DNA of 41,793 nucleotides from a virus. Below the pieces are notes generated by a model. It saw only the letters and a list, made by a program, of their open reading frames with translations, had not been told where the DNA came from and searched no databases. Location: the IMG/VR virus record IMGVR_UViG_3300032954_000037, positions 1 through 41,793 of that record; one strand, 5' to 3'. Position 1 is the first letter of the stretch; each line of letters opens with the position of its first letter. A program made the translations under genes and the position numbers. Of the stretch, positions 1 to 41,793 are shown piece by piece.

Positions 1-275
1 TGACGATCAGGGAATATTGCCTCAAGGAAGCGGCTGCGTGGCTCGCGGAGAAAGTTGACGGGATGGGGCGTTCGGGGCGTGACGGCTACGGAGCGACACA
101 GACAAGAATCACAAGCATTATCCATCAGTACCTGCATTACAGCCTCGAAACCATCGTCAAAGACGCCATCAAAAACGCGAACGCCATTCTCGTCGGCGGA
201 ATCGAAGAGACAGTCAAGATCAAGCTCGGAGAAATCCGCGACTCGCTGAAAGTATCGGTTGCGGTCAAGCAGTAG
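1..275 (+). CDS. Unknown protein, C-terminal half (continues the gene at 41526 if the genome is circular)
   Basis: The frame is open from the first base: bases 1-2 complete a codon and base 3 starts ACG. It runs to the stop at 275. No start with a ribosome site lies inside, so this is the 3' end of a gene. The gene entering at the right end of the window (41526-41793) leaves one G over, and G plus TG makes GTG in exactly this frame. The joined protein would be 180 residues. The sequence is helical and charged, with two similar stretches (IKAKISRELSQAIKDGIEN in the first half and ETVKIKLGEIRDSLKVSVA in the second). I do not recognise the family. Confidence 0.75.
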   Translation, partial: TIREYCLKEAAAWLAEKVDGMGRSGRDGYGATQTRITSIIHQYLHYSLETIVKDAIKNANAILVGGIEETVKIKLGEIRDSLKVSVAVKQ

Positions 276-310
276 CCCGGCGAGTAGTCGCATTGGGTGA
301 AAGGAGCGGC

Positions 311-703
311 ATGATGGACAAGCACACAAAAACTCCTTGGAAATGGGCCGATGGTTGGGATGGATACGTCGTTCCTGATCGAGAATATCAGGGCGAGAAG
401 TATCGCAGCCTTCAGTTATTGGGAAAGAATGGCGAAGAGGTGATCCCGATGCGAGTGGATCACTACAACTTGGAATTTGATTGCCATCCAGGTCAGCCGC
501 CAATATCCGAAGCCGACAGGAAACTCATCGTCCGCGCCGTGAACAATCACGAGGCCCTATTGCTGGCGGCGAAGAATTTCGTCGCGTGGGCTGACGAATG
601 CTGGGGATCGTGGGCAATCAACGACAAGGGTACGCCGAAAGCTAAAGCAGACTACGAAGCTGCAAAAGCAGCCATCGCCGCAGCCGAATCGGAGTCCAAA
701 TGA
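311..703 (+). CDS. Hypothetical phage protein, 130 aa
   Basis: A strong ribosome site (AAAGGAG) precedes two adjacent ATGs at 311 and 314; either could start the protein. The N-terminus has a TPWKW motif and the middle carries a segment like IVRAVNNHEALLLAAKNF. This is a pattern seen in many short phage early proteins whose function is unknown. The C-terminus is Ala/Lys-rich and helical. It overlaps the next gene by four bases (ATGA), so the two are likely translationally coupled. No catalytic motif is visible. Confidence 0.75.
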   Translation: MMDKHTKTPWKWADGWDGYVVPDREYQGEKYRSLQLLGKNGEEVIPMRVDHYNLEFDCHPGQPPISEADRKLIVRAVNNHEALLLAAKNFVAWADECWGSWAINDKGTPKAKADYEAAKAAIAAAESESK

Positions 704-939
704 ACGAGCGAGCCATCATCTGCCGATCCTGCTTGAACGTCTACCCGGATGTCATCACTTGCTCGACGTGCGACGGAATCGGCAAAGAGATTGTCGTGGA
801 GCGCCGCACATCATTGCCTCCGGTCGCGCTCACTCCTGAAACCAAGGTCTATCGCGGCGTGGCGTGGGTGATGCTGACGATCCTGTTCTGCTACGCCGTG
901 CGGTTCCTGATCCACTTTCACGCGGCGGTGAAACCATGA
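700..939 (+). CDS. Zinc-ribbon membrane protein, 79 aa
   Basis: Two CxxC pairs near the N-terminus (CRSC and CSTC, residues about 9-24) make a probable zinc ribbon. A single hydrophobic helix follows at about residues 53-72 (GVAWVMLTILFCYAVRFLI). The protein would be a small membrane-anchored zinc protein. The start ATG overlaps the previous stop, and the stop overlaps the next start. Function unknown. Confidence 0.7.
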   Translation: MNERAIICRSCLNVYPDVITCSTCDGIGKEIVVERRTSLPPVALTPETKVYRGVAWVMLTILFCYAVRFLIHFHAAVKP

Positions 940-1109
940 GCAGCGTGTGGATCGTGGAATGGAGATTCACTGACTCCCAAGAATGTTCTTGGAATTTCGC
1001 CTACGCAAGACCGTTCGCTACGAGAGAAGAAGCGGAGAGCAAAATGCCTCCCCGACACGGAATCGAGTACCGCATCGCCGAATACCGTCGCGTGGAGGAA
1101 AAGCCATGA
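936..1109 (+). CDS. Hypothetical protein, 57 aa
   Basis: The start ATG overlaps the upstream stop (ATGA), which is why I chose it over the longer upstream start in the same frame. The protein is small and soluble, with aromatic residues (WIVEWRFTDSQECSWNFAYARPF) followed by a charged helix. No family recognised. It sits in a chain of tightly coupled short early genes. Confidence 0.65.
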   Translation: MSSVWIVEWRFTDSQECSWNFAYARPFATREEAESKMPPRHGIEYRIAEYRRVEEKP

Positions 1110-1186
1110 ACCCCGACGCCATCGTACTTTTCATTCTCATCGCCGCAGTCGTGCTGTGCTTCACGCCGGGAAGGAAGAAGGGCTGA
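1106..1186 (+). CDS. Small membrane peptide, 26 aa
   Basis: A good ribosome site (GGAGGAAAAGCC then ATG) and an ATGA overlap with the previous stop support this short gene. The product is almost entirely one hydrophobic helix (AIVLFILIAAVVLCF) with a basic tail (GRKKG), typical of inner-membrane micropeptides. Function unknown. Confidence 0.6.
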   Translation: MNPDAIVLFILIAAVVLCFTPGRKKG

Positions 1187-1323
1187 TGCGCAACCACAAC
1201 AAAAAGAAATTGTGCACATCTTGCGGCAAAGTTAAACCGAGAGGCGCTGCGAAGATATGCGCGCGCTGCGCTGATCGTGGCGCTCGGAAGATTCTCGCAA
1301 TAATTCAGGGGAAGAAGGGCTGA
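1186..1323 (+). CDS. Zinc-ribbon micro-protein, 45 aa
   Basis: The ATG shares its A with the previous TGA (TGATG) and is preceded by GGAAGGAAG. The product is basic and has two CxxC knuckles (CTSCGK and CARCAD) about 17 residues apart, a simple zinc ribbon. Such proteins often bind nucleic acid or polymerase, but nothing here shows which. Confidence 0.6.
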   Translation: MRNHNKKKLCTSCGKVKPRGAAKICARCADRGARKILAIIQGKKG

Positions 1324-1324
1324 C

Positions 1325-1570
1325 ATGCGAATCGAAGTGACCGCAGAGGACATAAAGAATGGGGTATTCACGGATTGTCGCTCCTGCCCTGTCGCGTTGG
1401 CTCTAGATAGACACACCGGCGACTGGTGGAGTGTAGGAACCAGCACGGCAACTCGAATCGAAACGGGGGCGAGATTTCTTCTTCCCCCGAGCGCCTGTCG
1501 CTGGATTCATAATTTTGACTGTGGCGATCCCGTCGAGCCATTTTCTTTTGAACTGGAAGGGCTGAACTGA
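1325..1570 (+). CDS. Hypothetical protein, 81 aa
   Basis: It starts one base after the preceding stop. It contains a CRSCPVALALDRHTGDWW stretch; this pattern (R..CPVALAL.R..G..W.V) recurs in short phage proteins from several bacterial groups that I know only as hypothetical. Two further cysteines lie in the C-terminal half. No catalytic residues recognised. Confidence 0.7.
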   Translation: MRIEVTAEDIKNGVFTDCRSCPVALALDRHTGDWWSVGTSTATRIETGARFLLPPSACRWIHNFDCGDPVEPFSFELEGLN

Positions 1571-1571
1571 G

Positions 1572-1931
1572 ATGCGCAGAGACGGATATGACGAGCGCGT
1601 GACGAAGCTCCTGTTCCGCGAGGGATTCTTTCTGGATCGCCGCAGCTACTTGGGCCACACGGTCGACGACTTCGTGCCACATCTGCATCTTGAGGGCAAG
1701 GACAGATCGAATCTGCGCGTGTGGCTTTTCAGCAAGGGCAGGATGTGCCAGCTAAAACTCCCCGGCTGCGAAGGTTGGGCGACGGAAATGGATCACGTCG
1801 GGGAATCTGTAGACGCGGATCGCTTCGACGAGCGCAAGAAGGTGCGACGCGCTTGCGGTTCCTGTCATCGGAAGCGGCACAACCGAGTCATCAAGTCAGG
1901 GAAAGCGGAGGATGCACATGGCAGCGAATGA
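1572..1931 (+). CDS. HNH-type endonuclease-like protein, 119 aa
   Basis: The C-terminal half has an HNH/zinc architecture: C59 and C66, the core D74-H75 in the segment EMDHV, then C95, C98, H99 and H103 in the segment CGSCHRKRH. HNH proteins cut or nick DNA with one metal ion and the His as general base. In phages this size class acts in packaging, recombination or homing. The neighbouring ERF and exonuclease genes favour a role in DNA processing, but that is inference. The N-terminal 50 residues are unassigned. The stop overlaps the ERF start region. Confidence 0.75.
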   Translation: MRRDGYDERVTKLLFREGFFLDRRSYLGHTVDDFVPHLHLEGKDRSNLRVWLFSKGRMCQLKLPGCEGWATEMDHVGESVDADRFDERKKVRRACGSCHRKRHNRVIKSGKAEDAHGSE

Positions 1932-2739
1932 CCCGCATTACGAAGTACCGCCGGAGTTTGAACTTGCACCTGAGATTCCCTCGCACGCCGAGATGGTCGA
2001 AAAGCAGCGCCTCGAAATAATGAACGTCCCTACGCCGGGGCCGTCTGCCGTGACGCCGATGCGATTGCTCGAAATCGCCATGACGAAGGGAGTAGACGTG
2101 GACCAGCTTGCCAAGCTACTCGCTTTGCAGGAGCGGTGGGAGGCGAACGAGGCCAAGAAAGCCTACATCGCGGCGATGCGGGCATTCAAAGCCCAGGCGC
2201 CGGAGATTCTGCGTAACCGCACTGCGTCCATCGAGTCCAAAAAGGAGGGGGCGGCGAACTATTCCTACAGCTATGCCACGCTCGACAACGTGTGCGACGT
2301 GCTGGCTCCTGCCTTGAGTGCTCACGGGCTGACCCATCGATGGAAGATCAGCCAGACCGAGGGCAAGGTCCGCGTCACCTGCGTAATCACCCACGAATTG
2401 GGCCACAGCGAGGAAGAGAGCACTCTGGAGGCTGGGGCAGACCAAACGGGCGGCAAGAACAACCTGCAAGCCTATGGCTCGACTGTGACGTATCTGGAGC
2501 GGTACACGCTGCTCGCGGCGTGCGGGGTGGCCGTGAAGGGCGGGGATACTGACGCGGTGCCGCCGATGCCCGGTCTGGATATGTGCCTCAAGGCCATCGA
2601 AGAGGCCCCTGATACATCCGCCCTCCAGAAGATTTTCAGGGAATCGACCGCCAAAGCGATGCTCGCAAAGAATGGCCCCGCCATCATCACGCTCGGCGCC
2701 GCGCGAGACAAGCGCAAGAAGGAGCTGGAGGCCCAATGA
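1918..2739 (+). CDS. erf: ERF-family single-strand annealing protein, 273 aa
   Basis: Matches the ERF superfamily of phage recombinases, first known from P22 Erf. These proteins bind ssDNA and anneal complementary strands during recombination, and can circularise terminally redundant genomes. Recognisable stretches are AAMRAFKAQAPEI, then YSYATLDNVCDVLAPALSAH, then AYGSTVTYLERYTLLAACGV, in family order at about residues 80-200. I start at ATG 1918 because GGAGG sits six bases upstream; the earlier ATG at 1912 abuts the ribosome site. It overlaps by four bases the exonuclease that would make its ssDNA substrate. Confidence 0.9.
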   Translation: MAANDPHYEVPPEFELAPEIPSHAEMVEKQRLEIMNVPTPGPSAVTPMRLLEIAMTKGVDVDQLAKLLALQERWEANEAKKAYIAAMRAFKAQAPEILRNRTASIESKKEGAANYSYSYATLDNVCDVLAPALSAHGLTHRWKISQTEGKVRVTCVITHELGHSEEESTLEAGADQTGGKNNLQAYGSTVTYLERYTLLAACGVAVKGGDTDAVPPMPGLDMCLKAIEEAPDTSALQKIFRESTAKAMLAKNGPAIITLGAARDKRKKELEAQ

Positions 2740-3455
2740 GCAAATACGGCGGAAACTATATTCCCGTCGTTCAAGGGACTGGGGACTGGTTGCAGGTACG
2801 TCTCGGCAAGGTCACGGCCTCGCGCATCGCTGATGTGGTTCTAAAGCAGAAGAGCGGCAAGTACTACGCTGCCCGTGAGGACTATAAAGTCGAATTGCTT
2901 ATGGAATCTCTGACCGGGCAGGCTTGCGAGCACTTTGTGTCGCCGGCAATGGATTTCGGGGCGATAAACGAACCGCTGGCCCGCACGACCTACGAGTTCG
3001 CGGCATCGGTTGAAGTTGAGTCTGTAGGTTTCTTCGTTCACCCGACAATTGAGCGCAGTGGTGCATCTCCGGACGGTTTGGTGGGCGATGACGGCATGGT
3101 AGAAATCAAGGTGCCCAACACGACCACGCACTTAGGCTACCTTCTCGCCGATGTCGTGCCCGAAGCCTACAAGCCGCAGATGATGTGGCAAATGGCTTGT
3201 ACGGGCCGCAAGTGGTGCGATTTCGTTTCCTATGACCCTCGCCTGCCTGAAGAGTTTGGCATATTCATCAAGCGATTCGAGCGCGACAACGGGCTGATCG
3301 CTGCGATGGAATGTGAGGTCCTGAAGTTCATTGGCGAGATCAACGAAATGGCCGAACGGCTCTACGAGCACAAGGCGAAGCATATCCCGATGCCGCGCGA
3401 GGAATCTTTGGTGCCGCAATCCAGCATCCCCGACGCTGAGGAGTGGCTTCGTTGA
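2736..3455 (+). CDS. YqaJ-type (lambda-exonuclease fold) nuclease, 239 aa
   Basis: This is a PD-(D/E)XK exonuclease of the YqaJ viral recombinase family. Visible residues are the GAINE motif ending in E79, D113 in SGASPDG, and E123/K125 in the VEIK strand. Such enzymes resect dsDNA ends so that a partner annealing protein can load; here the partner is the coupled ERF protein immediately upstream. This exo/SSAP pairing is a standard phage recombination module. Its stop overlaps a homing endonuclease start. Confidence 0.9.
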   Translation: MSKYGGNYIPVVQGTGDWLQVRLGKVTASRIADVVLKQKSGKYYAAREDYKVELLMESLTGQACEHFVSPAMDFGAINEPLARTTYEFAASVEVESVGFFVHPTIERSGASPDGLVGDDGMVEIKVPNTTTHLGYLLADVVPEAYKPQMMWQMACTGRKWCDFVSYDPRLPEEFGIFIKRFERDNGLIAAMECEVLKFIGEINEMAERLYEHKAKHIPMPREESLVPQSSIPDAEEWLR

Positions 3456-3985
3456 ACATCTTTCCTAAACATAGGCTGGCAGAAATTCCTGGATTCCCGG
3501 GATATTTTGCCTGCGAAAACGGCTCCATATGGTCTACCAAGGATACCCACCGTCCTGCCGGAACCTATCACCGCATGGTTCTGCGCGTCACGAAATGGGG
3601 ATACCTCGATGTGGGGCTATCAAGAGACGGCAAAAGGCATACGCGGCTAGTTCACATTTTAATCCTAAATGCCTTTGTGGGGCCCTGTCCGCGAGGGATG
3701 CAGACAAGGCACTTGAATGGAGACGCATTGGATTGCAGGTTGCAAAACCTGACGTGGGGAACCCCGAAAGAAAACACGGAGGACAAGAAATTTCATGGAA
3801 CCCATCCATCCGGTTTCACGCATCCTCGGAATCGCCTGTCGGAAGCTGCGATTAGGGAGATTTTAACGTCTCGGAATAAAAGCACAGCATCGCAACTAAG
3901 TCAGAAATTTGGCGTATCTGTGGGGCACGTGAGAAACATAAGAGCAGGTTGCGCTCGATCTTCATTCACAAGGAATTTGAAATGA
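3452..3985 (+). CDS. NUMOD4-HNH homing endonuclease, 177 aa
   Basis: The N-terminal NUMOD4 DNA-binding segment reads EIPGFPGYFACENGSIWS. An HNH_3-type core follows (VHILILNAFVGPCPRGMQTR, then HLNGDALDCRLQNLTWGTPK). The C-terminal part looks like a resolvase-type helix-turn-helix (ASQLSQKFGVSVGHVRNI). Free-standing enzymes of this type cut a target lacking the gene and spread by repair. I chose TTG 3452, which overlaps the exonuclease stop (TTGA) and has GAGGAG eight bases upstream; GTG 3443 is too close to that site. It has probably been inserted between two operon genes. Confidence 0.9.
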   Translation: MNIFPKHRLAEIPGFPGYFACENGSIWSTKDTHRPAGTYHRMVLRVTKWGYLDVGLSRDGKRHTRLVHILILNAFVGPCPRGMQTRHLNGDALDCRLQNLTWGTPKENTEDKKFHGTHPSGFTHPRNRLSEAAIREILTSRNKSTASQLSQKFGVSVGHVRNIRAGCARSSFTRNLK

Positions 3986-4260
3986 ACTGCGAATATCACG
4001 AAGCCGAGGGCCAGATTGTTCCGGCGTCCCGGATGGTGAACGGGGAGGCCATGTGCGACGCGTGCATCACCGGAAAGCCAATCCGCCGCGATCAGGTGTT
4101 TTTCGAGTCACAGGACGCCATTGTTGCAAAACGGAGAGCCTATGAGAGAAAGCGGGATAGCATCTACCTCGCAAGACGGAGGGAGCTTCGGGGTGTCAAG
4201 AAAGGACGTGTACGTATTCCTGCGACTGTATTGGGGCGAGCGCGGCATTCTGGAGATTGA
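3982..4260 (+). CDS. Small zinc-binding protein, 92 aa
   Basis: Starts in an ATGA overlap with the homing endonuclease stop. The N-terminus has C3, H6, and a CDAC pair near residue 27, a compact zinc site (MNCEYHEAEG then EAMCDACITG). The C-terminal 40 residues are very basic and overlap another frame (4142-4330), so the true extent of the gene is less certain. Function unknown. Confidence 0.6.
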   Translation: MNCEYHEAEGQIVPASRMVNGEAMCDACITGKPIRRDQVFFESQDAIVAKRRAYERKRDSIYLARRRELRGVKKGRVRIPATVLGRARHSGD

Positions 4261-4330
4261 CTGGAAGCCTGCGTCACGTGAGACCGTGAACCAGTTCCGC
4301 ACCGCCGTCGCCGGGAGAAAGTGGGTGTGA
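4142..4330 (+). CDS. Hypothetical protein, 62 aa, overlapping its neighbour
   Basis: ATG 4142 follows GGAGAG. The C-terminal 40 residues look like a genuine small fold (DVYVFLRLYWGERGILEIDW). It overlaps the upstream zinc-protein frame by 119 bases, which is unusual in this otherwise lightly overlapping genome. One of the two frames may be shorter than drawn. No family recognised. Confidence 0.55.
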   Translation: MRESGIASTSQDGGSFGVSRKDVYVFLRLYWGERGILEIDWKPASRETVNQFRTAVAGRKWV

Positions 4331-4331
4331 G

Positions 4332-4475
4332 GTGGGAATCTGCAAAGAGAATTTCGATAAGTGCGTGCGCCAGCCGAAGAGCGCAGATGGCAAGCAGTTG
4401 TGTTGGGACTTTGCCTACGTGGAAAAGCCTGTGCAAATTGTGAAGATAAAGAAGAACACCCTAGCCACGAAGTAA
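4332..4475 (+). CDS. Hypothetical protein, 47 aa
   Basis: GTG start directly after the preceding stop, with GAGG overlapping the junction. The product has three cysteines in the first half (ICKENFDKCV, LCW) and a basic C-terminus. It is the last gene before an intrinsic terminator at 4545, so it closes the first early operon. Support is limited to frame openness and position. Confidence 0.45.
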   Translation: MGICKENFDKCVRQPKSADGKQLCWDFAYVEKPVQIVKIKKNTLATK

Positions 4476-4544
4476 CGCCCCATTGCAATCGTGCTTGGAC
4501 TGGAGTAATTTAGCTTATTGCTTTACGAAGGATGAGAAGCTCCG

Positions 4545-4580
4545 GGCCGTGATCTTCGGATTGCGGCCTTTTTTGTTTTG
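4545..4580 (+). terminator. Intrinsic terminator of the first early operon
   Basis: Ten-pair stem GGCCGTGATC / GATTGCGGCC (two G-T pairs) capped by a TTCG tetraloop, followed directly by TTTTTTGTTTTG. This is a textbook rho-independent terminator for plus-strand transcription. Confidence 0.9.
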
Positions 4581-4617
4581 ATGTAAATTGCTTCCTGTTC
4601 ACTGGATGGCTGCTCCC

Positions 4618-4636
4618 TTTTTGAAAGGGGGTGATG
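4618..4636 (+). promoter_or_regulatory. Hairpin over the ribosome site of the 42-aa peptide
   Basis: CCCTTT-TTG-AAAGGG ends inside the purine-rich ribosome site (AAAGGGGGTG) of the small ORF starting at 4634. If formed in RNA it would hide the Shine-Dalgarno sequence. Short loop and six pairs; regulatory meaning is inferred. Confidence 0.45.
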
Positions 4637-4762
4637 GCCCTGATAAGACAAACCCTGTGCCGTGGAATCAATCGTATTGGATATGCGGCGGTGGTAGCAA
4701 CGCTGTTGTCAGCTCTCTACCCTGCGCGGATTCTACTGGCACAGAATGGCGTGGCTCGGTGA
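4634..4762 (+). CDS. Small hydrophobic peptide, 42 aa, between two terminators
   Basis: The ATG is preceded by one of the strongest ribosome sites in the window (AAAGGGGGTG). The product has a basic N-terminus (R5, R10, R14) and one hydrophobic helix (GYAAVVATLLSAL), then ends shortly after LLAQNG. It could be a membrane micropeptide, such as a type I toxin or small holin-like peptide, or a signal-peptide remnant: LLA then Q resembles the cleavage sites of the exported tail proteins in this genome. The stop lies two bases before the next terminator stem. Confidence 0.5.
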   Translation: MALIRQTLCRGINRIGYAAVVATLLSALYPARILLAQNGVAR

Positions 4763-4763
4763 C

Positions 4764-4803
4764 GCCTGCTATCCGAGAGCCGATTTGGAGCAGGCCTTTT
4801 TTG
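4764..4803 (+). terminator. Intrinsic terminator after the 42-aa peptide
   Basis: Seven-pair stem GCCTGCT / AGCAGGC with an 18-base loop, followed by CTTTTTTG. With the terminator at 4545 it frames a unit of about 220 bases. Confidence 0.8.
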
Positions 4804-5049
4804 CGCTTGAAATTGTCTTGGAGGGGCGGCGGGAAAATTCAGGGGTTGAAATCTTAAACACCCGCCCATTCAATTCCAGCAAGGCGCAAGAGAACTTAGC
4901 CTTCGGCTCGTGAACCCACCATCGCGTCATTCTGCGCTCCTGGCTTTATCCTACAGAGGGTTTTGACTCCCTGTGTTACTCTCACCACCTTTGAATCTTT
5001 AAGGAAAAACCCCCGAGCTTGACTTAGGGTGTAGACTATAGACTGAGAT
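4804..5049. other. Gene-free stretch, left part
   Basis: I see no coding frame with a ribosome site. It holds two hairpins: GGCGGG (4828) with CCCGCC (4861), and ACAGAGGG (4953) with CTCCCTGT (4967, one mismatch). A TTGACT at 5019 is followed by TATAGA only 12 bases later, a spacing too short for a normal promoter. It leads into the structured segment at 5050-5420. Confidence 0.5.
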
Positions 5050-5073
5050 TTCGCCTGCGTCTACTTCCCTCCA

Positions 5074-5382
5074 TTGGCTTGGTAGGATAAGCGGCAGGAA
5101 AAGGTTCCCCGGACATGCAAAATTTCAACCGAGCTGAGACGGCCCCCGGCCCAGAGAAATCTGGGACTCAGCACCCTATAGCGTGTACCGGAGTGCGGAT
5201 GCATTCGCGCATTCACTGGCCCGAAGTCTGCATGGCCCCTACCTCGCAGACATCGCGCAAAGCGAACTAAGCCAACTGTCCCCGCAAGACACATTCCCTT
5301 AAAGATAGGGAACTGGGGGTAGACTTGCCTTTTCGATTATGCTATTGTGATTTCGCATCGATCTGATTTCCTACCAAGCCAA
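5074..5382. repeat. 14-bp perfect inverted repeat bounding a gene-free segment
   Basis: TTGGCTTGGTAGGA at 5074-5087 is the exact reverse complement of 5369-5382. The 281 bases between hold no gene. I read it as the closing stem of an RNA; a small non-autonomous insertion with inverted ends is the other possibility, but I see no flanking target duplication. Confidence 0.7.
5320..5348 (+). promoter_or_regulatory. Weak candidate promoter for a short RNA
   Basis: TAGACT, 17-base spacer, TATTGT: four of six matches in each box. Transcription from about 5355 would reach the terminator at 5385-5420, giving an RNA of roughly 65 bases. Low support. Confidence 0.3.
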
Positions 5383-5384
5383 AT

Positions 5385-5420
5385 GAGCCACTTCTTAACT
5401 GAGGTGGCTCTTTTATTTTG
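5385..5420 (+). terminator. Intrinsic terminator before the regulator gene
   Basis: Stem GAGCCACTTC / GAGGTGGCTC (one G-T pair) around a six-base loop, then TTTTATTTTG. Strong plus-strand rho-independent terminator. It insulates the regulator gene at 5457 from upstream transcription. Confidence 0.9.
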
Positions 5421-5421
5421 T

Positions 5422-5450
5422 TTGCACATGTACGCTTATCGTGGTATATA
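5422..5450 (+). promoter_or_regulatory. Promoter of the leaderless HTH gene
   Basis: TTGCAC, 17-base spacer, TATATA. Only six bases separate the -10 box from the ATG at 5457, so the predicted transcript would begin at or next to the start codon. An ACATGT palindrome overlaps the -35 box. Confidence 0.55.
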
Positions 5451-5456
5451 CGTCGT

Positions 5457-5678
5457 ATGACGCTCGATTCCTTCCGTAAGTATCTCGCACAGCAAGCAAA
5501 AGACGCCGGTTCACAGCGCAACCTCGCAAAGAAGTTGAAAGTGTCCCCGATGTTCATTTGCGACGTTCTTAAGGAGCGCCGCGATCCGGGCGAGAAACTT
5601 TTGTCTGCGATGGGATTCGAACGCACGGTAATTATCAAGCGGCAGGTGAATATCAAACCGAAAGGAAAACCAGCATGA
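5457..5678 (+). CDS. Cro/CI-like HTH regulator, 73 aa, apparently leaderless
   Basis: Residues about 18-50 (SQRNLAKKLKVSPMFICDVL) fit the XRE/Cro helix-turn-helix: a recognition pair with Leu-Ala-Lys spacing, then a short C-terminal strand and basic tail. It probably represses or activates a nearby promoter. The ATG has no ribosome site. The promoter at 5422-5450 places the transcription start on the ATG, as in lambda cI made from PRM. A terminator stands just upstream, so the gene begins a new operon. It overlaps the next gene by four bases. A related ACATGT-centred palindrome at 5997 is a possible operator. Confidence 0.75.
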   Translation: MTLDSFRKYLAQQAKDAGSQRNLAKKLKVSPMFICDVLKERRDPGEKLLSAMGFERTVIIKRQVNIKPKGKPA

Positions 5679-5908
5679 AAGAAAATAATCTAGAGCAGGA
5701 AGAAACTCCACGCGTTCAGAATCAGTGCAATGCGATGTGTCCGGTTAGTCCGCGCGAAGCGATTTTGCAGCGACTTGAAGCCGAAGAGTCGCACTGCATA
5801 TCGCGTTTGATGCGGTTGCGGGAAGCGAAATTGGAAGTGGTTCTTGCGACCGAGCGCGATTGCATGCTCTTCGACAAGATTCATGGCGTGTTCGGCGATA
5901 AGTGGTAG
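5675..5908 (+). CDS. Hypothetical helical protein, 77 aa
   Basis: ATGA overlap with the regulator stop and an upstream AAAGGAAAA support the start. The C-terminal 50 residues form one long amphipathic helix (REAILQRLEAEESHCISRLM onwards), a likely coiled coil. Co-transcribed with the regulator, so it may be an antirepressor or partner, but the sequence does not show this. Confidence 0.65.
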   Translation: MKENNLEQEETPRVQNQCNAMCPVSPREAILQRLEAEESHCISRLMRLREAKLEVVLATERDCMLFDKIHGVFGDKW

Positions 5909-5944
5909 CCGAGGGCCGCAAAATAACTGGGGAAGGGGATGACA

Positions 5945-5983
5945 ATGAGCGAGACGAAGTTCCCGCACCTGCACGCAAAATGA
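5945..5983 (+). CDS. Possible 12-residue peptide
   Basis: ATG at 5945 has a very strong ribosome site (GGGGAAGGGG) but the frame closes after 12 codons (MSETKFPHLHAK). It could be a leader peptide or a remnant. It lies just before the promoter at 5997. Confidence 0.25.
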   Translation: MSETKFPHLHAK

Positions 5984-5996
5984 CCTCATTTTTCGA

Positions 5997-6025
5997 TTGA
6001 CATGTCAAAGAGGTTCGTGTAGGTT
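5997..6025 (+). promoter_or_regulatory. Promoter with a palindromic operator-like site, leaderless gene
   Basis: A perfect -35 box TTGACA, 17-base spacer, weak -10 TAGGTT. The next ATG (6032) is six bases after the -10 box, the same geometry as the promoter at 5422. The -35 box is half of a 12-base perfect palindrome TTGACATGTCAA (5997-6008), a plausible repressor site. Confidence 0.55.
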
Positions 6026-6031
6026 CCTTCC

Positions 6032-6184
6032 ATGCGAATCAGAAAGAAAATAATCGGACTCAAACGCAAGCGCCACGGGACTCGTTATTGCTACGTCGTT
6101 CGGGGTTGTCGCTGCGACAAATGCACGGATGCAAACACGGCGTATCAGAACTCCCGCAACGCGCACAAGAAGGCTGCGAAGTGA
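6032..6184 (+). CDS. Small basic zinc protein of the HGTR type, 50 aa
   Basis: Very basic N-terminus, then HGTRYCYVVRGCRCDKC and a helical C-terminus ending HKKAAK. The pattern HGT-x(3)-Y-x(3)-GCxCxxC-x(2)-AN-x(2)-Y is shared with the minus-strand gene at 40906-41082, so the genome carries two paralogues. These short zinc proteins are common in phages and probably bind nucleic acid. No ribosome site precedes the ATG; the promoter at 5997 predicts a leaderless message. The last 21 bases lie in a direct repeat also found at 6981. Confidence 0.7.
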   Translation: MRIRKKIIGLKRKRHGTRYCYVVRGCRCDKCTDANTAYQNSRNAHKKAAK

Positions 6185-6198
6185 AGGAGACAAAAACG

Positions 6199-6914
<716 letters not shown>

Positions 6915-6918
<4 letters not shown>

Positions 6919-6998
6919 AGGAGCCGAACGAAGCCGAATTGTGCGTGTTAAATGACATGTCGCAGCGCACCCCCTTGCAGAAGAAGGCTGCGAAGTGA
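6915..6998 (+). CDS. Possible 27-residue peptide or gene remnant
   Basis: ATGA overlap with the upstream stop, then 27 codons ending in the 21-bp repeat (TPLQKKAAK). The shared tail with the 6032 gene suggests a truncated copy rather than a working gene. Confidence 0.3.
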
Positions 6999-7021
6999 AG
7001 GTCGCACAAAAAGGAGGGCAA

Positions 7022-7299
7022 ATGCCCAAAGAAAAAAAAGAACGAGCTGTATTGGTAACCACAAGCCACAAAGGAGTTTTCTTCGGATTCGCCAAAGACA
7101 CTGACGGTGACACGATCCACCTTCGCGCAGCCCGTCTGTGCATCTATTGGTCGAGCGACTTGCGCGGCTTCATGGGTCTTGCCTCGCATGGCCCGAACGG
7201 TAATTGCAAAATTGGGCCTGCCGCAGACATTGAAGTTCGCTCCATCACATCTGTTTCGGAAGTAACCGATGCGGCTGCGAAGAAATGGACGGAAGCGCC

Positions 7300-7303
<4 letters not shown>
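7022..7303 (+). CDS. DUF6948-like protein, 93 aa
   Basis: ATG 7022 has a strong site (AAAGGAGGG). The sequence matches my memory of the phage family DUF6948: VTTSHKGVFFGFAKD, then ARLCIYWSSDLRGFMGLA, then a GPxxxCKIGPAADIEV segment and a C-terminal TDAAAKKW. Function is not known to me. Its stop overlaps the GTG start of the next gene, so the two are coupled; the pairing with the repeat-bearing proteins on both sides may matter. Confidence 0.75.
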
Positions 7304-7979
<676 letters not shown>

Positions 7980-7983
<4 letters not shown>

Positions 7984-8363
7984 AGGTGCAGATTATAGTG
8001 CCGCGAAAGCTGCCCAGCCTCAATGAGCTTCTCCGGATGCACTGGGCCGATAAGAATACGCTCCAATGCCAGTGGCGCAACGACATCTACCACTTGCTCG
8101 GCCACAAGAACGTGAAGCTGCTCCAAGCGCACCGCGACCTCAAGCATCGCTGCAAGATTACGATCCACAGCGAGCGCACGGGAAAACGCTGGCAACTGGA
8201 CGAGGACAACCTGATTGGCGGTTCCAAGCTCATCGTGGACGCGCTCAAAGACTACATCGTGGACGACAGCAGCAAGTGGCTGGACCGGGAAGTAACGCAA
8301 GCGAAGAGTACGACGGCGCAAACGATCATAACTTTGCAGACGCTGGAGGCATCGAATGGCTGA
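7980..8363 (+). CDS. rusA: RusA-type Holliday junction resolvase, 127 aa
   Basis: Length and order fit RusA: an N-terminal strand VQIIVPRKLPSLNELLRMHW, then the acidic motif DEDNL (D74, D76), then DALKDYIVDDSS (D87, D95, D96). RusA dimers cut four-way junctions symmetrically, and in phages they resolve recombination or branched concatemers before packaging. It complements the ERF and exonuclease at 1918-3455. ATGA overlap at the start; the stop overlaps the next gene. Confidence 0.9.
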
Positions 8364-8649
8364 GATTTGGTGGCAGGTCGGGCAATCGTGGGAGAGGGAA
8401 GTCGTCAAAGAAGTCTCGGTCATACGCACGACGGAGCACATGGTAGTTTACGAAACCGAATGGATGGGTAAAAAGTCGGAATTCCGCACCATGAAGCGCG
8501 GCGATTTCTTCAAAACATTTTCCGAGGCAAAGGAAGAAGCGATAAGACGCGCGAAGGTGGACGTTGGTCGCGCCCAATCTCAATTGGATCGGGAGAAAGA
8601 ACGCCTCAAACTGGTGAATGACTTCCCCGCGCCGCCGAGGGCGCAATGA
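8356..8649 (+). CDS. Hypothetical protein, 97 aa
   Basis: Overlaps the resolvase by eight bases and the next gene by four. An N-terminal beta-rich half (VVKEVSVIRTTEHMVVYETE) is followed by a long charged helix. No family recognised. Position alone suggests a DNA-metabolism role. Confidence 0.65.
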   Translation: MAEIWWQVGQSWEREVVKEVSVIRTTEHMVVYETEWMGKKSEFRTMKRGDFFKTFSEAKEEAIRRAKVDVGRAQSQLDREKERLKLVNDFPAPPRAQ

Positions 8650-9011
8650 AGGCGAAGAAGAAAGTGCGCAAGACGTCGCGCTATCAAGCATTGACGGACA
8701 TCATCCAGAAATTCCTAACGATGCACGGCGAAGAATGCCGGGGATGGAAGGCGCTATACGATAAGGCCGGAATCGAGCGAGACATGTGGCGCACAACGGC
8801 AGAGGATTCGATCCGCCGATCCTCACTTCTCGTCGGGCGGTTGCAACAAGGGCTAGCCGAGGCTCCGCGCGATCTGCAAGGCAACGTATTCGGGCTGGCG
8901 AAAGTCGTGCAGGACGCGCTCAGAGAATACGAAGAGGGAGGAGGTACAAATGGCAGAAAACCAGATCAATTCGGAATGGCAGCCAGCGCGATACATCGAT
9001 GCCCATCCTGA
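8646..9011 (+). CDS. Hypothetical protein, 121 aa
   Basis: Basic N-terminus (KKVRKTSRYQ) and mostly helical body (WRTTAEDSIRRSSLLVGRLQ). The last 20 residues overlap the next gene by 62 bases, longer than usual here, so the functional C-terminus may be the helix ending near EYEEGGG. Function unknown. Confidence 0.6.
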   Translation: MKAKKKVRKTSRYQALTDIIQKFLTMHGEECRGWKALYDKAGIERDMWRTTAEDSIRRSSLLVGRLQQGLAEAPRDLQGNVFGLAKVVQDALREYEEGGGTNGRKPDQFGMAASAIHRCPS

Positions 9012-9228
9012 CGACGACTATAAGCCTGCTGTCGTGAAAAGACTCACGAGCATGATCATAAGAGTAAGGCCCGGAAAACCTCCAGCGTATGTAGTGAAGG
9101 AATATCGCCGATTGGGGTGTTTGGCAAATAGATTTTTTGAAGTTTCGCAAGCCGATGCGGATGTTGCTCATGGCCGTCCGCAGAACGGGATTCCTTATGC
9201 GTGTGAACATGAAGTTCTCACGGACTGA
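8950..9228 (+). CDS. Hypothetical protein, 92 aa
   Basis: Strong site (GGAGGAGG, then TACAA, then ATG). The protein contains PPAYVVKEYRRLGCLANRFF in the middle and a GIPYACEHEV ending. Not recognised. It is followed by about 95 bases without a gene and with a fresh ribosome site, so a transcript processing point is possible. Confidence 0.65.
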   Translation: MAENQINSEWQPARYIDAHPDDDYKPAVVKRLTSMIIRVRPGKPPAYVVKEYRRLGCLANRFFEVSQADADVAHGRPQNGIPYACEHEVLTD

Positions 9229-9323
9229 CCAGAAACTAAATCGCACCTGATCTTGTCACTCAACGAAGTGAGCGCGAGAAGTGGCATGGCCCTGAATTTT
9301 CCTGCGGGCGAAGGAGATTTGAG

Positions 9324-9968
9324 ATGAGCGAAACATGCGAAATTTGCGGCAAGCCTTACGATCCCGAGCAGTCAGGTGCTCCCTACTTTGCCAGAAAATC
9401 AGTTTGCTCAGTTCTATGCTTCCACGCAGATTTGCACGGCACCCCGCCGCCCGCCGCGCCCGATAGCGCAGAGGCGTTGCGAGAAGTCTTGTATAAACAT
9501 CAGTCTGATTACTATGCGAAGCACTGCTCATGCGGGTTCCTTTTCGACCGGAACTCTGACCGCGATTGCGTGACTCAATACGCATACCACCTCCATGAGA
9601 AATTGACTGAGGCTGCCGCCCTACCCACGCGCCCTGCCGCGCCCGATGTGATGGTGGCAGAATTCGGAATAACAAGAAATGATGCTTTGGCGAGACTGGA
9701 AATCAAGTATGCGAAGGACGCGACGTGGGGAATCCGCTATCACCGCCGCGACGGAAAGCAGACTCCGCTCTCCAGCCAATACAATGCTGAGATGACAAAG
9801 GCACAGGTCGCTGGAATTATGACCGATTTTGCCGCCCTGCCCACGCGCTCCGAAGCGCAGATACGGCTTGCTGAGGCTGAGTGGATCGTGAATCATGCGC
9901 CGGGACGACTGCCGCAAATCGTGCAAGATCACATCGCCGAACTCCGCAAGCTCGCAGGTGACCAATGA
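9324..9968 (+). CDS. Multi-domain zinc protein, 214 aa
   Basis: The N-terminus has CEICGKPYDP and later CSVLCFH, a probable treble-clef zinc site. A second site follows (HCSCGFLFDRN, with a downstream H). The middle carries a short alpha/beta segment and the motif AALPTR twice, joined by Pro/Ala-rich linkers. The C-terminal 40 residues (SEAQIRLAEAEWIVNH onwards) resemble the N-terminus of the protein at 10253. It looks like a mosaic of small modules. Function unknown. Confidence 0.65.
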   Translation: MSETCEICGKPYDPEQSGAPYFARKSVCSVLCFHADLHGTPPPAAPDSAEALREVLYKHQSDYYAKHCSCGFLFDRNSDRDCVTQYAYHLHEKLTEAAALPTRPAAPDVMVAEFGITRNDALARLEIKYAKDATWGIRYHRRDGKQTPLSSQYNAEMTKAQVAGIMTDFAALPTRSEAQIRLAEAEWIVNHAPGRLPQIVQDHIAELRKLAGDQ

Positions 9969-10249
9969 TGAGAAGACTAGACTATGACAATCCCGGCTCT
10001 TTGCAAGACTTGAAGGTGTTCAAGGTTAATTTGGAGGCGAAGAGCAAATCGGAACTCATTTTGATGATCGGAAACGTGGCTGCGGCGTGCGACATGGAAG
10101 GTAAGGGTTATGTAAGCGAGTGGGAGAATAGCGTCCGTCACGCCATTGGTTACACACGAGGAAACGGAATAGATCACGAAGATACTTGTGGATGCCCTCG
10201 GTGCCAAGAAGAAAAAGTAGGCGCATATAAACAGAGAGGCGGCAGGTGA
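9965..10249 (+). CDS. Hypothetical protein with C-terminal zinc knuckle, 94 aa
   Basis: Two ATGs (9965 and 9968) overlap the previous stop. Helical N-terminal half, then a CGCPRCQEEK knuckle near the C-terminus. Not recognised. Part of the same coupled series of zinc-bearing early proteins. Confidence 0.6.
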   Translation: MMRRLDYDNPGSLQDLKVFKVNLEAKSKSELILMIGNVAAACDMEGKGYVSEWENSVRHAIGYTRGNGIDHEDTCGCPRCQEEKVGAYKQRGGR

Positions 10250-10252
10250 CCA

Positions 10253-10756
10253 ATGAAAAGTGAAGCAGAGATTAGGGCGGATGAAGTGCGTTGGATCGAG
10301 CATAGGATCGGAGTCGAATGCAATGGTTGTAGTATGACAGAAACAATAGATGAAAGGCTCCGCTCGCTGGCCGCACAGACTGCTGAATCTGTTTGCAAGC
10401 ACGGAACCACTAAGGGTATGTGCGAGATCACCGATTGCCCAGACGGGAACGAAGCCGTATTGCGTAAGCTGTTTCCTGAAAAGCAGCCGCCAGCGACTCA
10501 ATGCCCGGAATGCGGCTCCGTGAAGCGTTCGATGCAATTCGGCGTAGCAGCGGGAGTCTGTGGGAATCCTTGGCACTTTTCGGCCCCGGCGACTGTGGAT
10601 GCGGAGTCAATTTCTAAACTAGTTGAAAGTTTACGTCTTGAGGCTTACGAACTCACAAGCTCGGCGCTGAACGACGAAGCTCCGCGACGCGTACGCAAAA
10701 CACTGCTGCGGATTTCTGACGAACTCGCCGCCCTGCTCCCCGACGAGGGCGAATGA
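10253..10756 (+). CDS. Zinc-binding mosaic protein, 167 aa
   Basis: The N-terminal module SEAEIRADEVRWIEHRIG followed by ERLRSLAAQ repeats the C-terminus of the 9324 protein. A central part has CKHGTTKGMCEITDC, then CPECGS with a later C and H, consistent with a zinc ribbon. The C-terminus is a helical pair. ATG 10253 follows the preceding stop closely. Function unknown. Confidence 0.65.
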   Translation: MKSEAEIRADEVRWIEHRIGVECNGCSMTETIDERLRSLAAQTAESVCKHGTTKGMCEITDCPDGNEAVLRKLFPEKQPPATQCPECGSVKRSMQFGVAAGVCGNPWHFSAPATVDAESISKLVESLRLEAYELTSSALNDEAPRRVRKTLLRISDELAALLPDEGE

Positions 10757-10759
10757 GCC

Positions 10760-10882
10760 ATGTGGACTTTCTTAGGACATCCCGAAATCGGCTGGCGAAA
10801 GTGGGTGCCGCATCGACTTACTCGCATTTTAGCGCCAGTGTTCGGAATGTTTCTTGAGCGGCATTTTTATCGCAAGCCTTAA
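10760..10882 (+). CDS. Possible small protein, 40 aa
   Basis: ATG lies four bases after the previous stop; the frame has 40 codons with aromatic and basic residues (GHPEIGWRKWVPHRL). No clear ribosome site other than the upstream gene end, so it would rely on coupling. Uncertain. Confidence 0.35.
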   Translation: MWTFLGHPEIGWRKWVPHRLTRILAPVFGMFLERHFYRKP

Positions 10883-10918
10883 AACTCGCTCCCGCTCGGC
10901 GGGAAGGGAAGGAAGAAC

Positions 10919-11245
10919 ATGGATCACAGAGTGCCAAAATACATGCAGAAAGTTGCCGCAAAGAAACCGGGCGACAAGTTGACAGTCGAAGAATTGGCTT
11001 GCGCGCTTTACGAAGGAATGCCGCACGTTCAGAACTTGGCTGAGTCCACGGCGCGGACGCACGGAAAAGCTCAAGCTCTTTCGTTCTTCGATCTAATGGG
11101 GCCAGATGTCCAGAACTTTTGGATGGGTATCGCCAAGCAGATTATCGACCACTCGAAAGAGTGGGAGGAAAATTCTGGATCGGCATGCTGCTTAAGCAAG
11201 CGCGAGCAGGAGCGACTCAAGAGTTTGCCGCGAGTACAGGTGTAG
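10919..11245 (+). CDS. Hypothetical protein, 108 aa
   Basis: Ribosome site GGGAAGGAAG. Residues about 18-75 (KLTVEELACALYEGMPHVQN then WMGIAKQII) form a helical unit; the ending of a region with FW..IAK is typical of short phage proteins in early operons whose role is unknown. Not otherwise recognised. Confidence 0.65.
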   Translation: MDHRVPKYMQKVAAKKPGDKLTVEELACALYEGMPHVQNLAESTARTHGKAQALSFFDLMGPDVQNFWMGIAKQIIDHSKEWEENSGSACCLSKREQERLKSLPRVQV

Positions 11246-11387
11246 CGCCCCGCTGAGGGATAGGGAGAAAGGAAAGGCAAAGTGAAGGGAGGTGATGCCA
11301 TTTGCCTGAAGAAGCACAAAACTTCAGCTACAAGCAATAATCGGGGGCCGCATCCGATCCAACAACACGCAGCGAAGGGAGGGCGGG
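11246..11387. other. Short gene-free gap
   Basis: About 140 bases with two purine-rich ribosome-like sites (GGGAGG near 11287 and 11379). Only the second one leads to a sizeable gene. I see no promoter or terminator in it. Confidence 0.4.
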
Positions 11388-11579
11388 ATGACCGTCTTGA
11401 AGTCCGTATTCATTGCAACTATCCAAGTAGCAGGCATTGCGGTCGCCACGTGGATGCAGTTTTCACTCTTGATGCTTATCGGCTCGAAGTTCGAACTTCC
11501 GGGCGTCATCACTTTCGTCGCGCTTGAAATGCTAATCTTAGTTTGGTGGAACTTGTACGCCCAGGCAAGGAAATCGTGA
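11388..11579 (+). CDS. Two-helix membrane protein, 63 aa
   Basis: Good site (GGGAGGGCGGG) before ATG 11388. Two hydrophobic stretches (SVFIATIQVAGIAVATWMQF and ITFVALEMLILVWWNLYA) with a short polar turn. Its size and topology would suit a small holin or inner-membrane accessory protein, but the lysis genes are elsewhere (37-40 kb). It is coupled to the next membrane protein (GTGA). Confidence 0.6.
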   Translation: MTVLKSVFIATIQVAGIAVATWMQFSLLMLIGSKFELPGVITFVALEMLILVWWNLYAQARKS

Positions 11580-11773
11580 CCACCGAGCCGGGACAGAAGG
11601 CGCTGAGCGAGAGAATGCGCGAATGGGCCATGAAGCCTTTGCCGATCCACTGGAAAAAATGGGCAGCTAGATTTCTTCTCCTGATATTTGCCATCCCCTT
11701 CGTTGTCCCGATTCTCTTGGTATTTGGCTTGGTTGAACTGGCGAAATGGATAGGCAGGAACGCGGAACTTTGA
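11576..11773 (+). CDS. Single-helix membrane protein, 65 aa
   Basis: GTG 11576 overlaps the previous stop and has AAGGA upstream. A basic amphipathic segment (IHWKKWAARF) precedes one hydrophobic helix (LLIFAIPFVVPILLVFGLVE). Coupled to the two-helix protein before it, so the two may form one membrane complex. Function unknown. Confidence 0.6.
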   Translation: MTTEPGQKALSERMREWAMKPLPIHWKKWAARFLLLIFAIPFVVPILLVFGLVELAKWIGRNAEL

Positions 11774-11853
11774 AATGTTGCTTCGCGGCCGCTGCGCTGC
11801 GGGCAGGAGAGACGGCCCTTGAAACCGGAAAGTGAGCGTGATATTTTCTGACC

Positions 11854-12393
11854 ATGCGCGCGGCCAAAACAGACATTCGCCAAGAGCTGTTCGCCCGAGA
11901 ATATGTGATCGATCTCAATGGAGCAAGAGCCGCAATTGCAGCAGGTTACAGCCCGAATGGCGCAGATGTTAAAGCATCTCAACTATTAGGAACCGATAAG
12001 GTCAGGGCTCGCGTTGACGAACTCCTGTCTAAAAGAGCGACGAAGCTTGAGATCAAAGCCGAAAAAGTCCTCGAAGAAATTCAGCGTCTCGCGTTCAGCA
12101 ATATGCAGGACTATACCCGAGTTGATGGAGATGGCCGGGCCCTGCTTGACCTTACCGCAATTACTCGGGATCAGTTCGCTGCTGTGCAGGAAATCCGCGA
12201 GGACACGACCGGTGGCAGTGGTGACGGTGAGCGTAAGGTTGTCGTCCGAACCACTTTGAAGCTGGCCGATAAGGTCAAAGCGCTCGATCAGTTGATGAGG
12301 CACCTCGGGCAGTATAACGACAAGCTAGACGTGAACGTTAAAGGCGAATTGGCTGGAAGACTCGGAAAAGCTCGCCAGCGCGCGAAACGATGA
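11854..12393 (+). CDS. terS: Terminase small subunit (Terminase_2 type), 179 aa
   Basis: The N-terminus DIRQELFAREYVIDLNGARA, then AAIAAGYSPNGADVKASQLL with a conserved gap before LLSKR, is the DNA-binding HTH of the Terminase_2 family. The C-terminus is basic (AGRLGKARQRAKR). The protein recognises the packaging site and recruits the large subunit, whose gene overlaps it by four bases. The ribosome site is weak. Opens the head operon. Confidence 0.9.
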   Translation: MRAAKTDIRQELFAREYVIDLNGARAAIAAGYSPNGADVKASQLLGTDKVRARVDELLSKRATKLEIKAEKVLEEIQRLAFSNMQDYTRVDGDGRALLDLTAITRDQFAAVQEIREDTTGGSGDGERKVVVRTTLKLADKVKALDQLMRHLGQYNDKLDVNVKGELAGRLGKARQRAKR

Positions 12394-13853
12394 TAGCCGC
12401 CGATCTGGAAGGCCAACTCATTGACGACATCGGGGCTCTGACGCACGACCCGCAGGGATTCATGCTCTACGCGTTTCCGTGGGGCGAGCCTGGCGAACTG
12501 GAAAAGAACACCGGCCCTTACGAGTGGCAAGCCAAGATCAACACCCTGATCGGCGAGCACCTGCAAAATCCAGCCACTCGACATCAGCCTCTTAGGATCG
12601 CCGTGGCTTCCGGCAATGGCATCGGCAAGTCCGCTTATCTCTCCATGTTGGCAGATTGGGGCTTATCAACCTGCGAGGATTGCAAAATCCTGATTACAGC
12701 CGGCACGGGCGCGCAGCTGAAAACCAAAACTCACCCCGAGCTGGCCAAATGGTTCAGGCTGTCGATCAACGCTCACTGGTTTGACGTGAAGGCGCAAAGC
12801 ATCACGGTCAAAGAGCCGAAGCACGCAGATACGTGGCGCGCCGACCTCATTCCTTGGGACGCTCAGAACCCAGACGCCTTCTCCGGCCTGCACAATAAGC
12901 GCAAGAGAATCATCGTGATTTACGACGAAGGGTCGGCCATCGCGGATGTGATTTATGATCGCAGCTCAGGAGCGCTCACCGATGAAGAAACAGAAATCAT
13001 CTGGCTTGTTTTCGGCAATCCCACTCAGAATACAGGTCGTTTTGCCGAGTGCTTCGGCGTTGACAAGCATCGGTGGCGAACTTTCCAAATCGACTCTCGC
13101 ACGGTCGAGGGAACGAACAAAGAAGAGCTGCGCCAAGAAGTAGAGCGCTACGGCGAGGACTCGGACTACATTCGCTGGCGCATCCGGGGCGAGTTCCCGC
13201 GCGGCGGATCGACGCAATTCATCCCGAACGATCTGGTTGCGACCGCTAGGCGCTTCAAGGCGCAGGGATACGAGCATCTCCCGAAGGTCGTCACATGCGA
13301 CGTGGCGCGATTCGGCGACAATGAGACGGTCATCGGGCTGCGTCAAGGACGCAAATTCGAGATACTGGCGACGTATCGTGGCTTGGATACCGTGCAGACG
13401 GCTGAGCGAGTCATTGAATTCAAGATCATCCACAGCCCAGATGCGGTGATTATCGATGGCGACGGCATTGGCGGGGCTGTCGTGGATCACATGCGGAACC
13501 GAGGGTACAAAGATGGCCTATTCGAGTTTCACGGCGGCGCTGAGCCGAATGATACGCAAATGTATTTCAACAAGCGCGCGGAGTGCTGGGGCCTTGCGCG
13601 CGACTGGCTTAAAGATACTGCGCAGCTTCCTGATGACCCTGATCTGGAGCGCCAACTTACGAGCGTGAACTACGGCATCGTGCAGGGCAAGGTGCGGTAC
13701 GGCACGATCTTCCTCGAATCGAAGGAAGACTTAAAAAAGCGCGGGCTAGCGTCGCCCGATAAAGGTGATGCACTTTGCATGTCCTTTGGTGTAAAGTTAG
13801 CCCCGAAACAGAAGCAAAAACCACCTTCGAGGCCCGTGTCATCGTGGAGCTGA
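12390..13853 (+). CDS. terL: Terminase large subunit, 487 aa
   Basis: ATPase plus nuclease that cuts concatemers and drives DNA into the procapsid. Walker A is ASGNGIGKS (residues 73-81). Walker B is IIVIYDE (174-180), ending in the catalytic Glu. The coupling motif is FGNPTQN (208-214). The RNase-H-like nuclease domain has TCDVARFGDN (D304, D310), VIIDGDGIGG (D356, D358), and a final SPDKGDAL (D457, D460). The length is normal for the family. The KTSC gene follows after one base. Confidence 0.95.
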   Translation: MIAADLEGQLIDDIGALTHDPQGFMLYAFPWGEPGELEKNTGPYEWQAKINTLIGEHLQNPATRHQPLRIAVASGNGIGKSAYLSMLADWGLSTCEDCKILITAGTGAQLKTKTHPELAKWFRLSINAHWFDVKAQSITVKEPKHADTWRADLIPWDAQNPDAFSGLHNKRKRIIVIYDEGSAIADVIYDRSSGALTDEETEIIWLVFGNPTQNTGRFAECFGVDKHRWRTFQIDSRTVEGTNKEELRQEVERYGEDSDYIRWRIRGEFPRGGSTQFIPNDLVATARRFKAQGYEHLPKVVTCDVARFGDNETVIGLRQGRKFEILATYRGLDTVQTAERVIEFKIIHSPDAVIIDGDGIGGAVVDHMRNRGYKDGLFEFHGGAEPNDTQMYFNKRAECWGLARDWLKDTAQLPDDPDLERQLTSVNYGIVQGKVRYGTIFLESKEDLKKRGLASPDKGDALCMSFGVKLAPKQKQKPPSRPVSSWS

Positions 13854-13854
13854 G

Positions 13855-14094
13855 ATGATCCGCCAACCTGTCCCATCCTCGAACATCTCGGAAGCGGGCC
13901 ACGACCCGCATACAAACACGATGGAACTGAAATTCGCAAATGGTCGCGTCTACAGCTACGATAACGTGAACGCAGACGAGTTCAACGCGATGCTCAGCGC
14001 GCAGAGCGTGGGCAGCTATTTTAGCAACGTGCTGCGGCCCGTGAAGGCTGGCAGGATCGTGATGACCGATCCCACGACCGGGCAGGATGTGTGA
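13855..14094 (+). CDS. KTSC-domain protein, 79 aa
   Basis: Fits the KTSC family: SSNISEAGHDPHTNTMELKF, then a GRVYSYDNV strand and the helix AMLSAQSVGSYFSNVLRP. The domain is common next to phage packaging genes and in lysyl-tRNA-synthetase-linked bacterial proteins, and its role is unclear. The C-terminus ends in a short extension (TTGQDV). Confidence 0.85.
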   Translation: MIRQPVPSSNISEAGHDPHTNTMELKFANGRVYSYDNVNADEFNAMLSAQSVGSYFSNVLRPVKAGRIVMTDPTTGQDV

Positions 14095-14165
14095 TCCCCT
14101 TTTGCTTCGGCGTGCTCACAGGCATCGCCATATGCGTTATGATCGTCGTGCTGCACCGGAGGTGA
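14091..14165 (+). CDS. Possible 24-residue membrane peptide
   Basis: GTG overlaps the KTSC stop (GTGA). The peptide is a single hydrophobic helix (FGVLTGIAICVMIVVL) with a basic end. Its last codons contain the ribosome site of the next gene. Small membrane peptides recur in this genome, which makes it plausible. Confidence 0.4.
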   Translation: MIPFCFGVLTGIAICVMIVVLHRR

Positions 14166-14166
14166 T

Positions 14167-14394
14167 ATGAAAGCACACGGAGGATTCAAGGCCGCAACGA
14201 AGGCCATCGGCAAGGTTGATCTTGGCTCGAAGGGGTCATTCAAGGTCCACAAGGGCCGCTTGCACCGCGATCTCGGGATACCGGAAGGCGAGAAGATCGG
14301 TGAGAAGCGCATCAGCAAGGCGCTGCATTCAAAGAACCCGCGAATCAGGCGCGAAGCTCGGTCGGCAAAGGGCCTGACGCATATGCACAAGTAA
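14167..14394 (+). CDS. Small basic phage protein, 75 aa
   Basis: Site CGGAGGTGAT then ATG. Strongly basic, with GSKGSFKVHKGRLHRDLGI in the middle. The GS(F/Y)K(V/L)HKG element also occurs in the protein at 15919. Short, basic proteins of this sort lie beside portal genes in many phages; their role is unknown to me. Confidence 0.7.
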   Translation: MKAHGGFKAATKAIGKVDLGSKGSFKVHKGRLHRDLGIPEGEKIGEKRISKALHSKNPRIRREARSAKGLTHMHK

Positions 14395-14460
14395 GTTTTC
14401 TCTCGGCAACGATACGTCGTCAAGCGCGCCCGGATTGCGTATCCTCCTAACGGAGCCAAA

Positions 14461-14550
14461 TTGCAAATAGCTCCAAGACCCGCGCGGGAACCGCAGAGGC
14501 CGCGCAGCAATGGGCGAGACGGCAGGCCGAAAGAAAGGGCGCAACATTGA
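14461..14550 (+). CDS. Possible 29-residue basic peptide
   Basis: TTG start with GGAG five bases upstream; very rich in Arg and Pro. Coupled by TTGA to the next small frame. Low support beyond the ribosome site. Confidence 0.3.
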   Translation: MQIAPRPAREPQRPRSNGRDGRPKERAQH

Positions 14551-14636
14551 GTGATCGGCTAGGCAAGTTCGTTGGTTCTGTGATCGTATTTTTATATGTG
14601 ATGGCGATGTACTGGATTTCTTGGGGGAAGAAGTGA
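14547..14636 (+). CDS. Possible 29-residue membrane peptide
   Basis: TTG overlaps the preceding stop. One hydrophobic helix (VGSVIVFLYVMAMYWISW) with basic ends. Consistent with the chain of small membrane peptides in this genome, but supported only by composition and coupling. Confidence 0.4.
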   Translation: MSDRLGKFVGSVIVFLYVMAMYWISWGKK

Positions 14637-14642
14637 GGGCGA

Positions 14643-14924
14643 ATGTCAATCATCACGCCGTTTCGCAAGAAGATGCTCGGGCGCAATCAGCTCAAAACAC
14701 TGTCGGACGTTCTCAAGTTCCTCATGGTGCAGAACAAGGCGTATCTGCTCCAGCAAGCGGGAAAGCCGCCCATCGCAAAGTGCATCGACTGCAAAAGGGA
14801 CATCACCGCAATGGAAATGTTCGCGTCGTGCCCGAAGTGCGAGGGAAGGGCGGTGTGCTACAAATGCGTGGACGCTCACGACCATCTGAAGCTCCACGAC
14901 TTCCTGAATGGACTCGTGAACTGA
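14643..14924 (+). CDS. Zinc-ribbon protein, 93 aa
   Basis: The C-terminal half has CIDCKR, then CPKCEG, then CYKC with later HDH, like two interleaved zinc knuckles (treble clef or B-box style). The N-terminus is a basic helix pair (RKKMLGRNQLKTLSDVLKFL). Sits between terminase and portal. The following GroES-like frame overlaps its end. Confidence 0.65.
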   Translation: MSIITPFRKKMLGRNQLKTLSDVLKFLMVQNKAYLLQQAGKPPIAKCIDCKRDITAMEMFASCPKCEGRAVCYKCVDAHDHLKLHDFLNGLVN

Positions 14925-15235
14925 CGCTCAAGCGTGACCTTGTTGGGATCGAGCCATTCCCTGACGATATTCGCTGCTGGCCAGTGAATATTTCGCTCCA
15001 GCAAAAACTGATCGTAGCGCCGGAAGCGCACGCCGAGCCGTCTCGCTTCGCGGTTGTGCTTGCACTCGGGGACGGAAAGATGCAAGATGGCACGCAATAT
15101 GAGTTTTCTGTGAAGTGCGGAGACATCATCATGTGCGAGCGGTATCCGCACAGCGCGCAGCAGATCAAGTATCGCGGCCAGACGATCATCACGGTGCGCG
15201 AGCCGGAAATCCTTGCGGTGATTGAGAGGTCCTGA
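14864..15235 (+). CDS. GroES-like co-chaperonin, up to 123 aa
   Basis: The core from residue about 20 reads like GroES: an initial DLVGIEPFPDD strand, then VVLALGDGKMQDG, VKCGDIIMCERYPHSAQ, and the terminal EPEILAVIE that matches the GroES DILAVIE ending. The mobile loop region is about residues 32-46 and differs from bacterial GroES. Phage co-chaperonins (T4 gp31 type) cap a GroEL ring to fold coat protein. The start is uncertain: ATG 14864 overlaps the previous gene by 61 bases, and a CTG at 14921 overlapping that stop would give a 104-residue protein, closer to GroES length. Confidence 0.75.
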   Translation: MRGRSRPSEAPRLPEWTRELTLKRDLVGIEPFPDDIRCWPVNISLQQKLIVAPEAHAEPSRFAVVLALGDGKMQDGTQYEFSVKCGDIIMCERYPHSAQQIKYRGQTIITVREPEILAVIERS

Positions 15236-15519
15236 TGGCAAAGACAGCCGACACGATGGCTTCAACGCACAAAGAGCGCAAGCCCAAGAAAGTCCTCTCC
15301 CACATCGAAATCCACGAAGCAGAGAACGGCGGCCACACGATCCGCCATCACTTCACGCACTACGAGCATGCGCCTGAAGAGCACGTATTCGGCAAGGGCG
15401 AGTCCATGAAAGCTCACGAGCATATCGCGTCCGCCATGAACATGCCCATGAAGGACGTGGGCGCTGGCGAGGACGACGAAGAAACGGAAGTCGAATCGAA
15501 GGAAGCTGCGGAGGCCTGA
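15235..15519 (+). CDS. Hypothetical protein, 94 aa
   Basis: TGATG junction with the GroES-like gene. His-rich centre (HTIRHHFTHYEHAPEEHVF) and an acidic tail (EDDEETEVESKEAAE). I have seen similar His-rich short proteins upstream of portal genes, with no known role. Confidence 0.65.
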   Translation: MAKTADTMASTHKERKPKKVLSHIEIHEAENGGHTIRHHFTHYEHAPEEHVFGKGESMKAHEHIASAMNMPMKDVGAGEDDEETEVESKEAAEA

Positions 15520-15521
15520 AA

Positions 15522-15878
15522 ATGAGCAAACGAATCAAGTCAGTCGAGCATCGCTTTGGCGGGCATCTGCTGCTTCATTTTGAAGACGGAACCGACAAGA
15601 TGCTTCAACGCGGTGAGCACGAAAAGCATGGACTCGGGCCGGGGGATTTCTACCCGCCAGTGCTCCCAACTGCTGACGATCTTGACGCTGATGCGAAGGA
15701 GAAAAAAATTGCCCTGGACACGCAGGCAAGTAAAGTATCTGTTCAGCAGCGGGAGTCCGCTGACGCCAAAGCAAAAATCGAAGATGCACCGGGAACTCCA
15801 TCAGGACCCGAAACTGGGACACGCGAAGAAGGGCAGCAGGGCGCTCAAGCGCAAGACGAGCAGCCAGCTAGCGCGTAA
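15522..15878 (+). CDS. Hypothetical protein with overprinted C-terminus, 118 aa
   Basis: The N-terminal 65 residues look folded (SVEHRFGGHLLLHFEDGT). The rest is low-complexity, Gln/Ala/Glu-rich and overlaps the gene at 15709 in another frame for 170 bases. The loss of complexity fits a tail written on top of another gene. Function unknown. Confidence 0.6.
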   Translation: MSKRIKSVEHRFGGHLLLHFEDGTDKMLQRGEHEKHGLGPGDFYPPVLPTADDLDADAKEKKIALDTQASKVSVQQRESADAKAKIEDAPGTPSGPETGTREEGQQGAQAQDEQPASA

Positions 15879-15918
15879 GTCCGATACTCACGCATTCGTA
15901 GGCGGAAGGAGAGCTTAG
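15709..15918 (+). CDS. Small basic protein nested in another gene, 69 aa
   Basis: TTG start with a perfect AAGGAG seven bases upstream. The sequence is compact and basic: PWTRRQVKYLFSSGSPLTPK, then LHQDPKLGHAKKGSRALKR. It ends ARKSDTHAFVGGR, almost the same ending as the next protein (KRKSDTKAYVYGR), which argues that this frame is real. Such short basic proteins occur by the portal gene in several phages. Confidence 0.65.
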   Translation: MPWTRRQVKYLFSSGSPLTPKQKSKMHRELHQDPKLGHAKKGSRALKRKTSSQLARKSDTHAFVGGRRA

Positions 15919-16158
15919 ATGGCTATCCCGCGCGGCGGTTTCAACTCGATCCCCGCAAGAATCGGTCCCGCGATGCCCGGCGGCGCCCGATTCGCGCCCG
16001 GCCCTATCGCTCGCGTTGCCCCACAGCTTGGCTCATTCAAAAAGGGTGGCAAGGTCAAGAAAACAGGCAGCTATAAATTGCATAAAGGTGAGAGAGTTCT
16101 CACGAAGAAACAGGCCAAGCGCAAGTCTGACACGAAAGCCTACGTCTACGGACGGTAA
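15919..16158 (+). CDS. Small basic protein, 79 aa
   Basis: Starts directly after the preceding stop; upstream GGAAGGAGAG is a good site. Gly/Pro/Arg-rich N-terminal half, then GSYKLHKGERVLTKKQAK and the ending SDTKAYVYGR, shared with the 15709 gene. Probably disordered in part. It overlaps the portal start by one base. Confidence 0.65.
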   Translation: MAIPRGGFNSIPARIGPAMPGGARFAPGPIARVAPQLGSFKKGGKVKKTGSYKLHKGERVLTKKQAKRKSDTKAYVYGR

Positions 16159-18260
16159 TGCCCGCCAAGCCCCTCAAAGACGCCGAATTCCTGCAAAAAC
16201 TCAGAGACAGGTTTCGCTACTGCTTGGAATCTTGGAAAGAAATTCGTGAAGAGCACGATCTAGATATTCGATTTCTCTGCGGAGATTCATGGGAACCCAA
16301 GGAAAAGCAGCGTCGCAAGAACAAAAACCTCCCGATGATTCATCTGGACGAGCTGACGCAGTACATCAACCAGCTCATCAACGACGTGCGGCAGAACAAG
16401 CGCGCGGTGAAGGTGATCCCCAAAGGCTATGGAGCCACAGCGCAAACGGCAGACTTGCGCGGCGACTGGATTCGAGCGGTGGAGTATGCTTCGCAGGCGC
16501 AATCGGCCTACATTACGGCCTTCGAGGGCGCAGCGGGCGGTTCTTACGGCTTCTGGAAGCTCGAAACATTCTACGAGAGCGAGCGGTCATTCAATCTGAG
16601 CGTCCGTATCTCGCCGATTGTCAACGCGAATACGATCATTTTCGATCCCGACTGCAAGCACTACGATTGCTCGGACGCCGAGGATTGTTTTGAGATCGAT
16701 TTCATCTCGCACGAGGCGTTCAAGCGTAAATATCCGAAGGCGGAAGTGGGCGAATTCAGCGAGGAAATCCGCCAGATCGCCCCGGATTGGGTGAAAGACA
16801 AGCAAGTCCAGATTGCAAGCTACTGGAAGGTTGAAGTCGAGAAGATCGAGTTGCACTTGGTGGATGTTAGCGTAAACGGAACGACTGACGCCGTTGTGAT
16901 GCGCTCGGACCAACTGCCGAAAACATTGGACAAGGGCCGCATCCTCAAGTCGCGCGACCACGATGACCGTCGCATCTTGCAATACGTCGTGAATGGCGTG
17001 GAAGTCCTAGAAACGAATGATCCGCGCAAGGGCAAAGGCTGGCCGGGCAACTGGATTCCCATCATTCCCGTGTGGGGCAAAGAGCTTTTCATCGATGACG
17101 GCTCAGGCTCGAAACGGTGCTTGTTCAGCCTGATTCGTTTGGCACGCGATCCTCAACGGTTGCTCAATTACTACGCCTCGCAGGAACTCAAGGAAGCCAA
17201 ACTCACGCCGAATACTCCCTACATGGGACCAAAGGGAATGTTCTCGAATCAAGCCGATCAGTGGGAATCGCTCAACGAAGAAGGGCGCGCCTACGTCGAG
17301 TTTGAGATTCCAGAAGGCTTTCAACCCGGCAGCATCAAGCCCGAGCGCGTGCCTTTCGTTCCCAACTTCCAGCAGTACGAAATGGCGAAGGATGCAGCGA
17401 AGCGTTCGATCATGGCCGCAATGGGCATTGCGCCATTGCCGACCGCCGCAGAGCGCCAGAACCAGAAATCGGGCGTTGCGCTGTCGAAGATTCAAGGCGA
17501 ACGCTCGCAGGGAAGCTTTCACTTTATCGACAACCTTAACCGCTCGCTGGAGTTTTCCGGGCGCCAACTGAACGAAATCTTCGACAAGATTCACGATGCG
17601 CCGCGCGACATCTCGCTGCGCAAGGAAGACGGAACCGATAGTGTGGCCCGCGTGAACGATCCGAATCACCCGGACAATCGCCAGTTCCAAGGCGAACACG
17701 GCGAGACAATCTCGACAGGGCCAAGCTACCAAAGCCAGCGCGAGGAAGCCGCGGACTTCACCGACCAACTCATCACGATTCCCGAAGTGTTCCAGAAGAT
17801 CGCGGACCTTGTTGTGCGCTTGCGTGACCTTGGGCCGATTGGCGAGCAGATCGCGCAACGGCTCACGCCTCCGCAATTCGCGGCGCAAGACGATTCGATC
17901 CCCGACAATGCGAAGGCCGTCATCGGCCAACTCAACCAACAGGTGCAGCAGCTTCAAGGACTTATTCAGCAGTTGCAGCAGGAAAAAGCGGCGAAAATGT
18001 GGGAGATGCAGGGCAAGACGAACATCGAGCAGATTCACTCCGACACCGCGATTGCCGTTGCGCAGATCAACACCAAAGCGCAGTTGCTCTCGGAGAGAAT
18101 CAGCGCGCTCGAAGCTCTCCGCGCGGACTTCCATCAGAACGCGCACGAAACGGCTTTGTCCGCTCAGGAGCACAATCAGGCGCTCGCGCAGAATGCGCAA
18201 ACTGCTGCCTTGACACTGCCACCCGCTTCACCGCAAAATGGCGGCACAAATGGCCAGTGA
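16158..18260 (+). CDS. P22-like portal protein, 700 aa
   Basis: Twelve copies form the DNA channel at one capsid vertex. Length and layout match the P22 gp1-like family: N-terminal KLRDRFRYCLESWKEIREEH, early QLINDVRQNKRAVKVIP, then a central stem and clip region, and a long coiled C-terminus (about residues 590-690: VIGQLNQQVQQLQGLIQQLQ and on) that recalls the P22 barrel helix. Context agrees: terminase upstream, scaffold and P22-type coat downstream. It overlaps the next gene by 23 bases. Confidence 0.93.
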   Translation: MPAKPLKDAEFLQKLRDRFRYCLESWKEIREEHDLDIRFLCGDSWEPKEKQRRKNKNLPMIHLDELTQYINQLINDVRQNKRAVKVIPKGYGATAQTADLRGDWIRAVEYASQAQSAYITAFEGAAGGSYGFWKLETFYESERSFNLSVRISPIVNANTIIFDPDCKHYDCSDAEDCFEIDFISHEAFKRKYPKAEVGEFSEEIRQIAPDWVKDKQVQIASYWKVEVEKIELHLVDVSVNGTTDAVVMRSDQLPKTLDKGRILKSRDHDDRRILQYVVNGVEVLETNDPRKGKGWPGNWIPIIPVWGKELFIDDGSGSKRCLFSLIRLARDPQRLLNYYASQELKEAKLTPNTPYMGPKGMFSNQADQWESLNEEGRAYVEFEIPEGFQPGSIKPERVPFVPNFQQYEMAKDAAKRSIMAAMGIAPLPTAAERQNQKSGVALSKIQGERSQGSFHFIDNLNRSLEFSGRQLNEIFDKIHDAPRDISLRKEDGTDSVARVNDPNHPDNRQFQGEHGETISTGPSYQSQREEAADFTDQLITIPEVFQKIADLVVRLRDLGPIGEQIAQRLTPPQFAAQDDSIPDNAKAVIGQLNQQVQQLQGLIQQLQQEKAAKMWEMQGKTNIEQIHSDTAIAVAQINTKAQLLSERISALEALRADFHQNAHETALSAQEHNQALAQNAQTAALTLPPASPQNGGTNGQ

Positions 18261-18654
18261 CGCGATAGAACGCCTTTTCCTCGGCAATGACGAGCAGAAG
18301 CGCACGCTTTGGGAGCAGAATCTAGAGTTGCGCAAAAAACTGTCCTGCTGGGAGCGCGATTACGAAATTATCAGCCAACACTATCTGGAACTCGAAAAGC
18401 GCCACGCAGCGATGATCGAAGAAATGGCGTGGAAGCCAACGGGAATAGCCGTCGTGGAAGAAAATGCGCAGATTCACAGTGATTTCCTGCGTCGGACGAT
18501 AGAGAATTTACGGGATTCAATATCCATGCGCGATGGAATGCTGAAGTTTCAGCAGGAAGAACTCAACGAATTGCGCGGATGGGGCAAGGTGACTCTTTTT
18601 GGTCTGTTGAAAAAGTGGTGGAAAATACGAAAGGAAGAACAATGGCCAAGCTGA
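18238..18654 (+). CDS. Coiled-coil protein, 138 aa
   Basis: Almost all helix with heptads (LWEQNLELRKKLSCWERDYE; FLRRTIENLRDSIS). The second Met (18250) is an alternative start that shortens the overlap with portal. Perhaps an assembly factor, given its place between portal and scaffold; unproven. Aromatic and basic end (LLKKWWKIRKEEQW). Confidence 0.7.
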   Translation: MAAQMASDAIERLFLGNDEQKRTLWEQNLELRKKLSCWERDYEIISQHYLELEKRHAAMIEEMAWKPTGIAVVEENAQIHSDFLRRTIENLRDSISMRDGMLKFQQEELNELRGWGKVTLFGLLKKWWKIRKEEQWPS

Positions 18655-18839
18655 AAGTACCGAAGATGGAAAAGATGGAAGGCGCAGCGGATCAGAAGCG
18701 CAAATCCTCGGGCATCATGGGCGGCGCGTCGATCAACGAAGCGCCCGGCGAGATCAATACCAAGCAGTTCGGGCACGTCAAAAAGACGGCCATGAAACTG
18801 CACGGCTCCGATCCCTACATTGCCAGCCACAAACTGTAA
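18642..18839 (+). CDS. Hypothetical protein, 65 aa
   Basis: ATG 18642 follows AAGGAAG. Basic and Met/Lys-rich start (AKLKVPKMEKMEG), then GGASINEAPGEINTKQFGHV. Not recognised. It is the last gene before a promoter at 18852, so it closes the packaging transcript. Confidence 0.65.
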   Translation: MAKLKVPKMEKMEGAADQKRKSSGIMGGASINEAPGEINTKQFGHVKKTAMKLHGSDPYIASHKL

Positions 18840-18851
18840 AGCAATACCCAT

Positions 18852-18880
18852 TTGACAGTAGGGCGGATTAAGTGCATTAT
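18852..18880 (+). promoter_or_regulatory. Promoter of the scaffold-coat genes
   Basis: Perfect -35 TTGACA, 17-base spacer, -10 CATTAT (four of six). It is the best-spaced sigma-70-like promoter in the window and sits in the 133-base gap before the scaffold gene, giving the highly expressed coat genes their own start. Confidence 0.65.
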
Positions 18881-18915
18881 CTCCGCGAAGCCCGCGACGG
18901 CTCAAAACTAGGCAA

Positions 18916-18966
18916 TCCGATGAAAGTGGACTCGTCACCCACATTGGCAGTGAAACTTTCATCGGA
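18916..18966 (+). promoter_or_regulatory. 12-bp inverted repeat hiding the scaffold ribosome site
   Basis: TCCGATGAAAGT (18916-18927) pairs perfectly with 18955-18966 across a 27-base loop. The right arm contains three of the four bases of the ribosome site GGAG (18964-18967), five bases before ATG 18973. In RNA this stem would block initiation, so it is a candidate translational switch for scaffold synthesis. Confidence 0.65.
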
Positions 18967-18972
18967 GATTCG

Positions 18973-20010
18973 ATGGCCTCAGAAGCAGCCGTAGTCGAAC
19001 GAACGAACTCACAAACTCTCGCTTCCCTGACTCCCGCCGAAATGAAAGAGTGGCGCGTCACCGGGAAACTGCCCTCCGAGAAGTCAGTCTCCGAAAAGCC
19101 CGCGGAAAAAGAATCCAAGACGGAAGCCGCGGCCTCGTCACCCGCTGCGAAAACGGAAGTCACCGAGATTGCAGGCGAAAAGCCCGCGTCTGAAACGTCC
19201 GCTGCCCCGGTAACAGCGAAGGAAGAACCGAAGCCCAAAGGTGCGGAAGCGCGCATCAAGGCTCTTCTTGCGGAGAACAAGAAGCTCGAATCCGAGATTC
19301 TCGAACTTCGCAAGAAGCCCGCCGTCGCGCAGGCGAAACCAATCGAGGAACCCGCCAGACCTCGCCGCAACGATGTGGACTCGAAAACCGGACTTGCCCT
19401 GTACGCCTCGGATGACGCTTACAGTGAAGCTCTTGAGAAGTACCTCACCGCCAAAGTGACGGCGGACGTGGAAAAGAGATCAGCCAAAGCGCAGGCCGAG
19501 CAGCGTATCGTTGAGCAGCGGAAGTTGCAGGAAAAGAAGTGGCACAATGCGCTGAAAATAGCGAATGAGAAGCATCCTGATTTCGCCCAGGTGTGCGAGA
19601 TCGATGACAAGGGAGCGTTTCAGAACAAAGCCCTCAAGTCGATCAAGTCCAACGGCGTGCTGGATGCGTGGATTTTGGACTCCGACATGGGAGCCGAGAT
19701 TCTCTATCATCTCGCCAAGACCCCCGAAGACATCGAGCGCATCGAGTCGCTTCCTCCGTTTTCCGCCGCACGCGAGCTGACCAAGCTCGAAGACAAGCTC
19801 TCCGGTTCCGTTTCCGCACCGCCCAAGGAAGAAAAGGCTGAGGTTCAACCCAAGCCCAAGGTTACTGGCGCTCCCGCGCCTGCCGCCAGCATCGCTGGCA
19901 AAGCAACCGCCCCGGCCGACGAAATAGCCGCAGCCGTCGATGCCGAGGACTTCCGCAGGTACGCTCGCGTGGCAAACGCGGCGGATCATGCCAAACGGAA
20001 AGCGAGCTAG
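18973..20010 (+). CDS. Scaffolding protein, 345 aa
   Basis: Immediately precedes a P22-type coat gene and has scaffold character: charged, Lys/Glu/Ala-rich, largely disordered, with a coiled coil (LLAENKKLESEILELRKK) and a helical middle. The N-terminus has TPAEMKEWRVTGKLP, which recurs in scaffold-like phage proteins. Scaffolds guide coat assembly and leave the procapsid. The basic C-terminus (AADHAKRKAS) could contact coat, as the C-terminal HTH does in P22. Translation may be controlled by the hairpin at 18916-18966. Confidence 0.8.
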   Translation: MASEAAVVERTNSQTLASLTPAEMKEWRVTGKLPSEKSVSEKPAEKESKTEAAASSPAAKTEVTEIAGEKPASETSAAPVTAKEEPKPKGAEARIKALLAENKKLESEILELRKKPAVAQAKPIEEPARPRRNDVDSKTGLALYASDDAYSEALEKYLTAKVTADVEKRSAKAQAEQRIVEQRKLQEKKWHNALKIANEKHPDFAQVCEIDDKGAFQNKALKSIKSNGVLDAWILDSDMGAEILYHLAKTPEDIERIESLPPFSAARELTKLEDKLSGSVSAPPKEEKAEVQPKPKVTGAPAPAASIAGKATAPADEIAAAVDAEDFRRYARVANAADHAKRKAS

Positions 20011-20012
20011 TA

Positions 20013-21260
20013 GTGCCAAACACATTTGCATTTCCGCAGTGGGTTTCGATGGAAGCCCTGCGGTTATTGCTCAACAAGCTCGAAGTCGTTTCGGTGTTCA
20101 ACACGGAATGGCAGAAGGAATTCGAGCAGGAATTTCCCATCGGTTCGGTGGCGCAGGTCAAGATTCCGCAGCGCTTCACGATCCGCGATGGACTGGGCTA
20201 TAACCCGCAGCCGATCAACCGCCTCACCACGACCGTAAACTGCAACCAGATCATGGGCGTGGACTTCGAGTGGGATGACTTCGAGCAGGCTCTGAACATG
20301 GAGCGCTCGAAGGAAGAGATTCGCCGGCAGTATCTTGAGCCCGCCGTCGCGCAAATGGCTCAGGAAACCGATTCTCGCGCCGCGCAGTTCGCCTATCAGA
20401 ACACCAACAACATCGTGGGCGTGCTAGGGCAGGACCCGAACACAGTCACGACATTCGCACAAGCACGGCAGAGATTGTTCGAGCTGGCGTGTCCTCCGGG
20501 CGGTGGGAAGGCGCTTTGCATTCCGCCTCAATTCTCAACTTCGATGGTGCCCGCCCTGCAAACCTTGCTGAACCCGCAGGATGACATCTCGAAGCAATTC
20601 AAGGAAGGCTCTCTCGGCAAGCTCCACGGGTTTGACGTATACGAGTGCATGTCACTCTGGCGTCACACTTGCGGAACCGTGGCGGGCGCTTTCACGGTCA
20701 ACACGGGGAACGCGAACAACGGCGGCAACCAGATCGGCGTAAACTTGACGGCTGGCGATACGATCAATGCAGGCGACGTAATCTCCATCGCCAACGTAAA
20801 CCAGGTCAACCCGATGACGCGGCGCTATCTCTCGCTGGTGCCGAAGCAGTTCGTCGTGCTCCAACCATTGGTTGCAGCAGGCGGCGGCGCGGCAGCGGAT
20901 TACCTGATTGTTTCCCCGGCCATCTTCGGGCCCGGCTCCCAGTACCAGAACGTGGACGCTCTGCCCGGAAACGGCGCGGCGGTCACGGTATTCCCCGGCA
21001 CGGCAGCCCCGAACGGGAAGTCTTCCGCTCAGGGGCTCGTGATCCACGGCGATGCGTTCGCATTCGTTGGCGTCAAGCTCGAAGAGCCGCGCGCCACGGA
21101 AATGACGACGCAGACCCGCGACCCGGAAACAAGGGCTGCGGTTCGGTTCGTTCGCATGTGGGACCCAGTTCAAGCCAAAATGATTAACCGTTGGGACAGC
21201 GTATTCGGGTTCGGCCAGCTCTACGCGGATTCGTGCGCCGTTCGAGTTCTTGGCGCGTGA
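20013..21260 (+). CDS. P22-type major coat protein, 415 aa
   Basis: HK97-fold coat of the P22 class, about 415 copies per T=7 shell. Seen: the N-terminal MEALRLLLNKLEVVSVFNTE, the GSVAQVKIPQRFTIRDG strand, a helix AQMAQETDSRAAQFAYQN, and a Gly/Asn-rich insertion around residues 220-270 where P22 coat has its I-domain. It ends with EMTTQTRDPETRAAVRFV then RWDSVFGFG, the P-domain and final strand typical of the family. GTG start three bases after the scaffold stop; coupling likely. Confidence 0.92.
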   Translation: MPNTFAFPQWVSMEALRLLLNKLEVVSVFNTEWQKEFEQEFPIGSVAQVKIPQRFTIRDGLGYNPQPINRLTTTVNCNQIMGVDFEWDDFEQALNMERSKEEIRRQYLEPAVAQMAQETDSRAAQFAYQNTNNIVGVLGQDPNTVTTFAQARQRLFELACPPGGGKALCIPPQFSTSMVPALQTLLNPQDDISKQFKEGSLGKLHGFDVYECMSLWRHTCGTVAGAFTVNTGNANNGGNQIGVNLTAGDTINAGDVISIANVNQVNPMTRRYLSLVPKQFVVLQPLVAAGGGAAADYLIVSPAIFGPGSQYQNVDALPGNGAAVTVFPGTAAPNGKSSAQGLVIHGDAFAFVGVKLEEPRATEMTTQTRDPETRAAVRFVRMWDPVQAKMINRWDSVFGFGQLYADSCAVRVLGA

Positions 21261-21268
21261 GGACAAAC

Positions 21269-22138
21269 ATGAACAAAACACTCAAGAAAATCGCATTTGG
21301 TTTGTTTCTCGCGCTAGTCGCGCTGGCGCTTCCGTCTCTGTCGCAAGCCCAGCAGAACTATCTCATCCAGACCACGCTGACCGCAGCGGTTCCGGCTCCT
21401 GCGTCTCTGAATCTTGCGGCTCCCGTGCCTTACTCGGGAGTTTCCGTGGCATCCAGCACGGGAATCTCGGGCATTCTGGGCAACCAGACCGCGACGATCA
21501 ACCAGCAAACCTCGTGGCAGATTTACGTGGACCGCGAACTTATGCAGGTCGTTCAGGTCAACGGCAACGTGCTACAGGTGCAGCGCGGCGTCGGTGGAAC
21601 CGTGGCAACAGCCCACGCATCCGGGGCAATGGTTCTCGCCGGCCGCGCTTACTGGTTCAACGTCTCAGATCCGGGGGTTTCCTCGACTCCGCAAGGAACG
21701 AACGCTCCGGCGAACTCGCCCTGCGTTCTTGCCAACGTGATCGCTTCCCCGTGGGTCAACGTCCGTTCCGGCAATCAATGGGTCTGCAATCCGAACTCAT
21801 TGACGTGGCAGGCTGGCTTCGGGAGCCCGTACATCGCGCAGAATTCCGCGATGGCGACGGTCGCTTCGGTGGCTGGCGCGACGAACGTCTCGTTCCCCAC
21901 GATCAAGATTTCCGGAACGAACGCCATTACGTCTTGGACGTTCACCGGAAACGGGGCGATTGGGGTCTGCGGAGTGGCTACGGCCAATTCCTGCATGACT
22001 TCATTCTCAGTGATTCCGACTGGAACATGGACAACCACGGCGACAAATAATATCGGCGCAGTTATCAGCGCCGTTGTTGGACAAGTCCAAGTATGGAATT
22101 GGAACGCCGTTGATGGTAAATGGTACGTGCAACCATAA
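21269..22138 (+). CDS. Exported virion-region protein with Sec signal peptide, 289 aa
   Basis: The start at 21269 gives a textbook signal peptide: K3, K6, K7, a 14-residue hydrophobic core (FGLFLALVALALP), and cleavage after SQA (residue 27) leaving Gln. The rest is beta-rich and Ala/Val/Thr-rich, with a segment like VDRELMQVVQVNGNVLQVQR that recurs in phage head-decoration or fibre proteins. The C-terminal GQVQVWNWNAVDGKWYVQP is typical of a beta-strand ending. It lies directly after coat, so a decoration role fits, but a signal peptide on a virion protein is odd. Confidence 0.7.
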   Translation: MNKTLKKIAFGLFLALVALALPSLSQAQQNYLIQTTLTAAVPAPASLNLAAPVPYSGVSVASSTGISGILGNQTATINQQTSWQIYVDRELMQVVQVNGNVLQVQRGVGGTVATAHASGAMVLAGRAYWFNVSDPGVSSTPQGTNAPANSPCVLANVIASPWVNVRSGNQWVCNPNSLTWQAGFGSPYIAQNSAMATVASVAGATNVSFPTIKISGTNAITSWTFTGNGAIGVCGVATANSCMTSFSVIPTGTWTTTATNNIGAVISAVVGQVQVWNWNAVDGKWYVQP

Positions 22139-22153
22139 ATAGGAGAAACGCGA

Positions 22154-22405
22154 ATGCAGGTATGTGCATCTCTTTGGGCCACGTTCAACGGAGCAACGGG
22201 AGCAGGCGCAATTGCTCTCACGGGTGCTCAGGTTGGCGACATAGTTTCTTTGGTGTACAGATTCGGAGCATCTCAACAGGGCGGCATGGAAGCTTCTTTT
22301 GAGACAACCATTTCTGTTGCCGAAGAAATTCAGCAAACAGACGCCACCGATCTAAGCGGATTGACGCTTGGAGTACTTTTGCTTCGGCCAATCACCACAA
22401 CTTAA
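22154..22405 (+). CDS. Small virion-region protein, 83 aa
   Basis: Site TAGGAGAAACGCG then ATG. Beta-rich and Ala/Gly-rich (TGAGAIALTGAQVGDIVSLV), then an acidic C-terminal half. Not recognised; likely a minor structural or fibre-associated protein from its place in the coat operon. Confidence 0.65.
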   Translation: MQVCASLWATFNGATGAGAIALTGAQVGDIVSLVYRFGASQQGGMEASFETTISVAEEIQQTDATDLSGLTLGVLLLRPITTT

Positions 22406-22413
22406 CGCTTCGA

Positions 22414-22434
22414 GGGCTTGAGCGAATCAAGCCC
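22414..22434 (+). promoter_or_regulatory. Perfect 8-bp hairpin between virion genes
   Basis: GGGCTTGA-GCGAA-TCAAGCCC, without a following T run. It could stabilise or process the message between the 83-aa and 151-aa genes, or act as an attenuator. Confidence 0.55.
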
Positions 22435-22455
22435 CACACATTCTAAGAGGGTGCC

Positions 22456-22911
22456 ATGACGCAAATAGCGACAGTCGTAAACCCGAACATTTCGCAGGGT
22501 CCGCACGGCATTGGCGCACGCAACGCGGGCGGCGTCTACGCCCAAGATAACCAGCAGGACATCATCGACACCGACTGTTTTCAAGGTCCGGTTACTCTGC
22601 TGTCAGGCACTACCGATGCGATCCCGGCCCACCAAGGTGGCAATTTCATCATCAAGACCGGGCAAGCGGATGCGATCACCGCTTCGGCACCCACGGCTGG
22701 CGTGGATGACGGGCTGACGCTGGCCATCTATTCCGACACAGCCTTCGCCCATACGGTGACTTTCAGTTCGAACTGCATCGCTGACGGGTCCGCCGGTGGC
22801 CCGCATCACATCGTCACTTTCACCACGGGCTATCGCGGGCAGGGAGTTTTGCTCCGCGCGTTCAACGGAACTTGGCAGCTCATGGGCAACACGGGCTGCG
22901 CGATCACTTAA
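22456..22911 (+). CDS. Virion-region protein, 151 aa
   Basis: Site AAGAGGGTGCC then ATG. Beta-rich with a GGNFIIKTGQADAITASAPT stretch and GLTLAIYSDTAFAHTVTFSS, a pattern found in phage decoration and fibre-like proteins. Ends NTGCAIT. No signal peptide. Likely a capsid or tail accessory protein; exact role unknown. Confidence 0.65.
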   Translation: MTQIATVVNPNISQGPHGIGARNAGGVYAQDNQQDIIDTDCFQGPVTLLSGTTDAIPAHQGGNFIIKTGQADAITASAPTAGVDDGLTLAIYSDTAFAHTVTFSSNCIADGSAGGPHHIVTFTTGYRGQGVLLRAFNGTWQLMGNTGCAIT

Positions 22912-22921
22912 GGAGAATTGA

Positions 22922-23263
22922 ATGTCGAATACTCAAAACGACGCGGCATTGCTGGAAGCCGCTCGCAGGATCATCGCGGCGCATCAGACGGTGCAACGTC
23001 CGGAGGGCTTGCCGCGCGAGCATCACGGGCCTCTCGATCCGACTTACGTGCGTCCTCCGGCGACGGAATTCCCGAAGGTGAGCTACAAGGCCAGCGACAA
23101 GGACCCGCGCGGCTACATCACCAAGACAGTCAACTCGAAGGCCGAGGAAGATAAGCTCGCAAAAGGCTGGTCGCGGACGCTCGCGGAAATGAACGCCATT
23201 CTCGATCCGATTGCCAAGCGGCAATATGCGAGCGAAGAGGAACTGGTAACTCAGGAGAAATAG
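22922..23263 (+). CDS. Hypothetical protein, 113 aa
   Basis: Preceded by AAGGAGAATTGA. Helical, with EHHGPLDPTYVRPPATEFPK in the middle and a basic segment SDKDPRGYITKTV. Not recognised. It ends with the ribosome site (CAGGAG) of the broken start at 23265. Confidence 0.65.
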   Translation: MSNTQNDAALLEAARRIIAAHQTVQRPEGLPREHHGPLDPTYVRPPATEFPKVSYKASDKDPRGYITKTVNSKAEEDKLAKGWSRTLAEMNAILDPIAKRQYASEEELVTQEK

Positions 23264-23264
23264 C

Positions 23265-23285
23265 CATGGGGTTCAAATGTGTCTA
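23265..23285 (+). pseudogene. Severed gene start: ATG with ribosome site, stop after six codons
   Basis: AGGAG lies eight bases before ATG 23265, as good as any in the operon, but the frame reads MGFKCV and stops. The minus-strand HNH gene ends here (23273). I infer this was the original start of the downstream tail gene, cut off by the HNH insertion. Confidence 0.5.
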
Positions 23286-23773
23286 AATCTGCCGAAAGAA
23301 TCGCGTGGCAATGGCTGCCTTGTTTTCCAGCTTTCGGATATTTTCTTGCGATGTTCGGGAGACAATTTGCCAGTTTGAGTCTTGTTTTTCTGAGATTCCT
23401 TCGGTGTGGCCCAGCGGCAATTTTCTGGTTCATAATTTCCGTCGTTGTTAATGCGGTCGATCCACGTCCCGATAGGCCTTTCTCCCATGTCGGACAGAAA
23501 ATTCTTAAAATCATCCCACCGGTCGCATATTGCAATTCCGCGCCCGCCGTATCTGTAAAAAGAAGGATTGTTCGGATTCCGACATCGATCCCTCATGCTC
23601 TTCCAAGTGCTATAGGTTCGATTCCCTCTGCGACTCTTTCCGTGCGTACCATTAAAACTGTGATGCCCGAGAATGAACTTGAAATGCTGGCCTTTAACCC
23701 ACCCGTACTTCGCGGACGAATGTTTCGCTACTTTCGTTTTTCTGCCGCATCCGCATTGGCAAAGGCCGTCCAT
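23273..23773 (-). CDS. HNH homing endonuclease, opposite strand to the virion operon, 166 aa
   Basis: Conserved phage HNH family: N-terminal CQCGCGRKTKVAK and KFILGHHSF, then WKSMRDRCRNPNNPSFYRYG, GRGIAICDRWDDF, and ERPIGTWIDRINNDGNYEP with ENCRWATPKES. The RIxxDGxYxPxNCRW core is the catalytic site. It is the only minus-strand gene among the virion genes. It abuts the tail-fibre gene head to head, and a TATAAT on the minus strand (23791-23796) could serve its own promoter. Clearly a selfish insertion. Confidence 0.9.
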   Translation of the reverse strand: MDGLCQCGCGRKTKVAKHSSAKYGWVKGQHFKFILGHHSFNGTHGKSRRGNRTYSTWKSMRDRCRNPNNPSFYRYGGRGIAICDRWDDFKNFLSDMGERPIGTWIDRINNDGNYEPENCRWATPKESQKNKTQTGKLSPEHRKKISESWKTRQPLPRDSFGRFRHI

Positions 23774-25243
23774 GTGTGCGTTTCTGCTCTATTATACATG
23801 GTTCTTGTTTCGCTATCCCCGGGTTGCTTACAGGCCCAAGGTTTTAGGATTGAGCCCTCCCCGGTGTCGTCTTCCCTTACTTCGCCGGGTGTTTTGAGTA
23901 CCCTACAGGCCACTGTGCACCTATGCGCATATCCGAATAACGCTGTTCCCTGCAGCAATTTAGCTCAAACTTATAGTGACGCGACCCTGACAACGCCATG
24001 CTCACTTTCCACGCAAGTCGTCCTTGACGGAACCAATAGCTGCGTCGCGCAGACTGACACGCGGGGGAATTTTGGCTTCTGGGTCGCGGCGGGCACCTAC
24101 ACCTACACCCTCACGATTAGCACAGGCCAATCCTTCGGGCCTTTTTACTGGAGCGTTGGGATTCCAGCCGGCTCGACCGTCACAGGTCCATTCACGGTCA
24201 ACGGAACGCTACTCGTGACAAGCCTTACCACTGGCCGCTGTGTCCAAACGACGGGCACGGCCCCGAACATTTCTCTCGTCTCAGCTAGCGGGCCTTGTGG
24301 AACGTCCACTGGCACGCTTACAGCTACGGGCAGTCCAGTTTCATCCGATTGCGGGTTTTTCAGCGCCCCAACGTCCCTGACCGGCACGGCGAACTGCACT
24401 TATGCAAGCGCTTCGGGGTTTGTCCAGACACAGGGCGCGAACAACACGGACGCCTTTGAGATTCTGCGCTTCACCGATTCATCTCCAACTGGCAATTTCC
24501 TGCACTTCCGAAACGCGGCCAACAACGCGGACCTATTCACTCTTGGCGTGAACGGCGCGGCCACTTCCGCAACTTCATTCATTGCCCCAGTTTTCCAGTC
24601 ATCTTCCGCGAATCCATCGGCCACCGGGATTTTCCGTCTCGCTTCCGGTGATAGCTTGAATTTCAGGAACGCAGCGAACAGCGCCGACATCGCCTTTGCC
24701 AAGAATGGGAGTGACCAGCCCACTTTTAACGGGAATATTCTGCCGACGATCAACGGAGCGGTCACAAACGGCCATTTAGCGACGTTCGCCAACTCGGGCC
24801 AGATTCAAGACGGCGGCGCGGCAGCCGTGATCCCGACGCTCTCGACTGCCTCCATGAGCGGAACTGTGGCGCTGACGGGTGGCGTGCTGACGAGCCTTGC
24901 GTCGGGCGGGATGACGATCACTGTCACGATGCCCGCAAGCGGCTGCCCTTGCCGCGTACAAGTGCCCTATACATTTACCTGGAACGCTGCGAGCAACGCG
25001 AACGTAGACGGAATTGTTACGGATGGCTCTAATTCCTTCGGGCCTTGCGAGGCGACGATTGCTTTCAACGGAACATGGACCGGGTGCAGCGCTTCGTACT
25101 TTTCGCCGGTCACTTACTCGAATGGCGCGAATGTGACGTTCACGGTCGAAGCGCAGTCCAATGCCAATAGCACCGTGGAAGCTGGGCAGCAAAGAGCAGG
25201 ATTTCCAAACGGAATGCAGGTTTTGGTGTTCACAGCGAACTAG
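23720..25243 (+). CDS. Tail-fibre-like protein with signal peptide, about 507 aa
   Basis: From ATG 23720 there is an n-region (R3, R6, K15), a core SALLYMVLVSLSP, and a likely cut after LQA leaving Gln (residues 37-39). No ribosome site precedes it, and these first codons lie antisense to the start of the HNH gene; GTG 23774 or ATG 23798 are alternatives. The mature part is beta-rich and Cys-rich, with a collagen-like-free stem of repeats: FRNAANNADLFTLGVNG, then GIFRLASGDSLNFRNAANSA. A related repeat occurs in the 32249 protein. The C-terminus is a compact Cys-containing sandwich. Likely a fibre or head-fibre. Confidence 0.7.
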   Translation: MFRYFRFSAASALAKAVHVCVSALLYMVLVSLSPGCLQAQGFRIEPSPVSSSLTSPGVLSTLQATVHLCAYPNNAVPCSNLAQTYSDATLTTPCSLSTQVVLDGTNSCVAQTDTRGNFGFWVAAGTYTYTLTISTGQSFGPFYWSVGIPAGSTVTGPFTVNGTLLVTSLTTGRCVQTTGTAPNISLVSASGPCGTSTGTLTATGSPVSSDCGFFSAPTSLTGTANCTYASASGFVQTQGANNTDAFEILRFTDSSPTGNFLHFRNAANNADLFTLGVNGAATSATSFIAPVFQSSSANPSATGIFRLASGDSLNFRNAANSADIAFAKNGSDQPTFNGNILPTINGAVTNGHLATFANSGQIQDGGAAAVIPTLSTASMSGTVALTGGVLTSLASGGMTITVTMPASGCPCRVQVPYTFTWNAASNANVDGIVTDGSNSFGPCEATIAFNGTWTGCSASYFSPVTYSNGANVTFTVEAQSNANSTVEAGQQRAGFPNGMQVLVFTAN

Positions 25244-25245
25244 CC

Positions 25246-26070
25246 ATGCCCAACGTACCACAGGTTCCAGCAAACAATCCGATTCCGCCGGCTCCGAATA
25301 CCGTCCAGCAAGTTTGCATAAATGCGCTCTACGAAATAAATGTGGTGGCGCCGGGCGAGAATCCCGATCCGCTCGAACTCGCATTCGTTCTCTCGAAGTT
25401 CAACCAGCTCTCAGACTCGTGGAGCACGCGCGCCGAGAAGATTTTCGCTCTCGACCTGATTAGCGTCTCGCCCATCACGAACAATCCATTCCTGCTCGTT
25501 CCGGGCCTTGATCCGCACACGATTGGACCGCCCCCGATTGGCGCGGCGCCTATTCCCACATATCAGGTTGTCGGTGAGCGGCCCGTCCGCATCCGCAACA
25601 TCAACGTGCTGCTCAACAACGTGAGCCCGGTCGTGCGCTATCCGTTGCAAAAGCGTGACTCTGATTGGTGGGCGACCAATCGCGTACAGACGATCCAGAC
25701 CAGTCTGCCCACGGATTTCTACTATCGCCCCGACTGGCCGGTTGGCTCTATTTTCCTGTGGCCTGTTCCGAACTACGCCTACGGCCTCGAAATTGAGATC
25801 GAGACATTCCTGAACGGTTCCGCAACTCTTGCGACGGTGTTTGCATTCCCACCGGGCTATGAGTTGGCGATCACGCTGACACTTGCAGAACTGATTTGCC
25901 CGGCATTTGAGAAGCCTCCAAATCAGATTTTGGTCGCAGCCGCAGCGCAAGCGCGTCAAGCAGTTGCGGGATTGAACGCACCTCCACCGCGAATCAATCT
26001 CTCGGACTTCCGCTCAACGACGGACAGGCCGCGAGCCAGCTTTAATTATCGAACGGGGTATGACACGTAA
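25246..26070 (+). CDS. Head-to-tail adaptor, P22 gp4-like, 274 aa
   Basis: The N-terminus CINALYEINVVAPGENPDPL then ELAFVLSKFNQLSDSW resembles the connector proteins (gp4 of P22, gp16-type) that bind below the portal and seal DNA in. The middle has TDFYYRPDWPVGSIFLWPVP, seen in tail adaptor proteins of other podoviruses. It is followed by the gp10-like gene, the same order as in P22. Longer than P22 gp4 (166 residues), so an extra domain is present. Confidence 0.75.
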   Translation: MPNVPQVPANNPIPPAPNTVQQVCINALYEINVVAPGENPDPLELAFVLSKFNQLSDSWSTRAEKIFALDLISVSPITNNPFLLVPGLDPHTIGPPPIGAAPIPTYQVVGERPVRIRNINVLLNNVSPVVRYPLQKRDSDWWATNRVQTIQTSLPTDFYYRPDWPVGSIFLWPVPNYAYGLEIEIETFLNGSATLATVFAFPPGYELAITLTLAELICPAFEKPPNQILVAAAAQARQAVAGLNAPPPRINLSDFRSTTDRPRASFNYRTGYDT

Positions 26071-27626
26071 TGGCGCGCTTCTCATTTATCGGCCCCTCTT
26101 ACGCCAGTCAGAGCTTATCGGCAGACTGCCAAGTCACGCGCAATTGGTACGTCGAGACGATTGAAAATAACGGCAAGGTCGCGCAGGCTCTTTATCCCAC
26201 ACCCGGTAAAAGCCTTCTCGTTACGTTGCCCGGCGGCCCTATTCGCGGGCAAGTAGAAATCAACGGGCGAGCCTTCGCTGTCTCCGGCCCCAATTTCTGC
26301 GAAGTTTTTGCGAACGGAACATCGAACACTATCGCGCAGGTGGCGAATGACCTGCTCCCCGTTTCGATGGTTTGCAGTCCGCAGCAGCTTTTGCTCGCCT
26401 GTGGCGGGAATCTCTATTGCTACCAGCTCCAGACGCAGCAAAACGTGGGAATCGGCACGGGCATCGCGGGAACATTCAACCAGATTCCTAACGCGAATTT
26501 CTCTCTGCCGAGCGGTGCGAATGGAAACCCGATTCAGGTCGAGTACATCGACGGATTTTTCTTGGTGCTGCTCGCCAACTCTCAGGTGATCTATATCTCG
26601 CAGCCTCTCGATGCGACGACATGGCCTCCGCTGCAAAAACTGATCGTTTCGGTGTTCTCAGACAACGTGCAGAGCATCATTCAGAACAACCGCAGACTCG
26701 CAGTGCAGGGCCGCAAGCGCTCGACGGTCTATTACGACTCAGGCAGCGCCAACATCTTCGATGTGGACCCGAGCGGAACTATTGAGAATGGCTTGTGCGC
26801 TCCATTTGCTCGCGGCCGACTCGATAACTCGATTATCTGGCTCGATCAAGACGAGCATGGATTGGGGATCGCGCGCCGGAACTCAGGCTATACGCCCGTC
26901 CGCATCAGCAATCACGCGATTGAGTTTGCGATGCAGGGTTATCCGACGATTTCCGATTGCGTCGTTTATACCTATCAGGATCAAGGACACTCCTTCGCGG
27001 TTTTCACGTTCCCGACCGCGCAAAAGACGTGGGTGTACGATGTGGCCACGGGCCAGTGGCATGAGCGCGCCTACTGGAACACGGGAACCGGAACATTCTC
27101 GGCTGACAAGGCGCAATATCACATGCTCGCCTTCGGAATGCACCTTGTTGGCGATCCGGGCAGCGGAAATATCTACCAGATGGCGATTCCGTCCGCGAAT
27201 GGCGGTGGTTGGAACTTCGTCACCGACAACGGCAATCCCATTCGCCGCGTTCGTCGCGCGCCTCACGTTGGATTCGAATTCAAGCGCGTGTACTTCAACG
27301 AGTTGAATATCGATGTAGAGTCCGGCTTAGGGCCGATTCCTCCGCTGCAAGACGGAGCGGGAAACAATCGTGATCCGGTCATGATGCTCCGCTGGTCGAA
27401 GGACTATTCAAAGACATGGAGCAACGAGTACGAATTGACCTGCGGTCAGGCCGGAGATTTCAGAAGGCGCGTGCGCAAGTCTAAAATCGGTAGTTCAAAG
27501 ACGGGCATGGTGTTCGAGGTTTCCGTCACCGACCCCATTCCGTGGCGCATCACCGAAGCGTATCTGGACGCGACGAACTTTCAGGCGCAAGAGCGTCTAG
27601 CCAAGCAGTACGCGAGGGTTAGCTGA
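26070..27626 (+). CDS. P22 gp10-like tail (packaged DNA stabilization) protein, 518 aa
   Basis: Family features: an N-terminal MARFSFIGPSYASQSLSADC then QVTRNWYVETIENNGK, GGPIRGQVEINGRAFAVSGP in the first strand set, and a WD-like beta-propeller through FFLVLLANSQVIYISQPLDA. Near the end is SKDYSKTWSNEYEL. P22 gp10 forms the hexameric tube linking gp4 to the needle and tailspikes. Length is close to P22 gp10 (472). Coupled to both neighbours by one-base overlaps. Confidence 0.9.
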   Translation: MARFSFIGPSYASQSLSADCQVTRNWYVETIENNGKVAQALYPTPGKSLLVTLPGGPIRGQVEINGRAFAVSGPNFCEVFANGTSNTIAQVANDLLPVSMVCSPQQLLLACGGNLYCYQLQTQQNVGIGTGIAGTFNQIPNANFSLPSGANGNPIQVEYIDGFFLVLLANSQVIYISQPLDATTWPPLQKLIVSVFSDNVQSIIQNNRRLAVQGRKRSTVYYDSGSANIFDVDPSGTIENGLCAPFARGRLDNSIIWLDQDEHGLGIARRNSGYTPVRISNHAIEFAMQGYPTISDCVVYTYQDQGHSFAVFTFPTAQKTWVYDVATGQWHERAYWNTGTGTFSADKAQYHMLAFGMHLVGDPGSGNIYQMAIPSANGGGWNFVTDNGNPIRRVRRAPHVGFEFKRVYFNELNIDVESGLGPIPPLQDGAGNNRDPVMMLRWSKDYSKTWSNEYELTCGQAGDFRRRVRKSKIGSSKTGMVFEVSVTDPIPWRITEAYLDATNFQAQERLAKQYARVS

Positions 27627-27868
27627 TGAATTCCGTGCCAGTCCAACGTCCTCCGGCCAGCCCAAAGGACATCGATCAGAACTTCCTGACGAATTGGTAC
27701 GCCAGCATCCGCGCGCCGGGCTCGACCGTTTCACCGCCCGCGAACTCAACGTCTGCGGGAGTGTTCGGGCAAATGGCTTTGGATGCGAATTACGTGTATT
27801 TCTGTGTTAAAACTGGCAGCACGCAAGGGATGGCAACGTGGAAAAGAATTCCCCTGAATCCGTTTTGA
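27626..27868 (+). CDS. Hypothetical protein, 80 aa
   Basis: TGATG junction with gp10-like gene. Pro/Ser-rich linker, then FGQMALDANYVYFCVKTGST and KRIPL at the end; this GxMAxDxNYVYxxxxxGxWKRIPL pattern occurs in fibre-associated modules of other phages. Its last 31 bases overlap the ACP frame. Confidence 0.65.
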   Translation: MNSVPVQRPPASPKDIDQNFLTNWYASIRAPGSTVSPPANSTSAGVFGQMALDANYVYFCVKTGSTQGMATWKRIPLNPF

Positions 27869-28068
27869 AGGCGATGATCGCAGCACAGTCGGGGCTGGCG
27901 TTCGATGAGGTCAACATCCTCACAAAGCTCAACGAATTGGGCCTAGACTCGCTGGAATTTGTCGATCTGATGATGACAATTCGGGACGAATTCAAGGGAT
28001 TTGCGATGCCCGAGAGCGAATGGCACACGCTGGACACCGTTGGAGACATTTTGAGGGCTATTAATTGA
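27838..28068 (+). CDS. acp: Acyl carrier protein, 76 aa
   Basis: Correct length for ACP with the 4'-phosphopantetheine site at Ser38 in ELGLDSLEFVDLMM, matching the (D/A)SLE/D motif. It is acidic, with a helix IRDEFKGFAMPESE and a fourth helix near TVGDILRAI. ACPs carry acyl chains as thioesters after modification by a host phosphopantetheinyl transferase. GTG start with AAGGGATGG upstream. The next gene, a GNAT transferase, starts inside its stop (TTGA). A free-standing ACP among virion genes is unusual. Confidence 0.85.
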   Translation: MEKNSPESVLKAMIAAQSGLAFDEVNILTKLNELGLDSLEFVDLMMTIRDEFKGFAMPESEWHTLDTVGDILRAIN

Positions 28069-28523
28069 ACCCGACGTTCCACGTAGAGCAGTGGTCTGAC
28101 GCTATTGGCGAGTTGCGCCCGCTTTTCTCCCTGCTTTGGGACGATGTGGCGGTCGATAAAGACCGCTTCGTGGCCAAGTGCGAAGAGGCTAAATATGAGG
28201 CGCTCGAAAAGGCCGGTGCGCTATGCGTCACGACGATGCGCGTGGATGGGAAGATCGCTGGATATTACGTCGCACTCATCATCGCCAACCCGCACTACGA
28301 AGGCCAGGGCCTCATGGCCTACACGGACATGTACTTCATGCTTCCCGAGTTTCGGATCGGAAATCTCGGGATGAAGCTCTTCGCATTTTCTGAGAAGACT
28401 TGGCGCGAACGCGGGGCGGTGAAGGCGTATTCGTCCCACAAGCTGCACCGAGACAGAAGCAAGATGATGCTCGCTTTAGGCTGGAAGCCCACTGATTTGA
28501 TTTATTCGAAGGTGCTCGCGTGA
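28065..28523 (+). CDS. GNAT-family N-acyltransferase, 152 aa
   Basis: Fold landmarks: CVTTMRVDGKIAGYYVALI (strand 2-3), AYTDMYFMLPEFRIGNLGMK (strand 4 and the acyl-CoA loop; R-x-x-N-x-G instead of the usual R-x-x-G-x-G), then HKLHRDRSKMMLALGWKPT (C-terminal strand). GNATs of this type are frequent in phages, with unknown targets. Because it is coupled to an ACP, the donor could be acyl-ACP rather than acetyl-CoA; this is inference. The stop overlaps the ejection-protein start. Confidence 0.85.
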   Translation: MNPTFHVEQWSDAIGELRPLFSLLWDDVAVDKDRFVAKCEEAKYEALEKAGALCVTTMRVDGKIAGYYVALIIANPHYEGQGLMAYTDMYFMLPEFRIGNLGMKLFAFSEKTWRERGAVKAYSSHKLHRDRSKMMLALGWKPTDLIYSKVLA

Positions 28524-29365
28524 GTACGGTGGCCATAGCCAGTATCGCTGCGGCGGGAATTGGAGCCGCTGGAAGTATCGCCGCCGGAAGCGAGCAGGAA
28601 AGTGCGTCCGAGAGCGCCGCGCAACTCCAAGCGCAGGAAGCTCAGAATGCTCTGAATTTCCAAGAACAGGAATTCAACACCGAGCAGCAGAATATGGCTC
28701 CGTGGCTGAAGGCGGGCGGAAACGCCATCACCACACTCGCCAACGATCTTAATGCGACTCCCGGCACAACCACTTCGGAGAATATTGGGGGCGTCAATTA
28801 CAACCTCCAAACGGGCAATGGTGGTCTGCTTGAACCGTGGAACAATGAATTCGTCGCTCCGACCGCTGCCGAGGCTGCACAGACTCCCGGCTACGAGTTC
28901 ACGCTCGGGCAGGGCGAACAAGCCCTTCAAAATTCAGCTGCGGCAAGCGGGGGATTGCTCAGCGGCGGCACGGCTAAAGGGATTGCGGATTATGCCGAAG
29001 GGCTCGCCGACACGACATATCAGCAGACCTATCAGAACGCTTTGCAGCAGTACGAAACGGCCTACAATCAATTCCAGAATAACCAGACGAACACGTACAA
29101 TCGCCTATCTGGGGTATCTGGAGCTGGACAGACGGCCGCAACGAATCTCAATCAAGAAGGTCAAGCTGCGGCGAACAATGTATCGAGCACGTATCTCACG
29201 ACGGGCGCGCAGCAAGGGCAGGATATTCAGAACGCGGCTGCGGCCACAGCTAGTGGCTACGCTGGCGCTTCGAATGCAGCGAGCGGCGCGATCACGAATA
29301 TCGGACAGCTTTTGACTTTGCAGCAGCTTCTCGCAGGACAGACCGCACAGGTGGCGGTGAGCTAA
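28520..29365 (+). CDS. Ejection (DNA transfer) protein, 281 aa
   Basis: The N-terminus is a glycine-alanine membrane-like helix (VAIASIAAAGIGAAGSIAAG), as in P22 gp7-like injection proteins. The middle has PGYEFTLGQGEQALQNSAAA, then LADTTYQQTYQNALQQYETA and NQTNTYNRLSGVSGAGQ. These belong to a widespread podovirus family released with the DNA to form a channel. First of three ejection-type genes. Confidence 0.85.
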   Translation: MSTVAIASIAAAGIGAAGSIAAGSEQESASESAAQLQAQEAQNALNFQEQEFNTEQQNMAPWLKAGGNAITTLANDLNATPGTTTSENIGGVNYNLQTGNGGLLEPWNNEFVAPTAAEAAQTPGYEFTLGQGEQALQNSAAASGGLLSGGTAKGIADYAEGLADTTYQQTYQNALQQYETAYNQFQNNQTNTYNRLSGVSGAGQTAATNLNQEGQAAANNVSSTYLTTGAQQGQDIQNAAAATASGYAGASNAASGAITNIGQLLTLQQLLAGQTAQVAVS

Positions 29366-30939
29366 TGGCCAGTATCCCACTTCCGGCACTCGACATTCGT
29401 CCTCCCGAGAACCCTCTGGACACCTACGCCAAAGCCCTGTCTGTGAAGTCGATGTTGCAGGGACAGCAGACACAACAACTTGAGCAGCAACAAGCACGTC
29501 TTGGGATTCAGCAATCTCAAACTGCTCTCGCGGACCAAAAAGCGATGACTTCCGCGATGACGGAATGGGATGGAAAAGACCCGGATAATTTGCCAAGTCT
29601 GGTCCTAAAAAATGGAGGCTCTGCGAACGCCGTTTTCAATGTCCGCAAGCAGCTTCTCGATCAGAAGAAAACTCTTTCTGACATCGCTGCCGCAGACGCG
29701 ACGACGAACTCGAAGAATCTCGAATCGCTAAAAACGCGCAACGACCAGATTGCGGGGAGTCTTGAAACCCTGACTGACGTTTCCGATGACAAGCTGCCCG
29801 TAGAGGCGAAGCGCACCGTAAACGGGATGGTGGCCGACGGATTGATCGACTCGAATCACGCGCAGGAGCTTGGCGCATTCATAGACTCCAACGCCACAAA
29901 TCCGCAGGCGCTCCGGCAAGGGATCGACCATTACGCCAAAATGCACATGGGCTATTCGGCCCTTGCGGATCAGGCACAGAAGAGTTCCGAAGTGTATAAG
30001 AACGTGCAGCAAGGCAATCTCGCCAAAGCGGAGGCCATGCAAAAGGGCTCACCGCTCACGGCGATGGAGCAAGACCCGACTTGGTTCACGCCTGAAAAGC
30101 TGCCAGCCACAATTGCCTATCTGCAATCAAAGTCCGGTGACACGTCCGATCCTGTGAACCAGGCGCGCGCGACACGCTTGCTCGGCATCGCTGAGGTTTC
30201 AAAGCAGCAGCAGCTTGCGATGGATTATTCAAAGAAAGCGAACGATCAGGCCATTCAAGACGGTGATCCGATTGCGGCGGCGAAACTTCTCGTGGACGGC
30301 ACTGTCGCTCCATCGCAAATCATTTCAGCTCGTAAGCCGGAATTCGCGCAGAAGGCGTTCACCGCAGCCGCGCAGATGCAACCGGGATGGACCGCGCAAA
30401 CTGCGGATGCTGATTTCAAAGTTGCCAGCTCTCCCGCAAACGTCGCGTTCTTTGGCTCCGCGAAGTCGCTGATTGATAAGGGTGGCACTTTGGATCAGCT
30501 CGCAGCGGCGGCCAAAGACATTCCTGACGGCAAGATTCCGGTTTTCAATAACATCATGGATGCGGCAAAGGCCGCAGCGGGAAGCGGGCCGATTGCGAAA
30601 TATGCCTCTATCCTGCTCGGCGTGACAGATGACTATGCAAAGGTCATGGGCGGCGGCGTAGGAACCGATTCGGGGCGCACTCAAGCCCTTAGTCTTGCCC
30701 CAGCGCAGGCGAGCCCCGAACAACGCGCAGCCGCCATTGAAGGAATCAGGGGCTCAGTCACTTCGCAGCTTAATTCGCGCATCGGCAGCAATCCGGTCAT
30801 GCGGAAGATGTACGGCGACAATATGGCCCCGACTGTTCAGAAACCGCAGCTCCAAGTTGGCCAGCAGGTAAAGCTCAAGAACGGGCAAATCGTGACAGTG
30901 GGGACAATTCATCCTGACGGAAGCTGGGACCCGAAATAA
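29365..30939 (+). CDS. Ejection-type internal virion protein, 524 aa
   Basis: Helical, Gln/Ala-rich protein of the size and place of P22 gp20/gp16. The N-terminus has RPPENPLDTYAKALSVKSML followed by a Gln-rich coil, common in podovirus ejection proteins. The C-terminal 40 residues are a small beta unit (VGQQVKLKNGQIVTVGTIHP), an SH3-like fragment. TGATG-like junctions on both sides. Confidence 0.8.
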   Translation: MASIPLPALDIRPPENPLDTYAKALSVKSMLQGQQTQQLEQQQARLGIQQSQTALADQKAMTSAMTEWDGKDPDNLPSLVLKNGGSANAVFNVRKQLLDQKKTLSDIAAADATTNSKNLESLKTRNDQIAGSLETLTDVSDDKLPVEAKRTVNGMVADGLIDSNHAQELGAFIDSNATNPQALRQGIDHYAKMHMGYSALADQAQKSSEVYKNVQQGNLAKAEAMQKGSPLTAMEQDPTWFTPEKLPATIAYLQSKSGDTSDPVNQARATRLLGIAEVSKQQQLAMDYSKKANDQAIQDGDPIAAAKLLVDGTVAPSQIISARKPEFAQKAFTAAAQMQPGWTAQTADADFKVASSPANVAFFGSAKSLIDKGGTLDQLAAAAKDIPDGKIPVFNNIMDAAKAAAGSGPIAKYASILLGVTDDYAKVMGGGVGTDSGRTQALSLAPAQASPEQRAAAIEGIRGSVTSQLNSRIGSNPVMRKMYGDNMAPTVQKPQLQVGQQVKLKNGQIVTVGTIHPDGSWDPK

Positions 30940-32249
30940 TGCCGCAAGGTACGTACACCCTCGATGACGTAGCACCGCAGTCAGCGGCTCCGGCACAGGC
31001 TGGAAAGTATTCCGCCGATGACATTGCGGATGCGTCGCCGCCTGCAGAGCGCACATGGCTTGACTCGGCGGGAGATTTCGCAAAGGGATTGTGGTCGCAG
31101 GTGAACCCGATCACCGGAGTAAAGGGACTGGCGCAAGCCACATCTCACCCGATCCAAACTTACATGGCCGATGCGGGCAATCGACAGGAGATTCTCGATC
31201 AAGCAGAAGAAGATTTCAAATCCGGAAACTACGGGCGCGGCGTCGTGCGTTCACTTTACGGAATCATCCCATTTCTCGGTCCACAGATGAATCAGGCAGG
31301 CACGGATATTGGGACAGGGAAGGTGGCTCAGGGCCTCGGGGAAAGCATCGGTATGGGCCTTTCGATGACTCTGCCTTCAAAGATCGGCGATGTTACCAAA
31401 TTGACTGGCCCGCTTGATACCGAAGCTGCGGCGACGCGCTGGTATCAAAGCGCCCTGAAACCTTCTACTACGGCAAATCCCGCGAAGGTTGCGAACGCTA
31501 TCAGCGGAGGACTTGAAAACGCCATTCCGATCAGTAAAGGAGGATTGGAAAAGCTAGCCGATCTGACCGACGATCTGAATTCCAAGATTGCAGCGGAGAT
31601 CGCTAGTCGTCCGAACGCTCCGATCAACAAATTCGCAGTTGCTTCTCGCTTGGGCGACACCGCGAAACAGTTCTCAACGCAGGTGAACCCGATTGAAGAT
31701 TTGAATGCCATCGGCAAGAGCGGGAACGAGTTTCTCGAAAACCAGCCCGTCGATATTCCTGCTTCACAGGCGCAAGCCCTGAAACAGGGGACCTACAAAC
31801 AACTGAGCGGCCGCGCCTACGGGGAATTGGGCAGCGCCACAATCGAATCTCAGAAAGCTCTCGCGCGCGGCTTGAAAGAAGAGCTGGCAAACGCTTTCCC
31901 TGAACTCAGCGATTTGAATGCGCAAGACTCAAAACTTCTCGATTTGCAAGGGATGCTCCAGCGAGCGGTGAATCGGATCAGCAATCACCAAATGGTGGGC
32001 ATCGGAACGCCGATCATGGGCGCTGGCGTGAAGGCGGCAACGGGAAGCACGGGAATCGCTGGGGCGGCTGCATTGGCGAAGGCTGTCTTTGACGATCCAT
32101 ACATCAAGTCACAAGTGGCAATCGCACTGAACAAGGCATCCAAGGGTGGTATAACGATTCCTACGGCTGCTGCGAGATATGCGGGATACGTGAACGCGCT
32201 CGGGAACGTCTCCACTTCTCCAAGCCCCGGCGATCAAGGAAGCCAGTGA
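30939..32249 (+). CDS. Third ejection-type virion protein, 436 aa
   Basis: The N-terminus has two short repeats (GTYTLDDV and GKYSADDI), typical of phage internal proteins. After that come helices with a Gly-rich membrane-like segment near VVRSLYGIIPFLGPQMNQAG and another near the end (GAGVKAATGSTGIAGAAALA). In other phages this is sometimes a transglycosylase, but I see no Glu-based motif. With the two preceding genes it makes the usual set of three. Confidence 0.75.
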   Translation: MPQGTYTLDDVAPQSAAPAQAGKYSADDIADASPPAERTWLDSAGDFAKGLWSQVNPITGVKGLAQATSHPIQTYMADAGNRQEILDQAEEDFKSGNYGRGVVRSLYGIIPFLGPQMNQAGTDIGTGKVAQGLGESIGMGLSMTLPSKIGDVTKLTGPLDTEAAATRWYQSALKPSTTANPAKVANAISGGLENAIPISKGGLEKLADLTDDLNSKIAAEIASRPNAPINKFAVASRLGDTAKQFSTQVNPIEDLNAIGKSGNEFLENQPVDIPASQAQALKQGTYKQLSGRAYGELGSATIESQKALARGLKEELANAFPELSDLNAQDSKLLDLQGMLQRAVNRISNHQMVGIGTPIMGAGVKAATGSTGIAGAAALAKAVFDDPYIKSQVAIALNKASKGGITIPTAAARYAGYVNALGNVSTSPSPGDQGSQ

Positions 32250-33526
32250 TGAAGCGAACGACGTATATGGCGCAGAGGGCGATTAGAATAACGTCAATCA
32301 TTTCGGCGATGATAGCGCTTTTTTGCGCCTTTTGCACGCCTTCACAAGCCCAAGTGCCTGTAGCCTTGATGCCTGATCCGCGCCCGCAGTTTTTCCTTCC
32401 CAATGGAACTCCGAACGCTGGCGGATGCCTTTTCTTTTTTGCGGCGGGGACCAGCACTCCAGCTCCAACCTATACAGATAGTTCCGGGCAATTTTTGAAC
32501 ACAAATCCCCTGATCTTGGATAGCTCAGGGTATGCCACGGTCTACCTGGCGAACAGTTCGTACAAGATAGTGGAGTACAGTTCGGGTGGAACCAACTGCG
32601 CCGCGGGAATACAGATTTGGAGCGCCGACAACGTAAACGCCTTCCAAATCGTCAACGGCTCACAGACGATCATTTTCGCCGGAGTGACATCCTACCCGAG
32701 CGGCTCACTTGGCGAAGTCGTTTATCGCACCGATCTTGGCTCGCTTTGCCTCTTTAACTCAGCGTGGGGATGCCTCGCCAACCTCAACTCAAATAACGTG
32801 TTCGCTGGCCTCACGACGCTGAACGGTGGGACATTCAACGGGAATTACGCGGGCAGTCCGAATTTCTCGGCGGGAGCAACTGGAACGTATTTTGGCAGTT
32901 CGTCAGCCAATTCTGCTGCATCTGGAGTGTTTCGCCTGGCGTCTGCTGACGTTGGCCCTTGCTGGCGCAACAACCTGAACAGCGCCGATCTGTGCATTTC
33001 GAAGAACACGAATGACCAGTTCTCGTTTCCGACCGCATTTCTGGCGATACCGCCGATCATTGGGAACCAGACTCCGAACACAATCTATACCTCGACACTG
33101 AACGTGACAGGGCCCATCGCGGAGATCAATGGAGTGCCCACGAGCGGGCCAAATGGTGTGCCGGGTATCTTCGGCCTGTCGAACAACACGGCGCAGGTAG
33201 CGAACATCACGAATCAGAGTTTGGTCGCGGTGCCGACGAGCGGCCTCTATCGCGTATCTTGCTACGAAATCGTGACCACGCCGGGCACAGTCAGCTCGAC
33301 GCTTCCGAACTGCGTTATCAACTACACCGACGAGGACAACAACGTCGCGCAGACGGTGACGGTTGCCACGGGCGGTGGAGGAAACACCACGACCACGCTC
33401 GCTCAGGGAACGGCTGTCATCAACGCTAAATCCACGTCCGCGATTACATTTTCAACGACGGGCTACGCGACCAGCGGAGCAACGACGATGCAATACGCGG
33501 TTCGCGTGAGAGTCGAGGGGATTTGA
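32249..33526 (+). CDS. Tail-fibre or tailspike protein with signal peptide, 425 aa
   Basis: AAGGA lies eight bases before ATG 32249. Signal peptide: K2, R3, R10, R13, a core IISAMIALFCAFC, and a cut after SQA (residue 34) leaving Gln. The mature N-terminus PDPRPQFFLPNGTPNAGGCL, then FFFAAGTSTPAPTYTDSSGQ, is the adaptor domain seen at the start of many podovirus tail fibres. Repeats SSSANSAASGVFRLASAD match the 23720 protein. The C-terminal domain is a beta sandwich (YEIVTTPGTVSSTLPNCVIN) like receptor-binding tips. Confidence 0.85.
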   Translation: MKRTTYMAQRAIRITSIISAMIALFCAFCTPSQAQVPVALMPDPRPQFFLPNGTPNAGGCLFFFAAGTSTPAPTYTDSSGQFLNTNPLILDSSGYATVYLANSSYKIVEYSSGGTNCAAGIQIWSADNVNAFQIVNGSQTIIFAGVTSYPSGSLGEVVYRTDLGSLCLFNSAWGCLANLNSNNVFAGLTTLNGGTFNGNYAGSPNFSAGATGTYFGSSSANSAASGVFRLASADVGPCWRNNLNSADLCISKNTNDQFSFPTAFLAIPPIIGNQTPNTIYTSTLNVTGPIAEINGVPTSGPNGVPGIFGLSNNTAQVANITNQSLVAVPTSGLYRVSCYEIVTTPGTVSSTLPNCVINYTDEDNNVAQTVTVATGGGGNTTTTLAQGTAVINAKSTSAITFSTTGYATSGATTMQYAVRVRVEGI

Positions 33527-36216
33527 TGAAAAAACTACTCTTTCTTTTCTTGCTCTGCGCACTCCCGGCGTTCGGGCAGCGCAACTATTCCAATCCTCTC
33601 GGCGCGAATCTCAGCGTGCAGGACGCCGGAACCTGCTCAACCACGGGCAGCTTTGCATGGCAGTCTCTTCCGACGAACGCGGGAACGACGACCGTAAACC
33701 TCGCGGGGACATTCAACGCCACCGTGACGATCCGCGAGTCGAACAATGGCGGCGGAACCTGGACGACAGCAACGACTTTGGCGGCTGCGGGAACCAGCAC
33801 TTTCAGCACGAATGGATTCACCGATCTGTGCGCGGACGTGACGACCTATTCAAGTGGAACGATCAACGTAACGATCACAACGGGCATTCTTCAGGTGCAG
33901 AGTATCGTCACTACTGGGGGCGGAAGCTCCGTCACCGGGATAGATCAGCTACCCCAAGCTAATCTGATGGCTGACTATCAGTTCCTTGCTGGTGAATCTC
34001 CTTGCTCTGCCCCGGACCACTCTGGCAAAAATCAGAATGTTACCGGCTGCGTTGGAGTCTCCCCCACGATCCAATCCACAACGGGAGGCTTAAGTCTTGT
34101 AGGCACGGGCGCGCTGAGCGTTCCTGCATCTCTCAATTCGGCCCTCTCCGCTCTGGCTTACGTCTGCTTTCAGCCCGGAGGTTTGACGCAAGCCGCGCAG
34201 CCGATCATTCAAGGAAACAATGGAGCATCCACATCAATCACTTGGGAGCTTTATCAGAACACGGCCTCGGATCCCTGGGGCAATGCGATCACTGGGAACT
34301 ATCGCTTCCGCACGCTTTCAGTGGGAAACACGTTCAAATCTTCCTCGGTGGACGCTTTTGCCGGTTGCGGAGTGATCGCGGTTTCTTTTGATTCAACGGA
34401 CCGTTTCTGGATCAACAACCAAGAAGTTCTGTATGCCCAGACCTTCACTTCGGCGGGACTGCAGACGGCAGGGAATTATCAGATCGGCGGCGTGTCCGGC
34501 GCGTACTCCACGATGACGATCTACGAACTGGCGTTTTACAGTTCGGTTCTTACGACGCAATCCGAAGCTCAGGCATCGCAGTTTATGAACTCGTTCGCGG
34601 CAACCCGGACCGCGTTCAATTCGAATCAAAATGCGCCCACGCAATTCCTTTCGACCACTTATCCGACTGACTCGAATAATCAGCTCGTGTGCCTCGGAGA
34701 TTCACTCACGGCGGCAGGCGTTACGTACTGCAATTCTCTGACGGGAGTTGGGCAGCCCGGAAGTGCAGCGCAGCCTTACGCCAGCACGTTCCTGTTCAAT
34801 ATTTCCGATCAGGGATTGAGCGGGGCTGGAACTAAAATTCTGAACGTAACCGCGAATCACGTCGCGGGGACGCTCTATCGTCCACAGGCGCTCGCCAACG
34901 TGTTCCCCTTGTGGGCCGGGACGAACGACAACAACGCCAACATCAGCCTCCCGAACCTTCGCGGGGAGTGCGGGCAAATCCGAAGCTGGGGAGGCAAATG
35001 TCTCCTGCTCACAATGATTTCCCGCACGGGAGAGGATGTCACCAAGAACCAGCTTAATAATTCTCTGCGCACCCAGTGGTCCTCTTTTGCTGATGGTCTA
35101 GTGGACGTGGCGCAGAATGCGAATCTCGGAGCGGATGGGGCAAGTGCAAACGCGACGTATTTCAGCGATGGCGTTCACCTGACTGCCACAGGCAACGCCT
35201 TAGTCGCCGGTATGGTGCGCCGGGGAGTCAATCGCATGGTGGGAAACACTCCTCAGACTCCCCTGACTATACCACCTCAGTTTCAAAACTTGAACTATGT
35301 GACGGCGACATGTGGCGCAGGTGCCTCTTGTGCTGCTCCTTCCATCACCGTGACGGCGGGCGATCTTCTTTTCGTTGTCTGCGCAGGATTCAGCGGAGGA
35401 ACGACGTTCAACCTTCCGACAGATTCAAAGACTCAGACATTCGTGTCCGTGGCCGCAAATGCCTACATCGGCGGAGCGGTCGCGGCGTTTCAGGCATTCT
35501 ATTTCCCGAATGCGGCTTCGGGCGCAGATGTCGTCACTTGTAACAACTCAGCGAGCGTGAGCGGCAGCGTAATCGCGGTAGCTGAATATTCCGGGGTGGC
35601 GACAACCACTCCTCTGGACGCAGCGGCTACAGCATCAGGAGGCACCGCCAACTCGGTGCAGAGTGGAAACGCGACTTCCACAGGCAGTGCTGATTTGGCG
35701 ATCGGGTACGCTGGCAGTCCTTTGGCGGTTTCCTATCAACTCGTTCCACCTCCGGGGACTCTGTTACGGTCCAGCACCGCTACGCCGAATGTTTTGACCG
35801 TGAACGACTACGTTTCAGGAACCGCTGGGGCGTACAACTCGGGAGCATTCGTTCCATCACCAGCGCAAACTGTAAATTATGCAGTGGGCTTCGCTCTATT
35901 CAAGCCTGCCGGAACTCCACTTCTCACCTATACTCTCTCGGATTACGACATCTATTCGCAATGCAACCCAACAGCAGGCAGCACAACGATCACGCTGCCA
36001 GATGCCACGGGCCTGACTGGGCAGGGGTTCACGATCACCAACACGCAGGCCAGCGGAGCCAATACCTGTACGATTGGCACGACAAGCTCGCAGAACATTG
36101 TCAGCTCCGCGGGATCGGCCACGACATTCACGCTCGCCAACGGTACTACAGCGCAGTTTATCAGCGTGCTGACTTCGCCGACGGCGGGCGGCGCGAGCTG
36201 GAGGAAGATACCATGA
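33526..36216 (+). CDS. Exported receptor-binding protein with SGNH hydrolase domain, 896 aa
   Basis: Signal peptide: KK, core LLFLFLLCAL, cut after AFG (residue 17) leaving Gln. Residues about 170-350 look like a LamG/concanavalin-type jelly roll. Residues about 388-560 are an SGNH/GDSL esterase: GDSLT with nucleophile S393, GTND with N467, and DGVHLT with D548 and H551. Next is a beta-sandwich with AEYSGVATTTPLD, a pattern of secreted soil-bacterial proteins. The C-terminus is fibre-like. Probably deacylates a cell-surface glycan during adsorption. The nearby ATG at 33526 shares a base with the previous stop. Confidence 0.85.
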   Translation: MKKLLFLFLLCALPAFGQRNYSNPLGANLSVQDAGTCSTTGSFAWQSLPTNAGTTTVNLAGTFNATVTIRESNNGGGTWTTATTLAAAGTSTFSTNGFTDLCADVTTYSSGTINVTITTGILQVQSIVTTGGGSSVTGIDQLPQANLMADYQFLAGESPCSAPDHSGKNQNVTGCVGVSPTIQSTTGGLSLVGTGALSVPASLNSALSALAYVCFQPGGLTQAAQPIIQGNNGASTSITWELYQNTASDPWGNAITGNYRFRTLSVGNTFKSSSVDAFAGCGVIAVSFDSTDRFWINNQEVLYAQTFTSAGLQTAGNYQIGGVSGAYSTMTIYELAFYSSVLTTQSEAQASQFMNSFAATRTAFNSNQNAPTQFLSTTYPTDSNNQLVCLGDSLTAAGVTYCNSLTGVGQPGSAAQPYASTFLFNISDQGLSGAGTKILNVTANHVAGTLYRPQALANVFPLWAGTNDNNANISLPNLRGECGQIRSWGGKCLLLTMISRTGEDVTKNQLNNSLRTQWSSFADGLVDVAQNANLGADGASANATYFSDGVHLTATGNALVAGMVRRGVNRMVGNTPQTPLTIPPQFQNLNYVTATCGAGASCAAPSITVTAGDLLFVVCAGFSGGTTFNLPTDSKTQTFVSVAANAYIGGAVAAFQAFYFPNAASGADVVTCNNSASVSGSVIAVAEYSGVATTTPLDAAATASGGTANSVQSGNATSTGSADLAIGYAGSPLAVSYQLVPPPGTLLRSSTATPNVLTVNDYVSGTAGAYNSGAFVPSPAQTVNYAVGFALFKPAGTPLLTYTLSDYDIYSQCNPTAGSTTITLPDATGLTGQGFTITNTQASGANTCTIGTTSSQNIVSSAGSATTFTLANGTTAQFISVLTSPTAGGASWRKIP

Positions 36217-37085
36217 AACGTTTAGCATTCCTTATTGCGGCATTCGCATTCCTCTGCTCCAGTGCCCATGCCGCAATAACGCGCAACGGTCCTCCGCTGA
36301 CTCTGGAAGGCAACACGTCGGGCGGCAAGATTGCCCTGCCTGTCGCCGCTGCGGGTGACATCGTTTGGTGCGGTGTGAATCCTCTGTACGGATCAACGGC
36401 AAGCTGCTCTTGCATCGGTGGCACCGCTCACGCGATGGATTCGCAGAGTTTTCATAGTCCGGCAATTTCTTCCTTCATTGTCGAAATGGCCCTGACGGGA
36501 TGCGCCGTGGGTACGGATGTCATCACGATCAGTTCGAACGGCTCTCCCATCGAAGCTACCGTCATAGATATAACCGGGAATCCTTCGATAGACGTGTTTC
36601 TTATGAGCGGGCCTATATCCGTTGTGGCTGGAGGTTCCATTCCGACCGCTTCCCTCATGGCCGGAGCGGGAGATTATTGCCTGTCGTGGGCCACGGATGC
36701 CGCTGGGAATGGCGGTGCAGCACAGGTTCCAGTCGGCAAGGTGGGTAACCCGCCAGTCGCGGTGAACCTATTCTCGCCGGAAGGAAGTCCGAACGACGCG
36801 TACCCGGAGAATTTCTCGGACTACACGCAAAGTTCAGCGGGAACGGTTACTGCTGGCTGGCAATATCAAGGCGCGACGCCAGCCGGAGTTGTGCTGCTCG
36901 CCTGCTTCAAGCCCGCGCCGGTCGTGACGAGCATCCGTCTTTGCAGCACGATCGACGCTACTCAATGCATGAACTTCCCGGCGGGAGTCAGCACGTTTGG
37001 ACTCAATATGTACATCGTAACGAACGGTGTGCAATCTGCTGCCCCGGTGATGACGAGTTCGCTCACAATTCTGCCGAGCCAATGA
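36213..37085 (+). CDS. Exported beta-rich protein, 290 aa
   Basis: ATGA overlap with the SGNH gene. Signal peptide: K2, R3, core AFLIAAFAFLC, cut after AHA (residue 20). The mature part is beta-sandwich-like with 10 or more Cys (CSCIGG; ALTGCAVGTD) and repeats the VAAAGDIVWCG style of its neighbour, so it may be a cofibre or accessory subunit. No enzyme motif. Confidence 0.75.
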   Translation: MKRLAFLIAAFAFLCSSAHAAITRNGPPLTLEGNTSGGKIALPVAAAGDIVWCGVNPLYGSTASCSCIGGTAHAMDSQSFHSPAISSFIVEMALTGCAVGTDVITISSNGSPIEATVIDITGNPSIDVFLMSGPISVVAGGSIPTASLMAGAGDYCLSWATDAAGNGGAAQVPVGKVGNPPVAVNLFSPEGSPNDAYPENFSDYTQSSAGTVTAGWQYQGATPAGVVLLACFKPAPVVTSIRLCSTIDATQCMNFPAGVSTFGLNMYIVTNGVQSAAPVMTSSLTILPSQ

Positions 37086-37092
37086 GGGAGCG

Positions 37093-37317
37093 GTGCTCTG
37101 TAATCCTAAGCAGGGACGATGCGCGCGGTGCGGCGGGAACTATGTCAGGCACATTATCGAATGGGAGCACGGAACGCCGAAGCCCTATTGCTGCGCGTGC
37201 TTTGAGGTCTTCGTAAAAGAGTTGCTCGAGATGTATAGGGAGGCAGCGGAGGCGACTGAGGTTGCGGGCCCGTCGCCTCCTTTCTGCAATGCAAGGGCTC
37301 GTACCCTTGCACATTAG
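37093..37317 (+). CDS. Small zinc-ribbon protein, 74 aa
   Basis: GTG start with GAGGGAGC just upstream. Two Cys pairs (CARCGG and CCAC) with a short loop between make a zinc ribbon, then a helix (VFVKELLEMYREAAEATE). It bridges the fibre genes and the lysis genes. Function unknown. Confidence 0.6.
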   Translation: MLCNPKQGRCARCGGNYVRHIIEWEHGTPKPYCCACFEVFVKELLEMYREAAEATEVAGPSPPFCNARARTLAH

Positions 37318-37366
37318 AACAAGTCGAGCGTCTGATAGTCAAGTCGATGGATTACTGGAGGCCGGA

Positions 37367-37588
37367 ATGCATACGCATTATATCTGGTTGATTCTCAGCG
37401 GTGCGGGAGGACAATATGTGTTCTCGGCCCTCGTAAGCTCGATGCCTCCCTACACGGGCGCTAACTACGGGATGAAATGGCTGTTCGCTTTCCTGCACCT
37501 GATCGCCGCGAATCTCGATAAGGTTCACGTGCCGGGGAGTGCCGCCGACATTGCTGCGATGCCTAGCAAGCAAAACAACCAACCATGA
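37367..37588 (+). CDS. Small membrane-associated protein near lysis genes, 73 aa
   Basis: GGAGG seven bases before ATG 37367. The segments LILSGAGGQYVFSALVSSMP and GMKWLFAFLHLIAANLDKV are a pattern common to short proteins beside phage endolysins. Could be a holin partner. It overlaps the next gene by four bases. Confidence 0.6.
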   Translation: MHTHYIWLILSGAGGQYVFSALVSSMPPYTGANYGMKWLFAFLHLIAANLDKVHVPGSAADIAAMPSKQNNQP

Positions 37589-37812
37589 GCGTACTCGATC
37601 CAATTCGTACTAGCCTTGTCAAGCCATTGAAGCCGGGGGAATTGATGGGCTGGATACGCTTCGTGATTTTTGTCGGGCTTCTTGCGATTGGCTACGCGCA
37701 ACTGTACGGCAGGGTTGGGGATTTGCAGCGCCAGACCACGAGAATCGAGCGGTACATCAGCAGCAAGGACCCCATGTATTGGCAATCTTCGCGGTCCATG
37801 ACCGATCCGTGA
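37585..37812 (+). CDS. Single-helix membrane protein, 75 aa, candidate holin or spanin part
   Basis: ATGA overlap with the previous gene. One hydrophobic helix (IRFVIFVGLLAIGYAQLYG) followed by a soluble coiled tail. N-in, C-out anchored tails are typical of i-spanins and pinholins. It ends one base before the convergent wall-hydrolase stop. Role inferred from position. Confidence 0.55.
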   Translation: MSVLDPIRTSLVKPLKPGELMGWIRFVIFVGLLAIGYAQLYGRVGDLQRQTTRIERYISSKDPMYWQSSRSMTDP

Positions 37813-37813
37813 T

Positions 37814-38203
37814 TCACTTGAAGAATCTGAAAGCGCCAATTTGAACCGTGAACGTCATCTCAGCCGCCCATGAAGGCTCGGGGATGTCGGTGGAATAGTA
37901 CGATGTTGCCCCTCCAGTCGGGTCCTGCGGCGTGTTCGTGAACAGATTGCAGATCGCTGGCCACACCGGATCATTCGAGGCGGGGAACTTGATCGTGTTC
38001 GGGTCTTTGAGGATCGTCATGGAGCTGTACTGCGCGGGGAACATCACCACAGCCACGTAGTCGCCGCCCTTGTTTCCGTTCCACCAGGCAGACTTCGATG
38101 TCCTGTTGATGATAGACCAGGCAACTCCAGCCTGAGCTGCGCTTTCCTCGCCGCGGGCCTCGCGCCATACACACAGCGCGGCCATGAATTGAGCATAGGT
38201 CAT
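37814..38203 (-). CDS. SleB-type cell-wall hydrolase (endolysin), 129 aa
   Basis: Belongs to the hydrolase_2/SleB family: WREARGEESAAQAGVAWSII then NR, with the catalytic Glu in the REARGE motif, later FPAQYSSM and DPTGGATSYY. It would cut peptidoglycan glycan strands. I start at 38203 because GGAAGGA precedes that ATG; the longer frame upstream lacks a ribosome site. Minus strand, facing the plus-strand late operon. No signal peptide, so a holin is needed. Confidence 0.85.
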   Translation of the reverse strand: MTYAQFMAALCVWREARGEESAAQAGVAWSIINRTSKSAWWNGNKGGDYVAVVMFPAQYSSMTILKDPNTIKFPASNDPVWPAICNLFTNTPQDPTGGATSYYSTDIPEPSWAAEMTFTVQIGAFRFFK

Positions 38204-38830
38204 TTTTCCTTCCGAGTATCGGGGAACCGCAGTTTTCAAGAGGCCCAGTGCCAATTGTGCTGCGATCCCCCGATGGGTGTTAGACTCGGCTCCCTTCAAA
38301 ATCGTTCGTGGCGTCGGCATCTCAGCCGAGGATGTGCTATTCAGAGATAAACTATCCCGATTACAGTCGTTGCCTCACGGGACCGAATCCCATGCACGCC
38401 CATTTTGCGCAGTGCGGTTCTTTTGGGCTACAGGATGGCAGTGTGCGCTCACGCCAACGATTTTCGGTATCTCCCTTTTCCCTGATCTCGGTTCCCAAAG
38501 AGTTTAATCGGGTACTTTTGGAATTTACTGCGTCCCGATTCCGTTCCCCTCTGGCCTGCACAGGGCCTGGTAGTGCATCTTGTAACCTGCTCACCCGTCT
38601 GCCGGGCGCGCCACGAAATCCATCGGAGAGCCGTCGCGGCAAGGAAGCTTGGGGGCTGCTCTCCAAGTCCGTAGACCCACCCTACGGTGCAACACGTCTA
38701 ATCTCGGGGGACTCCAGGTTGCGATCCTGTCATTGTCCCCGGAGTTCCTACGCTCAGTGGACGTTACCCACCGGACCCACTTAAGGGTACCTGGCCCTGT
38801 GCTCAGGGCTATCCGAGCGCAGCGAACTCG
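38204..38830 (-). ncRNA. Gene-free structured segment, candidate RNA
   Basis: 627 bases between two minus-strand genes with no reading frame that has a ribosome site. Helices include TCGGC/GCCGA (38314/38325), CACGGGA/TCCCATG (38376/38388, five-base loop), GCGCA/TGCGC (38407/38444), GGAGAGC/GCTCTCC (38625/38658), CCGTAG/CTACGG (38669/38682, seven-base loop), GGGGAC/GTCCCC enclosing CAGG/CCTG (38707-38740), and GCCCTG-TGCT-CAGGGC (38794-38809). I looked for tRNAs and found no valid T-loop. Strand is inferred from the flanking genes. Confidence 0.4.
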
Positions 38831-39277
38831 TTAAGCGGCCGGCGGAGTGCTTTCCGGAACGGGAGTCGCTGGCGCTTCCAGATCGTTCATAATCGCCACG
38901 ACCGCGTTGACAAGACCTGCCTTTGCCGCATTCGATACTGTAGTGGCTCCGGGGAAGCGTGAAGCGACCCAAGCGTCAATCTCGGGGCCAATGTTCGTCA
39001 GGACGGTTTCGAGCTTCTGTGCGCCGCCGCCCGTTGTGGTTCCAGCCGCCTGTACGACGCCCTCGGTGACGATGGCTTGCTTGGCGATGTTGTCGATCAG
39101 GTTGTCGGCTGCCATGATTTCAGGCGAGAACTGTGGAAGCATTGCTTCGGCCACCTTGCTCGCCGTGTCCGCAACCGGCGCCGCGTCTTTCGCTACGATA
39201 CCGAGAACCTTGCCGAGAAATGAACCAACCTTCGAAAGCCAACTCTTCTTTTCTGGTGTTGCTGGCGTAGAAGCCAT
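38831..39277 (-). CDS. Phage protein near lysis genes, 148 aa
   Basis: AAGGAG lies six bases before ATG 39277. The sequence WLSKVGSFLGKVLGIVAKD, then AEAMLPQFSPEIMAADNLID and NIGPEIDAWVASRFPGA, followed by KAGLVNAVVAIMNDL, is a recurrent phage family beside lysis genes. The N-terminal helix may touch membranes. Its function is not known to me. Confidence 0.7.
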   Translation of the reverse strand: MASTPATPEKKSWLSKVGSFLGKVLGIVAKDAAPVADTASKVAEAMLPQFSPEIMAADNLIDNIAKQAIVTEGVVQAAGTTTGGGAQKLETVLTNIGPEIDAWVASRFPGATTVSNAAKAGLVNAVVAIMNDLEAPATPVPESTPPAA

Positions 39278-39287
39278 CGTTTCTCCT

Positions 39288-39968
39288 TTATTTTCCGAGT
39301 ACCGAGATTTGCCCTGCTTGACTGCCGAGGCCCAAGACTGCTTTAAGATACGCCCATGCGCGATTTTTAGGTTTAACGAAATCATCGCGGAACTTGTCGG
39401 CTACGATCTGCACGTCTTTCGTGCTAGCCGCCAGATTTTGGCTCGAAAGGACCGCATTCGATAGAAGGGGTGTAAGTTGTGCTTGTAGTGAATCGCTCAA
39501 TGACCCCATCTTTGTAGCCGACTCGGATAGCGCCGTCTCCGAAGTAGATAAAGTCAACTTCTGTTCTCTGATAAAATCCGATGACGAATCTTCCGTTTCC
39601 TGAAGTGACGTAAGCACGCCATTCAGGCTCGATTCGTCTGTCAGTGCTTGCTGTGCCAACTGATTCTCTGTTTTCGCCCATTCACGCGTACTCCGTTCCA
39701 GATTTGAAGATAAGCCTGCCACGATGCGGGTTGTTCGTGAGATGTCGGTCAACTGCGCGTTGATTCCGTGATTCGGATCACCGAAAGAGCCGTCGATTTG
39801 CTGGGCGACTTCATCCCCATGCCGCATCAGGTCGCTCGACTGCTTGGCAAGCTGCATTTCGTCCTTGCGTACCTGCCGCAGCGCCATCCCTGCCTCCGTG
39901 AAGGCGAAGGAGATTGCGCAGAGCGTCACGCACCCCAAGAGGGTTAGCAAGGTGCGGGGGAGGGTCAT
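39288..39968 (-). CDS. Membrane-anchored coiled-coil protein, 226 aa
   Basis: Start at 39968 shares its base with the stop of the 35-residue peptide (TGATG); ATG 39980 is a longer alternative. One N-terminal membrane helix (TLLTLLGCVTLCAISFAF), then a long helical, heptad-rich body (DEMQLAKQSSDLMRHGDEVA and on) with Ser/Thr/Gln-rich coils. Topology suits a spanin-like or tape-like periplasmic rod. No enzymatic motif. Confidence 0.65.
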   Translation of the reverse strand: MTLPRTLLTLLGCVTLCAISFAFTEAGMALRQVRKDEMQLAKQSSDLMRHGDEVAQQIDGSFGDPNHGINAQLTDISRTTRIVAGLSSNLERSTREWAKTENQLAQQALTDESSLNGVLTSLQETEDSSSDFIREQKLTLSTSETALSESATKMGSLSDSLQAQLTPLLSNAVLSSQNLAASTKDVQIVADKFRDDFVKPKNRAWAYLKAVLGLGSQAGQISVLGK

Positions 39969-40075
39969 CAGTCCCACCATCCCATCCTCACGCTCATTTT
40001 GATTACTGCATACCCGATAGGCAAAACGCACAGGGATAGAATAACGATCCCGAGCGCAATCGAAAGCTCTTTCAT
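39968..40075 (-). CDS. Small membrane peptide, 35 aa
   Basis: GGAGG ten bases upstream of ATG 40075. A single hydrophobic helix (IALGIVILSLCVLPIGYAVI) with a short basic, tryptophan end. Coupled to the coiled-coil membrane protein by TGATG. A small holin or spanin partner is plausible. Confidence 0.55.
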   Translation of the reverse strand: MKELSIALGIVILSLCVLPIGYAVIKMSVRMGWWD

Positions 40076-40115
40076 CGGACTTGCGCCTCCATAAGTGGCT
40101 CAGGCTGCACGGGGC

Positions 40116-40946
40116 TCACGCTGCCCAACCTTTTGCCCACATATCCTCGATAATTCCCATCTCGCCCTTGCAGAAGTGCCAGAAATTATCCATCTCCTGC
40201 TTCCAATTTTGGCGAATCGAAGCTTCCATCCAAAGTGCCGTTGGGCTTCCATAGGGGCTTCGCATTAAGATGAATGCGGGCTCCGAACCATCGAAATCCA
40301 GCAACTTGATGACGTACAAATCAGCCTGCTCATCCATCTTCCCGTGGCGATGGAAGTTTACCCTCCAAAAACGCAATGTTCCTTTCCTCTTAGAGAACTT
40401 TGTCGCAGGCGCGGCACATTTGACCTCGATTTTCCATTTTCCGTCCACGAGCAGATCGAATTTATCGCGGTGCCCCGCCCTCTTCGCGTCATGCCCATAG
40501 ATCGTGAGTATTTCGGCCACACTGGATTCGCCTTCCTTACCGCGAACGGTGCGGAAGGCAACTGGAGACGTGGGGTCTCCCGTCTTACATTTTCTTTGCA
40601 AATGGTAAACGCATAGTTTTTCTCTGGAATATGGATGAGTCAGTCTATCACACCCAGAAATGCGGCATGGAGAAGGAGCCCGATATGCCCAACGCTTATG
40701 GCCCCGTGGATTAACTGGAACGCCGGACCGCATATAGCGAGCGTGGTGATTGCGGCACCAACCCTTAGCGTAAGCTTCCTTTCCGCAGCCTTCAATGGAA
40801 CAAAATGTTCCTTTGGCTTTTTGAGTCAAGCGAGGAAGACCATTTCTGCGGGCAAATTCGTAATGTGTAGAGCACAGGCCGTGTCCAACGGCTACCCGAT
40901 CGCACTCAGGCAACATGCAAATCTTGCCGTACCGACTCTTCGGCAT
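40116..40946 (-). CDS. Triple zinc-finger/PD-(D/E)XK nuclease fusion, 276 aa
   Basis: Three successive zinc fingers of C-x4-C-x(9-12)-C-x2-H form: C10/C15/C25/H28, C49/C54/C64/H67, C94/C99/C112/H115, each ending in a basic helix. From about residue 140 a nuclease core follows: E145 in SSVAEIL, D164 in FDLLVDG, and E174-x-K176 in IEVKCA, the PD-(D/E)XK pattern. A sequence-reading finger array plus a cutting domain suggests a homing or mobile nuclease, or a defence/anti-defence enzyme. Start at ATG 40946 with a GGGGG site; TTG 40952 is possible. Confidence 0.75.
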   Translation of the reverse strand: MPKSRYGKICMLPECDRVAVGHGLCSTHYEFARRNGLPRLTQKAKGTFCSIEGCGKEAYAKGWCRNHHARYMRSGVPVNPRGHKRWAYRAPSPCRISGCDRLTHPYSREKLCVYHLQRKCKTGDPTSPVAFRTVRGKEGESSVAEILTIYGHDAKRAGHRDKFDLLVDGKWKIEVKCAAPATKFSKRKGTLRFWRVNFHRHGKMDEQADLYVIKLLDFDGSEPAFILMRSPYGSPTALWMEASIRQNWKQEMDNFWHFCKGEMGIIEDMWAKGWAA

Positions 40947-41082
40947 GGACAATGGCCCCCTGTCTGCGCTCTCGGTAATAATCCGTGTTGGCCTTGCGGC
41001 ACCGTTTGCAACTGCATCCGGCGTTGTACGCCGCCCGCGTTCCGTGCTTGCTTCTGATTTTCCGCCTCTTTGTCTTTACCAT
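40906..41082 (-). CDS. Small basic zinc protein of the HGTR type, 58 aa
   Basis: Basic N-terminus (KTKRRKIRSKHGTR), then AGCSCKRCRKANTDYYRER, a paralogue of the 6032 protein by the shared HGTR-Y-GCxCxxC-AN-Y pattern. ATG 41100 in frame is an alternative start. It overlaps the nuclease gene by 41 bases. First gene of the minus-strand block. Confidence 0.6.
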   Translation of the reverse strand: MVKTKRRKIRSKHGTRAAYNAGCSCKRCRKANTDYYRERRQGAIVHAEESVRQDLHVA

Positions 41083-41140
41083 ACACGGATACCGTACCAT
41101 GTTAGCGGGAACGTGTCTATAAAATAATTTGCGATTTCTC

Positions 41141-41168
41141 TTGATTTCCTGATTTACACGTGTATATT
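41141..41168 (+). promoter_or_regulatory. Promoter of the right-end early gene, with palindrome
   Basis: TTGATT, 16-base spacer, TATATT. A 10-base perfect palindrome TACACGTGTA (41155-41164) overlaps the -10 box and could be a repressor site. The gene downstream has a normal ribosome site, unlike those at 5457 and 6032. Divergent to the minus-strand block. Confidence 0.55.
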
Positions 41169-41190
41169 GGTCACATCGGAGGGAACCCAA

Positions 41191-41463
41191 ATGCCAAGCA
41201 AGATTGACCGCAGCATCGAGCAAGCAGCCGAAGCAGTCCGTTTCTTCACCGAGCGCAAGTCTGTGGACCCGCTGGAGCACCCTGAAGTGCTGCTGGCGAG
41301 GCCCATCAACAAATTCCAGCACTCCCATTGCATCAAGTGCGGGACGAAGCTGGAGCCGGGAGTGCCACGCGACACAGGCAAGGGAATCTACTACGACAGC
41401 TCGGCGACGTGCGGAAATTGCAATTCCGACAGGAACGAACGGCTGGCGTGTGGTTTGGAATAG
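41191..41463 (+). CDS. Zinc-ribbon protein, 90 aa
   Basis: GGAGG nine bases before ATG 41191. N-terminal helix (IDRSIEQAAEAVRFFTERK), then HSHCIKCGTKLEPG and CGNCNSDR, a clear two-knuckle zinc ribbon with CxxC pairs. It heads the early operon that, on circular closure, continues into the first genes of the window. Function unknown. Confidence 0.7.
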   Translation: MPSKIDRSIEQAAEAVRFFTERKSVDPLEHPEVLLARPINKFQHSHCIKCGTKLEPGVPRDTGKGIYYDSSATCGNCNSDRNERLACGLE

Positions 41464-41525
41464 CCTAGCGGCCCGAACTTCGATCCGAGTTGATTTGTAA
41501 TTCTGTTGAGCGAAAGGAAAAGGGG

Positions 41526-41793
41526 ATGGCGAAAAATACGAGCGTGGTTGATCTTATCACCATGTCGCCGGAGAAGTTGCAGGAAAAGGTGATCGCTGGA
41601 GTGATCGAAACCGTTTCGGATCGCTTATTTGATGCGGAAGAACTCGACATCGCATCGATGGTGAAGGCAGCGGTGCTCGAAGAAACATCGGACGCGATCA
41701 AAGCCAAGATAAGCCGGGAATTGTCCCAAGCGATAAAGGACGGCATCGAAAATCTGACGTTTCCCGTCACGAACAGTTATGGAGAAAAGAAAG
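41526..41793 (+). CDS. Unknown protein, N-terminal half (runs off the window)
   Basis: Site AAAGGAAAAGGGG before ATG 41526. The frame stays open to the last base and continues in frame at base 1 (see 1-275). The 89 residues visible are helical and charged (SPEKLQEKVIAGVIETVSDR; EETSDAIKAKISRELSQAIK). Not recognised. Confidence 0.75.
   Translation, partial: MAKNTSVVDLITMSPEKLQEKVIAGVIETVSDRLFDAEELDIASMVKAAVLEETSDAIKAKISRELSQAIKDGIENLTFPVTNSYGEKK

Follow-up and report, generated by a model that had tools for sequence, protein, structure and literature searches.

The fibers of tailed phages are taught to be cytoplasmic products. In the Salmonella phage P22, the tailspike gp9 is a separate, late-added receptor-binding protein of cytoplasmic origin whose sequence opens with the head-binding domain; in vitro, such tailspikes can join otherwise completed particles as the last component. 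Filamentous phages are known to have virion proteins (pIII and pVIII) with Sec signal peptides, but inoviruses extrude through the membrane, whereas the phage studied here would be a tailed particle for which we propose cytoplasmic assembly. Phages also encode Sec-exported superinfection-exclusion or envelope proteins, as exemplified by Sim of phage P1 and Lom of phage lambda. To our knowledge, and unlike the proteins described below, Sim and Lom neither possess a virion-attachment domain nor are the sole receptor-binding candidates of their phages. No report of Sec-exported tail fibers was found in the searchable literature, a scope outside which most subscription papers and every bioRxiv-only preprint fall.

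The stretch of DNA that we analyzed (the window; IMG/VR virus record IMGVR_UViG_3300032954_000037, 41,793 nucleotides) represents, as judged from its gene content, a podovirus whose head and portal module is P22-like. Its portal protein is of the P22 type (Pfam PF16510; E = 1.4e-111), and the genes for the portal, the coat, the head-closure protein (Hc3/gp10) and the ejection proteins are arranged in the same order as in the P22 morphogenesis module. Genes for ERF and YqaJ recombination proteins are present in the window, and a terminase candidate at position 12390 had no Pfam match. The major coat protein (20013..21260, + strand), which served as the anchor for finding the phage group, has no signal peptide (score -6.6), and the P22 gp10-like head-closure protein Hc3 (26070..27626, + strand; phrog_578, E = 3e-81) is without one as well. 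A DNA-ejection protein (28520..29365, + strand; phrog_598, E = 2.4e-25) reaches a score of 4.1 and possesses no convincing signal peptide. Unlike the window, P22 contains no gene of at least 90 amino acids that scores as a signal peptide.

The first-pass annotation of this DNA had credited five genes of the virion region, all on the + strand, with Sec signal peptides. Their coordinates, reading frames and cut sites proved to be as described, and four of the signals are clear, while that of P2 is weak when taken alone. P1 (21269..22138) consists of a signal peptide (21269-21349) followed by a fiber-like protein of the head or virion surface; P2 (23720..25243) is fiber-like, with a Cys-rich N-terminal module behind its predicted cut site. 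In P3 (32249..33526) the signal peptide (32249-32350) stands directly before a virion-attachment (head-binding) domain of fibers. P4 (33526..36216) combines a signal peptide (33526-33576) with an 879-amino-acid protein containing a candidate GDSL/SGNH esterase-like domain, and P5 (36213..37085) a signal peptide (36213-36272) with a small Cys-rich protein. Gln would follow the cut in four of the five proteins, as had been noted (SQA/QQN in P1, LQA/QGF in P2, SQA/QVP in P3, AFG/QRN in P4), and Ala in P5 (AHA/AIT). The mature parts are Cys-rich, again in agreement with the earlier description, and all have even Cys counts (4, 12, 8, 16 and 8 for P1 to P5).

Signal peptides were scored with a home-made n/h/c log-odds scorer that had been trained on signal peptides of E. 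coli. The scores were 24.8 for P1, 2.8 for P2, 14.7 for P3 (16.6 if started at the internal ATG at 32267), 21.3 for P4 and 27.3 for P5; all other listed genes of the window scored 4.1 or less. When the first 60 residues of each protein were permuted in 2000 trials, the observed score was never reached for P1, P4 and P5, twice for P3, and in 315 trials for P2, which is chance level. The features of predicted Sec and signal peptidase I substrates (a basic n-region, a hydrophobic core of 7-15 residues and a small-x-small cut site) are found in P1, P3, P4 and P5, and in P2 only by way of its homologues. Inspection of the five N-termini disclosed no lipobox (Cys at the cut) of the kind used by signal peptidase II. 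Misplaced starts or mere chance would suit P2 in isolation but have almost no credibility as a general explanation: the shuffles of the other four proteins reached the observed score 0 to 2 times in 2000, the starts of P3 and P4 overlap the preceding stop codon as TGATG and that of P5 as ATGA, and Shine-Dalgarno-like sequences precede the starts of P1, P3, P4 and P5, in line with the at least three good ribosome sites noted earlier. The signals are, moreover, conserved across dozens of phages, as became apparent from the scan of related genomes that the first-pass annotation had suggested. Taken together, the N-termini make it very likely that P1 to P5 are exported via Sec signals.

The start of P2 is doubtful (ATG at 23720 or GTG at 23774) because an antisense HNH endonuclease gene (23273..23773, - strand) overlaps its 5' end and may have rewritten it. 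This antisense frame (P0006) gave clear matches to HNH families in PHROG (E = 6e-38), though none in Pfam. Homologues of P2 with clean signal peptides are present in four related loci (L009, 24.0; L022, 22.1; L053, 13.4; L008, 10.9), the Cys-rich module can be aligned across the homologues (alignment A7), and in the single acidobacterial genome locus with this module (1/1) it stands behind a signal. A predicted structure of the module was set aside as too poor (pLDDT 40).

The phage group, a large assemblage of uncultivated phages from soil, was defined by an alignment of the coat protein (A1), with 80 IMG/VR loci kept. Homologues of P1 occur in 51 of these loci, nearly always immediately behind the coat gene, and 50 of the 51 retain the signal peptide. 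Forty-seven score above 10; in L017, L022 and L090 the signal is visible but was missed by the start filter or the score. The sole homologue without a signal peptide, that of L068, begins MTTTLTQTTLSAAV, which corresponds to the mature N-terminus of its relatives, has a ribosome site directly upstream of its start and is devoid of every conserved Cys of the family. Since its supported sister L071 possesses a P1 with both a signal peptide and four Cys residues, L068 appears to have lost the signal and the Cys residues together. The P3 protein of L071 itself has no signal peptide and no Cys. In the related loci, scores above 10 are reached by 78 of the 452 genes that lie downstream of the coat gene, compared with 7 of 488 upstream genes and 4 of the 238 encoded on the opposite strand; the P value for the downstream-versus-upstream enrichment (Fisher, about 4e-19) is inflated by the kinship of the loci. 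The AlphaFold model of P1 (pLDDT 86) weakly resembles N-terminal modules of tailspikes and fibers in the PDB (best E = 2e-3, N-terminal part only), and its fold matches phage fiber proteins in BFVD more clearly than PDB entries.

Cysteine content separates the proteins with and without predicted signals. Among mature proteins of at least 200 amino acids, those with signal peptides contain 1.70% Cys, and 46 have an even count versus 3 with an odd one; this set is dominated by P1 homologues, and without these 12 even and 3 odd counts remain. Downstream proteins without signal peptides contain 0.65% Cys, with 54 even and 50 odd counts. Every full-length mature P1 with a signal peptide has 2, 4 or 6 Cys residues. 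Cys pairing of the disulfide type in the exported proteins is thus well supported by these counts. This pairing also bears on the possibility that the hydrophobic N-termini, which are conserved, stay uncleaved and either anchor the fibers in the inner membrane for assembly or enter the virion. We consider this improbable: paired Cys imply that the protein body lies outside the cytoplasm, the small-x-small cut motifs are conserved and followed by Gln, and homologues without the signal start at the predicted cut.

Residues 45-131 of P3 match phrog_26190 (E = 8.6e-10), and P3 aligns with fibers of Rhodoferax, Shewanella and uncultured podoviruses (alignment A3). The two results point to a homologous attachment domain, which in P3 starts no more than about 10 residues from the cut. 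Rhodoferax phage P26218 and the allied Xanthomonas, Vibrio and Shewanella podoviruses also possess a homologous head-closure protein, and their fibers share the P3 attachment domain. Unlike P3, however, the P26218-type fibers start with MATLLPEGKQSF and carry no signal peptide: in all nine fibers checked, which have the domain and derive from non-acidobacterial or unassigned phages, the protein begins at the domain, even when every in-frame upstream start was tried. An alignment of the P3 signal with Vibrio and Shewanella phages obtained by tblastn was rejected, since the segment in question precedes the annotated start and was not scored as a signal. P3 homologues with signal peptides were found in seven loci (L023, L029, L041, L049, L075, L077 and L091); alignment A3 shows extra Cys residues in most of the signal-bearing attachment domains, and these are absent from most of the signal-free ones. 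An IMG/VR search with P3 alone returned no relatives. We infer from the domain that P3 is a genuine receptor-binding or surface part of the virion; P1, P2 and P4 probably are such parts as well.

Judging from the relatives, the hosts of the phage group are very probably Acidobacteriota, and an acidobacterial host is most likely for the phage of the window too. L091, a relative integrated in Acidicapsa dinghuensis on a contig of 1.16 Mb, carries the portal, P1 (score 17.0), Hc3, P3 (25.3) and a further fiber with a signal peptide (22.0). When about 85,000 species genomes were searched for prophages bearing the coat gene, none turned up. In other acidobacterial genomes the P3 domain stands behind a signal peptide in 5 of 6 loci. 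Three loci of the coat-defined group (L079, L081 and L088), in which neither a P1 nor a signal peptide on any downstream gene was found, possibly belong to phages of other hosts.

The first-pass annotation had laid weight on the cyclization of Gln at the new N-terminus, an emphasis that our data do not bear out: 9 of 20 signals in an Acidicapsa sample, one of them prophage-borne, are likewise followed by Gln, and since the host's own exported proteins share this feature, it is, as far as this sample reveals, a habit of the host lineage. The same feature would be expected if secreted adhesins of the host, one of the readings considered earlier, or secreted host enzymes had been captured together with their signals as cargo genes. 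We nevertheless regard such an origin as very improbable, given that P1 resembles phage fibers and tailspikes, that P3 has a phage head-binding domain with few matches in acidobacterial genomes (3 of 200 and 4 of 396 genomes), and that the genes are located in the morphogenesis operon.

Two phage isolates of Tunturiibacter resemble the window in possessing runs of fiber, tailspike and virion genes with signal peptides, although their genomes are unrelated to it: Tunturi_2 is a podovirus of 63 kb and Tunturi_5 a jumbo myovirus of 309 kb. In Tunturi_5, gp337-342 all carry signals; in Tunturi_2, gp12, 13, 14, 16 and 17 do so with varying strength. As in the window, the large proteins among them are rich in Cys residues of even number; those from the fiber regions that score above 10 contain 20, 20, 34, 18, 6, 14 and 12. 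The signal peptides of these genes are not mentioned in the paper describing the two phages (PMC11924767). The fibers of two other acidobacterial phages, Tunturi_3 and Tunturi_4, have no signal peptide within the first 50 kb, and the notion that the host forces signal peptides onto fibers was rejected on these grounds. Fibers of P22, Bacteroides phage B40-8 and crAss001 had none in the regions examined.

Residues 389-559 of P4 weakly resemble GDSL/SGNH esterases (PF13472, E = 2.9e-6; 28.3 bits, below the Pfam cut-off of 32.9), and a search of the phage collection with P4 matched only the isolate Tunturi_5 (gp342). P5 had no relatives in IMG/VR.

The candidate esterase-like domain of P4 and the strong export signals would both suit proteins acting on the host cell or outside it as superinfection blockers, decoys or released enzymes directed at surface polysaccharides. 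There is precedent for this among tailed phages in exported superinfection proteins and in the outer-membrane protein Lom of phage lambda (PMC12309495). Such a role is nonetheless unlikely to be the main one. P3 retains its virion-attachment domain, P1 lies beside the coat gene in almost every relative, and L068 and L071 show that versions with and without a signal can replace each other in one gene position. Furthermore, no gene of the window outside P1 to P5 was recognized as a receptor-binding fiber, so that the virion would be left without an obvious receptor-binding protein. Superinfection blocking may be an additional role of the exported proteins.

We therefore return to exported fibers that attach to virions. 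The earlier interpretation is supported in part: that the fiber and receptor proteins are Cys-rich and exported is borne out by the conserved signals, the paired Cys residues and the alignment of the mature N-terminus of P3 with the starts of ordinary fibers. Of the three readings offered by the first-pass annotation, assembly with virions only after lysis is the most fitting, given that P3 retains the attachment domain and that no signal-free fiber candidate was recognized in the window. P1 to P5 would be made with cleavable Sec signals, pass the Sec translocon of the host, be cut by signal peptidase I and fold with disulfide bonds in the periplasm, where the fibers would also trimerize. DNA-filled heads would meanwhile assemble in the cytoplasm without fibers and acquire them once the inner membrane fails at lysis. 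In this scheme we infer cleavage in vivo, folding of trimers outside the cytoplasm and attachment at lysis; export is well supported by sequence, and we consider export combined with attachment the probable course of events. With somewhat greater reserve, we lean toward the view that in at least three unrelated lineages of Acidobacteriota phages oxidized fibers wait in the periplasm and join the heads at lysis, a two-compartment assembly.

If true, an export signal conserved on the receptor-binding proteins of a phage group would alter the model of tailed-phage assembly, and exported fibers would explain the use of disulfides in such phages. Fibers tagged with signal peptides would then also mark phages of Acidobacteriota, which rank with the most abundant bacteria of soils. 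As both Tunturi_2 and Tunturi_5 have been isolated, the idea is directly testable.

Two further features of the window deserve mention. The virion operon includes a gene for an acyl carrier protein (27838-28068; PF00550, E = 3.7e-9) adjoined by one for a GNAT-like acetyltransferase (28065-28523), a pair that is conserved in L008 and L009 and possibly modifies a virion protein. Low-complexity proteins are encoded at 7285-7983 (GYGSGDGS repeats, with a weak match to TrAA12) and at 6088-6918 (ADADAAYA repeats).
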